Below, in pieces: positions 1 through 64,000 of a stretch of DNA of 64,000 bases. Positions within the stretch are counted from its first letter, which is position 1. The number at the start of each line of letters is the position of its first letter. The stretch is from Gracilaria domingensis (lineage: Eukaryota; Rhodophyta; Florideophyceae; Gracilariales; Gracilariaceae). The stretch spans positions 62,001-126,000 of the forward strand of contig VCMS01000074.1 of NCBI GenBank assembly GCA_022539475.1. Reading direction: 5' to 3'. The notes below the pieces were generated by a model. The model saw only the letters and a list, made by a program, of their open reading frames with translations, was not told the origin of the DNA and did not search any database. Made by a program: the position numbers and the translations under genes.

Positions 1-3000
1 GTCCATTAGACATTGGCGCGTATGCAAGCACCGGCTTCATTGATATTTTGTGACGCATCAGATATGCCTGTACACTTGACGCCAGGAAGGAGGTGGCATT
101 GTCGGAAACGATAGTTCTAGGATAGCCAAAGAGCGAAACGATCTCCCGTCTGACAAAGTTGACAACGTCGACAGCAGTAGACGTTCGGGATGCCACGGCG
201 ATTGGCCAGCCAGTGAGATGCTCCACACCTATGAGTAGGAACCTGTTTCTGCTGTTAGTCACTCTAAGGGGCCCCGCAAAGTCGATTGAGAACGTGTGAA
301 ATATGTTCGTCAAAGGAGCTCGCTGACCGGCTTGATAAGCAAGGAAAGGCCCCATGAACTGACAACCCGAACAGCTTTTGACATAATCAGTGACGTCTGA
401 ATATATATTTGGCCACCAGAATCGATCAGTTATGTGCCTTCTTGTTGCTCTCACATCCCAGTGTCCAAGATCATCATGGAAGGTTCTTAGGAGCGGAAGT
501 CTCTCGTCTATGGCAGGAACCAACCGCAATTCAGATCTAATTCTGCGGTATAATTGACCATTCCAAACCATAAACTTCTTCGCATTCCTCTTCACCGCCC
601 CTCTAAGCTTTGAGTTGGGCTCTTCCATAGGCATTTGACCCAAGTAACGGCCAATGTTTGCATAATACGGTTCAAGACCAGCAAATACGCCATCGTCAGG
701 AGTAGAGACTACTGTCGCCGCGTCCAGATCCTCATGAACATCTGGAGTGGAGTAGCGAGAGAGATAGTCGGCAGCACAATTCTTGTCTCCAGAACGATAA
801 ACGATCTCGAACTCGTACTCAGATAGGAAATCAAGCCACTGAGCCAGTCGTCCATGTATATCTTTCTTCTGAAATGCATATTTCAAAGCTTGGTGATCTG
901 TTACTAACTGAAATGGTTGCGAGCCAAGCAGGTAAAGTCGGAACTTCTTCAATGCAAAGATGACTGCCAATGCTTCTTGTTCGCAAACTGAATAATTCCT
1001 CTCGGCGGCTGTCATGGTTCGGCTGGCATATTGAATAGGGTGAAACATCCCATCTGCTTTCTTCTGGGCTAGGACTACACCTAGGGCCACCGATGAGGCA
1101 TCAGTTTCGACTCGGAAGGGGCTTTCGAAATCGGGAGAAGCCAACAATGGTGGGCTGGTTAGCTTTTCTTTCAAGTCATGAAAAGCCTTCAGCATCTGAT
1201 CATTGAACTCAAGCTTCCGATTTCCTGATGTTGATGCGTGTAGAACAGCTGAAGTTGTAGCGAAATGCGTGATAAATCTCCGGTAATAACCCGCTAGACC
1301 GAGAAAGCTCCTCAGCTCAGTTGTAGTGGTAGGAATTGGGGCTGCACGGATGGCTTCGATTTTCTTCATATCTACCGAAATTCCATCGTGATCCACCACA
1401 TGTCCGAGGAGTTCGATCCTGGGTTGGGCAAAGTCGCATTTAGAAATCTTCAACTTCAATCCATAAGAAGCAACAGTCTTCAGCACAACTTTCACATGAT
1501 TGACGTGCTCCTCCAAACTTTTCGAGAAAATCACAACATCATCAAGATAGACTCTGACGAAGGGGAATGAAGTAAGGATAGAGTCCATCATTCTCTGAAA
1601 AGTGGATGGTGCATTCATCAATCCAAATGGCATGACTTCAAATTGGAAAGTGCCCTGGCGACAGACGAATGCAGTCATCTCTTTGCATCTAGGTGACACC
1701 CTGATTTGCCAGTAGCCAGAGAAGAGATCAAGAGTAGTGTAAGACGAACATCCGCCCAAGTCATCGAAGATCTGCTCAGTATGGGGCAAAGGCCATCTGT
1801 CCGCTTTCATTTCTCGATTCAAGGCTCGGTAGTCAACACAGAATCTTGGTTTGCCATCCTTTTTGGTCGCTATGACGATCGGAAATGACCATGGAGATGT
1901 ACACGGTTTGATTATGCCCGCATCAAGCATCTTATCTAACTCCTTCCTGACAACGTCGTCATGTCGTGGAGGAAGTCTACGGACCTTTGAATGTATCGGT
2001 GTGTCCGTTGTTAACGAGAATTCATGCATGATGGGTACATCTGAGGGTCGCAAGTCGTATAACGACCAGGCGACAACGCTGAGATCAAGCAATGTGTGCA
2101 ACAGTTCATGTTGAGCATCTTCAGGCAAATGCGAGAGCCTTTCAAGAATGATCGCTTCATGACTTGCGTTGTAAGGGTGATCTCTCCTGTCGAGAGTGCG
2201 TCCACTACCATCTTTTGAAACCGGATCCAATAGCGAAAAGTTGATTCCAGGCGCGGGGCAAGCAACAGTTGAAACATTACCTCCTACATCGGAAGATGTA
2301 GTTGGTAGTTGGGCTTCCGACGAGCCTGGTTGACTTTCTGGATCGCTAGTTGTGGGTGGAGGAACCTGTGCCATGTACTCTTCTTGGGGTAACTCTTCTT
2401 CGAAGGCAATGACGTAACGGCCATCATCATTCTCCTCCAAGATCCCTGTGCGATTGAATGGCATATTATGCACTCCCAGGTGAGGCGGGTGCGCAGGGGT
2501 AGGGACAGGATATCGAATCTGGACCCGAACGAGTAGAAAATCACTGACAAGCTCCCCCTCCTCCAGTGGTAACAGCTTTACTTCGTCCATGATTGGGATG
2601 GTGAGGACGGGGTCACGGTACAAGGGGGTATCGGCCGGTTCCACCTCCTCAGGAGAGGAATCACTTTCGTTTTCACTTTCATCATTATCCGCAGCTTCTA
2701 CTTCATGATCATCAACATCTGCTTCATTTTCATCTTCATCCAGCTCTGATCTAACAAATTCTTCCTCTTCATGACGAATTTCATCATCTTGAACATTTCT
2801 AACAACGTCCCTACCAGAAACGTTCTCATTTTGATCATCAGGGATTACTGCGACATCTTCCGGTTGGACACTAGTGTCAGTCAAACCACTCTGAAACGAT
2901 GACGGATTTGGACCTTGATAAGTTGATGGAAGCGGGTCGCGTTCTCGTTCTGAACTGGGGACTAGGATCCCGGCTTCCGTATGAAGGTCTCCGAATCCGA

Positions 3001-6000
3001 CAAATGCCACTAGTTCTTGGTGATCATCGTCCTGAAGTGGTTCCTGTGCAGGAGTGTCGTCACCCGGTTCGGGAATCGGCCATCCTTCGCCGAAGCGGAC
3101 CACAGGCTCTGCTTTCTGGTCCAGCTCCAGGACACCCATTTCTCCAAATGGTAACTCTGACGTATGTGGATGAATAGGATCTCCAGGAGCGAGTTGAGGG
3201 TAACGACGGTAAATACGAACGATGAGATAGTCCGGTTCACGGCGTTGATCTTCAGCTTGAATGAGAACAACATCACTCCTAATCGGGAGTGAAAGGCCTT
3301 GTTCGGGAGGGGGAGAACCGTCAGAGTTATTATCACTCGAACTACCATCATCCTCTTCCTCGACGTCTTCAAACCTTTGTGGTTCTTCGTCCAGGACCCG
3401 AGAATGAGGAATGACAGGTTCAACTTCCTCTTCGACAACTTGCAACTGATAGAAATGTTCTTCTATTTCCGGCAATTGCGGTACGACTTGGTCAATCGGT
3501 GAACCCTCGGTCAAATGATCCTCAGGTGGCTGAGATGGGGTACCATTCTCGTTCATCATCGTCAAAGCATATGCAGAAGTGTCTGCTTTACCCTTGGCAT
3601 GGGTGATGACGAACTCTTCCTCTTCGTCTTCATCACTATCACTGTCAGAGAAGAATGAATCTGAGGCGGAAGTGAAATCCTCACTATCTGTCTCTCCCGG
3701 GTCGTTGGAGAACTTTATCCCGGGGCGATGATAATCAAGGGGTAGAACGGTAGATGCATCATCGAACTTCATTGAGACTTGTTGAGTACCCAGGTCTAGG
3801 CAAGCTTGGAGAGATTCAAGGGTAGGGCATCCAATAATCACATGAAAGGGAGGGTTCTGAACAACCAAGAAATCCAGTGGGACACGGAGAGAACCAAATT
3901 CAAGAGGTACATCATGCAGGCTGCCGCGAACCAGAGACTTAGTTCCGTCTGCGACAACAATTCTCCTACTTGATGGCTTCATCTCCAAAGACAATTGATG
4001 GCATAACGCAACTGACATAAGATTGGGGATAGCACCAGAGTCCAACAACGCCTGGGACTTCGTGCCATATACGGTAACGTCCACGACTCTAAGAGTGTGT
4101 GGGAGTGAATGAGTGTGGGCGTAACTAACACATCTTGACGAGAAACTTCCGGAGAGAATCTTACGGATATTCTTCTTGGCCTCGTCCGCGTCACCGCGGG
4201 CCAGCTGACCAAAGGTGATACCTGATGGGGCCTTCGCAAGTTCCTCATAGACGTTGTATTTTCCGACATGTTCCTGGATCTTGATCTTCTTAGCCTTCGA
4301 CTTCGACTTCCTTCCAGAGCCCTTACGAGTCCTTGATGAATTCTTCACAGGGCCTTTGGCCGGATTGGTAGTCGTCTTCGTGCTTTGAGAATCAGGGAAC
4401 ATAACTGGAGAAATGCCAGAAAGAGCTCCAGTTCGTGGTTGCTTTGGCAATGGGGCCCCTTCTGCATCCCTCTTCGTAGTCACAACAAGCTCGTCTTCGT
4501 CAGAAGAGTCTTCCATGATAACTGAGACTTGGTTCTCTTCAGGCTTCTGAGGAGCGCGGTTCTCACTCAGCAACTTCTCGGCACCCGATTCGGACTTAAC
4601 GTCTTTGAAGGACACTCTTCGATCGGTGTCTGTGGTAGGCCTTTTCCAACAAGTGGATACTGAGTGACCTATCTTACCACAGCTACCACATCGCGTGCCT
4701 CGGTGAGGGTTCAGCTCGCAACGTGATGCAAAGTGGCCAAGTTGACTGCAATACGAACACACCTTCTCCGTTTCCTGTCGTCCGGTGGCAGTCGCCACAC
4801 CCTGAGACTTCTTTACCAGCAGGTGCAACTGCGCCATCTGATCAGCCAACTGGTCAACTTTCGACTCAAGCGGGTTTTGACGAGGATGGAGAGGTTCTTT
4901 AGAACGTTGAATAATTCGCTTCGGCGGCGGGAGAGCATTAAGGGCGCCATATGAACCCAGGGCCTTCTTTCCACCAACGAAAGCTTTGACAGTACTCTTC
5001 AGCGTTTCATAGTCATCTGCTCCACGAAAGATAACAAACTGTGTGAGGTCGGCGAATTCCATAACTGCGTTTCGTAGTAACCCGAACTTAGCTTTCGAGT
5101 TAAACCCGGCCTGCTCGAAGAAAGAGTCCATCTTCTTCAGGGACCCTAGCAAATCGACGTAATCTAGACGCGCCGAAACAGCCCGACGAATCCTTTCCGC
5201 CGGTTCTTCGATGGTACCGAAACGTTCGATCAAAGCGAGCTTCACTTTCTGATAATCCTTCGCTTCAGTCGAAATGGAGCCGTCCACAGCATAATTGTCA
5301 TAATAGAAATCAAAGGCTTCACCCTCAAGGAAGCCGAGCAACTTGACTGCCCGAACACTGTCCTCGAGGTCAGCCGTAGCAACATTCTCGAAGTAGAACA
5401 GAAACTTCCTTATATCACTGGAAGATCCATCAAATGTAACGATGCCAGAATCAGAAGAATCGGCCCTCCTCGATGAGGACCATGTGAGCGTCATTTTTGG
5501 GCGGAATGACGCGGGTGGTGACAAACCCGAGGAGAGCAACAAAGATTGTTCGAGAGTACCAGCCTAAACGGCGAAAGACGATAGTGTAGCTCAGCGATAG
5601 GGACAGCCCAGAACAACAGAAACAGAGCAACACACCCGGTAACCAACGTGTCTCGAAAGCCCACAGCCAGGTGGAGCGACAACAGGAAGGTACCACGGTA
5701 ATGCAAGACACGGCCCGAGTTCGTGAAGGGAACGAGGGCGTTCGAATAGTAAAGAAGGTCGCAATGTGCGAACGAGCCCAACAGAGGGCGCCACACTGCA
5801 ACTTCAGGAAAGGTGGCGGGAGACCGAGCCGCCAGTAAAGAGGAAAGAGGGAGGAAAGGTTGGTGGCAGGGAAGCACAGACCGTGCTGAGGGGAAATGGT
5901 GGGTGCCAAAAGGAGGAGGTGGAAGTCGACGACGAAGAAGGGGAAGAAACAGTTTGCAAAGGTTGAGGGGGAGGGTCGTCGAGAGAGAGTGGTCTACCCG

Positions 6001-6100
6001 AGCCGAGTTAGTGGTGAGGTCTCGAGCTCGGGGGTTTATATAGAAAGCTGAACTTGAGATATAGTCTGACGTGGCGTGTTCTTTCTATTCTACACCTAGA
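1..6100 (-). mobile_element. Ty3/gypsy LTR retrotransposon, partial (runs off the left edge)
   Basis: Minus-strand gag-pol element with its 5' end at the right. The polyprotein appears to begin with an ATG at 5494. Gag spans about 5490-4250 and carries two CCHC zinc knuckles near 4760-4650. A retropepsin motif (LLDSG) lies near 4050-4017. Reverse transcriptase (about 2150-1350) has the YLDD box near 1537-1548. RNase H follows at about 1110-750, and an integrase-like catalytic region occupies about 330-1 and continues outside the window. Between protease and reverse transcriptase lies an unusually long Asp/Glu-rich stretch (about 3700-2300). In the segments I translated the frame stays open, so the element looks whole as far as it is visible, and it is probably young. 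The 3' LTR, the element's other end and any target-site duplication are not visible. Family assignment rests on domain order and motifs. Confidence 0.9.
5500..6100 (-). repeat. 5' LTR and leader of the Ty3/gypsy element
   Basis: On the minus strand a TATA box (TATATAAA, complement of about 6034-6042) precedes a pyrimidine-rich leader. A TGGTACTCTCGA segment (complement of about 5550-5561) fits a tRNA primer-binding site, because its complement ends in CCA. The stretch from there to the gag ATG at 5494 resembles a second copy near 55.97-56.06 kb, which supports it being a conserved element leader. The outer LTR edge is not resolvable without the partner LTR. Confidence 0.55.
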
Positions 6101-6388
6101 AAGAATGGAGTTATTTCCGTGACGTTTCTCTAAAGTGAGTACATGATCGGTCTTCCATGTCGGGGTGTTGTCCGACTCCATTACACGCTATGATGTATGT
6201 ACCTGTGACGGAGTTATGTTATTCGAATATTGGTCAATGTCCCCTTGGTCCCCCAGTTACCCAGGTATGCCCTATCAAAGTCCTGTGCCGACTGTCGCGA
6301 ACCAGGATAAATGTCTTTCCACCCGATGCTCTGCCACTAGTTTTCCGTTCCTCACGATCCCGATCTTAGTTACTTTTCTCCGTTGAAC

Positions 6389-6811
6389 ATGTCGGCCAAG
6401 CAAGTTCTGACTATGGTTACTGATGATGATACGGACCATTCTGGTGTTCCCCATATGCCTTCAACAGTGATAGAGCGCGAAGCTGAAGAGGTTGATAGTG
6501 ATGCCGTTGCAAAGGAGGAGGCGGAAGCGGACTCCGATACTGATATCGAGGAGAGAATTGAGGCCGAAATTGCAGACTTCAAGCTCGTCTTGTATCGCCT
6601 GTTGTCCGGCGAAGCGAGGGAGGCTGCCAACCTTTACAAAGGTATCCGGGCTTTGCCGGCTTTGTTTGTGCGAGGTTTGGGCTTTGGTCTTACGCTCTCT
6701 GCCTTAGCGCGGCGCTCATCGCGCCGCGCTGCCGTTGTCGATAGGGTGCGCCTAGCGGCGCGCGACACGGTCAGTAGAGAGCTTACGCAAAGACTTTTCT
6801 GCAGAATGTGA
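6389..6811 (+). CDS. Acidic hypothetical protein, probably truncated
   Basis: An ATG at 6389 opens a frame of about 140 residues. The first 50 residues are strongly acidic (runs of Glu and Asp with Ser). The second half is basic and Arg/Ala-rich, and reads through a GC-rich hairpin at 6706-6730. I recognise no domain. It sits between the gypsy LTR and the Harbinger element, so the basic tail may be read-through into repeat sequence and the original gene may have been cut by transposon insertion. It could also be a gag-like fragment. The sharp change from acidic host-like codons to hairpin-derived codons is the main reason to doubt the C-terminus. Confidence 0.3.
   Translation: MSAKQVLTMVTDDDTDHSGVPHMPSTVIEREAEEVDSDAVAKEEAEADSDTDIEERIEAEIADFKLVLYRLLSGEAREAANLYKGIRALPALFVRGLGFGLTLSALARRSSRRAAVVDRVRLAARDTVSRELTQRLFCRM
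6706..6730. repeat. GC-rich hairpin, 10-bp perfect arms
   Basis: AGCGCGGCGC and its exact reverse complement are separated by TCATC. The same GCGCGGCGC core is the repeated element of the array at 16.39-16.66 kb, so this is probably a dispersed single unit of that hairpin repeat. Confidence 0.6.
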
Positions 6812-7039
6812 GCAAAAACACGCGCAAAAGTCTTACACCGCTGACAGAAGCGCAGAATTTCTGTCAAACTCGTCGCGCAACTCGCTGAATAATGATCATT
6901 TGCTGAAGCGATTTCTGTCACTTGAGCCACGGTTTCGCGCGAAAAATCACAACCAAAACGCTCCTCGATAGAGAAACAGACACTAATGCGTACCAATCAG
7001 TGAGTCTTTCTGAACAAGTGCACGTTCCATCACGCAAGT

Positions 7040-7984
7040 ATGGAACGCTCAACGCATTCCAACGAAGGAAACCAATTCTCACTTGTTTCTGTCTCACCAG
7101 CATCCCCCCACGCCCTTACGTCCGACGCAATCGAGTCTCCAACTGACGCACAAACTTCAGGAAACAAATCTTGCTCTCCTGCCGTTGCTACTCCCAAAAC
7201 GACAAATCAGCCTCGAAGAGGGAAATACCTTCCGCAAGAAGACCTCATCATCGTCAGAGAGGTTGCGGCGGCCAAGGCACACGTCGCTCGGTATGGAGAG
7301 ACAAAAGAAAAGTTTCTTTTAGTCGCGTCTAAAGTAAACCAAAACCCGCACATGGGCAAGAAAGTAACATGGAAAGCAGTGCAGGACCGCTACAAACGTC
7401 TCCAAGACGACTTTGAAACTGATGATGATCAAAATAGAGCGCTGTCGGGGGTAGGAGGGGGTGAAATGGGCGAACTGTATCAGCTTCTATCTTCTCTACG
7501 TGAGGAACGTGAAGAATTCACAAAGGAAAAAGAGGATAATCGTTCGCAAAAACGTCTAAGGGAAGAAGAAAAAGAGAAAATTGGGCGTACTATCGTAGAC
7601 ATGGCTTTAATGAGAAAGACAAATCGTAACGGTGTATCACCCGGTAGTAGCAATGGAAGCAAAGATAACTCTGGTGCGGAAAGCGGTTCGGATGGCGCAG
7701 GTGACGCTGATACTCCTAGTAGAAGGGCTAAGAAGAAACGAAAGGAGGCATACAATCGCTGTGGAAGTGGGGAACTGGCTGTTTTTGGGGGGCAGTTAAA
7801 GGAAGCAGACCTCGCTCGAGTTAGCCTGGAGCGTGATCAGCTGTTGTTTGAACGGGAGAAGTACGAGAGTGAACTTTCTGAGCGCGACAAGGACCGAGCG
7901 GAACGTCAAAAGGAGCGCGAAGATGCCCATCGATTTGAGCTTGAGAAGATGCGGCTCATGTTTAATGCGTTCAAGCGGGACTAA
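7040..7984 (+). CDS. Myb/SANT-like DNA-binding protein (Harbinger ORF1)
   Basis: 314 residues from an ATG at 7040. The first 50 residues are Ser/Thr/Pro-rich and disordered. A Myb/SANT-like trihelix lies at about residues 55-120: a KYLPQEDLIIV start, a central HVARYGETKEKF segment, and a WKAVQDRYKRL recognition helix. The remainder is a long Glu/Lys/Arg-rich coiled coil interrupted by a Ser/Gly-rich linker and a basic RRAKKKRK cluster that could be a nuclear signal. In Harbinger elements such a protein binds element DNA and helps bring the transposase to the nucleus, and its position opposite the transposase gene supports that role. Domain recognition is by eye. A host Myb gene captured beside a transposon is less likely. 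Confidence 0.75.
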   Translation: MERSTHSNEGNQFSLVSVSPASPHALTSDAIESPTDAQTSGNKSCSPAVATPKTTNQPRRGKYLPQEDLIIVREVAAAKAHVARYGETKEKFLLVASKVNQNPHMGKKVTWKAVQDRYKRLQDDFETDDDQNRALSGVGGGEMGELYQLLSSLREEREEFTKEKEDNRSQKRLREEEKEKIGRTIVDMALMRKTNRNGVSPGSSNGSKDNSGAESGSDGAGDADTPSRRAKKKRKEAYNRCGSGELAVFGGQLKEADLARVSLERDQLLFEREKYESELSERDKDRAERQKEREDAHRFELEKMRLMFNAFKRD

Positions 7985-8140
7985 CGCACTGTGGCAACTA
8001 CCTTTCTAACTCTTGTGGTATCGTGGACCCTTAGGTTCTGTAAAGCTAACTTGTGAATTGATTCCAGTAACCTTCTTTTCTTTGCGGGGCTGCAAAACAT
8101 CATGCTCGCTTACGGCTCGCATTCGGAAAGACTTTGTTTA

Positions 8141-9337
8141 TCACTCCTCAAGGAAAGAAGGAGCCCTTGACGAGATATACTCATGAAGCGATGGCGGTAC
8201 GCAGCCAAAGTATTGCGCAATTTGATTCGGATATAAACAGTTCCGAATGTTACACATCAGCATGGTCGTTAGGTAGAGGAGACCAACTGGAGATTCCTGT
8301 ATCTTCATCTTACGCCTCATGTCGACTATGGGGAAGTATGCTTTCACCTCTTTAAATATCCATTCAACGGTTATCCTTACCTTGGACATGGAGGTGTTAA
8401 ATGCGCGCTGGTAGTCGTTTAAATTGCTTCCTTGGAACGGTACCTCTATGAAGTTTCTCCAATTATACCCTGAATCACCGTAGAGAACGAACTGTGTCCC
8501 GTCATGATGCATGATACCTTCCAAGTTGGCTTCAATTCCACTACAGACGTAAAGAAACCAGTCGTGCCTGCGTCCCTCAGCTGGCCCATGGGCATGTAGA
8601 ATCATTCCATCAGGTGCATTCACTGCCTGAAACTTGAGTGCATGCTTTCGTTTATGCCCATTGTAAACCACCAGCTGTTGCATATGGCCAACTGGTCGTG
8701 CAACTCCAATCACAGTTCCATCCAGAAACCCAATACAGTTAGCAAGTCCCGCTCCTTTGCTATGAATTGCATGGGCCCATTTGCTGGCGTTGTCTTGTAT
8801 GTAGCTTTGAGGAATAGGGTCTAACAACAGAGCACCCCTTCTTGACACAAAGTTTTCAACCCCTTCCCAGAATATTTCTGACAGATGTGAGCTGTGTTTT
8901 CCAAACAAGAGTTCTAGATCTGTCCAGCGATCTGGTACTGCCAATCTACGTAGTATTAGACATGTAACAAATACTGGATCGCATCTGTATCGGTTGCGGG
9001 ACGTATGTGTCTTCGTAGGAGGCCAAGCTACGACTGGTACAATTTGTAGTACGTCTTGTACTCTAAAACGGAAGAGTTTTAGCGCATCATGATCGCTGAA
9101 TGCATTAAAGTTAAAGGCAAAAGACGCAAGCGAGATGCGATTTGAGCGTTCCAATAGAAGTTGAACTTGATGATCGTAAGTAATATACTTCGAAGCTATG
9201 AACATTAGAGTTGCAGCAGAGGCAAAGTTCGAATGATTGCGTCGTTTCAAGTAGCGCTTGGATATTCCCAGAAGGGCTGTGCCGAACTTCAGACGTTCGT
9301 ACTTGCAGCGGCCAATGGTGAAATCTCGTTGTCTCAT
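8141..9337 (-). CDS. Harbinger DDE transposase (DDE_Tnp_4 type)
   Basis: About 398 residues from an ATG at 9337. The open frame continues upstream to 9406 without an ATG. The catalytic triad is visible: Asp in GFLDGTVIG, Asp in YGDSGYNW, and Glu in ITVEWIFKEVK, with family-typical spacing. A helical N-terminal region precedes the RNase-H-fold core, also typical. The enzyme would cut and paste the element together with the Myb-like partner encoded head-on at 7040-7984. No stop interrupts the core, so the copy may still be functional. An upstream exon cannot be excluded because the N-terminus before the ATG is also open. Confidence 0.85.
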   Translation of the reverse strand: MRQRDFTIGRCKYERLKFGTALLGISKRYLKRRNHSNFASAATLMFIASKYITYDHQVQLLLERSNRISLASFAFNFNAFSDHDALKLFRFRVQDVLQIVPVVAWPPTKTHTSRNRYRCDPVFVTCLILRRLAVPDRWTDLELLFGKHSSHLSEIFWEGVENFVSRRGALLLDPIPQSYIQDNASKWAHAIHSKGAGLANCIGFLDGTVIGVARPVGHMQQLVVYNGHKRKHALKFQAVNAPDGMILHAHGPAEGRRHDWFLYVCSGIEANLEGIMHHDGTQFVLYGDSGYNWRNFIEVPFQGSNLNDYQRAFNTSMSKVRITVEWIFKEVKAYFPIVDMRRKMKIQESPVGLLYLTTMLMCNIRNCLYPNQIAQYFGCVPPSLHEYISSRAPSFLEE

Positions 9338-9538
9338 CGTGAGCACTTGGTGAGGAAGGACATGCTGAAGTTGGTTGCGTAAGGCATCGAATACGAAATA
9401 TGACAAGCTTTTGAGCGTGCGTAAATTTTAGGCTTTGTGCCGTTACGAAGGCATACAACCCCTTTCAGTAACATCTCTACGGAGAGCGGTTGGGGCTACG
9501 ATATGGTTACTATGAGCGCCTCCGAGGCTGAAATTCAA

Positions 9539-9590
9539 GGCCAAAGGCTACAGCGCCAGACGCACTTTTCTGGCGCTGTAGCCTTTGGCC
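9539..9590. repeat. Perfect hairpin: 22-bp arms, 8-nt loop
   Basis: Arms 9539-9560 and 9569-9590 are exact reverse complements with loop CGCACTTT. The hairpin overlaps the 3' end of the methyltransferase reading frame, whose stop falls at 9548 inside the left arm. It could be a transposon-derived palindrome, a 3'-UTR stem or a small-RNA precursor. Confidence 0.9.
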
Positions 9591-10680
9591 AGTATCCAGC
9601 GCTGCAGAACTGGCGCATCTGGAAAATATCTCGCACACCCATGCACGCGTGAAGGCAGCGGCGACGCCGTAAGGTTGGGAGCCACCAGCGCGCGCAGCCG
9701 CGCCACGTCCACGTGCTGCAGCAGCCGGCCGTGCACCAGCGCCACGCTCCACACCTTCGACAGCCGCACCACGTCGCCCACAAACACCAGCGCCGGGCTG
9801 CGCATCGCGTGGCGCTGCGTCTCGCGCCACAGCTCGCTCAACGGCGCCGTCAGGATGCGCTACGCGCGCGTGGTGCCACCGCCACACTGGGCGTGGTCGC
9901 GCACAGCCCGCTGCTCATCATCTGCTCCGCGATGCTCGGCAGCTGCGACAGCCCCATGTACACCACGTACGTGGTGTGCGCGTCCACGTTTGTGAGCTGC
10001 ACCTCGCGCCCCTCGCGCGCGTGCCCCGTCACGAACTGTACAGAGTGCGCCACGCCGCGCTTCGTGAGCGGCATGCCCAGCTCCGTCGCGATGCCCGCCG
10101 CGGCGGTGATGCCCGCCGACACGGACACGCACACGCCGCGCTGCTCCAGATAGTCCAGCTCCTCGCCCCCGCGCCCGAAGATGAACGGATCGCCGCCCTT
10201 GAGACGCACCACCTTGTGCTTGCGCGCCGCGAAGAAGTTGAGCAGCAGATGGACGTCGTGTTGCTTGCGCGTGTGGAAGCCCGCCTGTTTGCCCACGTAG
10301 ATGAGCTGTGCGTCGCGGTTGCACAGCTGCAGAATGTCGTGCGACACCAGACGATCGTACAGAATCACGTCTGCCGTCTGCATGTGGTGTAATGAGCGCA
10401 GCGTGAGCATTGACGGGTCGCCCGGTCCTGTGCCCACCAGGTGCATTTTTGCGGGCGCGCTGCCTTGGGAGTGCGCCTGCCGTGTGTGCTCTTGGTCTCG
10501 CAGCGTCGGCAGCAGCGCGTCGATGCACGTTGGGAAAGACGGCTGCGCGGAGGACGCGGCGTTGGCGTTGGATGGCAGTTGGGCGCGAACGGAGTGCGGC
10601 CGTCGGGGCGCACAAACGCGCGCTGTGCTGCGCGCGGCGCGCGACGACGACGGCAGCGATAGCGGCGTCACGAAGGCCAT
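9548..10680 (-). CDS. Uroporphyrinogen-III C-methyltransferase, plastid-targeted, one frame break
   Basis: Methylates uroporphyrinogen III at C2 and C7 with SAM to give precorrin-2, the branch towards siroheme. The ATG at 10680 starts a Ser/Arg/Ala-rich leader of about 80 residues that resembles a plastid transit peptide. The catalytic domain then shows the SAM-binding loop LVGTGPGDP, followed by YDRLVS, YVGKQAG, RLKGGDPFIFGRGGEE, AGITAAAG and PLTKRG, all family hallmarks. Near 9860 the frame breaks. One missing C there would turn the local sequence into ARQRILTAPLSEL and continue through the conserved SPALVFVGDVV segment, so a single-base deletion (real or a sequence error) explains everything. 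About 60 residues beyond the usual family end run into the hairpin. A 70-bp tandem repeat lies directly upstream. Identification is firm; whether the gene is functional is open. Confidence 0.85.
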
Positions 10681-10853
10681 GTTTGAGGAAGGAGACGACG
10701 GCAGACGACGGCGGCGGCGGCGGCGATAACGGCGCGGAAGCAAGCTTGCGCAACGGCGCGGCGCATGTATACGCGGCAGAGCCATTTCACAACAGCGCTG
10801 ACGTGGAAGTTGGGAGTGGTGACCGTCAGCATGCCAGGCACGGTGCTGCCGCG

Positions 10854-11110
10854 CACCGCTTCCAGCGCCAGCAAAACCATCTGCCTGCCGTCCCGTCACC
10901 GCGCCGAGCACGGCGAGCCCGTGTACCGCCTCCAGCGCAACTACCACCATCTGCCCGCCGTCCCATCACCGCGCCGAACACGGCGAGCCCGTGCACCGCC
11001 TCCAGTGCAACCAGCACCATCTGCCCGCCGTCCCGTCGTTGCGCCGAGCACGGCGCGCCCGTTCACCGCCTCCAGCGCAAGCAGCACAATCTGCCCGCGG
11101 TCCAGTGCTA
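10854..11110. repeat. Minisatellite, period 70 bp, about 3.7 copies
   Basis: The phrase CACCGCCTCCAG recurs at 10854, 10924, 10994 and 11064, exactly 70 bp apart, with about 85-90 percent identity between units. Because 70 is not a multiple of three, long open frames on both strands here come from repetition and GC richness rather than selection. It lies 175-430 bp upstream of the methyltransferase ATG, inside its likely promoter region. Confidence 0.9.
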
Positions 11111-11269
11111 TCAGCAGCAGCGTGTTTATCAGCGCCACAGTCGTGCCCATCAGCGCCGAAAACGTTGGCGAAGCCGGCGCATTGTCGCATGCTAGCAACG
11201 CGACCATCTACAGTACACACCGGCCCAGCAGCTGCGCGCACATCTTCACCATGCTTTCCGGACAAGAAA

Positions 11270-12010
11270 GCTACGCGCATGCCCCGCCACCGACGCTGCA
11301 TCCGTCGCTGCTTCTGCAGCTGCTACAGAAGCCGAGCACGCCACGAGCCCTCGACAGCAGCCCGAAGGCCGTCTCCCAGTCGAACCGCGCAAACTCCACG
11401 CTGGGCGCGCCCGAACGGCAGCCGAGCAACGCGTTCGTGCCGCCTATAAGCGCATAGCGCGGGTTTAGCTACACGCCCAGAATTGCGACGCGGTCTGCTG
11501 CGCAGGGAAGCGTGCGGGGGCGCAGCGCGATTGGCTGCACGTCGCACTGCACGATGAACACCATCTCGTGCCCGCGCAACGCGCGGATGTACTCGACGAC
11601 TCGTACGTGCTCGATGCCCACGTTTGGACGGGCGCGACGTCTCCTGACTCAATTAAATCGCCCCTGCGCATCACGTCGCGCGCTCCGCCGCCGTGCCCGT
11701 CAATAACGTGCGGCACAGCCAGGCTCCACATCGCTGCGTGCTTGAACCTTCCCAGCGTCAGCTTTGACCCGAACAACGCGGATCACGCAAGCTCGAGGTG
11801 GGCGGGCAAGCTCGCGTCTATCAGAACCGTGCGCTGCGCCGGAACCGGTTCTGCAACAGGGTCTGCTTCTCTTCTGCATTGTGGTTGTTGACATCGTCAA
11901 CCCGCATGTTCGGGGAGGAGGAGACAAAGCTGAGGAGCAGCAGCAGCTGCAGGGCAAACTTTAGGATCGAAAAACGCAACTTGAGAGAGAGCAGCTCGAG
12001 TTCCAAGCCG
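11270..12010 (-). pseudogene. Decayed gene for a secreted, possibly dirigent-like protein
   Basis: Minus-strand peptides in order, in shifting frames: a hydrophobic signal-like stretch (FALQLLLLLSFVSS, about 11930), then FGSKLTLGRFKHA (about 11750), VRVVEYIRALRG (about 11600), and YALIGGTNALLGC followed by VEFARFDWETAFGL (about 11450-11380). The last segment recalls the YAxxGGTG signature of dirigent and allene-oxide-cyclase barrels, but the match is short and I am unsure of it. At least three frame changes and one in-frame stop separate the pieces, so this is a pseudogene unless the sequence is poor. Its GC-rich context is shared with the neighbouring methyltransferase and minisatellite. Confidence 0.35.
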
Positions 12011-12324
12011 ATGGAGAAGCTAGGCACGCGGATGACCTGCCCACGCGCCCCGACAAAGCGATCTGACTTTGTTCAGGGTGTGGGATAATACTGTCAGACC
12101 CATGACAAACAGCTGCACCTGACGCCGCCGCACACGCGTGTAACGCAGCATCGCACGCGCTTTTGCCGAGCCCATCAATGGAAGCTCGCCTCATCCGTCA
12201 CTCGCGCTACGCAGTGCCCGCGCCGGAAGGTTGGATATTGCGATCACAAACGGTCTGATCCGGAGTGGCGCATCATTGCGAGCTCAAGCTCGACACTCTT
12301 CGCTTTAAACAAGAGACTGCTGCG

Positions 12325-13566
12325 ATGAATACGGAATGCTCAGACTCTTCAGAGTCCACTTTTTACGCCGAAAGAGATCGAAACATGGCCCAACTCTTCA
12401 TGATCACCATGTATGCCTTCCTCATTGTCGTCCGCCACCTGGAAAAGAAAAAGAAAGCACGCACGGAGACACGCTTCCCTAAAAACAAAGAGAGGTTCGA
12501 TGAGTTAACATCCGTGTACTCCGATCCAGACTTTCACGCCGCGTTTCGTATGAACCGGCAAACATTTAACCGCCTTTGTCACAAACTGCTGAAAAGCTCT
12601 TTCATCCGAGAGCGAGCTCCAACGAACACGCGAACTATTCCTGCGAGGACAAGAATCGCAATTGGTGTCCGAGTCATGGCCGGTGCAAGTGTTCACGACC
12701 TCATGCTCGCCTATAAGGTGAGCAAGTCAAGCGTTCACAAATGCTTTAAAGCATTTATTTCAGGCGTCGTAGAAACAATGGATCTCCCTGGAATCCCCGA
12801 CACAGATGAAAAACTTGAAGAAGCAAGTCTCAAATTTAAGATGTCGAGAAGGTTTCCGAATCCATTGACTGGCTGTATTGGTGCCCTTGACGGTATTTGC
12901 GTACGAATTAAGAAGCCTAGATCGTACGAAAACCCCAGTAGCTTCTTTTGTCGGAAGGGCTTTTTCTCTATTCCTGTCCAGGCTCTTGTAGACTCGTCAT
13001 ACAGGTTTATCGACTTTTCGGCGCTAGCAGTCGGTTCTACGAATGATGCGTTGGCTTTTGTTCTTTCGCCGCTTGCAAAGTTCTTGGACGCCGGGAAGCT
13101 ATTGCTTGGGTACTTTGTGGTTGGTGATAATGCGTACACACTTTCCAACTGGCTTGTTCCTCCCTTTCCTGGGAAGAATTTGGAAGCGTACGAGGACTCG
13201 ACGAATTTCTTTTTATCGTCCATGCGCATTCATGTGGAACAAGCTTTTGGGATTTTGAAGCGAAGATGGCGAGTATTCTACAATGGCGAGTTAAACTATG
13301 ATATAAATGACTGCGTGCCTATCATCGCAGCAGGGATGCTACTGCATAATTTCTGTATCGACAACCAAGGAGTTAATGAATATGAGTACAGCAGCGAGGA
13401 GGTGGAGGCTCTAAAGCAGGAGTCTGCCGAATGGCATGCACTCGTTAAGCACAAGCTCAGCGAACATGGGGGAGATGCGTCTTCGTTGGATCGGGGTTCG
13501 ATACGCGATTTATTAAGAGATGTTGTGAGGGAGAAGGGACTGCTTCGCCCCACTGTAGTGTGGTGA
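12325..13566 (+). CDS. Harbinger-like DDE transposase
   Basis: 413 residues from an ATG at 12325. The frame also extends upstream to 12265 without an ATG. An N-terminal hydrophobic helix (LFMITMYAFLIVV) is followed by a Lys/Arg cluster and a helix-turn-helix-like region (IPARTRIAIGVRVMAG through VSKSSVHKCF). The catalytic core then shows Asp in IGALDGICV, Asp in VVGDNAYTL and Glu in HVEQAFGILKRRW. This order and spacing match the DDE_Tnp_4 family of Harbinger and HARBI1-like proteins. It shares little sequence with the transposase at 8141-9337, so two lineages invaded this locus. No internal stops are seen. Confidence 0.85.
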   Translation: MNTECSDSSESTFYAERDRNMAQLFMITMYAFLIVVRHLEKKKKARTETRFPKNKERFDELTSVYSDPDFHAAFRMNRQTFNRLCHKLLKSSFIRERAPTNTRTIPARTRIAIGVRVMAGASVHDLMLAYKVSKSSVHKCFKAFISGVVETMDLPGIPDTDEKLEEASLKFKMSRRFPNPLTGCIGALDGICVRIKKPRSYENPSSFFCRKGFFSIPVQALVDSSYRFIDFSALAVGSTNDALAFVLSPLAKFLDAGKLLLGYFVVGDNAYTLSNWLVPPFPGKNLEAYEDSTNFFLSSMRIHVEQAFGILKRRWRVFYNGELNYDINDCVPIIAAGMLLHNFCIDNQGVNEYEYSSEEVEALKQESAEWHALVKHKLSEHGGDASSLDRGSIRDLLRDVVREKGLLRPTVVW

Positions 13567-13643
13567 TGAAGTTGGGTTTAGGATTTGCAGATACCCAGCG
13601 GTGAAATGAGCGCTCCGCCTTTGAAATGACCTCAGTAGAGTGT

Positions 13644-14048
13644 TCATCTGCGAGGAGTTCGGCGATACGCCGTTTCTCCGAAAGAGCTGGAGATACTACG
13701 TCCACCGCAACATATTTGACAACAATCCCATTCAGTAAACATAGCATCGAAAGCTGCCGTTTCCGTGTTTCCTCCTCGCTCCTCAGCTGTGTCTGCGAAT
13801 ACGAATCGCAAACGAGGCGCTCGCGCATTGGGCGAGAGAACAATCTCCGGTGTGATGGGTTGCAGAAATGATAGCGGTTCTTGTGAAGTTATGGTAGGAC
13901 AATCGTCGCAATCTGATAATCGTTGCGGGTCGGTGATGAGCACGGCGTTGCGGCGTGACGCATCGGCATCAACGACAAACACAGCGGGCGCATCCCGCGA
14001 CGACTGCCCGAATCGAGACAGCACACTCTCGGCCACTGCGTAGTGCAT
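13644..14048 (-). CDS. Hypothetical protein within the transposon
   Basis: An open frame of about 134 residues from an ATG at 14048, on the same strand as, and 59 bp downstream of, the large ORF at 14107-15687. It contains an ordered-looking acidic half (VFVVDADASRRN, LRFVFADTAEERGG) and a CCQICCGG cysteine cluster. I recognise no family. It could be a third transposon ORF, a further exon of the upstream ORF, or chance. Confidence 0.35.
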   Translation of the reverse strand: MHYAVAESVLSRFGQSSRDAPAVFVVDADASRRNAVLITDPQRLSDCDDCPTITSQEPLSFLQPITPEIVLSPNARAPRLRFVFADTAEERGGNTETAAFDAMFTEWDCCQICCGGRSISSSFGETAYRRTPRR

Positions 14049-14106
14049 GGACACAAACGGCAAAGGTGCATACAATTAATCTATCTGTAACAGTACTCTA
14101 GTTCTA

Positions 14107-15687
14107 TCACTCATTACCTTCCCTTCTGTCCCCCTCGTTCTCTCCAAGCATTGCTTCGAAAAGCTTGTTTATGGAGTTATACGCCTTTTTCAAGCGAGAT
14201 ATGTGCTCATCGTCCGCACCTCTCTTCTGGGCCTCTTGATACTTGATGTTGGCCTCTTCTAACATCCTCGTCACTTCCATTAGAGAGGTCGTTTGCTGTA
14301 TTTGAGCCTGTAAAGAACTACAGGCTGCCTGAGAGGTGGTCGATTCTTTCGCTTCCTTGCGATCCCTGTGCTTCTCCTTCTGTATATCGACGCTCTGCCT
14401 GAAGCTCCCCGCCACCAGGTCCATATGCGAACTTAAATTTGAAACCATATCATGAATAGCATTGTCACTGCTTTCTCGTTGAGACTTGGGACGCTTGGAT
14501 CCTTGAGATACATCACCTCCGCTAGAATGCCTACGCTTTCTACCGAGAATCACATCAATGTTCCTGGTAACACCCAGAGATCCACCCGCGTCGTTTGGTA
14601 GCTTCTTCGTCATAAACTGGCCGACTTGGCGATCGTAGTCAACATAGTCCAGCCCATACACACAATACGTTATGTACACGCGTCGACCTAACGCAGACAG
14701 CTGGTTTTTTTGCTGGATTCGGTGGCAAAAGTCAATAAACGGCAACTCGCCATTGTTACCGGAAACTTCGTAATTTGCAACGGTACTCGTCCAGTTACTG
14801 GTGTTTTCTCGCCAAACCGTCGACAATTTCTGGCCCGTGCGCTGTGTCAACGGCACCAAACCCGGACAGAGGTCCTGGACAGGCTCTGGAAAAGATTCAT
14901 TTGGGCAAAATGCGGGATTATTGAACCTCGATGCAATCCGGTCCCACAAGTGTGACTTCTTGATGCCTATATCTTGTTTGTCTCGCGGGATTGTGATGCA
15001 GAGGTTGGAAATGTATCGCTTTGTCTGCTCGTCGTCTCTCATTAGGAGCAGCAGACGAGCAAATTCATCGTCACAGAACTCTGGGGTTTGTTTCTTGCCT
15101 CCTTCTTCGGTTTCCTTATTTGGTGGTTCTCTCATTGCGGACAACGAAACACTGCCGACGGAGGAAGATGTAGAATTCAGTAAATTGGGGGGGAGAATTC
15201 GCTCGAATGCCTTTCTCTCCTTGTCGTTGCCAAGCATAGCAAGGAAAACCACACTGGCAGGCATCCGTGCACACGTTGCGTGCTTTTTCACTTCAATATG
15301 CTGTGAAACAGCCTCTTTCGCTAACGAATCAAGCAAGGAGACTGGCATAATGGCACGTTCGACCTCGCTAAGGACGTGAAGAGCCAATCGTGCGCGCAAC
15401 ACGTCGCGCTTACCAGAGTTTGAGCGGCGAGCGCGGTAGTCCTGTAGCAATTCTTTTAGTTGGGAAATACTTCTGGTAAGGATAAAGTCGTATGAAAAGT
15501 CAAGCTCTTCATTTACGGTGGTAAAGTGCATCTTTTGGTACTTGCTCTTGGATGGTGAAGCTGTTGAGGAATTGGACGGTAAATGCGGTCTTGTTTGTTG
15601 TTGTGCCGTCGTCTTTGGGTCTTCATCGGAAGGTAAAAGGGCTTCTTTGGCGAGTTCCGCTTCTTCAATTTCTTCGTCCGAATTCAT
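14107..15687 (-). CDS. Transposon partner ORF, unknown fold
   Basis: About 526 residues from an ATG at 15687. The N-terminus is acidic and Ser/Thr-rich. The middle contains a helical region (SQLKELLQDYRARRSNSGKR to SLLDSLAKEAV) and a stretch with conserved-looking Trp and aromatic residues (KKSHLWDRIASRFNNPAF, FIDFCHRIQQK, VYITYCVYGLDYVDYDRQ). A basic segment GRKRRHSSGG may be a nuclear signal, and the C-terminal 130 residues form a likely coiled coil. I recognise no named domain. Its position opposite a DDE transposase suggests a DNA-binding or accessory role like Harbinger ORF1, by inference only. Base composition is similar to the transposase gene. Confidence 0.65.
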   Translation of the reverse strand: MNSDEEIEEAELAKEALLPSDEDPKTTAQQQTRPHLPSNSSTASPSKSKYQKMHFTTVNEELDFSYDFILTRSISQLKELLQDYRARRSNSGKRDVLRARLALHVLSEVERAIMPVSLLDSLAKEAVSQHIEVKKHATCARMPASVVFLAMLGNDKERKAFERILPPNLLNSTSSSVGSVSLSAMREPPNKETEEGGKKQTPEFCDDEFARLLLLMRDDEQTKRYISNLCITIPRDKQDIGIKKSHLWDRIASRFNNPAFCPNESFPEPVQDLCPGLVPLTQRTGQKLSTVWRENTSNWTSTVANYEVSGNNGELPFIDFCHRIQQKNQLSALGRRVYITYCVYGLDYVDYDRQVGQFMTKKLPNDAGGSLGVTRNIDVILGRKRRHSSGGDVSQGSKRPKSQRESSDNAIHDMVSNLSSHMDLVAGSFRQSVDIQKEKHRDRKEAKESTTSQAACSSLQAQIQQTTSLMEVTRMLEEANIKYQEAQKRGADDEHISRLKKAYNSINKLFEAMLGENEGDRREGNE

Positions 15688-15952
15688 GTGGGCGACGTAG
15701 AGTAATATCACCCCAACGGGGTGACGAACGGAGTGCGCGTGGTAGGGGATCGTCGGGATTTCGATAGGGGTGCGCAACTTTTGGAAGCACCCCTCTGGTA
15801 GGGACGCTATAATCTGCTGGCTGCTCCTGCTTTGCAGTAACTGCGCAGCAAGGTTTGGGCTAAGTTGGTCTTGTTCGATGCTGGTATGGGTGGGGGGTCA
15901 GACGAAGTGGAGGAATCTCAAGAGTGGCTCACAGATCTATTAAATACCCCAA

Positions 15953-16002
15953 ACTGGCTCGCGGCTACCGTGAAGCAATCTACGTGGTAGCAGCGAGCCA
16001 GT
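15953..16002. repeat. Imperfect hairpin near the transposon end
   Basis: ACTGGCTCGC and the matching GCGAGCCAGT bound a 50-bp inverted repeat with a few mismatches towards the loop. It lies about 265 bp beyond the start of the 14107-15687 ORF and could be part of a transposon terminus. The region 15780-16390 otherwise shows no gene. Confidence 0.6.
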
Positions 16003-16393
16003 TCGACGTAATACTAACCGCAAGGTTATTTGTAACGTCCAAAAGTACGTTTTGTTTGCGCCGCAGCTTTGCCGTAGTTTTGGTACCCAACCCCTAAGGC
16101 TCACAACAAACTTCATGAAACAGAAATGCTCACAAATACTCGTACACGTTTGGTGCTACGTTTGCTGAAATCTTCACAAACCTCCTGTGTGCGTAAGCTC
16201 TGTAGTGTCGCCAGCGCCCCTGTCGCCAAGAAACAGAAAACAGGAGACGGGGCATCGAGCCAGTCAGTTGCGACTTGATTCAACCTGTGCTGAATGTTGA
16301 GGCTGCCGCGTGGCTTTGCTTCTTGCGCGATGCTTCTGCCTTTCCAATAAACTTCCCCTGCTTGCGGCGATATGCGGCGCCACCTCTCTTCTC

Positions 16394-16660
16394 CTTCTGT
16401 GCCGCGCGCTACGCGCGGCGTCTTTCATCACCGCCGCGCGACAGCGCGCGGCACTCTTCATTCCGCACCGCGCAGCGCTGCGCGGCGCTCTTCATTCTGC
16501 GCCGCACAGCTCTGCGCGGCGCTTCCCAACGCCCCGCGGGAGCGCGCGGCGCATTTCCTTCTACGCCGCGCGACAGCGCGTGGCGTACCTCATTCTGCGC
16601 CGCGCAGCGGTGCGCGGCGCCCGGCGGCTGTGGCGCGCGACGCTGCGCGGCGCTCGGTGT
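16394..16660. repeat. Tandem array of about eight GC-rich hairpin units (31-34 bp)
   Basis: Units of the form TTCATTCTGCGCCGCGC, then 4-6 variable bases, then GCGCGGCGCTC follow one another without gaps. The palindromic arms are well kept while the central bases vary (CTA, ACA, AGCGCT, AGCGGT and so on). Several long overlapping open frames exist here only because of the GC-rich repetition. A single related hairpin occurs at 6706-6730. Confidence 0.8.
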
Positions 16661-16727
16661 GTTGGATGAGGGCGCAGCTTCTTGCCGTCGCCCTCATCTC
16701 TTCTTCCGCTGAGCTGGAAAAATTCTT

Positions 16728-16764
16728 GGGGGGGTGTCCCAGAGAATTCCTTGGACACCCCCCC
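16728..16764. repeat. Hairpin, 12-bp perfect arms with G7/C7 ends
   Basis: GGGGGGGTGTCC at 16728-16739 pairs exactly with GGACACCCCCCC at 16753-16764 around a 13-nt loop. It follows the hairpin array at a distance of about 70 bp. From 16765 to 17150 I see no gene. Confidence 0.85.
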
Positions 16765-17156
16765 CGCAAACGCCACCACACATATGTCAAAGGCCACGTC
16801 AGGTATGTATGTTTTGCATATGCGGTGTATTTTCTTCCCTTGTACACAACTCTTAGAGCGAATGCATTATGAGGCGTTCGAGAACAAGACTGTGTGTCTG
16901 GTTCTCCTCAGCACTGCCTTTATATTGAGTGTAGAGAGCACAAAGTGCTCTCGTAAGCACTAAAATATAAGCAGTTGAATAAACGCGTGCCACCTAATCT
17001 ATATTACTTCTGAGAACAACGCCTGCTCATTGCCACATGGAAGTTGAACTATGACATTAGTATTACCTAATATGAATTTCGGTTCATGCGGGACGTAATG
17101 ATATTTTGCGTAGCTGGCAGAAGCCCAAGCACTAGTTGCTCTATGACTTTGTTTTG

Positions 17157-17200
17157 CCAAGTCAGCTGTCAACTGACTTGGTGAGGGTGCTTATAAAAGG
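17157..17200 (+). promoter_or_regulatory. Possible promoter: 9-bp inverted repeat followed by TATAAAAG
   Basis: CCAAGTCAG and CTGACTTGG (17157-17181) form a dyad 10 bp before TTATAAAAGG (about 17191-17200) on the plus strand. A hydrophobic, signal-like stretch is readable downstream (about 17260-17320), but it soon meets the convergent GTPase gene, so any transcript is short or decayed. The function is inferred from the motif pair only. Confidence 0.3.
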
Positions 17201-17390
17201 TCATCCGAGTTATCGGGTAGCCACTCACAGGAGCAGACAACTCCGCGTGAGGTACCCTTTCTCCTTCTTTGCAGTAGCACTACCAACTCCCCTACTCCTC
17301 CTATCGGCTGAGAACGCATTCTCCAACACAGTACATCAGTACGCCCCTGCAATTCACATTTCAAGTGAGACCATTTCACGACGTAATGCT

Positions 17391-19520
17391 TCAGAATGGA
17401 TTACATCCCATGTGTTTTTGGAGCTCGGATTTTTCAAGAGAGTCCATCTTTCCAACGACATTGGGATCCATTATCATGTCCTCAAGATGTGCCTGTAATT
17501 CTTTTGGAGAGCTGCCCTCCAGGTGCTTAAGTGTGTAGTTGTGTACGACAACCCTTCTACCCGTATTCTTGGAAAAAGTTTCAGTTTCTCCTTCATTTTT
17601 AAGTACGATTTCTGCCTTCTTTGAGAGTCTCATCAACATCCTAATCTTCTCCAAACCCGAGATTTCAATAGAAGAAAACAAAGCTTTCGATAACAATGTC
17701 CTAGGTAATTCGCCATCTGCAGAAAATATAAATACTGTCTCAGGCCGATTATCATCTTTCGAACCTACTAGATGATTGAAGTAGTAACGTAATCGTTCTC
17801 CCACTCCCGGAAGCAGCTCCACCATTATGCTCTCAACTTTGTCTCCGTATCTATTACCGACTTTGATTCGTACCCGTGGTGCATTCAGTATTTCCGTTCG
17901 AAGCGCATCGAATTCTTCGCTAGACGCTTTGAGAACCTCGTTTCTTTGTTGCTCCATCAACTTAGCCTCCTTTAAAAGTTCGAAACCACGAAGAATCGTA
18001 CGGGCCACTCTAGTTGTTTGAGATTCTGCTTTCCAGATGGTTTCCTGAATTTTTCTGATTGCCTCTTCTTGACCGTTCTGTTCTGCATTGTAAAACACTA
18101 ATCTGTCTTTGGCAGATTCCTCACCGATGCCCAGTGTGTCTGCGAGACGTTTAGACCAGTAAGCTTTTTTGTCCGAAATCTTATCTTCTTTTTCAATTTC
18201 TTTGTTTAATCCGATACATATGTACACGCATGAAACAAATGCATCACCAAATGCTCTTCGGTATACATTAATGGTGTTAGTAAGACTTCCTGGCCATCTT
18301 GACCCGTCCTTCGAGACGATAATTAGAGTACAGACGGAACTTTTTCTTGTCAGATGGTGAATAAGCATGCCCTCGTATAGATGGTCTTGGGTATCTTCGT
18401 CGTTCAATCCTGGAGTGTCCCAAACCATAATATTTCTTTCTGGATGAAGTAATCCGTTTTTCCCAACAAGACTTCCACAAATTTCTGCGGTTCCCGTTCC
18501 TGCATGGGAGACATAAAACTTATTCGCACCGGTCAACGCGTTTCCTAGAGTGGATTTTCCCTCTCCTGTTTCCCCGAGCATGTAAACATTCTTAACTTTC
18601 ATTTGTTCAGCTTCAACATTAAGGATACGTTCAATCTTATCAATGTCGAAGTCGCTCACTGTTCTTCTCTGTCTAAGAATTCTCTCATACTTCTTGAACT
18701 CCAAAGGAGTAGGCCAAAAGTACCTAAGTGTTGGGAGTTAGTGCAAGTCCTTGGTGAACGAAAAATCAATAGCAGCGCCATGGGGTGTAAGAGAAAGAAC
18801 TTACGTTAGAGATATAAGACAAGCGTTTCTCTTCAACTCACATGCGCTCTGTGCAAACCTAGAACCAGTTTGTTCCACAGCGAAAACACCTCTGGAGTCC
18901 TGAATAGTGCAGCACAAAATTTTGCATAGTAAGTACAGCGCACCGGTAGTAGAGATAAGTTCATCTCGCTTTGCACTCTGTAGAGGAACCGCCTTGACCA
19001 TCACATGCACTGGTTCATCCGTCTCGTGCTCCATCCCAGAAAAAAGACCATGGCTATTCAAATGCAGCAGCTTGCTGGCGAATTCTGAAGTCGCTGAAGT
19101 GCGATCAAATGTTGATAGTAAATCATCATCTTGATGGTGTATGCTAGATGATTGTTCTGCGCAGAACTTCACTGAAATTTGCAGACAACTTGTCCGGTGA
19201 AGGATGGTGTGTAACGCTAAAGATACATTTAGCAAACGGTCGCGAAGCACGTTACTCGAAATGTTTGTCATTGACTCAAGAATATCACTTTGAACCCTTC
19301 TCCACTCAGCTCTCTCTATTGACCGATGTACTTCAGCTAATTTGTCATTCAACGTGGAAAGTTGTTGATCCATTGCCTTCCGAAACGTTTTTATGTTTCC
19401 CGACAGAGACTTGACTTCGTTCTTCGTTGCTTCAATAGCATCCTGACCACTTTCAAACTTACCTCCGATAACAGAGAGTATGCCTTTGGCAATGAGCTCC
19501 ACGAAAACCACATCGGCCAT
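17391..19520 (-). CDS. AIG1/GIMAP-like GTPase with unique N-terminal exon
   Basis: Two exons. Exon 1 (19520-18805) ends at a GTAAGT donor. The 81-bp intron (18804-18724) has a CACTAAC branch site and a CTTAG acceptor, and exon 2 runs 18723-17391. Splicing restores the frame across an ACG codon, giving about 685 residues. Exon 1 encodes a helical, probably coiled-coil region without a known domain. Exon 2 carries the G domain: P-loop LGETGEGKST, a switch segment GTGTAEI, WDTPGLND as G3, and the AIG1-type conserved box IIVSKDGSRWPGSL. The NKxD guanine-specificity motif is replaced by IGLNKEIE, so nucleotide specificity is uncertain. A charged C-terminal helical region follows. Known relatives are septin-like GTPases that assemble on membranes and often act in immunity. 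A related gene is transcribed divergently from 20710. Confidence 0.85.
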
Positions 19521-20402
19521 GAAGATTGAACTCTCGTAATGAACTCAATCCCTTGCGGTGTGTCGAGTAGAGGAAGGCGTCACACGCAACATAGCACAGC
19601 GGACAAGAGAGCAAACGTTTTATAAGTTAGTCGCAGGACTTCGAAAGATAATGCGATATCGTAGCCCTGCAAAAACGCAAATCTGTTAGCTCTACCGAAA
19701 TAAAGCATGCAGAAGAAATATTCAATGGTCTCCCTTGCTCGTGGGGCAGTTGATTATGCTTTCTCGCCCATTGCAGATAAGGTTGCTGTTGTACATATAC
19801 GTTGCGGATTACGTCATAGACTTCTTCATTGTTTGATGGCCAATAATTGTGCCCCATGATCGGTATTTCCATTGCCTCTAGCGAGTCCGATCCTGGCGCG
19901 TAAGAAACTCTGCATATTATCTTCGCGGTCTTATCGAGGCGTTTTGATGGGGCATTCTGCCTGCTGTTGGAGCTTGCGTGAGCATAAATAACGAGAGTTG
20001 CCGGTGAATCTTGCGTGAAGAGTTGTTACCTTCTCCCTCGAAATGGTCTGAATTCCTCGGCCGAAATCCTACTCGAGAAAAATACAGACTACAGGCCGCC
20101 CCAACTCGTTGTAGTTGTGCTCACTGTTGTTAATGGCCTTGTGAGCGAAAGGGCACGAGGGGAATTACGAGCTCCGGGCCTTCAAGTGAACGAAATGACC
20201 TGCAGATACCTGAATGTAGTTCAGTGCTACTGCCCCCTCTACCCGCGACGAAGACTGCATGGCCCTTGCCAAAGGATATTTTTACACTAGCTGTTGTACG
20301 ATCACGCGCACGGGCATTAAGGATGCCCCTGTACAAACCCAATACGGGGCACATCTTGGAAGAAACATATATCGAAATAAATGGACGTCAACGGTCTGAG
20401 AT

Positions 20403-20452
20403 TGCATAATGGCACGATATGCCATTATAATGGCACATCGTGCCATTATGCA
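20403..20452. repeat. Nested palindrome between the two GTPase genes
   Basis: Outer arms 20403-20418 and 20437-20452 are exact 16-bp reverse complements. The interior contains a second perfect palindrome, GCCATTATAATGGC (20421-20434). The 1.19-kb intergenic stretch 19521-20709 that holds it shows no convincing gene and presumably contains the promoters of both divergent GTPase genes. Confidence 0.85.
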
Positions 20453-20709
20453 CTCTGCCTTTCAAGCCTAATTCAGATTTAGGGGCCCATTCTGCACCGC
20501 CGGAAACTACAAATTGTGATAGAACAATGATTTTTGAATATATGAATCGAATATGGGACATTTCCAGTGCATTGCAGATATCCTGATATTTGGTTCCTCG
20601 TTTCCTGGCCTTTCTTCCATATCAAGAGATAGTATAACTGACCACTACATAAACTCGTCAGACTTCGTCTTGCTTTTTGCATACCTGAGATAATTCTACT
20701 CAGACACCA

Positions 20710-23237
20710 ATGGCAGGAACAAGTCCCAATGAAAACCTCCTTGGATTCCTTAAGGCCGAAATACATATAACAGCTTCAGGAAAAGGTTGTACTGACATTG
20801 ACAGAATTGCCGAATCTCCAGGCGCTCTTTGTGAGAATAACCAACAGGCGGCACATGACTGCTTCATACACTCGGGGGATTTTGCAGTTTCGCCACAACG
20901 ATGTCGCACCTCTGCTGCGGAAGCATGCAGCCATTTTTTGGTCACCGCCAAGGACGTTTTTCCGAAGTTGGGCGGTCAAATTTGCATGAAGTTTTCACCG
21001 ATATCAAGCTATGAAGACTCACAAGTCGAAGAATTGCGTTCGATGCAGATTGACTGGAACGATGATTGCCAATCTGCCCGTGCCGAACTGGAGCGTTTGG
21101 GGAAGGACGAGAGTCTTCCGAATGCTTTACGGGCAGAAGGTCTACATATTGAGCTCATTGAAATCATAAGCTTTCGAGAATCTATTCCGCTTGATCTCTA
21201 CGCTGAGATGAAAAAACTGTATGCCATTGCTGGATCTCTTGGTCAACTACTTTCGGATTCTCTGCAGAAAGGAGTGGTTCTCCGTCCTGCAGAGCGTGGT
21301 TTAACATTTTTTCCTAGGTTTATGGGTAACACAAGATATGAAGAAAGAACAAGGTGAGTTTTAAGAGGACAGATATTCCATTAGTCAACAAAGATGGTTA
21401 GGTCTCCAGCCCCACAAAATATTGCTCACTAACCTGTTCATTTTGGTTATTGTTTTGCTATACTTCCCAGACTGGATCAACAGAGCTTCGGACCGAAAGG
21501 ATACAGTGGGAAACCTGTCGAGGAACAAGAAAAGCCGGAAATGGCCATGCAAGCACAGAATTCAGACGAACAAAGTGCAATTGGAAGAGAGATGAACATT
21601 TCTGGCGGGAACGGGAACGGCGCAACCCTTGAAGGAGATGAATCCCCGATAGAATGTGTTGAAGAGCAATATCGTGGTTCTGGAATGTGCAATATTTCGG
21701 TCGAACTAGAGCAGCCTATCGCGACCAACATTCAAAAAGGCCCAACAACGCGAGAGCAAAAAGAAGACATGTCACAGAGTTCCGATGATTGTTATAAAAC
21801 CCCCCCGGTTCTCCTTTGTCTACGCCGTCCCAAAGAAGAGGCAGAGAAAGTGAACCCATGAACTCCGGTGACAAGCCAACTAGTGGAAACAACAGCTTCC
21901 CGCATAGCGGTATCTCTGGAACATCCGAGAATAATGCAGAACGTGAATCTTGCTCACATGGTAATACTTCTGTTAACATCGATGCTGTAAGTCGAAGCAC
22001 AATGCAAGTGGGGCATCAAGTTGAAGAGACACCCGGTTTTGAAGGACCAGAAAAAGATACGGAACCAGGTTCTGCCCACGATTTTTCACCGAGTGAGCCG
22101 GTTGCAAGGAACGTGTACCTGCTCGGAGAAACAGGCGAAGGAAAGTCGACTCTCGCAAATGATTTGACAGGCACAGAGCGTTTCAGGGTATCACATTCAG
22201 GTACTGGTACTACAGATATTTCTTGTGGTATGCTAAAATATGGAGAAGATTCTCATAATATAAATGTGTGGGACACCCCTGGCATGAACGACCAGGGCAA
22301 CTTGGACTCACGGTATGCCCGCATTCTAGAGCAAACTCTGGCGGAAAACAAGACAGTTTCTGCTGTTGTGGTGGTCTCCAAAGATGGATCAAGAGTCCCA
22401 AAAACGCTGAAGATGGCAATCTCTGCTTTCCGAAAACTATTTGGTGAATCTTTCATGTGCAGCATATGTGTTTGTATTGGCATTAATGAAAAAAAAACCG
22501 CAGCACAGACATTAGAGGCCAAGAGGTCCTTCTGGAAGCAGAGAGTTCTAAAATACCTGGACTACGAACTTCCCACAGATCGAATTTTCTTTTACAATGC
22601 GACTGACCGCGAAAGGCAGCCGCAGGCCGAGAAGATCAGGACCTGGTTACTAAATCAAAGCATTTACTTAGTTGGAGAAGGAAAAACAATTGCGGAAGCA
22701 ATAATACAAGTCCGGAACAACCAAGTGACGCCTCATGCAAAGGAGGGACTTCAAATTGCTACTTTTGCGGCTCTCCGAAGTCTGAAGACACTTGTCGAGA
22801 CCCACAAGGTGCAGCGAAAAACTTGCCTCAACAGCAAAGAATATCGAGGATTCTTGGAACTCTTTTTGGGGCCGGAGAGTGAGCCTAACGCTGTTTCTAC
22901 TGGAAGGAAAGAGATTACAGTTGAAGTCCTAATCTCGAGTAGCGGGAAGGAGGCTTCCGAGCTCCTTCAAAGAACAGCAAAGAAAATATCAGGGTTGAAG
23001 GAGAAGAAATCCGTTCTGTTTAGGAAGGGCAGAATTTTCGGTTTCGTGGATGAGGTCCGAACAAAAAAATTTATCTTCATCGAGAAAACGGTAGGGCAAA
23101 CGGAACAAGGTCAAAGGAGTATTACCATGCGTCATTTTGTTTTGATGGGCTGGAAATCGGATGTAAGTGAAGAAGTCATGCAGTACGCTAATCTAGTTCT
23201 TGACGAAGTGGGTTTGAAAAAATCACGTACGAAATGA
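20710..23237 (+). CDS. AIG1/GIMAP-like GTPase, second gene, one frame break
   Basis: Exon 1 (20710-21353) encodes about 215 helical residues without a known domain. The 117-bp intron (21354-21470) has a GTGAGT donor, a CACTAAC branch site and a TTCCCAG acceptor. Exon 2 (21471-23237) begins with a Ser/Glu/Gln-rich linker of about 200 residues, then the G domain: LLGETGEGKST, GTGTTDI, VWDTPGMND, VVVSKDGSRVPKTL. As in the neighbouring gene the NKxD motif is absent (IGINEKK). The linker frame changes at a run of seven C (21800-21806). One more C would join the two frames smoothly, so a homopolymer error or a real 1-bp deletion is likely. The C-terminal region parallels that of the divergent gene. 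The N-terminal exons of the pair do not look alike, suggesting different partners. Confidence 0.8.
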
Positions 23238-23753
23238 GAGATAATCCTTCGATCTACAAGCATTAACCAAATGAAGCTAAATTACACTTTCGAGACATTT
23301 GATTTTTGAAACTTACTTAGAACACACAACGTCAACTCAGATTGCAGTCCTCGAAAGGGCGAGCGCACTAAGTTGCCTTCGTGCTATTACCAGGGCAATC
23401 ATAGTTTTGGGGAGGCTCAGTGGGGACTGCGGACAGGTAAATTGGCCTTGGGCTATTTGCGTGGTTGCACAAAAGAAAATAAAACATAGCTTCATTCCCA
23501 TTTCCGAAAAAGTTTTTCATTTAATGCACAACACGCGTACATGAGGCAGTCGTCAACAACATCTCGATCCGAGATCTGAAGCTTGCACAATCAACTACTG
23601 TAAGCAATACGACTTGTACGTGTACTGACAACAACCAAACAAAGCATCGAAAACTGCTAAAAACAGAAATTCCCTGGGCAACCGAGTTTGCTACCAAAGG
23701 AGGACAAAAATTTGTCCGCAACCGTCTCAAATGGTGCTTCGCCCGGAAGCCGT

Positions 23754-23794
23754 TGAGACAATTGTGACAAACAGTGTTTGTCACAATTGTCTCA
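23754..23794. repeat. Perfect palindrome: 20-bp arms, 1-nt centre
   Basis: Arms 23754-23773 and 23775-23794 are exact reverse complements (TGAGACAATTGTGACAAACA) around a single G. It lies in a gene-free stretch downstream of the second GTPase gene and resembles the compact palindromes at 9539, 20403 and 50876. Confidence 0.9.
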
Positions 23795-25044
23795 GGCGCG
23801 CCCGAATAAACCGCACACAGTACACGCAATCTCCAATCCGTGGTGTCTTGCGAGGGTGCATGGCCGTGCTTCCAGTGACCGCGAGGCACGAGACCTGGAA
23901 CTGATAGGGCGGAATGTGAAGAAGCTGACACAAATTGCTCGACGGATGAAGAGCTTTCGGGAAGGAAGGTTTACTCGATGTGAAAACGACCATGTAGCGT
24001 ATCGCTTTTCAACCGATAAAGCTTCTGGTCCGTTTGGATATTGATCTACTCTCAACACAAGGGAGTTTGTGACAGAGCAAGTTCATTGCGGTTCCTGACC
24101 TTTACATCCGACGGTCTGAAGTGAAAGATCCGTCCAAGCCGCTAAGTGAGGCTGGAAGCGAGCCATGGGGTGACCGGACTAAACCGGGAGAATGTATGCA
24201 GCGGTGTTTGTCAAGACAGGGAGCAGGAAAGCACTGCGGTCGCGCGAAGTCGCGCTTGCAGTCGCGATCGGCAAAAGAGCATGCACAAAAAAACTCAGAA
24301 GTCTCTCCCGAGGATGCATCCGGACACTAGCAAACTGCTGCGGTGTCCGGGTATTTACCATGCCTGACTCAGGCGAATGCAGAGGAATGTTCTCCTTTGT
24401 AGGTTGCATCTGCACAGTTCTTCGTGCGCGTGCCTACAAAAAAAAGGTGTACCTTAACCAACCCCATATGTCTGTCCAAAGCGTTGAGAGGTATGTTGGA
24501 CAGACTGATCGGGAACTGTTAAGTTACTTTTTGGAGGTTCACTGTAGACCATTTACGAAGCCCACGGATTTGTATGTGCCGCGAGCTAAAAAGCACGGTG
24601 CCTGTCGAGACAGTCTCCGTACTTCGGAGGCTTTTCTTCAGGGAAGGTTCAGATATGAATATGGTGGACCAAAATATTTGACGTAAGGCTGGAGTTCAGT
24701 GATTCTTTCGGAAATACGTTTTTTTCATCAGACCACTCTTCCAACATTTTTATGGTACGAAGATCAAGATCTCCTAGATACTTGGGAGGTTGACAAAGTA
24801 TAATAATATTACTTTTGGAAGCATGTGCTTCGAGAGAAGTAACGGGACCTTGTAGAGAGCAGCTCTTAGACCGCGATAGATTCCACATTCGCAGACGAAG
24901 CAGATAAAATGGTACTAAGTTGCTCCCATGACATCTCGACTTTAATCAAACACTCAGTGTACAAGAACAAGAAACGATTTTTCTTTCGAGAAAAAGGTGC
25001 GAAGTCACGTCTTGCCTTCAACAATACCCTTTGAGGCAGAAACA
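23795..25044. other. Gene-free stretch
   Basis: Short open frames (for example 24192-24686 on the plus strand) lack any recognisable domain and show no coding signature that I can defend. No repeat or RNA gene was seen. Confidence 0.4.
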
Positions 25045-26186
25045 ATGGTTTGTCACGTTTCCATCATAGGGGCTGGGAATTTGGGCGCAGCAATGGCCGT
25101 TCATCTGCGGAAGAAAGGACGCTCGGTCTGTCTTGCAGGCACTCCGGATCATCAAGGTATCATCCCTGAGCTCCGCAAGAACGGCAACAAACTCATCGAG
25201 GTGGACGGTAGTAGCGGCCTTCACCATGAGTCGGAAGGCGTCACAGTTAAAGTGAATATCGGAAACATCGCTCAGGCAGTCCTCGCACGCATCATTATCG
25301 TTGCGGTTCCAATATCTGCTCAAGAGGATGTGGTCAAAGCTCTCTCTTGCCACAATTTGAGCGGTCGCATTCTTATCTTTATGCCATGTGGAATTGCTGC
25401 TGGATTGGTCCACACCGCCATGAGCAAACAGAGCATGCCGAAGATCATCGTCGGTACTGTTTCATCTCCTTTTGCCTCTCGAACTAGAGGGAAGGGAAAG
25501 ATTGCGATTACGAGAACCAAAAAGCAGCTGGAAATTGGCTCATCAGAACGCACCACCGCAGCCTTCCGGCGTTCTTTAGCATCTTTGTTTCCTCAGAAGC
25601 TTGTCTGGTATCCTAACCTCGCCTCGATCTTTTTCTCCAACGTCAATCCTGTGATACATCCGGCTACCATGCTCGTGTCGAAAGAGGTCATTGCCAACTC
25701 TAACCCCGCCCTTTATTCTATGAGGAATGCATGCCCGCCGCTGAGCAGCTTATTACGGCAGTGGACAATGAGAGATGCAAACTGGCCGATATTCTCGGTC
25801 TCCAAACAAACACGTTGTTTGAATTCTTTCGGGATTGGTATACGCCTGAAGCACATAGCTACATGCATTCTGTTAGTCTAACACCTTCATACAAAGGTCG
25901 TCGTGCTCCGCTGTTCAACCATCGGTACCTCATTGAAGATGTAAAGTTCCTTCTTGTACTCAAATGCGGTATCGCAGCAAAAGCTCCGTTCTCAACGCCC
26001 AATTTCAACAGGATAATTAGCGAAGCTAGTGATGTACTTGGTGAAGACCTGTGGAAGACTGGTACGACGCTGGACTCTCTCGGTTTTGGGAAATGCATCG
26101 GTAGATCAGATTATCATGTGGCTGAACGGAAAGCATATGACTTGGAGTTGTTGAACATATCGTTTTGGGTTTTTAGTCAGCTCTGA
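25045..26186 (+). CDS. Opine (octopine/nopaline) dehydrogenase-like protein, one frame break
   Basis: About 380 residues, the usual family length. The N-terminal Rossmann domain begins at the ATG at 25045 with VSIIGAGNLGAAMAVHL, the dinucleotide-binding glycine motif. The second domain starts at NPVIHPATML, the signature shared by octopine and nopaline dehydrogenases, with the catalytic His in this family context. Near 25711-25716 the frame changes. One missing base there would read ALY-FYEECMPAAEQLITAVDNER, which fits the family well, and the second frame then continues to the stop at 26186. Such enzymes reductively condense an amino acid with pyruvate or another keto acid using NAD(P)H; the substrate cannot be read from sequence. 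The break may be an assembly error or a recent loss. No intron signals surround it. Confidence 0.8.
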
Positions 26187-27390
26187 TTATTCTATTAATT
26201 CAGAAGATGGCTTGGTTTCAGCTATTGTTCCCAGGAGAAAGGGCCCCTTTGGGTACGGCTACAAATGTTCTGGCGAATATACGGTCTCCCCGGTTCAACT
26301 GCGACTTTGTTAACAGCGTAGGGGCGCAATATCGCTTTGTTGTGATCAAGGGCACGGACACAAGAGGGAAGGACACTTGGCAGACGGTAGGACGGTATTC
26401 GCATCAGTTTGATGAACGTTCTTCGTGGAACGAGGAACGTGTTTCGAAACGTTTTTATGATTCTAACGAAAATCTACGTTTAATTTCTACCCCAAAAAGA
26501 AGTGTGGCTTAGGTTTTAAAGATGAAGAAACAATTATATATGGTTCCATTTGTGTTTGTGGGGCGTTGCTCAGAGAACTCATTCGAGACTCCTGCCACAA
26601 AAAGTTTTTTTTGGATGTTCGAAGACAGAAAACCAAGCCTCAGTTTTTGTTATTTATCGAACAGATATCTTAGGTGGGCCAGATATTTTACTCCAGAATT
26701 TCATCCAAGTGTACAAGTGTAAATGTCTAACATTCTTACACCGTACTGTAAGTGCTTAGTTGTGCGATCTGATTGCCCTTGTCGGGGTGAAGTGGAACAG
26801 AATTTTGGCCATTTTCGCGTGCCCGCAATTTCGTAAGTTTTCAAGCACTCCCACTTGGTTTTATAAATTTAATAAATTTTATGCACGGATAGATGCTGGT
26901 TTTTCGTTCAGTAGGCACTACGTTTGATAGCAAAAAACCATATTATTTAGAAGATTTTAACTATTATTTTTAATAAAAATAAAACACAACCACAAGAGCA
27001 AGAGGCCTCTGCCAGCAATGTCAAGGAGAGTAAAAAGACAAAAAATCGGTACCTGTTTGTGCTACAATGGCTACACGTGCCTACAGTGCACATACTGTTG
27101 GTACATGGACGAGTCACAATCACTTGAATGTACGTGTACCATTGTGCTCTTCAAGGGTTTTGAGGATAGCTTTGACGCTCCTTTTGATGACTTGTAAGCA
27201 ACCTCTCGGCAGCAAGACTGCGGAGCCTGGTAGGCATGGCGATTTGCCACGTCGTGCCTCGTTGAGAGAAACCGTTTTCTGTTTCGGCCACGTCGCAGTC
27301 CTTACGTACGTACACAGCTTTTCAACCTGCTCTTGAAAAACCATCCCTTCGACCGTGCCGTCCCAGCTTCCAGATTACTGCCTTGGCGCG
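26187..27390. other. Intergenic, partly AT-rich
   Basis: An ATG-initiated frame of 101 residues (26207-26512) follows the dehydrogenase by 20 bp. I recognise nothing in it and give it about a one in five chance of being real. The part 26850-27000 is AT-rich with A/T runs. No other feature was seen. Confidence 0.35.
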
Positions 27391-27975
27391 ATGAAGCGCA
27401 CCGCCATCATTGTGCTCGCTCTACTGCTGCTCGCGCCATCTGCGACGTTCTCCACCCCCTTTACCATTCCGCCTCCGTCTCCATTCCCCTTGGAAACTAC
27501 CGTCGAACCGTCGCCAGAAGAGGACCTCTTCCCCTCCGAGGAGCCGGTGTTCGCCGCCCCGTCCGCCGCACCATCCTTTCAGATCATCACCTGCGTAACT
27601 TCCGACGGTTGCAATGTAGGATTCGACCAAAGTTTCAATTGCACCAATTCCCAAGTGGACATCCGCGCGGACCGAGAGTCCGCTGTGCTGCTCCTGTCTC
27701 AGTCGGACCAAGACGGAGGCTCGCGCATCACGTATCGGGCACGGGTGCCGCTAGCGTCGATCGATGCTGACGGGGTGATCTCATCCATTCCCTGGGTGTC
27801 GACAGACGCCGATGCCGAGCAGACGGTTTGTGTGCGTGCTATCGACGTTACTGCGTTTTTGGATCTGCTTGGTGCCATGTTTATCGGCCGGCCGTTTGGC
27901 ACGTGTTGCCGCGCTTGTTCGTTCAATAACGGAGGGCGTGTGCCGCCGCGGCTTGCTTGCTGTCGGTCTTGCTGA
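27391..27975 (+). CDS. Secreted cysteine-containing protein, unknown
   Basis: 194 residues from an ATG at 27391. Residues 1-22 form a classic signal peptide (MKRTAIIVLALLLLAPSATF). A Pro/Ser/Glu-rich linker of about 45 residues follows, then a compact region with cysteines (ITCVTSDGCNVGF, SFNCTNSQVD) that looks like a small beta-rich extracellular domain. The C-terminus ends with a CC-containing basic tail. I recognise no family. The gene stands beside another secreted-protein gene (28729-29433) on the same strand, 750 bp apart. GC content is higher than in the flanks, consistent with a real coding region. Function is unknown; cell-wall or extracellular-matrix roles are possible but unproven. 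Confidence 0.6.
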   Translation: MKRTAIIVLALLLLAPSATFSTPFTIPPPSPFPLETTVEPSPEEDLFPSEEPVFAAPSAAPSFQIITCVTSDGCNVGFDQSFNCTNSQVDIRADRESAVLLLSQSDQDGGSRITYRARVPLASIDADGVISSIPWVSTDADAEQTVCVRAIDVTAFLDLLGAMFIGRPFGTCCRACSFNNGGRVPPRLACCRSC

Positions 27976-28728
27976 GCATGGATCATCCATGGCACGCGAG
28001 CTCAAAAGCTCCCTTTTGTCATAGAGAGGAAGAAGCGATGTCCCAGGGATCTTACCTCCCGGCAGCCTGGACGTGTTCAGCTCTAGGGATGTGCGCCGGG
28101 CGGTACACTTGGTGTAAACACTGTTCGTGACGTGGGCGCATGTCCACGACACACAACTGGCACAGCTTGTCATCACAATACCACAGTCGCTCTTTAAAAA
28201 AAAAGGGATTTTCAAAAAGTTCCAAAAATAGTCGAAACCTCTCGCGCTCTTGCCAATGCCACGTTGATACTCCTAGAAAACGCTGACCCAGATGTGTGCG
28301 GAATTTGCTTTGAGCGAATTTGTGCAACGCAGCAAAACGGGTGGAGTCTCCCATAGACCACCTAATTCTTGACCAAATCTGGAAGCACACGATCGCCTCC
28401 TATCCGAACAAAATGTTAGCCGGAAAAGACACATAAAAGCTGCCCTGAATGCATTGCTGCACAGCACAATTTGTGAGACAAATTGGGACATGCTGGTGTG
28501 TGCGCTTCTTTTCCGGTGGCTATAGGTTGCAGAAATGAATCTAGCCAACAACAAGTTTAATTACTTGTCTTTGCTTTCTGCCCCAACAGCATCTCATCGT
28601 CACCCTCACAAACGCTTGTGATCGTTCGATGAGATAAGAGGAACCCCTAGCCGCTTGTGGAACCTCTGCTGACCGCCGCGTTCCTGGTCGTAACCCATTG
28701 TCTACTTCAAAACTCGGTTGGAAACGCT

Positions 28729-29433
28729 ATGCAGACCGTACATATTGTGTTCGTGCTTTTCCTGAGTGTTCCTTGGGCACTGGCATGTACATGTGTTCGC
28801 CCCAGTGTCAAATCATTCTTTTTCAAAGCAGATATCGTTGTCAAGGCCAAGCTAATCTCTTCGACTTCGCGACAGCTCATCGGCATCAGTGGTGCCACCC
28901 CGTTTCCACTCGAAGCGGACTTTATGTTCGAGGTGGAAACAGTGTTCAAGGGATGCAACGTACCGTCTGTCATAGAAGCTGGAACTCGCATTCAGGAAAC
29001 GTTTACAACGCCGAGTGGGATTCCCGTTGCATCTGTTAACACCTGCGGAACGTTTTCACCTAGTGAAGAGACAGTGATACTATTTCTGGGATCTACCTTG
29101 CCGGCTGTGCTCAACAGCTGCACATTTGCGCCGCTTTACAGATCGTTATCGCCCGCGAACCGGGAGTTTTTGAACTCTCGCGAAGTTTGCTGTGGAGGAG
29201 GCTGTAGGTGTGCCGATGGATCTGAGTTACTTGACTGTACGCCTCGGCCGTGCTCTACAACTGAAATGCCCTGTGAAGAAGCTGAGAAATGTGTGGATAA
29301 CCGTTGCGGTGACTGCACGGCAGAGTTCTTTTCATCCACAAACAGGCCTGCGTGCTCACAGCCGCATCTGCTAGGTTATGCTTTTCGTACAAAAGACGAA
29401 GTTGTATCATCAGCGACAACGTTTTCTGTCTAA
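28729..29433 (+). CDS. Secreted NTR/TIMP-like protein with Cys-rich tail
   Basis: 234 residues from an ATG at 28729, chosen because the signal peptide (residues 1-20, ending ALA) then places the sequence CTCVRPS at the mature N-terminus. A mature protein starting with Cys-X-Cys and followed by a beta-barrel (FKADIVVKAKLIS, FEVETVFKG, CGTFSPSEETVILFLG) is characteristic of tissue-inhibitor-of-metalloproteinase and netrin (NTR) domains, where the CxC segment chelates the protease zinc. The C-terminal 75 residues are a separate cysteine-rich module beginning CCGGGCRC. Similarity is by motif, so metalloprotease inhibition is a hypothesis. The frame further upstream lacks an ATG. Confidence 0.65.
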   Translation: MQTVHIVFVLFLSVPWALACTCVRPSVKSFFFKADIVVKAKLISSTSRQLIGISGATPFPLEADFMFEVETVFKGCNVPSVIEAGTRIQETFTTPSGIPVASVNTCGTFSPSEETVILFLGSTLPAVLNSCTFAPLYRSLSPANREFLNSREVCCGGGCRCADGSELLDCTPRPCSTTEMPCEEAEKCVDNRCGDCTAEFFSSTNRPACSQPHLLGYAFRTKDEVVSSATTFSV

Positions 29434-29794
29434 GACAGTCCGGCAAAAAAAAATTGCCATTATACCTATAAGAATCGTAAAGAGCGCCAAGTAATTTGGG
29501 AGTTTTACGACTCTTTTTTAGCCAAGCACGATCTACACGTACACGCCGTTCATGACAAGACTTGTCTTAGTTATGTCAGTCTCAATTACGGACCTGGGCC
29601 TTTCGCCTTCGCTCCGCGCTTCCGTCGTTACCCTGAAGGACCATTGTAGCCTTCTTCGTGTGTTAACATGTACCGGAGCACAAGCATGCCGCTTTCTGAT
29701 CTTTATCGCAGTAAACGACGAGAGCCTCTGCCTAGGAAAGACAGCGCGTAACCCTCAACATGTTCATTACGTGTGCGCAGCTTTGAAATGTTAG

Positions 29795-32700
29795 CTACCA
29801 CTCAATCTCGCACACGGGCCGGAAGTTGGCGTCGCGGAATACGCTGGCACCATCGCTCGTGCGAAGGAGACCGTGCTCGAATGTTCCCAACAACATCGGC
29901 CCGCTCTCAGACCAGCACCATGCCTCCCATTCACGCAAACGGCTGCCCCAAGTGACGTGCATGGAGCTGGCGGCGTGGTCGTCAGGCGCGAGCAGCGCGC
30001 CGAGGCGCCGCCCGCGCTGCACGTCGCACAGCGCCATGCGGCGGCTGCGCAACTGGCACAGCACGCGCGTGCCGTCGGCGTTGGCGCCCACGCGGATCAA
30101 TGCTTCGCCCAACTGGAACGGCGCGCACACGCGCGCGCCGCTGCGCGCGTCGCACACGTGCAGCGCACCGCCACGCGTGCCGAACGCCACGCGCGAGCCG
30201 TCGGCGCTCATCGCCACGCACCACACGTCGACGGCGCGCTCCGCCATGCGCTGCGCCTCCGCCGCCGCGCTCCGCAGCCGCCACACGCGCACCGCGTACT
30301 CATAGAACGGCCTGCCCGCGAGGCGATACGTCGTGTACGCTACGCGCGTGCCGTCGCCGCTGAACGCCACGCTGCCCGGCACGCCATCGCGCAGCCGGTG
30401 GCGCGCCACCTCCGCTCCGCTCTCCGCCTCCCACACGCGCAGCGTCCCGTCGGGCGACCCCGACGCCACTCGCGTCCCGTCGCAGCTCAGCGCAACGCAC
30501 TGCAACATAGCAGTGTGCCCCACCAGCGGCTGTCCCACCGCCTGCCCGCTCGCAGCGTCCCGCACTTGCAACGTTGCGTCCCCTGACGCGCACACCACTC
30601 GCTTCCCATCACCGCTGATCGCAACGCAATGCACCCCGACAATGTCATCGCCGCGAGGCTCAAACGGCCGCCCTCTTCTTCCCACCACCCATATGCGCAA
30701 CGCCAAATCTTCTGTCCCATAAATCACCTCCGTTCCGTCGCTGTTGAACGCCACGCATATGCATGGCCATCTTGTCTTCAGACGGTGCTCCTCCACCCGC
30801 TCCCCGCTCTCCGCGTTCCATATCCGCACCGTTCCGTCCTCCCCAGACGCCACCTGCTTTCCGTCCTCACTAAACGCGACGCACCGCACACATCCAACGT
30901 CACCGATTAGAGGCTGTCCCACCATCACTCCGCTCTCGACTTCCCATATGCACACCGTCCCGGATCTTACAGTTCCAGACACTTCTCCTGTCCCGCACAC
31001 TACTCGCTCCCCGTCGCCGCTGAACGCAACGCAGTTTACGCGACCACCTGCCTCGCAACGCTGTTTCACTATCAGGGGCTGTCCTACCGCCTCGCCGCTC
31101 CCAACCTCCCATATCCGCACAGTTCCGTCCGCTGATCCGGACACCACTCGACTTCCGTCCCTGTTCAACGCAACACACAAAACGGAAGCGGTGTGGCCCT
31201 CCAAAGTCTGTCCCACCATCTCTCCATTTTCAACATTCCATAATCGAACAGTGCTATCCGCTGACCCAGTCGCCATTCGAGTGCCATCATCGTTGAGCGC
31301 AACACCATAGATTGTGGTGTCGTGCGCCTTGAACGTTGTACATAGTAAGCACGTTTCTGAATCCCACACAAACACTCTTCCAAACACATCCCCAACCGCA
31401 ACTTTCTTCAAGTTGGTAGATATTGCTGCTTGGGAAGCATCAGCAACGTTTTCCCCTTCCGTTTGAAACTTTCTTAGTTTCTGCGACCCGATCTTACGAT
31501 CATACCACATACAATACCCATGTAAATCTACACGCGATTGCAGTACAGCGTAAACGTGATGACCACGGACGAATGAACAAAGAATTCGAAACTCCCCCTC
31601 CAAATCTATCAACTCTTTCAAACCTTCATTTGCCTGTTGTAAAAATCCCGCCGACGCCTTGGCCCAGGGCCTAGGAGCACATTCTTCAATCCTTGTAACA
31701 AAACTTCTCGTTCTTTCACAACTCTGCGCCTGTTGTAGCAATCTTCCATGCACTTGGAACCACGCTTCACGTGTGTTGCGCACAACGAACGTATGACTCA
31801 TCTGAGCCGCCTGGCGAACTGTCTCCAGATGTATCATGTGGCTACTTGAGTCCGAGTCTGTCTCATGCAGAGCTGACTTGCCCCACTCAACGTCTTCATT
31901 AACGTAGTACATTCCGCGGTCTTGAAGTCGCACTACAATCCAGTTTGGCTGCGAAAGTAGCCATAGTAACTCTCCCAAGCACCCTGATTCGTATAGCACT
32001 CGACACAGATTGTCCAAGATGTAACTGTCATCTTCGAACCTCCACCACGCCCAACGAACTTCTCTTCTCGATTCGTTAGCAGCATCAACATCAACCTTGC
32101 CTTCCATCTCAAGGCCTTCACTGCCTCCAAAACATATTCTTGCATGTTTCAATAGTCGTGCCAGTCTTGTGTCTCTTCGTTCGGAAATCGCCAGATCAGT
32201 TGAACTTCTTCTATCGTCCACAAGTTCCAATTCCATTTCTCGAGCTCTTTCCTTGTAGTTGGCAAGCAAGTTCTTGAAGCATTCCACTCTGAACTCCTTG
32301 GACGTCCTGTGGACGGCAAGGTCCAAAACAAGATCGTGAATCTCAACATAGGCACGTCCTTCATCTTCCCTTCGAATGCGCACAACAGACACATCGTACA
32401 GCTTCTTGGCCCACTTCATGGTTTCTCTCAAGTCTTTTGCACCCCATAAACATTGCAACATCAACAAAGGAATGTCTTGCTTCTTTCGCACAATGCATAA
32501 CTTCTCAAACTTTTCCTTAAAGTCTGCCTCATTTCCCAACGCCTTCAAAGAACTGTCCACAATCAGTCCCAATTTCCCATGCCGTTCTTCATCAACGTCA
32601 TTGATGGTACGGCATCCCTGCACGTAGTCGTTCCATGCATTTTGAAAGTTTTCAACACGCTGTTCCGAGTATAGGCGCACAGCAGCGCCCGCAATCCCGA

Positions 32701-33805
32701 GTGCAAGAGGAAGACCACCACATTGCTTCAACACAACGCTTACAGCTCCCTCATTCTCCTGGCTAAGCTGCTGATCCAATGGAAAACCGGCGTGAGTCAT
32801 TAGCATACGTCGCGCCAATGGACCTTGCGCTTCTTTCTCTATAAACTCAATCACGCTTTTCGTATGTTGACACAGAATCCGAGACCTTGTCGTGTAAATC
32901 AGACGACTGTTGCCACCCAAAATAGTTTCTAGAGTAGCTAGTTCTTCGGAAGTGATATCATTGACTGGCCATATGTCGTCTACTAGAAAGAGACATTCGC
33001 GTTGGTTGAACCACGGCGCCACTGCACAGCATACTTCCTCCAGAGATTTCATATTTCGCAAGCTTCTGGCCAAATTCTTGCCTCCAGTCAAGAGAACCAC
33101 TTTTCTCATTTCTTGGATGATCGTGAACACCTTGGCCTCATTTCCAAGCTGCATGAACAGAATACCTCCCGAGAACTTCGTCTTCACTTTTTCTTCTCTG
33201 CACACTTGGCGAAGTGCACAGGTCTTGCCAGCGCCTCCCAGCCCACATGCAATCACAGCAATGCTTCTGTTGCTCTGTTCCGACAACACTGCCGCCTTTA
33301 GTGCACTCTCAGGCGTAGAATCTGATGCGAAATCGAATGTTAAGCGCGGCGGATTCCTTGGAACATTATTCATCCCCTCCACATACGCATCGGATCCCAC
33401 ATCTTCTGGAACATTAGGAACATGTGAAGAAGTGCTGGGATTGAAATCAAGTATCTCGTTGATGTTGCTCTCACATTCATCCAGTATATGCCTCATTCTT
33501 CTCACGCGATTGGAGGCATTCGCATCTTCGATACTCGTGTGCCAATCCTGCATTTTTCTCTCGATCTCGATGAGTTCTTCTGTGAATCTCTGAAGTCTGA
33601 CATTGGAAATGAAATCAAGTCCTCCCTCGTCTTCGATATGCGTTATGATATCCACTGCCTGACGATACTTTCGTAGCACGCGTCTGAGGTGATCTTTGTT
33701 GTCATCCACAAGATCCCTACGTCGGTAGATGCTGTTAATGACCCTCTCTACCATACCCAGCCCTGCAAGAAGGTCTCCAGGTGTTGGTATGAATGCTGAC
33801 GCCAT
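29795..33805 (-). CDS. NB-ARC NTPase fused to WD40 repeats (NLR-like)
   Basis: 1336 residues in one exon. Residues 1-130 form a helical N-terminal domain with coiled-coil character. The NB-ARC module shows the P-loop GLGGAGKT (about residue 190), Walker B FLVDDIW, the sensor RLIYTTRSR, GLPLAL, and an MHD-like IHDLVLDLA near residue 490. A helical bridge follows, then from about residue 760 at least eight WD40 blades with GTxxATGSxDxTVRLWxVxxG patterns. The architecture matches NLR-type switches such as APAF-1 and plant or fungal STAND ATPases: ATP-driven oligomerisation after ligand sensing by the WD40 part. GC content climbs steeply in the last 700 bp (29.8-30.6 kb) relative to the N-terminal half. 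A decayed copy of this 3' end lies at 52.56-53.06 kb. The direct role (immunity, cell death, other) is inference. Confidence 0.92.
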   Translation of the reverse strand: MASAFIPTPGDLLAGLGMVERVINSIYRRRDLVDDNKDHLRRVLRKYRQAVDIITHIEDEGGLDFISNVRLQRFTEELIEIERKMQDWHTSIEDANASNRVRRMRHILDECESNINEILDFNPSTSSHVPNVPEDVGSDAYVEGMNNVPRNPPRLTFDFASDSTPESALKAAVLSEQSNRSIAVIACGLGGAGKTCALRQVCREEKVKTKFSGGILFMQLGNEAKVFTIIQEMRKVVLLTGGKNLARSLRNMKSLEEVCCAVAPWFNQRECLFLVDDIWPVNDITSEELATLETILGGNSRLIYTTRSRILCQHTKSVIEFIEKEAQGPLARRMLMTHAGFPLDQQLSQENEGAVSVVLKQCGGLPLALGIAGAAVRLYSEQRVENFQNAWNDYVQGCRTINDVDEERHGKLGLIVDSSLKALGNEADFKEKFEKLCIVRKKQDIPLLMLQCLWGAKDLRETMKWAKKLYDVSVVRIRREDEGRAYVEIHDLVLDLAVHRTSKEFRVECFKNLLANYKERAREMELELVDDRRSSTDLAISERRDTRLARLLKHARICFGGSEGLEMEGKVDVDAANESRREVRWAWWRFEDDSYILDNLCRVLYESGCLGELLWLLSQPNWIVVRLQDRGMYYVNEDVEWGKSALHETDSDSSSHMIHLETVRQAAQMSHTFVVRNTREAWFQVHGRLLQQAQSCERTRSFVTRIEECAPRPWAKASAGFLQQANEGLKELIDLEGEFRILCSFVRGHHVYAVLQSRVDLHGYCMWYDRKIGSQKLRKFQTEGENVADASQAAISTNLKKVAVGDVFGRVFVWDSETCLLCTTFKAHDTTIYGVALNDDGTRMATGSADSTVRLWNVENGEMVGQTLEGHTASVLCVALNRDGSRVVSGSADGTVRIWEVGSGEAVGQPLIVKQRCEAGGRVNCVAFSGDGERVVCGTGEVSGTVRSGTVCIWEVESGVMVGQPLIGDVGCVRCVAFSEDGKQVASGEDGTVRIWNAESGERVEEHRLKTRWPCICVAFNSDGTEVIYGTEDLALRIWVVGRRGRPFEPRGDDIVGVHCVAISGDGKRVVCASGDATLQVRDAASGQAVGQPLVGHTAMLQCVALSCDGTRVASGSPDGTLRVWEAESGAEVARHRLRDGVPGSVAFSGDGTRVAYTTYRLAGRPFYEYAVRVWRLRSAAAEAQRMAERAVDVWCVAMSADGSRVAFGTRGGALHVCDARSGARVCAPFQLGEALIRVGANADGTRVLCQLRSRRMALCDVQRGRRLGALLAPDDHAASSMHVTWGSRLREWEAWCWSESGPMLLGTFEHGLLRTSDGASVFRDANFRPVCEIEW

Positions 33806-34652
33806 GGCTTGTGGGACTCAGAATGCGGGCGGAAGGATTGAAAGAGTGAGGCAAATTGAGAAAGAAACGGGAGCGGAAAGTGCAGTTGGAGCTCACGCTT
33901 GAGAGATGGGGGAGAGTGTGGTTGTTGAAGCTCTGACCAGCTTTGCTGAGGCGTCGGCATGTGCATGAGTGGAGTTGTAAACCACTGCCAACGGTTTCAC
34001 CTCAAACCGTTGGTCTTGCGTGTGCCGATGGCTGCCACAGCCACCAATCTGTAACGAAAACGGAACAACACCAGAGATATTTATCGGCTATGGCCCCAGT
34101 AGAGAATGGGGCAACTTTTTCTTATCCCAATGAATTTGATGTTGGCGGCAAGGAGCTATTGCTTACTAGAGCAGCATATTCAAAACCAGCAGGCCTTAAA
34201 CTGCGGAGAGTTTAGGTACTATCGATAGTTGTGTCGAACAGGCCATTGAATTGAAATAATACACGAATAGGCAATGCGTGAAATGTGAAGAATGAATAGG
34301 GGCGCGTCTTCGTGATGTGTAGATGAACGTGCGGGCTTTGAGGAGTGTCCCACAACTCACGCGACATTGTGGCATTGCATCATCGTGATGCAATGACTAC
34401 GTCCCACAGAGCTGAAGAGAGGAAGGGCCTCAACGGTAGAGGAAGTGAGCACCAGAGTTCGTCGAAAGAATTCGCGTCAGGTCACAATCAGCCTCTGCTA
34501 TCAGCGGCGTCGCACGTGTACAACGGAAGCTAATGGACACGTAGTGCTGCTGTGATACATGTGCTCCGTGTCCAACGATGACAGTGGTGTGGAAAGAAAC
34601 TTTTCAGTTTTTGTTGAGCAATTTAGGAACATTTGCGAGCCGGCTACAAACT
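33806..34652. other. Intergenic stretch upstream of the NB-ARC-WD40 gene
   Basis: No convincing gene. It presumably carries the promoter of the minus-strand NB-ARC-WD40 gene. It ends where the left arm of the large inverted repeat begins. Confidence 0.5.
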
Positions 34653-34818
34653 TTCCCAGCAGCAACAAGCAGCTGAAGAGTCGCTGACAGCGTCCCCAAA
34701 ATTGAATTGATCTCAAAAGTTTAGTGAGTCGTTAAAAGTTTTTCCAAATATTTATCTAATACTACGAAAACGTTTTCAATTTGTTCCAAGAACGACAAAT
34801 TTCCAACGTGGACACCAA

Positions 34819-35346
34819 CTATCTACTTGTACCCAGGAGACTGTCCACGGACCGCCACTCCACCACCCCAGGCACTACCTTTGGTACCATCGGTTCCTCC
34901 GCCCCGTCAGACACCAGATGATTGGCAGAATTGCCTTCCCCAGGAAGATGGTCTGCCGACTCCTCAGCGGGAGGCCCGTGCTCCGAGCTCGGTGAATGCA
35001 CAACACTGGCAATCTCTGCGATTCGCAAGTCTAACTGACAGATTTCATCGTCGGTATCGACCCCGAGGGGAACGAGATCGCACGAATCGCAAGACAGCGT
35101 ATCTTCGTCGTCTTCCACGGGTCGATGGGTTCCTGGGAAAGATTTCCGCGAACAGGAACTATTAACCTGTCTTCCTTCATCGATTCCGAAGAGGCGCTGT
35201 GTCAAAAGCCAAATTTTAGCCTCCGGATCCACGGCCAGGGGACAAAGACCGGGCGAGCTGACTGAAAGTAACTCGTCGTCGTTCTCAGCAACCCCACCAG
35301 GGGTGAACTGGTTCGAATTTCTAGCTTCTTTCTGGGTGCTCTGCAT
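34819..35346 (-). CDS. Acidic ORF-A, left-arm copy
   Basis: 175 residues from an ATG at 35346, 55 bp downstream of a TATA box. It is acidic and Ser-rich throughout, with a motif GGVAENDDELLSVSSPGL near residue 17 and a repeated theme DDExxxLDLRIAE. No known domain, signal peptide or membrane segment. The N-terminal 55 residues align with ORF-B (GG, E, ELLSVSSPGL versus GG, E, TLSTVSTPEL), so the two are ancient paralogues. The right-arm copy (48291-48818) differs at only about three residues. Preservation of the frame in both arms argues for a real gene or a very recent duplication. Confidence 0.6.
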   Translation of the reverse strand: MQSTQKEARNSNQFTPGGVAENDDELLSVSSPGLCPLAVDPEAKIWLLTQRLFGIDEGRQVNSSCSRKSFPGTHRPVEDDEDTLSCDSCDLVPLGVDTDDEICQLDLRIAEIASVVHSPSSEHGPPAEESADHLPGEGNSANHLVSDGAEEPMVPKVVPGVVEWRSVDSLLGTSR

Positions 35347-35400
35347 GTCTAGATGTCTATGTCTAGTGCCTGTGTTTTCACACTGGAAATGTGAGCATGT

Positions 35401-35409
35401 ATATTTATG
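35401..35409 (-). promoter_or_regulatory. TATA box of ORF-A, left arm
   Basis: ATAAATATA on the minus strand, about 55 bp before the ORF-A ATG. An equivalent ATAAATATA stands before ORF-B in mirror position (36726-36733). Confidence 0.5.
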
Positions 35410-35608
35410 GGCACAGAGAAGCTCGCTATGCGCTGCTATTTCTTGGTCCCTGCGTCACAGCTCAGTTATATGACAAGAGAGCTGCCATTTCCTGTCTTGG
35501 GCCCCTCTTCTTTTGGGGGTAGTTTGGCGGAGTGTAGAAATGTATGAGCCCCCATTGTTCAATATCTCACTTCAGACCGATTTGATCGTCATAATTTTGT
35601 TTCGATCG

Positions 35609-35706
35609 CCTGTATCAGGATTCGAACCTTGAGGAAGGAGGCACACTTTAGAAGCTTCAACATTTGCGTCGATCTCGACATGGGATTTGCTACCAAGTTA
35701 TACGGG
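35609..35706 (-). other. tRNA-like segment A, left arm
   Basis: 98 nt. The ends CCCGTAT and ATACAGG can pair at six of seven positions. A pol III B-box-like GGTTCGAATCC stands near the 3' end and an A-box-like TGGTAGCAAATCC near the 5' end. The T stem is weak and no clean anticodon arm is visible, so it looks tRNA-derived, not a working tRNA gene. Confidence 0.4.
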
Positions 35707-36318
35707 TTCTGATTTCGATCAATGCTCTCGTGCATTGGGCATTTTAAGTTTTGCCAGAAAGGCCTTGAAGGATACTGCTGGAGCAGGGTTTCAATCCGGT
35801 TCCAACGACAATGCTATCGCAATATCGAAGAGGTTGGGGGATCCGCAGTTGGGGCGCGTGTATCGATGTACACGTGCACCACGTCCTATGATCAGGTCCT
35901 ATAAGGCCAAAACTTTAATTAAAATTCGAATTCGAACAAATATTTGCTTTTTAACGCAAATGAAAAACGTGTACGTTGTGGCAAAATCAGCAAAGTCGTC
36001 GAAGAAAGAGACTGCGTGCTATTCTAGCGGCTGTGTCGAAATTATTCGAAATGAACACCGTTCAATTGGTTGCCACACAAAATAAAGTAGAAATCAAACT
36101 GCATTTCTGTACAGGCGTGGAACACGCGGTCGACGTGGACACGATAACACGCGCCATGCCCGTGCCACCACTGCGGATCCCATCCAGGCGCGTCGATATC
36201 TGCGACCTGCTGGTCGCGATGCCCGCCCGCGGAACCTTCCGCCGGTGCCCCAGAGCTGTCTTTCGCGAAAGTTCTCGAAAAACGTGAAGCCCCAATTCAA
36301 CAGCGCGTAGATCGAAAT

Positions 36319-36428
36319 CCGATGGAGCAGAACTTGGTATCGAATCCCAGGTCGACTTCGACGCAATTGCTCAAGCTTTGCGCGTGTGTCTTCGTTCTCA
36401 CGGTTCGAATCCCGATGCGCACCATCGG
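36319..36428 (+). other. tRNA-like segment B, left arm
   Basis: 110 nt beginning CCGATGG and ending CCATCGG, a perfect 7-bp pairing, with GGTTCGAATCCCG before the 3' end. It is the diverged mirror counterpart of segment A. The extra bases between the T-arm-like part and the terminal stem argue against a functional tRNA. Confidence 0.4.
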
Positions 36429-36725
36429 CTGCATAACATGAGCGAATCTATTACGTCTCACGCTTCTTTGTTTTCTCTTAAATCACAGAGTATGTTTCTC
36501 ATATGCGTTGGGTCTTTCCCTCGCCTCAAACATCGCCAGTGATCTTTTGATGCGCAGGTGAGTCACATTTGGAGCAATGTGGTCTCATACATTTATGCTC
36601 CTCCACACAAACCGTAGTATATAACAGGGGCCTGATAGTGAGAAACTGAGTGCTCCATTCTCATATTTCAGAGCAAAGGGTCACGCAGCATGTAACGGAA
36701 GTCTGTTCCTCAAGTTGTCGGCTAC

Positions 36726-36733
36726 ATAAATAT
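36726..36733 (+). promoter_or_regulatory. TATA box of ORF-B, left arm
   Basis: CATAAATATAC about 90 bp upstream of the ORF-B ATG, in the same relative setting as the ORF-A TATA box. Confidence 0.45.
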
Positions 36734-36819
36734 ACGCACCCTTGTACGGGCTCTGTGGTCATATTTACTCGCCTCAGAGTGAACCATACCTATTTCCTGA
36801 GAAGTGAAGTAAAGAGAAA

Positions 36820-37250
36820 ATGGACGCGATCTCGAACCACGAGAGAGTGGCCGGTCATCGGCGTGTACGGGAGGGACTCCAGAAGAATCAGAAACGCTTT
36901 CGACAGTTAGCACGCCGGAGCTTGTGCCGATAGAAATGGGTTCGGACATCGAACTGGATGCCCTCTTCCTGGAATTCAATGATGTTTCGGAGCACGACGA
37001 GGAGACAGAGCCAGCTAAAGCCCAACCGACGGAGAAAGAGAGTTCTGCTTCTTGTGGTGCGAGCAGGGACTCAGTTCCAGAAGCTGCGCGAAGCTCGAGA
37101 AAAGACGATCATGGCAAACCAGATTTTGCCGCGGAACTTGTGGGGGCACGGGACATGATAGTCCAACAAGTCGGCGATGCTGTGAATTGGTCCGCCTTGG
37201 AGTCTGTCGTGGAGGGAAATCGGCGCATTGTTGTTAAAAGCGGAATATAA
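36820..37250 (+). pseudogene. Acidic ORF-B, left-arm copy (frame disturbed)
   Basis: The ATG at 36820 corresponds to the ATG of the intact right-arm copy (46817). Shortly after it this arm carries a 2-bp insertion (GAGAGAG versus GAGAG) that breaks the frame; the remainder (36924-37250) stays open for 108 residues. The encoded part is acidic with the motif STPELVPIEMGSDIEL and a C-terminal ARDMIVQQVGDAVNWSALES helix. The stop codon lies in the 8-bp target duplication of the adjacent miniature element. No known domain. Confidence 0.5.
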
Positions 37251-37251
37251 T

Positions 37252-37435
37252 CAGGGGTGTATTTGTGACTATCAAAATAGTAAATTGAGTAGTCATTAGT
37301 CAACAAAAATGGAAAATCGACTAGTCACAACGCTCTAATAATGAGAAACAAATAGGATTATGACTATACGTTCAGCTAAAGTAGTCAGTCAATCTCTATT
37401 ATTTGGCAAAATAGTCAGTCACAAATACGGCCCTG
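37252..37435. mobile_element. hAT-type MITE, 184 bp, left arm
   Basis: Ends CAGGGGTGTATTTGTGACT and AGTCACAAATACGGCCCTG are inverted repeats with two mismatches. The element is flanked by an exact 8-bp duplication AATATAAT (37244-37251 and 37436-37443), the hAT hallmark. It is non-coding. It sits between the convergent 3' ends of ORF-B and ORF-C. The right arm carries the same insertion with the same duplication, so it preceded the arm duplication. Confidence 0.9.
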
Positions 37436-37797
37436 AATATAATATCTTTGTTTGGCTCCGCCCTACGGTTATCTTTGGCAACTGCTTTCCTTGACTGAGG
37501 TTCACTTTTCTGTACCACAATACAAAAATGGGGCTCGCTACTGATTTTCAAAATGTGCCGATGGGATAGAAACATTTGAAATGAAATTATGTCCACTTCA
37601 GTGATGAAAACAGAAACTTCAAAGCAAGACTGATCCGAGTTTTTGTTTGCTTTCCAACCCATTCTGGGCTTTTCTGCAGTCGACCAAGCAGCTTGGATTT
37701 CTACAACGTAAACGACATGCAACTCATTATTGTTGACAATCAAATATTTAATGTCCCTGCCATGATTTTTAGTTGCAGCTCTCATGCCGTAAAGCAT
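37399..37797 (-). CDS. ORF-C, left-arm copy
   Basis: 132 residues from an ATG at 37797. It is beta-rich and mixed-charge (HVVYVVEIQAAW, CFEVSVFITEVDIISFQMF, PHFCIVVQKSE) without a recognised domain. The last residues and stop are provided by the MITE, so the original C-terminus was replaced. This copy starts differently from the right-arm copy because of an 8-bp insertion near its 5' end. Convergent with ORF-B. Confidence 0.45.
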   Translation of the reverse strand: MLYGMRAATKNHGRDIKYLIVNNNELHVVYVVEIQAAWSTAEKPRMGWKANKNSDQSCFEVSVFITEVDIISFQMFLSHRHILKISSEPHFCIVVQKSEPQSRKAVAKDNRRAEPNKDIIFRAVFVTDYFAK

Positions 37798-37807
37798 TTG
37801 AATGTGA

Positions 37808-37879
37808 CAACGAGACCCGAGTACAACAATGAACTGACTTGCAAGTTCGTTATTGTTGTACTATGTACTTGTCTCGTTG
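37808..37879. repeat. Palindrome at the inner edge of the left arm
   Basis: CAACGAGAC and GTCTCGTTG bound an imperfect inverted repeat of about 72 bp containing GTACAACAA and its complement. The homology of the two arms ends within about 10 bp of it. Confidence 0.65.
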
Positions 37880-37887
37880 CGAAACTA

Positions 37888-38912
37888 CACGGTGTACCAC
37901 ACCCACCCTAGGAGCAGCATCGTCCTGATGGGACTTGCTGAACGCGTACGGCATTTGCCGTACGGTGCAGTAGAGCTATAGGGGTAGTTGCCTGCTCTGC
38001 ATCTCCTACACTACCAAAACATAAAGATCAACGGAGTGCAAGCGAGATTGTACAAGATTGTCCTCACAAAGATAATTGTAGATTGTGATGCATCCGAGCC
38101 GCCATCTGTGCTGGAGCCTGTAGATACCCAAGCGTACAGCATGACACTGTCCTTGCTGTGTTCCTTGCTTGGGCTCGCAACAAGTGTAGACATGTAACGA
38201 AGTTTCGCCAAAAAGATGACCTTGATTGATCCAGTTCTTTCGCAGATCTAAATCGATGGGCGATTGCACTGCAATCGCTGGCCACAGTGTACAAGTACCA
38301 AAGGTACACAGCACGGACTAGGTGTGGCCTCCTCGCGCGCGGCTCGTGTGTTTTATCGCGACTCGTGTGTGATCGCGCGGCTCGCGCGTGATGGTGCTGC
38401 GGCTTTCCAAAAGCAAATTGCAGGAAAGCCGAGCCAGTCTGCTTCCTGCCCAACGATGAATGACATGGCCTGATGGCAGGAGCCCAGCAGTCGCAGTGCA
38501 TCTTCCTTCCAGATAGTTGTCCATCCATCCACAACCAGACCAAAGCGACCTTTCTGCTTCCCTTCACAATGGAGACACGAAAGACGTAGAGTTCGTTCTA
38601 CTCCGTGCAATTATAAAAGCAATGATTCCGGTACGAAAAACCAGATAGAATGCTGGAATAGGGCAGTTGTTTTCATGCAACACTCAATACTCGCGCAGGC
38701 TCATGCCTGAGGCCCACGTACCAAACGCAGACAGGACAAAGGCCTGTATCCTAGGAGACGATGCAACAATTAAACAGCATCCAACAAGAAAAGAGAAGTG
38801 TGACATAACTTCTTTATTCAGTTCATACTAAATGAGGTGCGGTAAATCGAAGCTATCTTTGGCCTGCCGCAGGCCAAAATTTTCAATTCGAAACGATGCA
38901 GAGTACGGTGTT
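37888..38912. other. Spacer sequence beside the left arm, no firm gene
   Basis: Contains a short dyad (CGTACGGC ... GCCGTACG, about 37946-37965). Minus-strand frames at 38353-38610 include FGLVVDGWTTIW, which faintly recalls the DGWTS segment of hAT transposases. It is too short and isolated to call. Confidence 0.3.
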
Positions 38913-39305
38913 CTAGTGCTTAGTGATGTGCACCTTGAACAAAAACTTGGGGAAGCACTTCTTGTACACGACGTTGACCAGCGTCTGGACGAGCAGGGTG
39001 TTGATGTTTCGGTCTTCGGTCATGAATCCATAGCATGGGTCCTTGAAGTCTAGGATAGCCTTCTTGGAGCCAAACAAGGCCACGCAGTCGCCCTCAACGA
39101 GCTGTTGGCGGTTGACGCTGATGACGTCATTCAAGAGAGCGCTGCAGAAGCACTTGCCGACCGGCCTGATCACGGCCTCGGTGAAGGCCGGGGTGCACGT
39201 GCCCACTGTCTCGGGGATTGTCGGCTCGGGCTTCGCCGGCAGGGTGGCCGGGACGGCGAAAGCGGTGGCTAGAAAAGCGAAGAAGACGATGGTGAAGGTA
39301 TTCAT
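38913..39305 (-). CDS. Small secreted cysteine protein
   Basis: 130 residues from an ATG at 39305. A clear signal peptide (MNTFTIVFFAFLATAFAVPA) is followed by a Pro-rich spacer and about 90 residues with six cysteines (GTCTPAFTEAV, GKCFCSALLN, EGDCVALFG, KDPCYGF, KKCFPKF). I recognise no named family. The even cysteine count after the signal peptide suggests a disulphide-stabilised extracellular protein. A good TATA box lies about 125 bp upstream. The gene is inside the spacer of the large inverted repeat. Its composition and clean frame support a live host-type gene. Confidence 0.65.
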   Translation of the reverse strand: MNTFTIVFFAFLATAFAVPATLPAKPEPTIPETVGTCTPAFTEAVIRPVGKCFCSALLNDVISVNRQQLVEGDCVALFGSKKAILDFKDPCYGFMTEDRNINTLLVQTLVNVVYKKCFPKFLFKVHITKH

Positions 39306-39429
39306 TGTGTTGACGGGAAAAGCACGGGAATGACTCGGCGGAGAAGATGCTGGAGATGTGGATCGGGAGGTGTAGTGGATCGGTGGTGGTGAATAGAATG
39401 TAGTGAGCTACCGGAGCGAACGGTGCGCA

Positions 39430-39436
39430 TTTTATA
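39430..39436 (-). promoter_or_regulatory. TATA box of the secreted cysteine protein gene
   Basis: TATAAAA on the minus strand within GCAATATAAAATGC, about 125 bp before the ATG at 39305. Confidence 0.55.
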
Positions 39437-40402
39437 TTGCGCTGCAGTACAGGATTCACAATGGGGATGGTCGGCTGTTCACATGAGGATATTGTTGTAT
39501 GTGATGAATTGTGTGCTCAGATGAGGGATGAAGAAATTCGCTGGAACATGTACTCGTCTTGAGCTGAGGAGCAACGTTGTGGGCTGGTGATACAAGCGGC
39601 ACATAACAGCGCTGCGAGACATGAACTGACGGGAGCGCGCCAGTGGGCAGGGCGGGAGTGATGGCGAGCGCGCGCACAAACTTGGCCAGTGGACGCGAGC
39701 CGTAAGAGCTGGAAGTAGAAAGCCGAGCGCGGATGCGGCCTGCCAGGCGGTGATGAGAGATCTGCTTTGTGCGGCCGTGTGCGGGAATTTGCGGACGGCT
39801 ACACGAGCCGGCGCACGCTCGCGGCAAGACGCTGCGGCAACAAGGCGGGTACAAGCTGGTGCCAACTGTACCTTCACTAGGGTTACCTTCATTCCTTGCG
39901 GCGCACTCGCGTATGTGAATTGTCAATTGGGCAGAACTAAGAGCTGATAACGTGTATACGCACCGAGGCTTCACGTCGCTCTCGTTCTTTTCTGGAATGC
40001 ACATAACAGGAAGAGATTGGCAGAGAGCATGATGTGCATCGGTTGGGGCCTGGTTGGGGCGCTTGCGAGAAGGATCGTCGGAATCTGGGCGAGCCATCTT
40101 ATGAGTAGGCAGCGATATATTTTGAGTACGTTTACCACAGTCAAGTACTCCCACAGAAGATGTTTTAGTCTTTACAGATTATCAGTACTCAGGTATCCTT
40201 AGGGATACCACTAGAATTTTTACCGTACATAGTGCTCTTCCCCATTGGTGACCGGTAGGCATACAGTAGATCTTTTTAGTAGTTGTGCAAGAACAGCAAA
40301 GTATCGAAGTCGATACCGTTATTCAGTCAACTCAACAACCAGTTGAGGGTACTTTCGTAGTTCCTTACACATTTATCTGACGTGGCTTATATGTGCCATG
40401 AG
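39437..40402. other. Intergenic
   Basis: A long minus-strand frame (39456-40154) is basic, Ser/Pro/Arg-rich and lacks any domain or signal; I do not accept it as a gene. No repeats stand out. Confidence 0.35.
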
Positions 40403-41043
40403 CAGGGGTGTAATGCAATATATTGCAAAATACAATAAAAATTTCATAATGCAAGGTAGTTGAGAATTGCAATTTATATTGCAGATTTATTATATAATGC
40501 AATACGTATTGGGGTAATTTCTGTATTGCACTCGTTATTGCATTATGTACAGATTCACCACGGCAATATCATTCGTAGGATGATTCTAAAAAGTTTGATA
40601 GAGTGGCATGCAAAGAAAATTGGGCAACTCACCGCGCCTGTACATTGCACATGTCGAAAATGAGCCACGATGCGCCTCGCTGTGCGTTCGTAGCAAAAAA
40701 CTTTGGGTGCAAAATTTACATATGCAAAACGTAACACGTTAGTGAAGCTAGAATTTCGTAAATACTGTTAAACCAAATTTTCCACGTTGTTCACCTCCAT
40801 TTTTAAAGAATTACATTGGACGTTAGGAGTAAAATTTTCAAGTCATTCAAAAAAAGTTAGTCTGATCTGGTTAGACCATTGCAGTGTTTTGCATGCTTTT
40901 TTAGATTTTAGATATCCCAAACATATTGCAAGTAAAAGGCGCTATTATTGCAATATACATTGCTGAAAAAGATCAATATTCATATTGTATTGAGTATTGC
41001 GAACTATCAGAAATATTTTGCAATATAATTGGTTACGGCCCTG
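40403..41043. mobile_element. hAT-like MITE, 641 bp, ATTGCA-rich
   Basis: The left end CAGGGGTGTAATGCAAT and the right end, read on the other strand, CAGGGCCGTAACCAATT continue as an inverted repeat of about 30 bp including ATATTGCAAAATA. The same CAGGG(G/C)(T/C)GTA start is seen in the MITEs of the inverted-repeat arms. The motif ATTGCA/TGCAAT recurs many times in both subterminal regions, as transposase-binding motifs do in hAT elements. No matching 8-bp duplication is left (GCCATGAG versus AATACTCG). Non-coding. Confidence 0.7.
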
Positions 41044-41249
41044 AATACTCGCAGTTACTGCAAATAATTTTGGATTTAACAACTAGGTGATAACGTATTA
41101 AATGTGGCCACCATTAAAACAGGTTTAAATCTGGTTAAGATCCTAAACTAATTTTGTAATAATGTCGAATATGATATTGCAATGACTTCCTAAGACATAT
41201 TTTAGGCTTCGTCTTATGATTATTTGCTAAAGGCCGTTATATGACTTTG

Positions 41250-41595
41250 TTAACCTCTTTAAGACGGTTCGCGTATGTCTAGTGAGCTAGACATAAGCGG
41301 GCAACATGATTGGCTAGCCGACATAACCAATCGTTGTCAGCGTGCCACTTGTCAGCTTGGCTTATGTCTAGCTCACTAGGCATAAGCAAAATTTTTTTTC
41401 AATTAGCTACAAATTCAATCCGTCTGAAATTAAACCAATAACATTCGAACTCGAGTACCACGTGTATTTCAGTCAACATGTTTTGTTACACCGCTCTCCC
41501 TCAGCCGCCTGATCGATTCATTTCTTTCCTTCTCATTGGCTATTTCTTATGTCTAACTCACAAGACATAAGAACTTTTCGTCCTAAAAGAGTTAA
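41250..41595. mobile_element. piggyBac-like MITE, about 338 bp between TTAA sites
   Basis: TTAA at 41250-41253 is followed by CCTCTTTAAGACGG. The far end reads, on the opposite strand, TTAA (41592-41595) then CTCTTTTAGGACG. TTAA target duplication with CC/CT-starting inverted ends is typical of piggyBac. Subterminal inverted repeats TATGTCTAG...CTAGACATA and CTTATGTCTA occur on both sides. No coding capacity. Confidence 0.65.
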
Positions 41596-44217
41596 ATTAC
41601 CAAATTCATAAAACGCCTCTTAAACCTAATTTGTTATATGGAAACGGTCAATCAAGTTTTGTGCAATAGCCATTGCACACGTGGACCCCAAAACGTTTCC
41701 GCTTCCGTTTCCGAAGGCAAGGCGAATCGATTCGCCTTCATGGAAAAGAAAGCTGCAAATGCCTTCATTCCCTCTAAATTGTAATTATAATCCCAAAATT
41801 TAAAATGGTTTCATGTCTTTCACCAAAGAATTTTGTTTCACAATTATTGCACAACCGAAATACAACATTATATCATTTAGCTAACAGTCAACAACAGTTT
41901 TGTAAAAGAGCATGTAGTAACCAATACAATTCCTTATTTAGAAAATATTCTTACCATTTAAATGAAAACAAAATATGCGAAAATCCACTGAAAGCTTGGT
42001 TTTTGTTAACCTATTGAAGAACTTGTGCACAAGTTTCAGATATTTAATATTATATCAACAACTGTTATGCTCTAGGAAACCAATTACCTTTACATTGTTA
42101 AATCTAACCACTTAGTATAAAATATAATGGACCAACCAAGCAACCATTTTCAAAGAAAGGAAGTTGTGTTAACGCAATGTCAAAGATCGCACGCAGCGCG
42201 ATCTGAACAAAGTTGGCAGCTCTGATCCAGAAGTGTATGAGCCGGTACCGTCGTGGGACGGTGGCGTCCCAGACACAAGTACAGTTACCTTGTCTCAAAT
42301 GCTATAAAGAAGTAAACTATATTCTTCGTCTCTAGAAACGCCTATTTTATGTACTAGCTACATCATACTTTCTCTGAAAATAGTGTATGACTGTACTATC
42401 GTAATAGAAAACAGAATACTATGTATTTGGAGAGAGAAACGAGGACGCTATTAATAGAATTACAACATTCGTGCTGTGTGAAAACTAGAAGTGTTTAACT
42501 TTTGTCAAAAGATTCAAAATGTTTTATAACCTCGAATCACCGCCTCTCATTAATTTTCCAATTCATTATTTCAACTTGTAGAATGACCAGTACGTTGAAA
42601 GCAAGGAAGAATTGGGGTTTCAAAATTTCTGTTTGCTTCTTTCCCAAAGTCATCGAAAGGCCCTAAAGCAACTTTGGCTGTAGAATTTTCGTACAATGTG
42701 AGTAGCAGCGATGTGCAATATATACATCGCAAGAATGCAAACTTCTCGATATACATAGATAAGTGATCCTCAAGGAGCGGTCAGTTCCGTATAATTAACT
42801 AGGTCTATCATTGCTTCGAGAAGCAAGCTTCTTTAAGAAAAACCTCGCAAAGCTCCTCTGTAATAAAAACTAGATAGAGTATGCTTTTCGGAGAAGTAAA
42901 AACTAAGTCGATCACGCTGCCATAACTTTTAAAAAGTCAGTATGCGATTGGTTTGCCTGTGGCAGTAGTAAACATGAAGAGCGCCAGTGCTTCAAAGATG
43001 AAAAACACCAAGGCTGTCGTTACACTATATTTTAATAGTAGTGTAATCAGTGTTTTTAAAAACGAGCTATAATGAACTACGAATAAAATGTAATGAACAG
43101 TATCCAAAGTTGTGGAAGAATTATACGTCTTCTTATAAAGCAGAGCGTTACATTTTTAAGGTTTTTGTTTACCTTTGATTTTTATTTGTTCTTAGAGTGC
43201 TAGAACCAAATATTCGATATATGACCTTTCGCAAGTAAAAACGTTGTGCTTGAATGAAGCCAAAAAGAAATTAGTTGGTTGAAAATTTTTCGAGAACTAG
43301 ACATTCTTTGGAAACCATGACTAATTTTAAATAAACAGTATTTTAAACGAATGTTGAGAGTCTTTTAGAGTCTTAAAGAATTTTTTTCTCCTTGCCCTCT
43401 CGAATCCTATTTTAAGTAGTACCAAAGTTTTGGAAGAAGTAATGACAATGCTTTTCAAAGAATGCTGATAACTTACAATTTAGGATATCTATAGGCATTG
43501 TCTTTAAAATCATGAGATGACAGAATGGTTTTTTTGCAGAATTTTAATTTGTTGGCATTTGTTGATCTCATGTAAGGGAGTTATCCAAAATCGAATGAAA
43601 ATGCGCCGTGTGACACGGCGCATTTTTTAAATTTTTTATTGTCTAATGGTACTGTTTGTCAAGGAATATGACTTGTTCTAATTAAAAGCGGTAAAATTTG
43701 AGGGTGTGCCAAGCAGTAGGTTCAGACAACCTGAAACCAGCTTTTTGCTGCTTTAAAATATGTTTTACTTTGAGCAAAGTGGTCGATTAGCTCAACTTTA
43801 GCTCTGCCCGTTTGTTGGTAAGAGCTTTGCTATTATGCCCATTGTCCAGGTGGCACCGTTGGACACAAAAAGAGCCGGCAAACAGTTTAAAATTAAGTTC
43901 TTTTTTATGATCCATGTCAAAAATATACGTCACATACATAAAAGTAAGTATATGTACGGCGTGTATCTAGCAAAGATTGCCTTGGACAGGAAATGAACAA
44001 CAACATGACAACAACTTGTTCTTGAAGATAGCAGGAGATCACGGAAGCATGGCGGGCAGAGCAGGCATGTGTGGAATCGCAGCCCCCCCGTCAACCCACT
44101 CGCATCGAAGATTCCTTCTACACCACCAAGATATAGGCGTATTTTGGAAGCCGAGCTGTGACAAAGGTACCAAGCTGCGAATCACGGAAACTCGAGCGAC
44201 AGCAGAAAAGCTCCAAA
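41596..44217. other. AT-rich gene-free stretch
   Basis: About 2.6 kb with only short chance frames. Two compact structures stand out: a perfect 20-bp palindrome at 41719-41738 (AAGGCGAATCGATTCGCCTT) next to an 8-bp-arm hairpin at 41660-41679, and a terminator-shaped hairpin at 43598-43626. No RNA gene was recognised. Confidence 0.5.
43598..43626. repeat. Hairpin with 13-bp perfect arms followed by T runs
   Basis: AAAATGCGCCGTG and CACGGCGCATTTT enclose TGA, followed by TTTAAATTTTTTATTG. The shape mimics a bacterial intrinsic terminator, but the context is eukaryotic and no gene ends here. Confidence 0.75.
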
Positions 44218-44721
44218 TCAAACAGCTACTATGCCCGGATCAGCCGAAGTCAAAACTGACATATACTCACACGCATCATCCGCTTGGAGGCATGTGACCG
44301 AATGAATGAGTCCTTGCGGAAATATGGTCGCCTCGCCCACCGACAAAACATTCATAACCACTCGAGGGTCCGCAACACCTTCAAACTGTAACATGGAACG
44401 CAGCGTACCACGGGTCACGATCAACACTTCGGTAGCACGAGGGTGAAAATGGGAGAAGAAAGAGCTGCCGACCGTCAGTTTCACTCTCGCAATGAAAACA
44501 TCCACGTCTGAAAAGCCTAGCAGCGGGAAATCCAAAGCAGATGCCGTCTCAGAGGTGAAACTGGCGGTAGAGGTCACTGCGCCGTCCGCGGTATCGATCA
44601 CAAAGTCGCCGTCGGCTAACCTTCCTCGTAGCATGTCAAGCGTCCTAAATGGGGGTACGCGGGCGTTTGCCATGCACAGAGCGGTGGCAAGAATGAGCAC
44701 AAAAAGCTTGGAGAATGACAT
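44218..44721 (-). CDS. Secreted germin-like cupin protein
   Basis: 167 residues from an ATG at 44721. The signal peptide (MSFSKLFVLILATALCMANA) is followed by a germin-type N-terminal region and a cupin barrel. Cupin motif 1 is visible as FFSHFHPRATEVLIVTRGTL (His, His and Glu metal ligands) and motif 2 as VGEATIFPQGLIHSV (the third His). These residues usually bind manganese or iron; germins and relatives act as extracellular oxalate oxidases, superoxide dismutases or structural wall proteins. The protein is shorter than plant germins (about 200 residues). The gene lies in the spacer of the large inverted repeat. Activity cannot be inferred beyond the metal site. Confidence 0.8.
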   Translation of the reverse strand: MSFSKLFVLILATALCMANARVPPFRTLDMLRGRLADGDFVIDTADGAVTSTASFTSETASALDFPLLGFSDVDVFIARVKLTVGSSFFSHFHPRATEVLIVTRGTLRSMLQFEGVADPRVVMNVLSVGEATIFPQGLIHSVTCLQADDACEYMSVLTSADPGIVAV

Positions 44722-45685
44722 GATTGCGTGGAACAGCTGAACTTCTTGTATATCTTGTCGAGCCGATGCCGGAACGATTGCTTTCGGGTTGAAGGATGTT
44801 GGCGGACGGCAGTTGAGGGATGGTGGCGAACGGCAGTTGTCAATTTATGTGGGTTTGGGTTGCACATTTGAACAATCATGGTCTGAGATCTACTGTGATC
44901 GTCAGCAGTGCGTGCACAACGAGAGAAGAAGATGGAAGAGCTTCATCGCGATTAATGTTGCCGATTCAACAATAGGTGTGCCACCGTTGGAGCTTGACAT
45001 ACGGTATTCCACTTGTTTACGATCCTCCAAATGAATTCTGAGCGCGTAGGAGAGTACGTAAATAATTGGAGAATATCTGAATGTTATACAGTGACTCTAC
45101 ACAGTGTTGCTTGACGAACAACCCTCACAAATGATGTGAGCTCGGACTGGCAGCGTGTCCAGCAGGAAGATGAGAACAAAGAACACAGATTAGTTCATGT
45201 TGGGCAAGCCGCGAAGAGTGTATTCTAGCACTTTCTGAATTTAACGAAGCTGAACCAAGGGCCTGAGCTCTAAAACCTCATTATGTCTACTTCAATGAGG
45301 ACTGAATTCTCAGGTTCTCTCATGGGCGAGGATTGCTCAGCAATGGATGTAGCAATGCCTCCGATATGCAAAGGAAACTGCAGAACTGTTCCAGATTTCC
45401 AGGTAGAGGCCTTGCAACTTGATATACACGTGTACATGCATCGGTATGCTAACATCTGTATGCTAACATGGAAATGCCTTCTGGATGACGTGGAATTCGG
45501 AATCCGCTGGGTCTTGTTGTTGTACTTGTTATGTGCACCAAAGATATCCTGTAAGCTGTGTGATGCCTCGGCAACACCACCTCGGCTGTACCCTTCTTCG
45601 TAAGGGGATTTAGGGGATTTAGTACCTTGGTACCATACCAAAGTGTGCTAACTGCTGATCTTCCCGTTCATCTTCATCTTGCACA
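44722..45685. other. Intergenic, upstream of the cupin gene
   Basis: A two-copy direct repeat of about 23 bp (GGCGGACGGCAGTTGA and GGCGAACGGCAGTTGT, about 44798-44840) lies upstream of the cupin gene. A TATA-like GATATACAAG stands very near its ATG. Frames at 45270-45641 on both strands are not convincing. Confidence 0.4.
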
Positions 45686-46240
45686 ATGAAAAACGTCAGT
45701 TTTGGAAGGGGTAGCCCTGTGTTTCACATGTACATTTTGTCGTTGGCATCAGAGATATCTAGTTTGGCAACGAGACAAGTACATAGTACAACAATAACGA
45801 ACTTGCAAGTCAGTTCGTTGTTGTACTCGGGTCTCGTTGTCACATTCAAATGCTTGAGAGCTGCAACTAAAAATCATGGCAGGGACATTAAATATTTGAT
45901 TGTCAACAATAATGAGTTGCATGTCGTTTACGTTGTACAAATCCAAGCTGCTTGGTCGACTGCAGAAAAGCTCAGAATGGGTTGGAAAGCAAACAAAAAC
46001 TCGGATCAGTCTTGCTTTGAAGTTTCTGTTTTCATCACTGAAGTGGACATAATTTCATTTCAAATGTTTCTATCCCATCGGCACATTTTGAAAATCAGTA
46101 GCGAGCCCCATTTTTGTATTGTGGTACAGAAAAGTGAACCTCAGTCAAGGAAAGCAGTTGCCAAAGATAACCGTAGGGCGGAGCCAAACAAAGATATTAT
46201 ATTCAGGGACGTATTTGTGACTGACTATTTTGCCAAATAA
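45686..46240 (+). CDS. ORF-C, right-arm copy with extended N-terminus
   Basis: 184 residues from an ATG at 45686. The first 25 or so residues lie in the spacer, then the frame enters the arm and its inner palindrome, so the N-terminus differs from the left-arm copy. From CLRAATKNHGRD onwards it matches the left copy almost exactly. Beta-rich, no known domain. The last residues and stop come from the MITE end. The ATG could equally be inside the arm. Confidence 0.45.
   Translation: MKNVSFGRGSPVFHMYILSLASEISSLATRQVHSTTITNLQVSSLLYSGLVVTFKCLRAATKNHGRDIKYLIVNNNELHVVYVVQIQAAWSTAEKLRMGWKANKNSDQSCFEVSVFITEVDIISFQMFLSHRHILKISSEPHFCIVVQKSEPQSRKAVAKDNRRAEPNKDIIFRDVFVTDYFAK
45768..45839. repeat. Palindrome at the inner edge of the right arm
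   Basis: CAACGAGAC (45768-45776) and GTCTCGTTG (45831-45839) bound an imperfect inverted repeat, the counterpart of 37808-37879. Confidence 0.65.
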
Positions 46241-46387
46241 TAGAGATTGACTGACTACTTTAGCTGAACGTATAGTCATAATCCTACTTGTTTCTCATTA
46301 TTAGAGCGTTGTGACTAGTCGATTTTCCATTTTTGTTGACTAATGACTACTCAATTTACTATTTTGATAGTCACAAATACACCCCTG
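46204..46387. mobile_element. hAT-type MITE, 184 bp, right arm
   Basis: Same element as at 37252-37435 in reverse orientation, flanked by ATTATATT (46196-46203 and 46388-46395), the reverse complement of the left-arm duplication. Terminal CAGGGACGTATTTGTGACT and its mirrored partner are intact. Confidence 0.9.
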
Positions 46388-46388
46388 A

Positions 46389-46817
46389 TTATATTCCGCT
46401 TTTAACAACAATGCGCCGATTTCCCTCCACGACAGACTCCAAGGCGGACCAATTCACAGCATCGCCGACTTGTTGGACTATCATGTCCCGTGCCCCCACA
46501 AGTTCCACGGCAAAATCTGGTTTGCCATGATCGTCTTTTCTCGAGCTTGGCGCAGCTTCTGGAACTGAGTCCCTGCTCGCACCACAAGGAGCAGAACTCT
46601 CTTTCTCCGTCGGTTGGGCTTTAGCTGGCTCTGTCTCCTCTTCGTGCTCCGAAACATCATTGAATTCCAGGAAGAGGGCATCCAGTTCGATGTCCGAACC
46701 CATTTCTATCGGCACAAGCTCCGGCGTGCTAACTGTCGAAAGCGTTTCTGATTCTTCTGGAGTCCCTCCCGTACACGCCGATGACCGGCCACTCTCGTGG
46801 TTCGAGATCGCGTCCAT
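46389..46817 (-). CDS. Acidic ORF-B, right-arm copy (intact)
   Basis: 142 residues from an ATG at 46817. Acidic (many Glu and Asp), Ser-rich N-terminal half with GGTPEESETLSTVSTPELV, an EEETEPAKAQPTEKESS low-complexity stretch, and a C-terminal amphipathic segment (AVELVGARDMIVQQVGDAV). No signal peptide, membrane helix or known domain. The N-terminal region parallels ORF-A. A TATA-like box lies upstream. The left-arm copy is frame-disturbed, so this is the one intact B copy in the window. Role unknown. Confidence 0.55.
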   Translation of the reverse strand: MDAISNHESGRSSACTGGTPEESETLSTVSTPELVPIEMGSDIELDALFLEFNDVSEHEEETEPAKAQPTEKESSAPCGASRDSVPEAAPSSRKDDHGKPDFAVELVGARDMIVQQVGDAVNWSALESVVEGNRRIVVKSGI

Positions 46818-46903
46818 TTTCTCTTTACTTCACTTCTCAGGAAATAGGTATGGTTCACTCTGAGGCGAGTAAATATGACCACAGAGCCCGTACAAGGGTG
46901 CGT

Positions 46904-46911
46904 AAATTTAT
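46904..46911 (-). promoter_or_regulatory. TATA-like box of ORF-B, right arm
   Basis: CATAAATTTAC on the minus strand, one base different from the left-arm CATAAATATAC. Confidence 0.35.
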
Positions 46912-47208
46912 GTAGCCGACAACTTGAGGAACAGACTTCCGTTACATGCTGCGTGACCCTTTGCTCGGAAATATGAGAATGGAGCACTCAGTTTCTCACT
47001 ATCAGGCCCCTGTTATATACTACGGTTTGTGTGGAGGAGCATAAATGTATGAGACCACATTGCTCCAAATGTGACTCACCTGCGCATCAAAAGATCACTG
47101 GCGATGTTTGAGGCGAGGGAAAGACCCAACGCATATGAGAAACATACTCTGTGATTTAAGAGAAAACAAAGAAGCGTGAGACGTAATAGATTCGCTCATG
47201 TTATGCAG

Positions 47209-47318
47209 CCGATGGTGCGCATCGGGATTCGAACCGTGAGAACGAAGACACACGCGCAAAGCTTGAGCAATTGCGTCGAAGTCGACCTGGGATTCGATAC
47301 CAAGTTCTGCTCCATCGG
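47209..47318 (-). other. tRNA-like segment B, right arm
   Basis: Same as 36319-36428 in reverse: terminal CCGATGG/CCATCGG pairing and a GGTTCGAATCCCG B-box-like motif. Confidence 0.4.
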
Positions 47319-47930
47319 ATTTCGATCTACGCGCTGTTGAATTGGGGCTTCACGTTTTTCGAGAACTTTCGCGAAAGACAGCTCTGGGGCACCGGCGGAA
47401 GGTTCCGCGGGCGGGCATCGCGACCAGCAGGTCGCAGATATCGACGCGCCTGGATGGGATCCGCAGTGGTGGCACGGGCATGGCGCGTGTTATCGTGTCC
47501 ACGTCGACCGCGTGTTCCACGCCTGTACAGAAATGCAGTTTGATTTCTACTTTATTTTGTGTGGCAACCAATTGAACGGTGTTCATTTCGAATAATTTCG
47601 ACACAGCCGCTAGAATAGCACGCAGTCTCTTTCTTCGACGACTTTGCTGATTTTGCCACAACGTACACGTTTTTCATTTGCGTTAAAAAGCAAATATTTG
47701 TTCGAATTCGAATTTTAATTAAAGTTTTGGCCTTATAGGACCTGATCATAGGACGTGGTGCACGTGTACATCGATACACGCGCCCCAACTGCGGATCCCC
47801 CAACCTCTTCGATATTGCGATAGCATTGTCGTTGGAACCGGATTGAAACCCTGCTCCAGCAGTATCCTTCAAGGCCTTTCTGGCAAAACTTAAAAAGCCC
47901 AATGCACGAGAGCATTGATCGAAATCAGAA

Positions 47931-48028
47931 CCCGTATAACTTGGTAGCAAATCCCATGTCGAGATCGACGCAAATGTTGAAGCTTCTGAAGTGTGCCTCC
48001 TTCCTCAAGGTTCGAATCCTGATACAGG
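47931..48028 (+). other. tRNA-like segment A, right arm
   Basis: Same as 35609-35706 in reverse: CCCGTAT and ATACAGG ends and GGTTCGAATCC. It lies upstream of ORF-A on the same strand. Confidence 0.4.
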
Positions 48029-48228
48029 CGATCGAAACAAAATTATGACGATCAAATCGGTCTGAAGTGAGATATTGAACAATGGGGGCTCATACATTTC
48101 TACACTCCGCCAAACTACCCCCAAAAGAAGAGGGGCCCAAGACAGGAAATGGCAGCTCTCTTGTCATATAACTGAGCTGTGACGCAGGGACCAAGAAATA
48201 GCAGCGCATAGCGAGCTTCTCTGTGCCC

Positions 48229-48237
48229 ATAAATATA
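48229..48237 (+). promoter_or_regulatory. TATA box of ORF-A, right arm
   Basis: ATAAATATA about 54 bp before the ORF-A ATG at 48291. Confidence 0.5.
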
Positions 48238-48290
48238 CATGCTCACATTTCCAGTGTGAAAACACAGGCACTAGACATAGACATCTAGAC

Positions 48291-48818
48291 ATGCAGAGCA
48301 CCCAGAAAGAAGCTAGAAATTCGAACCAGTTCACCCCTGGTGGGGTTGCTGAGAACGACGACGAGTTACTTTCAGTCAGCTCGCCCGGTCTTTGTCCCCT
48401 GGCCGTGGATCCGGAGGCTAAAATTTGGCTTTTGACACAGCGCCTCTTCGGAATCGATGAAGGAAGACAGGTTAATAGTTCCTGTTCGCGGAAATCTTTC
48501 CCAGAAACCCATCGACCCGTGGAAGACGACGGAGATACGCTGTCTTGCGATTCGTGCGATCTCGTTCCCCTCGGGGTCGATACCGACGATGAAATCTGTC
48601 AGTTAGACTTGCGAATCGCAGAGATTGCCAGTGTTGTGCATTCACCGAGCTCGGAGCACGGGCCTCCCGCTGAGGAGTCGGCAGACCATCTTCCTGGGGA
48701 AGGCAATTCTGCCAACCATCTGGTGTCTGACGGGGCGGAGGAACCGACGGTACCAAAGGTGGTGCCTGGGGTGGTGGAGTGGCGGTCCGTGGACAGTCTC
48801 CTGGGTACAAGCAGATAG
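48291..48818 (+). CDS. Acidic ORF-A, right-arm copy
   Basis: 175 residues, open and almost identical to 34819-35346 (Gly/Glu, Glu/Gly and Met/Thr differences seen). Acidic, Ser-rich, no known domain, with two C-S-C-like cysteines in the middle (SCDSCDLVPLGVDTDDE). That CDLVPLGVDTDDEICQLDL block resembles the protein's own earlier segment LCPLAVDPEAKIWLL, suggesting an internal repeat of about 80 residues. The same block also resembles ORF-B, so the family may be built from one short repeated module. Function unknown. Confidence 0.6.
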   Translation: MQSTQKEARNSNQFTPGGVAENDDELLSVSSPGLCPLAVDPEAKIWLLTQRLFGIDEGRQVNSSCSRKSFPETHRPVEDDGDTLSCDSCDLVPLGVDTDDEICQLDLRIAEIASVVHSPSSEHGPPAEESADHLPGEGNSANHLVSDGAEEPTVPKVVPGVVEWRSVDSLLGTSR

Positions 48819-49295
48819 TTGGTGTCCACGTTGGAAATTTGTCGTTCTTGGAACAAATTGAAAACGTTTTCGTAGTATTAGATAAATATTTGGAAAAACT
48901 TTTAACGACTCACTAAACTTTTGAGATTAATTCAATTTTGGGGACGCTGTCAGCGACTCTTCAGCTGCTTGTTGCTGCTGGGAACGACCTCCACCATAAT
49001 ACCACTCGGGCGTTTTCAGAGTTGGCCTCCTTCAAACCAGTCCTGCCAGCAACTAGAGCAGCTTCTTCCAAGTACAAAGAGCTTTCCCCGATCTATTGCG
49101 CTGTATGGCGTGAAAATGGAACAAGGGCACGTGGAGAGCAGGCACAGACTAGGATTTGCCCTTATTCCGCAACGGCAATTGGAATCGGAAGTTGAGAGCA
49201 GTGCACGGCCCTGACTCGCGCCGGTTGGCGAGAGTGCCATGGTGCAAGCCACGGCAGGGAGACGCGCCTACCTCGGCGACCAGGAGGCGCAGACC

Positions 49296-49780
49296 ATGCA
49301 CGTTTCGAGCAGGCTGTTGCTCCTGCTTCTCCGTCTTGCTGGCGTTGGGCACCGCGCTACCGTGCTAGTACGGCAGCGGCGCGCAGTCCCAGATCGTCTG
49401 GTCCGAGCAGCCGTCGTTTCCAATGCCGGATGCGGCGACCCGCTCTGTCGAAAGCATCCTGCTGGCTGCAGAGAACGCTGCCGAGCAGAGCGAGTTCACG
49501 AACGCCGCTCGACCGGCCCGCGTTGGCGAGCTCGTCAACGAGCCCCACTTCTGGCGCAGCACGCGTCCGCGCGCCACCAGCCGCGTGTGCCCACCCGCGC
49601 GCGGCGCCGCCGCGCGCGCGCTCCGTCGCGCACGTCGCCTACGTGTCGTGCCGCCGCCGGCGCACGGCGCGGCGCGCACAAGTTCCGCGCGCGCCCCGCG
49701 TGACGCCGGTGTGCGCTCGCGGCGGCTCCGGCCGCGGCGCATCGCTCGCCGCTGCGCAAGAAAAGGACGCACGCTATTGA
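49296..49780 (+). pseudogene. Decayed gene for a secreted protein, GC-rich
   Basis: A signal-like start MHVSSRLLLLLL (ATG 49296) is followed, in a neighbouring frame, by FSVLLALGTALPC, a stop, and then a sensible-looking stretch QIVWSEQPSFPMPDAATRSVESILLAAENAAEQSEF to PHFWRST (about 49395-49560). At least one frame change and one stop separate them. I do not recognise the family. Downstream to about 49780 all frames are Arg/Ala-rich because of very high GC content. It begins about 310 bp outside the right arm of the inverted repeat. Confidence 0.3.
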
Positions 49781-49981
49781 TCGCGGAGCATGTGGCGAAA
49801 GACCAAGTCGCAGTTGAAAACAAGGCAGCGCCGTCGGACGCCTGCATTTATTTCTTTTTCTTCACTTCATCTGTTGCCTTCAAATGATGCCTTGGTAAGC
49901 CAGTTGCCCAAGTACTTAGCGGCGCGTCCAGTGCGTCAGTCGTAGTTGTGACAAAAGAAGGCCCGGTTGCTTGGTAACGAC

Positions 49982-50254
49982 TTAGAGAGTAGGAATACAG
50001 AACTTCCCTTCAGTCCAGCAAAAGTCGCGATAACCGCACTGGCTGTCTACTTGGCATGGCACGAACTCCCTCATCTTGGCAAACGCGTACTCTGTCGCAT
50101 GCGCATTAATCTCATCCAATTGCGTGTTGAACATCCTGTTTCGCAACGGCAAATAACCTTCGCCCACGCGTCGTTCTCCCCCCCACAATGGAAAGGCGGA
50201 AGCAGTAGCGGCAATGAATGCAACCACGGCGAAAACGATTCTGATAAAAGTCAT
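49982..50254 (-). CDS. Small secreted peptide with four cysteines
   Basis: 90 residues from an ATG at 50254. A strong signal peptide (MTFIRIVFAVVAFIAATASA) precedes a mature peptide of 70 residues. The C-terminal 25 residues hold CQVDSQCGYRDFCWTEGKFC, with spacing C-x5-C-x5-C-x6-C, similar in style to disulphide-knot modules (colipase or dickkopf-like fragments), though too short to assign. No transmembrane segment or GPI signal. Third or fourth small secreted protein gene in the window. An effector, defence or wall role is conceivable but not shown. Confidence 0.6.
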   Translation of the reverse strand: MTFIRIVFAVVAFIAATASAFPLWGGERRVGEGYLPLRNRMFNTQLDEINAHATEYAFAKMREFVPCQVDSQCGYRDFCWTEGKFCIPTL

Positions 50255-50875
50255 GCTGCTTAACGTGAGCTGAATTACAATGGAACAACGCCTTGCAGCT
50301 CAATCTTCTGCTTGTTGAGCTCTTCGATGAAGTGGATGACGTTCCACACGAGGAGCAGTCAGATGTAGCACGCTTATGTACTGTTTGCGCGTGCTGTTCC
50401 ATGCTTCCCCAAGGCCACTTGCGCTTGCGCCTGTTGCGTTATTTCTGTGTGATGCTCATTCCGGGCGGGGCATGTGCGAGTTGCTTCCCAACTCGCTGCG
50501 CTCTCGCCTTTGATATGAAGTGCCACGGCGCACGTAAAATAGTACGTGCGCTTCATCGATAGGCCAAAACGCATGAGTCAGTGCAGCTTGTGGCAAAAAG
50601 TGAAAGGCTAGGAGCTTCCGTAATTGAAAGAAAAACGAATATACGGCTGTCTGCTTCGGGTCATGCGTATCGACAAGCCTTCGTCTCGATTACGTGCAAC
50701 TGCTTCGGAAGCACCTGTGATCACACATTGAGCATTTTGCTGAGCGAGAAAGTAGCTTTCAGCCGCGGGCACGTGCTCCATGTCTGTTGGCACTGCACTG
50801 CTGAGCTCCCTTGCAAGGCTTTTTCTCGCCGCGCGTGATGCTTCGAGCTGGCAATGAGGGAATGCCATCTTTAAA

Positions 50876-51004
50876 GTGTATACGTTTGTGTGCTTACGAC
50901 AAGCCAAATTCATAGCAATGACGCGAGGAAGCAACTGCTTCCGCCTTGCTTCCTCGCGTCATTGCTATGAATTTGGCTTGTCGTAAGCACACAAACGTAT
51001 ACAC
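50876..51004. repeat. Long perfect inverted repeat: 58-bp arms, 13-nt spacer
   Basis: Arms 50876-50933 and 50947-51004 match base for base in reverse complement (58 of 58), spacer ACTGCTTCCGCCT. Perfect identity implies a recent origin. Overlapping frames on both strands start with the same peptide only because of this symmetry. The sequence is not otherwise repeated in the window. Confidence 0.97.
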
Positions 51005-51005
51005 C

Positions 51006-51041
51006 GACATTCTCTTGTTGCTTCAGCAACAAGAGAATGTC
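51006..51041. repeat. Second perfect hairpin: 17-bp arms, 2-nt loop
   Basis: GACATTCTCTTGTTGCT (51006-51022) and its exact reverse complement (51025-51041) abut the 58-bp inverted repeat with one base between them. Confidence 0.95.
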
Positions 51042-52559
51042 AGCGATGCTTCCTTTTGTGAAAAAAGCAGCGGCGTATTTCTCACTGACTACCAGAAGCC
51101 TCCAAAAGTCATTAGTCACCTCGTTTAATGAGTTCGTTTGTCATGTTAGTCACAATTTAGCCATTATGAAATCAAAGAATGGATTTTCCGGACGAGGAAG
51201 TAGATTTATCCCTAGATGCTCGTGTAGCTAGATTACTTTTTAATTGAACCATTGTTCTTACTGGGACACCTTTCCTACACCAGAACAGTAAAGATAGCTT
51301 AAAGAACTGTACCCAAGTAAAACAATAACATTATTGTTCGCTTAGTTCACGCTTGAAGCGTGAGATCTTTAGTGTCGGGGGAAAAGCCGGGGTGGTGGAG
51401 ACAGCCTTGTCCGAACACCATGCGAGTTGAGCAGAATTCAACACGCTCACTGCAGAAGAGTGGTACCGTTCCCGGGATGAGTGGGTAGGTTGATAAACAG
51501 CGATCAGATCAGGCGGAGAGTAAGAGATCTCTGAACATCTCAACAGGATGGAGCGACTCTAAAAGTCTTCATCGTTGAGCATCACGAAGTTGGTAGAGCA
51601 TCTCACGCCCTGATAGCTGAAACAATTGCTCAAATAAATCTACTTCTGCGGTTCCTAGAAATTCTATTCATCACTATTTTAGCGCTCTCGGAAGATCTTT
51701 AACTTTTGGTAAGGTGGGAGACACAGAGCGGGCACGACCCATGATGCTCTGCTACACCGCACGGCACGACCATGCGCGTTCAGTGCGTCCGACCAGGACA
51801 GCATTGCTCCCAGGGACGGGTGGGAAGGGAAATTGAAAAGAGAGATCCGTCGCCGACAATAGCGCAATGCGAGAGCGGAGCAAGACACGATCGAAGACGA
51901 CGACAGCGAGCGACGGCGGCGAAGCGGTGATAAATCCAGTGCATGCAGATATTCCATGTCATCGCTGATTAGATCATCTTTCCGCTTACTCCCGTTCAAC
52001 TAGACCTACCCTTGTACCTCAACAACCTGGCTAGGCTCTTTCGAATAAAGCCGGTGGCATTTCAGAAAAATGTAACCACTTCTTCGTTCCTCGAAAATCT
52101 ATACTTGTAGTTCTCAGTGTACCACAGCAATGTAAAATCATCAAATTCAAAGGGGGACTCGTCGAGTCTCGTTCGGTTGCTAACCGTTCTTTGATCTACG
52201 CCCATTACAGCCCAGACCCGGCTTTCAATCCAATCTCCTTACACGAAGATCGCAGACATTGCCATCCTTACCGCACGCACATCTGGCTCCCCATATGATA
52301 TGGGCCATATCGCTCCAATAAAAACCCCTTCAAGATTCAACCATCTTTGTCAAAGGCGAGCTGCCAAGCAATCTTTTAGCAAAAGCCTGCAAAGCACTGA
52401 CGTCGCGATCCTCTCTCCCGCACTGCTCCCAAACCAGCAACATCGCGTGGCAAAGGAGCACAAATGTGCAATTTCCTGGCAATTTTGGGACATGCAGGGC
52501 CCCGTTCATGACGCATCGCGCCTGCTGCGCCGAATCGGGCGCTTGTCTCTGTTGCTTTC
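51042..52559. other. Gene-free stretch
   Basis: Only short frames without recognisable content on either strand. No RNA gene or repeat seen. Confidence 0.45.
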
Positions 52560-53060
52560 TAATGTTTGCTACAACAGAATCGCGCACGTGCGCCTGAAAT
52601 TGGCCTCGCGGAGTACGTTGGCACGAGCGCTTGTGCGAATGTGAGCGCACTCGAGCAGATCGGCCCGCTCTCAGACCAGTACCACGCGGACCATTCTGCG
52701 AAACGGCTGCGCCACGTGACGTGCATGGAGCCCACGTCGCGGTCGTCGGGCGCGGGCTGCACGCGGTGGCTGTCCAGCTCACAAAGCACGACAGGCGCAA
52801 AGCACGACGGGCGCAATCCATCGTCCAACCCATCGCCACGCATGACACGCCGCCGACGCGCGCCGCCACGCGCCACGCCTCCACCGGCGCGCCCTGCGGC
52901 CGCCCCACCCACAGCGCTTACTCCGAAATTGGCATGCCCGCGTGGTCGCGCATCGCGTACGCCACGCGCGTGCCGTCCACCGCTATTACATGTGGAATCG
53001 ACAGATCCGTTCTACCCCCGCACAACTGGAGGACGTACACCGTTCGCGAACGTGAGAATA
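52560..53060 (-). pseudogene. Fragment of an NB-ARC-WD40 paralogue (3' end)
   Basis: Minus-strand peptides match the C-terminus of the gene at 29795-33805: DGTRVAYAMRDHAG versus DGTRVAYTTYRLAG, APDDRDVGSMHVTWRSRFAEW versus APDDHAASSMHVTWGSRLREW, and WYWSESGP versus WCWSESGP. The pieces lie in order but in different frames, with several indels and an internal loss of two or three WD40 blades. No NB-ARC part is present. This is a truncated, decayed gene copy and shows that the family has duplicated locally. Confidence 0.8.
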
Positions 53061-53224
53061 AAGAATAGCTGGAGGCTGTTCCAGCCTCACTGCGGTCCGT
53101 GAACATCGATATTCCGTGAATATCGGTATTTATTGAATTCTTACCGGCTTTGAGCCGATTGAGAGCACAGGTTTCGACACCCGTACCCTATCACAGTTTC
53201 CGGCCCAAAGTGTAAAACCTCCGA

Positions 53225-53310
53225 GAAAAACCATGGAAAAACCCTGGAAAAACCCCGATTCTATCAACTAAGTTCTAAAGGGAAAAGTCAGGGAAAAGTC
53301 AGGGAAACGG
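53225..53310. repeat. Short tandem repeats
   Basis: Three units of about 12 bp (GAAAAACCATG, GAAAAACCCTG, GAAAAACCCCG) and three of GGGAAAAGTCA type stand between the WD40 relic and the DM9 gene. Confidence 0.7.
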
Positions 53311-53479
53311 TGGTAGCATCTTTCTTCCAATGATCCATTTGTAACCAGCTGCTTGCGTGCAGCTACTCGGGTGTCTTTTACCGACATACCACACAGGTCT
53401 GCGGCCGCGACTGGCGAACTGACCGGTCGCTCGGCCGAGTTTTACGACATCCCGAGTCGGTTTCTCACGCATTATCTGC

Positions 53480-53944
53480 TTATAAGCCTAGGCTGTAAAA
53501 GCTCTTAACCACCAAGACTTCGTATTCAGGAAGCGCCCACTCCCTTCCTCCTGTGCTAACGTAGCAACACCGATGGGATGTGTATATCTTCCCGGGGATA
53601 AGCTCGTTATGCTGATTTCCCCTGCCTAGGTATAGATCGCCACCGTCTTTTTCGAACCCTGCTGTGATCGCTCCATCGACAATTTCTCCATTCTTAGCAG
53701 CTACCCAATGAAAGAGATCTGGCTTATCACAAGTCAGAATATCGCATTCTTTCAAAACGACTTCCTTCCCACCATAAGGCACGTAGCAGCTCTTGCCAAT
53801 CGCCCAGAACTTTCCCGGAGTAACAACACCACTCACAACGCCACGACCCACGAACAGATCCTCACCATTGGCACGCGCTCCACCCTTTACCATGTTTTCG
53901 GGAAGGTCGCCACCTGAAAAGGGAACCCACTTGAAAGTAGCCAT
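53480..53944 (-). CDS. DM9-repeat (DUF3421) protein
   Basis: 154 residues from an ATG at 53944, preferred over an upstream in-frame ATG because the conserved domain begins at once with FKWVPFSGGDLPENMVKGG. Two DM9 repeats are visible: NGEDLFVGRGVVSGVVTPGK ... CYVPYGGKEVVLKECDIL, and GGDLYLGRGNQHNELIPGK ... CYVSTGGREWALPEYEVL. No signal peptide, so it is probably cytosolic or unconventionally released. DM9 proteins in other organisms bind sugars such as mannose and respond to infection; a lectin-like role is inferred from the family. A TATA box lies 90 bp upstream. Confidence 0.85.
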   Translation of the reverse strand: MATFKWVPFSGGDLPENMVKGGARANGEDLFVGRGVVSGVVTPGKFWAIGKSCYVPYGGKEVVLKECDILTCDKPDLFHWVAAKNGEIVDGAITAGFEKDGGDLYLGRGNQHNELIPGKIYTSHRCCYVSTGGREWALPEYEVLVVKSFYSLGL

Positions 53945-54032
53945 ATTTGTAGTGAAATAGTGAAAGAAGTGCACGATACGAATTGCAGCTACCGATGTTC
54001 AGTCCGGGAGAAATGTGAAGAGGTTGATCCGC

Positions 54033-54040
54033 ATTTATAG
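54033..54040 (-). promoter_or_regulatory. TATA box of the DM9 gene
   Basis: TATAAATG on the minus strand within GACTATAAATGCG, about 90 bp upstream of the ATG at 53944. Confidence 0.55.
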
Positions 54041-54059
54041 TCAACTGCACCTCTCATCT

Positions 54060-55800
54060 TGACACTCTAACGTGTTTTACGAGGGTTTCCCTTAAAGTTT
54101 GACACAGCTATCATCCTAGGGTTTTCGTTTTTACCTCACGGAAAACAAAGCTCTCGGGACTATCAAGTAGCTCGCTTGAGAGCCCTTCAGATAGGTCGAT
54201 TCGCGATAATGAGAGACATGTGTACAGATTCAGATTCGTTCGCTCCACAAGAAATGCTTATGATGCGCGGAGTCCTGCATGCCAGCGTGTATAGCATTGG
54301 TCGTCTACATCAGTTATTTGATGAACCAAATGAGTTCAAATAAAAGCGCAAGACACAAAAAGGAAAACAGCTTCATATTGTGTGCTTTAAGAATCACACC
54401 TGTGGCGTAGTAACCTACTTTCGTTCTCCGTTGTAAGTTAAGACTGTCATTTAAATTACATTATTGTCCTGCTTCGGCCATTAGAAAGGAGCTGGTAAAC
54501 GGAAATCTCTTAAGGAAAACTCGAGAGCACGAACTTATGCTTACCGTAGATAAAGTATCAAGGTTTTAATGCGCTAAACAGTATATCTTCTGGAAACGAA
54601 AGATATATGCCAGAATAACCCCTAACATAACAACTTCTTGCATGGCAACCAGATGTAACAAGCAAGATTGAGAATCAACGGGCGGCGAGGTCGCCAGCTC
54701 GGCCATCACGAGAGCATTGATAATGTAGTTGGCGATATTATGTGGCTTACAGTGACTCAATCTTGTCTAAAGCTGAGAGTTGCGAGCCACTGCACTATAC
54801 GAGTTGTAACGCAGAGATCACAAGACATCTGTGTCTTGTTTAATGTGGGTAATGAAAGAGGCAAGAACCGCATCTTTTCTGCCCAGTCGACGCTCCATAG
54901 GATCAACTATCCAACAGAAAAGCACCAACCGAATGAGAGATCGCAGCGCGATCCTGGCTTGAACAAGCCTCAGATGGCGCGATCAGAAAGGTGTCGATTA
55001 TGATCACCGCTTGACCGCGGTGACAAACGCACAAGCACAGATGTCTTGGATCGAGTACTATAGAATAAAATGAGCGCGACGAAAGTCATTTGGAAGGCGA
55101 AAAGTTCAGCTATAATGCGATTTCGTATACCTCTTTAATAGGATCACTGTTGATGCTCGATTTCTTGGCCGGTGTGGAGGAAGAACTAAAAGAATCTAGC
55201 ATGCCCGTTCTGTTCTGACTCAAAAAGTCAGTGTCAAGCATGCAGGACCCCAAAAAAAATGCCCTAGGTCTAAAATGACAATAAGATAATCTCAGATACC
55301 ATATCGATAACTCGCACGGTCTCGAAATGCTTCAGAGATCAAGAGTTTTCGATATGATATGACAAAATACAAACATCGAGTTTTCAGGCTCCGTATCACA
55401 TGGACCAACCACGATCGCTCTTCTCACCGTGGTCGCACACTCTACAGTTCGCGAGTTTGACTGCTTCCGCTCTCAGCACTGCTTACGGAAGGAGAAGATT
55501 TTCGAGTTCTCTAAGCAGCATTGTGGACATCGCAGGAATGAAACCATCCTTCCAACTCCAGAGCAAGAAATACCTGTTGAGATACGTCAATGTGACTTGT
55601 TCTGCTTTCCGATTGGGACAGGGCAAGTTGCTCAGCGTTGCTAGATGTCATGGTCTCGCAAGGCTGGTGGAGAAAATAACTGCACACTGATGCCCTGCAA
55701 ATCAGCTCTATGTTCTACGATTCACACCTTCGAGAAGGAGCTTTGTCGCTCTTTTAGCGAGGTTTTGAAGAGGATTCCACCTCAATTTAGTGTACGATAC
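54060..55800. other. Gene-free stretch
   Basis: No convincing gene. Small dyads such as TCACCGC...GCGGTGA near 55000 are present. Confidence 0.4.
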
Positions 55801-56940
55801 ATTATCTGCTATAGATTACCACTACTATGAACAGGAAGGATCTCGTCCAAACTCCTATTACAGCGTCTGCTGTAGAGAGTTCAAGGTTTGCCCTTAGGAT
55901 GGATCCTGAGAATACTGTGTCAATTGTTGATGATTCTCTCGTGAGCATGTTTGATTGACTATCTGTAAACGCCATTTTTGCCGACAATGGCGCGGGTGGT
56001 TCCAAACCCGAGGAGGTCGAGAGTACCAGCCCAGAAAGGCAAAACAAACCGATAGATAGATGTAGCTCAGTGGTTTGCGGAAGAAACGAAGAAATGAACG
56101 AGAGCAGACCTACGCCTGCAAGATTAAATGACAATAAAAAACAAACAACTCACAACGGTGAACCAACGTATCGATCGTAGGGAACAGGAAACGTAGCAGT
56201 ACCAGCGCATCACTAGCACTGAACACTTTCAGATCAAACAACCAACAGTGATACAAAAATAAGAGCTGCAAAGCGGCTACAACTCAGGCCCTAACCAATG
56301 AGCTCCAACAACTTCAAAGACGATTCAATTAGCACCAGCACGTACAGCCACTCTTTCGACCACAGACGCGATTCCAATATAATTGATGACGAAAACCAAA
56401 CCCACTCTGATGGCACTGTTCCATAAACACTAAAACGACAATAATGTTCAGAAGCAGAAAACCCACTTGGTAGGCCCTGCGGATTTCTCAGTAACACAGA
56501 GTCCAGGAACAAAACAAATAACATATGCAAGCCAAATACGATGAAAGACCAATAAACACGTCAGCAAAGCAAACAATCAAAATATGCGAACAAATATGTA
56601 ATCATCAACAAGAGAACTGGAAGATTACAACGAAAATTCTCAAAACAGGGCAGCACAAGCATCATCGTAGGGTATCACCGTGCGAGGTAAAAAACTTCGG
56701 TACAAGAGACGAAGCCACACGACGAAAAAGAAAGAAAAAAAGAAAAAACAGTTGGCAGCAGGGAGACACGTCGTGCTGAAGAAATATGAGGATGCTAAGG
56801 GGGAAAAGATGGGATTCAGGAAGAACCAGAGTCTGCGAAAAAATAGTTTAAGTGGTCTCACTGAATTGAGATGGCGGTGAAAACGACAACATGATGATCT
56901 ATATAGACAGCTACATGCTCTCGGAGCTTCTAGCATTCAA
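55800..56940 (-). mobile_element. Ty3/gypsy relic: LTR, leader and gag start
   Basis: The stretch 55970-56060 resembles the leader of the gypsy element at 1-6.1 kb, including the TGGTACTCTCGA primer-site-like motif, CTCCTCGGGTTTG, ACCACCCGCG and the position of a gag ATG. To its right, an LTR-like region reaches a TATA motif (CTATATAGAT, about 56897-56906) comparable to that of the first element. Only a short stub of coding sequence remains, so this is an old, deleted copy of a related family. Confidence 0.6.
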
Positions 56941-56963
56941 TTTATCATGTCATTAATTGTCCT

Positions 56964-57792
56964 GGAGCTTGCGGGAAACACCGGAAGTTGATATTGAAAG
57001 AGCAAAATCTTGCAGTTGTTTCAGAAAGTACAACAATGTTCGTCCAATGAATTGGTCTTAATTTTTATTAAAAATGTGAACCTTTGTAAGTTGACAGGTT
57101 GTTCCTGTCACACTCTGGTAATCAGCCAAACTTTTTGCTAAAGAAGCCTGGAACTTGACCGTATGTTCAAATTACTGTTTTCTTCCAAAGAACATTTTTT
57201 TGTTCGCGAACATTTTGAGTTAGAACAAGCCTTATAAGACAAAGAAATTTGTCTTCGTAGACATAAAGCATATAGTTTGAAAGCATGACCAGCACTTTCC
57301 AAGCCTAGAACTCAGATACGGTTTTTGACTTCTACGGAAGAAGTATTCGCGGCTTCAAATTCTTAAAAAACGCTCATGTTCGCGAATATTCGCCATGTTC
57401 GGCACCCGAACATTACGTTTCTTGTAAACTACTTTCTTACTCTTTACTACATCTAAATAGATCTATAGCTGGCCGTTACATAGAACAAAAATTGTAGGTT
57501 ATACTGCACGACTTTTAGTAAAATTCGGGAGCTCTATTTTGTTCGTTCTTAAACTTCTGCTTTTTCGAACATTCGCGAATATTCGCATTGTTCGCGAATA
57601 TTCGCGAACATTTCCAAGATCTTCTTGCCAAATAACAATCATTTTTGGAAACCTACAATATCTAATGTGACACCTATCACGTGATTGTAACTTTATGTGA
57701 CATTCGTCCAAATAAATCTACAATGTCTTACATGCTGACGTCTGTAATTACTTGTTAGTTTATGTCAACAAACGGCGATTCCCGCAAGCTCC
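56964..57792. mobile_element. TIR element (MITE-like) with TTCGCGAA palindromes
   Basis: GGAGCTTGCGGGAA begins the left end (56964), and the same sequence read on the other strand begins the right end (57792). Weaker similarity continues for about 35 bp. Inside, TTCGCGAA/ATTCGC motifs cluster on the right side, including a perfect 22-bp palindrome at 57589-57610 and further copies near 57190 and 57380. No coding capacity. Superfamily not determined; a target duplication is unclear. Confidence 0.65.
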
Positions 57793-59000
57793 TGTGATAT
57801 ACGAGTATTAGACACGACGTTTCTGTACCCCGTCAAACGGTACGCATGACAGAAGTACGTGTGTACACTGCTGTGTTGTGCCCAACGCAGCGGTAATACA
57901 GAATATTGTTTAGAAAAGATTTATTGTAGTTAATTCTATCTTAAAATTAGTTATTTTTCTACGCAAAATCTACTTTGCATGTGGCCAAAAGACGCCGCAC
58001 TATAATCAGAGTGATATTAGATTGTCTATTAAAGTGGCAGAGAGCGCTTTAACTGTGAACACCCGACCTCATCGGCTGTCAATTGTCAAAATGGTGGTCA
58101 CCCACGGGAGACGCCTGCGCTTGCGCAAGTACACGTGCATTTCAAGCTGTGTATTGCGTTGCGTAGGCGCCCCCTGTGGCGGCATATGCGCTTAAAAGTA
58201 TCTAGCATCTACGTCTCTTATAGGCTAGTACGGTACATGAAACGCATTTATTAGACAAGCCAACCGTATCGTCGATTCCCGCTTAAAATGGACGATGCGG
58301 TTGTGCATAAAAGAGCCGAAGCAGTCGCCTCCGGCTCAACTCCGGCCAGACCACTTCCCCTTCGACGACCTCCCCCCACACCCACTACTCATCTCTTCCC
58401 CCCTTTGTCGTCTCAACCTTCTTCCCCGCCCATCCCCAACCTCTCTCTCTCTCCCCCTTTGACGGCTTGGTCTCACCGCCCACAACGTTCCCTGCTACTC
58501 ACACAGCCCCTCCTCTGGGCTCGTCCCGTATCATTCGGCAGAGCCTCCGTACTACCCTACCGTTTGGTTAGCCTTGTGCGGGCGTCCCTCTCTCTCCCGA
58601 AGTCCGTTTTTCTTGGTTCCCCGCCTCTCCCTCTTCTCCGTGGTGGTTCTTATTGTTGTCATTGTTCTCGTTATCGTTCTTTCTTGTTTCCATTCCCCAT
58701 GGTTGTCTTTGTTGTTGCTCCCCTTTGTTCCTTCGTCGTTGTGCTGGCCCCATTTGCCTGCATCTGTTCCCTTGCTTCTCTTGTCGGCCTTGGACTCTGG
58801 TTCCGCTCGTTTTTTCGCGTTCCGATTTCGATTCTCACAAAGTGTTGCTTTGCACCTGTTGTTGCTAGACACACTGTGTGATACGGCGAAAGGTTCCCAT
58901 TAACCTACGGTCCTGAGGCAATCGTTCAAGAGTTAGTGGTTCTCAGCTGCTCTTTTGGCATTTTGTGTGACCACTAACTTCTTGTTTGTTTCACATCAAG
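57793..59000. other. Upstream region of the zinc-finger gene, pyrimidine-rich
   Basis: 58340-58900 is strongly C/T-rich on the plus strand. A 197-residue frame here (58288-58881) is mostly Pro, Ser, Leu and Phe from this bias. It may hold the first exon (ATG 58288) and a long intron of the zinc-finger gene, since a CCACTAACTTC branch-like site and a TTTCACATCAAG acceptor end it at 59000. I could not fix the donor. Confidence 0.35.
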
Positions 59001-59431
59001 TGCCAACGTCTTTCGTCTCATCCAGCGAGTATTTGTCCTTGGTTGACCCGGACGAGCGTCTAGAAGAAGTCCCCGACCGCGTTCCGCAGATAAAGAAGTC
59101 GGCTGTGCATCCTCTTGAGGTGCCACGCGAGCGCCATATCTTTCGCGTAGCCACTCAGAAGAAGAAGCGCCGTTGTAACCCTCCGCCGCGTAAGCGAATC
59201 TTCAAACGGTGTCGTGTCTGTGACATCAAGTTCCAGAGCCAGCCTCAGCTTGAAGTCCATCAAGCCGGCCATCGCCATCGCAGAGCTTTGCGCCGTGCAA
59301 ACTACAACGAGCTGGACATTCACTGCAAGGCTTGCGACATCCGGTTCTTTGAAGCCCACGGTCTGCGCGTCCACTACAGGAGCCGCCGTCATCGTGCGAC
59401 ACTTAGAAAGAAGAACAATACTATCTTTTAG
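59001..59431 (+). CDS. Protein with two U1-type C2H2 zinc fingers (3' exon)
   Basis: About 143 residues of coding sequence following a likely splice acceptor at 58999-59000. The frame has no ATG of its own near the start, so at least one upstream exon is missing from this call. A basic region (KKKRRCNPPPRKRIFKR) precedes two fingers: CRVCDIKFQSQPQLEVHQAGH and CKACDIRFFEAHGLRVHYRSRRH, both C-x2-C-x12-H-x5/6-H, the matrin/U1 type found in RNA-binding and spliceosomal proteins. The gene ends five residues after a Lys/Arg stretch. A nuclear double-stranded or structured-RNA-binding role is inferred from the family. Confidence 0.65.
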
Positions 59432-61113
59432 AGCACAGGTCTCTCTTTCCATTGTCCGGTTGTGACACATTTCTATTCATATCTTATTACATATATTATC
59501 CTTGTTTGTTCTTCCTTATCTTTTTTTCTATCGTTTGGTATCCCTCTTCTGTTCTTGTGTTCGTGCTTGTGTTGTTTGGCTTCTGCCGCACTCTATCTAC
59601 GTAAGCTTATATTTGGCTAGTGCTTCTTCGTCCGATTGGACTGGTACTCTACGAGAGCAAACTTTGCTTTTATTTTTTTTGCCGGCTTTGGCTGTAACCG
59701 CCAACGACATCACCAAAATGGCGTTTTCAGTTTCATTCTAAATAATGATGGCAGACAAACCATCTAAATGCGGAAGCCCTAAACCAGGAATAAAGTAGTA
59801 CGAAGCCTTCTCATTGGGCGGTCACCTATTGATCGTGACACGAGATATGGGAGGTTCTTGCGGTGGAACGTTCCGTCTCGAAGTGGACGCACTTGCGTCC
59901 CAGGGAAATAGACCTGTGTCGCATGCGTCAATACTTTGCAGCAATTCTGTCACATGACGGCGCTATTGTTTGCGCAACGGCAAATGTGATGATGCTAATT
60001 GACGGGGGATCATGGCTGAAATTTTGTCTCCTATGCGATAATGATGGTGGGAAAATTGACAGCATGGACCCCCTAGCCCTCGCAGCAGTTACGGGCTGCA
60101 TGCCACAGTAACACATGCAAGGCGTCACGCCTACGGTAGGCATCACCAGTCCGTACGGTACACGGATGTTGACAATCACGGTGATACCAGCATAGCAGTA
60201 GCAGCATCAGATTGGGCAGCGACAACCAACAGTATTATGGTGCAGAAACAGCAGGGCTGTGAGCTTGGCGCGTGGCGGCGAGAGATGACGCAAAGAGTGG
60301 TGGCGTCCGGCCAGAACTTCCCACGCACTTGCAGTGGGGCGCGGGGGCTGCGCTTTCTATAACGCCAAGGATCGACGGACGATATCGACTGTTACAGGCG
60401 GTAAAGAATAGACCATTGATGGCAGCGACGGGGGCCGAAGACAGAGTACACAATGTCGCCTTGCTAGGCGACGGCGCGGAGCGCGAAAACCATCATTATG
60501 CTTGGGCTGGGAGCGCTAGGGTGCCGATGTCGCAAGCAGAACCACTGTCTTACTGTCGCAGACACAAGAGCGTCTGGTAAATAGAAAAACACAGAAAACC
60601 CTAGTGCTGCGTTTGCATGGAATGCAAACGCGCAGCTTACGTTTCGCCTCCCTCACCACATATTTGTGAGGCTCAAATCCGCCTCCACACTATCTTTTAA
60701 TTGTTTTATTAGACATTAATTGTTACAGCCTCCTGCAACGGGCTACTATTAGATTGGTACTGGTTTTGGCAGGTTTTATAGTACAACCAAAGGGGATATA
60801 TAACGGTATGCGACTGTGCGTGCTTCGGATGAAGAAGAACGATCACCATCTATAAACAAAAACTTTACCGATACTATTGTATTCTGTCATTCTTGACTTC
60901 TACATCAGCCAGCCTCCTCCCGGGGTCGTTCCTGATTCGCAAGCAGCCTACAGAAGGCCGCCACTGCTATATCTCCGCATCTGTAGCACAGTCCTACTCG
61001 GACCGGTCGCCGGTTGTGCAGATCTTCAACGGTGTGGTGTGAACAGTTATAACTGTTCAGGTCGACCGCACTTATAACACACACCAATCATATCATCACC
61101 GCAAGGAACTGGC
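59432..61113. other. Intergenic; possible promoter and perfect palindrome
   Basis: No convincing gene to about 60.6 kb. GCTGCGTTTGCAT and a near-complementary partner form a hairpin near 60608-60638. A TATA-like GATATATAACG lies near 60797. A perfect 18-bp palindrome, GAACAGTTATAACTGTTC, sits at 61041-61058, 56 bp before the ORF at 61114. Confidence 0.45.
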
Positions 61114-61515
61114 ATGAGGGAGGCCTCAACTTCTGCACCAGAACATGAATTGGAACCAGAAGCCCCGACTGCTCCTACCACTACATTTGTTGTTTCCGAA
61201 GAACTTTTCAATCAGATTGGAGACCTTGACCCACGTCCCGACGGTTGTACCGAAGAAGCTAAAGTTCAGTACAAAGTTGAAGTGGAGGAATATTCAAGAG
61301 AGATGCTTTCTGCTTTCAAGGAGACGGAACTATATGGCGAAGGCTTGTGGTTAGAATTTACTGCAACGTTCAGAGCGGGGAAATTCGCATACATGCCGAA
61401 GACTACCACCCTACGCTGGCTTGAGTTTTTTATTGGACGTAGTGTCTTTGTAAAACGTCAACAGGGGTATCTCAGAGCAAGAGCACTGTCACCGCATTCA
61501 ATTTTCGGTAATTGA
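61114..61515 (+). CDS. Hypothetical ORF cut by a retroelement fragment
   Basis: 133 residues from an ATG at 61114. An acidic Pro/Glu/Thr N-terminus is followed by an ordered helical region (VVSEELFNQIGDL, EVEEYSREMLSAFKETELYG, LRWLEFFIGRSVFVKRQQGY). No domain recognised. The last ten residues lie in the adjoining minus-strand gypsy fragment, so the original C-terminus is lost. It could be a host gene fragment or the beginning of another mobile element, since an LTR-like TATA and leader seem to precede it. Confidence 0.35.
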   Translation: MREASTSAPEHELEPEAPTAPTTTFVVSEELFNQIGDLDPRPDGCTEEAKVQYKVEVEEYSREMLSAFKETELYGEGLWLEFTATFRAGKFAYMPKTTTLRWLEFFIGRSVFVKRQQGYLRARALSPHSIFGN

Positions 61516-64000
61516 TACAAAATCTCCAAGATCCATCCGGTTTCGGAACTAGCACTACAGGTGACGCCCAAGGGGATTGAGCGGCCTCAATAACGCCAGC
61601 CCGCAACATCTTCTCAACTCGAGACTTCTCTTCCTCCCGAGCCTTCGGTCCGGCCCGATAGAGGTGTTGCGCAATCGGCCGAGTATTCGGAAGCAAGTCA
61701 ATACAATGCTCAGTTACTCCAATTGTTCCTAGAGTTCCGTCCCACATGGGAGTGAATTCCCGCAGCATCTCGCGAAGCTTCTCTCGATGGGATTCCGGTA
61801 CATGCTCCAAATCGAGCTTCATCAGTTCCTCAACGGGATCCTTCAAGTCACTGCCAGATGGCACAGAACTAACCTCCAGAGGTTTCGGATTGTTCTGACC
61901 CGAGTCCTTTTGGGTTTCCTCCGTGTCCACGGCTTCACTAACTCGCGATTCAGCGCTCTCCTCATCCTCTTTAGTGTCTGACACTCCGAGAACCTTTGCG
62001 ATAGGGATCTTCGTTGGGACGACCGCAGTCGGGTGTGGCAGCACTGTACCAATCACTTGGTTCTTTACCAGCCACTGAGTGGATTTTCCAAAATTGGCGA
62101 ACATAACCTTGAAGGGTTGATCTGGTTGAATAGTTACCACTCCATTCGCAAGAGCGATTTGGCGTTGTTCATATAAAGCCGGCAACGGTTGTACTGTGTG
62201 GAGACCCATTGTTTGGTGGTGACATCGATCCATACCAGGGACTCTGGTGGCAGCTGCACGGACTTCGAACGTGTAGCTTGGTCGACACCATGCCATCGTT
62301 GGAGGCTTGCTGCGCAGCTGGTAGCGGCATATGTTTCCGCGTTGCGGCTCGCAGCGGTTTCCGAACAATCTGCAGGACTGATCCGTCTTCCATTTCCACT
62401 TGGCGTTTCCGCGGGCGGATAGCTTCCACGAAGCGATGGCAAAACCGAGGATAATCAAGGCAGCCAATGAGTCGCAGACGACAAAGTCAAGTTGTACCAA
62501 ACAAGTTCCTAATCGTACAGGGAGTGTAATGTAACCAGCCGTTCTCAACGGATTATTGTTCGCGTCGGCGAGGTTTAAGGCAGGGCCGAAACGGATCGTT
62601 CCCCGAAGAGCGGGCGGAATTAACTTCTTGTTGATTAAGTTAGGAGCAGCTCCTGTATCTAGGACAGCTAATTGCCTAACCATGAATTGGGTGGACAGGC
62701 CAAGGTCAGAATATACCTTGTAGTTCCTCTTGGCCATTACCAGGATTCTATCCGGCGCACGAAGATTTCGGGACCTTACCCACGGGCGACGAAGAACACC
62801 ACAGTGTTCTGAATCCACTTCTGAGGCAGCCATCTTCCTCGTCAGATTTTAATAGCCGGGGAGTGAAGCAGAGGCGCCTCGGGCGTCTTCGACTTCGGCT
62901 TAGAAGACGCCCCTCCCACAGGGGAGACTCCCAAGTTTAGTTTTTCGGAGCATGACCCACCTGTTGGGGGCGGTTCCCGTCCTGGGCATCATGCTGATGA
63001 CCGTTCGCGGGTTCGAATTTTCCCACCATGTTCTGGGCTGCCGTGCGGGCGGCCTGACCAACATTTGATCCTCCACTCAGGTGGACAGCCATCGCGTGCT
63101 TCGCGCCTTCATAGGAAGTTCTCGGCACACGAGCTTGATTCTCTGGCGAGAGGGACTCGAACTGAGCGATAATTCTCAACCTTTCCCGTGCTGGGAGTGT
63201 ACACTGCGTCCAGATATGCCCAAATTGGTAACACTCGTAGCAGATAACTGAGGTTGGTTGGTCTTGCGGACCTCTATCAACACGACCCTGCAGGGTATTT
63301 TCCCTCCATTCTGGGCGACTGAATCTCATCCCACGACCTCCATAAGGAATAGGTGCTGCGGGCACTCGCTGTCCTTGTGCATAAAATGCAGGGTCAGTCT
63401 CCTATGACGGAGCTGACGTGGACGGTAGTTCCGAAGTACCCACTGAGTCGGGGTTGCTACCCACGAGGTTGATGTTGTCATGATCCAAATTGGAGTCGTT
63501 CCCATCGTATTGGGCGGATGAGTAGTCAGATTCCTCAGCGAATAGTACCTTACGAGGCTTTGACCTAGAGGGCCGCCGAGCTCGGAGCGATTCCCCTTCG
63601 GCTTGGGCGTATTGTACCAATTCAAGGTAGGTCATCTTTCTATTATCCTCCCGATATCGGGCTACCAGTGCCCGTATTTGGGGATCCAAGCCATCCACGA
63701 ACATGGAACATCTCTCTCCAGACGGATGAACATTACCACAGCGGTGGAAAGCCTTATTCAGGCGCGTTGAATAAGCGGTTTCCGTTTCTCCCGGACGTTG
63801 TTTCGTATCTCTCAGGGCTGACGTAGCCTTTTGAATGGCGTGACCAGTAGCGTAGGACCGTAAGAGGTAGTGTACCGCTTCAGGCCAACACGTAACTCCT
63901 CCTTCCGAGGCTCTCGACGATCCGCGAACGGAATTGAATTGATCTTCTGCCAGACCTTTGAGGTAATACGGGAGGGCTACATACGCCTGTCCCTCACTCA
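61485..64000 (-). mobile_element. Second Ty3/gypsy element, truncated and broken
   Basis: Minus-strand order from the right edge: gag (about 64000-62940) with one CCHC knuckle near 63240, a retropepsin motif (DTGAAPNLI) near 62660, and the beginning of reverse transcriptase (about 61650-61490), where similarity stops abruptly at the junction with the plus-strand ORF. RNase H, integrase and the 3' LTR are missing; the 5' end lies outside the window. The coding sequence is interrupted about three times besides the truncation. The motifs differ from those of the element at 1-6.1 kb, so it is a different family and clearly older. Confidence 0.85.

Follow-up and report, generated by a model that had tools for sequence, protein, structure and literature searches.

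In the red alga Gracilaria domingensis we have identified a locus in which two inverted duplications of different age are nested, within a window of 64 kb (the whole stretch of DNA analysed). Two arms of 3.2 kb, nearly identical in inverted orientation, flank a spacer, and each arm is itself comprised of two diverged halves arranged head to head (Table 1). The locus probably represents an old head-to-head pair of paralogues of which fold-back or template-switch repair recently made an inverted copy, the inner breakpoint lying beside a palindrome, and it looks more like an accident of DNA repair than like a mobile element of a new type.

Table 1. Features of the locus, in positions of the window (L and R, left and right arm; A and B, the two old units of each arm)
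Feature	Position	Strand	Remark
Left arm	34653-37887	+	99.04% inverted match to 45760-48984
Right arm	45760-48984	-	inverted match to left arm
Spacer	37888-45759	.	7872 bp, between the arms
Old unit LA	34653-36015	-	half-arm alignment
Old unit LB	36016-37260	+	half-arm alignment
Old unit RB	46380-47621	-	mirror copy of LB; half-arm alignment
Old unit RA	47622-48984	+	mirror copy of LA; half-arm alignment
Conserved noncoding segment, LA	35614-35759	-	73% to 36272-36416; contains GGTTCGAATCC at 35618-35628
Conserved noncoding segment, LB	36272-36416	+	contains GGTTCGAATCC at 36402-36412
TCGAA/TTCGA cluster	35601-36409	.	between the divergent ORFs; 19 hits, 14 distinct sites
CTCATACATTT box, LA	35538-35548	-	
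CTCATACATTT box, LB	36584-36594	+	
CTCATACATTT box, RB	47043-47053	-	
CTCATACATTT box, RA	48089-48099	+	
TATA element CATAAATATAC, LA	35399-35409	-	
TATA element CATAAATATAC, LB	36725-36735	+	
TATA element CATAAATATAC, RA	48228-48238	+	
Acidic ORF A, left copy	34819-35346	-	175 aa, intact
Acidic ORF A, right copy	48291-48818	+	175 aa, intact
Acidic ORF B, left copy	36820-37250	+	frame broken by 2-bp length difference at 36841-36842
Acidic ORF B, right copy	46389-46817	-	142 aa, intact
MITE, presumed hAT-like ends	37244-37443	.	AATATAAT target-site duplication over ORF B stop codon
Imperfect palindrome, inner edge of left arm	37808-37879	.	mirror 45768-45839
130-aa ORF in spacer	38913-39305	-	secretion-signal-like start; by eye
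Repeat in spacer	40403-41043		hAT-like ends; by eye
Cupin ORF in spacer	44218-44844	-	Pfam

Self-alignment of the window with BLASTN, which the first-pass annotation had called for to measure the identity of the arms, returns the arm-to-arm match as the strongest of 33 self-match rows once the trivial row is set aside (99.04% identity over 3235 columns, E=0), and the 14.3-kb structure proposed there is borne out. The arms differ by 21 substitutions (13 transitions and 8 transversions) and by two indels of 2 bp and 8 bp. Their inner and outer edges are abrupt, as had been noted earlier for the outer ones, and the flanks of the two arms are unlike each other at both. The pair has what defines an inverted segmental duplication, namely two copies that are inverted, nearly identical and differently flanked. 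An artefact of assembly, in the form of a chimeric inverted copy or of two misjoined haplotypes, is quite unlikely; a divergence of about 1% would be plausible between alleles, but the mixture of transitions and transversions with just two indels is unlike homopolymer errors, and the flanks differ at outer and inner edges. The age order of the arms left no signal either in the ORFs that span the joined flanks (79 and 103 codons, below the random-join median of 172, or 156 in a second run) or in palindromes across both joins, which score low (16).

The self-alignment reveals no third copy of the arm in the window and no match between the two ends of one arm at E 1e-5. Both results speak against the arm being an interspersed repeat, such as a non-autonomous element, that entered the region by two insertions of opposite orientation, 8 kb from each other. 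That account does not seem likely, since no 5-mer is common to the two sides of either copy within 20 bp and no transposase was detected with Pfam in the six ORFs scanned among the 11 of at least 100 aa in the left arm, although it agrees with the outer and inner edges common to both copies and with the palindrome at the inner edge, as found at some element ends.

Each arm had been described as an older inverted duplication near 36.05 kb, giving four diverged copies of one unit, and this description stands. When the halves of the left arm are aligned locally with gaps the score is 372, and 100 pairs shuffled in blocks of 100 bp reach 171 at most; the centre lies at about 36.01 kb. The conserved segments of the two halves are recovered as an inverted match by BLASTN (E 1.8e-16). 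For LA against RB three pieces are well supported, of 183 bp at 69%, 116 bp at 66% and 50 bp at 76% identity; a further piece of 33 bp is marginal (E 0.048), and the long alignment outside the supported pieces is gap-rich.

A promoter-like anatomy is common to the halves, in which a CTCATACATTT box and a TATA element lie between a noncoding segment rich in TCGAA and a small acidic ORF. The box, which had been claimed for all four units, has exactly four occurrences in the 64 kb, every one inside the arms. The TATA box claimed alongside it is exact as CATAAATATAC in three of the four units and one base off in RB, at the right copy of ORF B. Box and TATA element are separated by 128 bp in LA and RA and by 130 bp in LB.

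The best-conserved part of the old units is noncoding. The halves of this segment are open in one frame to a common TGA; a coding origin was rejected because the mismatches show no codon phase (15, 15 and 14). The segment had been labelled tRNA-like, a label that could not be upheld: ARAGORN detects no tRNA gene in the window, and none in the left arm with introns allowed or thresholds relaxed, Rfam gives no tRNA match up to E 10 in 34000-50000, and 126 of 200 and 166 of 200 shuffles fold equally well or better. A tRNA or SINE origin is not supported by these results, and what is found is just the 11-bp match GGTTCGAATCC, in the densest TCGAA cluster. The cluster, which forms the densest 1-kb stretches of the window (19 TCGAA/TTCGA hits in 35347-36819 against 3.9 expected), may be regulatory. 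One could go further and regard the mirror-symmetric TCGAA-rich core as the functional unit, a symmetric bidirectional enhancer-promoter or a replication/recombination hub that would be kept as the proteins under its control drift, and that would promote its own inverted duplication; we consider this unlikely.

Divergent duplicated gene pairs with a bidirectional promoter are a known system, and the paralogues A and B likewise diverge from a common core with mirrored promoter-like elements. The present pair differs from them in that conservation is higher in the noncoding core than in the ORFs and in that the pair has been inverted and duplicated again.

The acidic ORF expected in each unit was recovered in part. 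The encoded proteins are acidic (32 acidic and 12 basic residues among the 175 of A, 29 and 11 among the 142 of B), both copies of A and the right copy of B being intact; the left copy of B is frameshifted and retains an ORF of 104 aa from the ATG at 36936. The likeness of A to B is limited to a short motif of about 30 residues that occurs twice within A (A1 and A2). With motif pieces cut by eye, the observed score was reached by none of 500 shuffles for A1 against A2, none of 500 for A1 against B and 7 of 500 for A2 against B, and for the whole ORFs by 3 of 300. Between the arms, the changes in ORF A are 3 synonymous and 3 nonsynonymous, and those in ORF B, counted from residue 39, none and 4; there is therefore no sign of protein constraint since the recent duplication. 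The AlphaFold model of ORF A has a mean pLDDT of 44.9 and two short helices (residues 41-52 and 98-116). Both ORFs are possibly expressed.

Relatives of ORFs A and B were found in none of Pfam, PHROGs and PDB sequences, and none was confirmed in viral_contigs (99 and 2 pattern matches; alignment and ORF A) or, for ORF B only, in genome_contigs (44 pattern matches). The left-arm DNA likewise has no relative in plasmid or phage collections. These searches say little on algae because the collections are viral, plasmid or prokaryotic. Another arm ORF (37402-37860) has Pfam matches below cut-off to DUF2726 (E 0.11) and UPF0738 (E 0.14).

ORF B carries a second lesion, a MITE over its stop codon, whose end motif we take to be hAT-like. 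It is present in both arms with point differences and is therefore older than the recent copying.

The spacer, at 7872 bp, agrees with the 7.9 kb given earlier. Its composition includes AT-rich DNA, and its sole self-match inside the window is an internal palindrome (41268-41390). Foldback (FB) and other long-inverted-repeat transposons have long inverted arms around a spacer, and the geometry here, with its cargo-like spacer, is the same. The first-pass annotation had suggested a new class of giant fold-back element carrying cargo; the 3.2-kb arms would then be terminal inverted repeats of a 14.3-kb whole. Only the geometry speaks for this reading, which we regard as highly improbable. Unlike FB transposons, the locus has no target-site duplication of at least 5 bp (no 5-mer is common to the 20 bp outside the outer edges, where shorter duplications are possible), and no mobility domain was found. 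Transposase, integrase and reverse-transcriptase domains are absent by Pfam from all 12 spacer ORFs of at least 100 aa, and five ORFs checked with PHROGs have no mobility domain; the spacer carries instead a cupin gene and AT-rich DNA. One spacer ORF matches V-cyclin_C below the Pfam cut-off (E 0.075).

The inner edges had been said to coincide with a palindrome. The break does lie within 8 bp of a palindrome end; the palindrome itself is imperfect, spanning 72 bp with gaps of 5 and 1. Seven of the 8 bases past it are common to both arms and cannot be told apart from the last bases of the tract that was duplicated. An ungapped census gives four palindromes, and about 0.29% of the positions outside the arms fall within 10 bp of one of their ends; the arm palindrome, detected by gapped scoring only, is absent from this census, and the coincidence with the breakpoint is a single event without statistics. 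Rfam gives only five matches up to E 10 in 34000-50000, all under the gathering score; four of them are miRNA-precursor models on the right-arm inner palindrome (best E 0.065, 27.5 bits against 64) and are taken as matches to a hairpin. A 20-mer of the palindrome has no exact match in viral_contigs.

The earlier alternative, in which a palindrome drove the amplification of a host locus, agrees better than a fold-back element with the break near the imperfect palindrome and with the size of the spacer; the fold-back step itself we infer. Among the fold-back inverted duplications described in PLoS Genet 2014 (PMC3907307), all 21 sequenced junctions have a spacer, of 766 to 70,466 bp, a range that includes the 7.9 kb found here; 13 have inverted microhomology of 2-8 bp, 3 have inverted repeats of about 300 bp and 5 have insertions. 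The cases described there share with this locus inverted copies and a spacer of kilobase size, which is non-duplicated there and has no second copy in the window here, and many of their inner junctions have short inverted homology. They differ in being large rearrangements, found in humans and accompanied by terminal deletions, translocations or rings, whereas the present copy is of 3.2 kb, internal and drifted by about 1%. The published cases, as described, arise at a broken chromosome end and the present one is small and internal; a rejoining step, which would be traceless, is therefore needed.

The two layers of duplication and their order are evident from the sequence. In the reading that we favour, a unit of regulatory DNA and a small acidic-protein gene was first duplicated head to head at a nuclear-type locus, giving the divergent paralogues A and B around their common TCGAA-rich core. 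After long divergence the MITE landed at the end of gene B. The whole 3.2-kb pair was then recently (about 1% divergence) copied inverted 7.9 kb away. The likely route starts from a stalled fork or a break at the palindrome of the inner edge, where a strand may have folded back on itself or changed template, copied the arm and been joined again. Drift of the arms followed the copying.

The locus preserves in legible form two inverted duplications, one after the other, and the breakpoint of the later one has a palindrome beside it. If the genome of the host has palindromes at the edges of other inverted duplications, fold-back repair would become testable beyond yeast and human. Leads for regulatory study are the acidic proteins, an unknown family whose motif is repeated, and the symmetric TCGAA core, better conserved than the genes adjoining it.

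The dominant match among the 33 rows of the self-alignment of the window pairs 34653-37887 with 48984-45760 in inverted orientation, at 99.04% identity over 3235 columns, as the first-pass annotation had proposed for two near-identical arms. A per-position comparison of the arms has identified 21 substitutions (13 transitions and 8 transversions, counted by hand from the difference list), one 2-bp indel and one 8-bp indel. The outer edges are sharp, the homology beginning at TTCCCAGC with unrelated sequence before it, while at the inner edges the arms part 8 bp past an imperfect palindrome.

Features of the arms and of the surrounding window
Feature	Position	Strand	Description
Left arm	34653-37887		
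Spacer	37888-45759		7872 bp; one of its ORFs is a cupin (Pfam)
Right arm	45760-48984		inverted copy of left arm
Inner palindrome, left arm	37808-37879		imperfect, 72 bp
MITE (small transposon-like insert)	both arms		over stop codon of ORF B; hAT-like ends; 8-bp target-site duplication AATATAAT
AT-rich repeat	40403-41043		ends CAGGGGTGTA...ACGGCCCTG, by eye similar to those of the arm MITE
ORF	8141-9427	-	DDE_Tnp_4 transposase domain
ORF	12259-13566	+	DDE_Tnp_4 transposase domain
ORF	17391-18737	-	AIG1-like GTPase domain
ORF	21798-23237	+	AIG1-like GTPase domain
Two overlapping ORFs, different frames	24946-26186	+	successive parts of octopine dehydrogenase helical domain; first ORF also with dinucleotide-binding domain
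ORF	28651-29433	+	TIMP-like
ORF	29795-33817	-	1340 aa; NB-ARC and WD40 beta-propeller repeats
Palindrome	50876-51004		129 bp at 94%, strongest of window
Palindrome	51006-51041		36 bp, directly after the preceding
ORF	53480-53998	-	DM9 repeats

Elsewhere in the window, the ORF with NB-ARC and WD40 repeats has an immune-receptor-like architecture, and the octopine dehydrogenase-like pair is perhaps a single gene with an intron or a frameshift. The DDE_Tnp_4 domain is PIF/Harbinger-like.

Each arm also carries the older inverted duplication that had been suggested for it. When the halves of one arm on the two sides of about 36.01 kb are compared by gapped local alignment, the score is 372, against a maximum of 171 in 100 shuffled pairs. 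Most of this support comes from four pieces, of 183 bp (69%), 116 bp (66%), 50 bp (76%) and a marginal one of 33 bp. The core of the 183-bp piece, 146 bp at 73%, is more conserved than the ORFs. One reading frame is open in both of its copies, and its mismatches are spread evenly over the three codon phases (15, 15 and 14), so that its evolution is not that of coding sequence. The conserved segment, labelled tRNA-like earlier, cannot be recognised as a tRNA. ARAGORN reports none in the window, nor, when introns or looser thresholds are allowed, in the left arm; no tRNA is among the Rfam matches up to E 10; and the folding of the two copies is matched or bettered by 126 and 166 of 200 shuffles. 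The tRNA-like impression probably arose from GGTTCGAATCC, which we take to be the Pol III B-box consensus and which is exact in each unit.

This sequence lies inside a cluster of TCGAA motifs. Where the rest of the window, counted likewise, predicts 3.9 hits, the region 35347-36819 has 19; these represent 14 distinct sites, since the palindromic TTCGAA is counted twice. The enrichment (nominal P 3e-8) is the best of 463 5-mers. Windows of 1 kb reach 19 motifs in the arm cores, with a median of 2 and a non-arm maximum of 11, at 4801.

The order of box, TATA element and ORF described for each unit is borne out: CTCATACATTT is followed by CATAAATATAC (with 128 bp between them in LA and 130 bp in LB, the halves of the left arm) and then by a small acidic ORF, with one base of CATAAATATAC altered in RB, the right-arm counterpart of LB. 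Both arms carry an intact ORF A (175 aa); of ORF B (142 aa), the right copy is intact and the left one frameshifted by 2 bp. A motif of about 32 residues occurs twice in ORF A (A1, A2) and in related form once in ORF B. With pieces chosen by eye, shuffles equalled the match in 0/500 cases for A1-A2, 0/500 for A1-B and 7/500 for A2-B, and in 3/300 for the whole of A against B; a single BLASTP comparison of the two is weak (E 0.006). No family was found for the ORFs in Pfam, PHROGs or PDB sequences. AlphaFold confidence is low throughout (mean pLDDT 44.9, from an alignment of 4 rows), as it would be for disordered protein or so shallow an alignment.

Between the arms, ORF A has 3 synonymous and 3 nonsynonymous changes and ORF B 0 and 4 (the latter from residue 39 onward in the right copy), and these counts give no indication that the proteins have been constrained since the recent duplication. 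The intergenic 46% of the arm holds only 4 of 23 differences (P 0.005) and one 929-bp stretch has none (P 0.01), both tests having been picked after the data were seen; gene conversion would leave the same pattern. The longest ORF spanning the join is 103 codons without the right arm and 79 without the left, both below the medians for random joins of window pieces (172, or 156 with similar flank lengths), and gives no signal as to which arm is older.

Insertion as an element, be it of an arm or of the entire structure as the giant fold-back element offered earlier, is poorly supported, because the flanking 20 bp on the two sides of the structure, or of either arm, share no 5-mer, and no transposase, integrase or reverse transcriptase was matched by Pfam in the scanned ORFs of at least 100 aa (12/12 in the spacer, 6/11 in the left arm), although a non-autonomous element could do without such genes. 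Fold-back or template-switch repair fits the copied tract, the inner-edge palindrome and the spacer. A human series describes a spacer, of 766 to 70,466 bp, at 21/21 sequenced junctions (PMC3907307). In this window a palindrome ends within 10 bp of about 0.29% of the positions outside the arms, by an ungapped census of 4 palindromes that is blind to the arm palindrome. By gapped scoring, 5 clusters, itself included, reach the score of the left inner palindrome, and the right one scores 52, under 60. The palindrome at the inner break, a single coincidence, is suggestive only.

The MITE, whose CAGGG ends we take to be hAT-like, places these events in order. Its presence in both arms makes it older than the recent copying, and its absence from unit A suggests that it is younger than the old duplication. 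An old head-to-head duplication was thus followed by divergence of the two halves, then probably by insertion of the MITE, and finally by the recent inverted copying.
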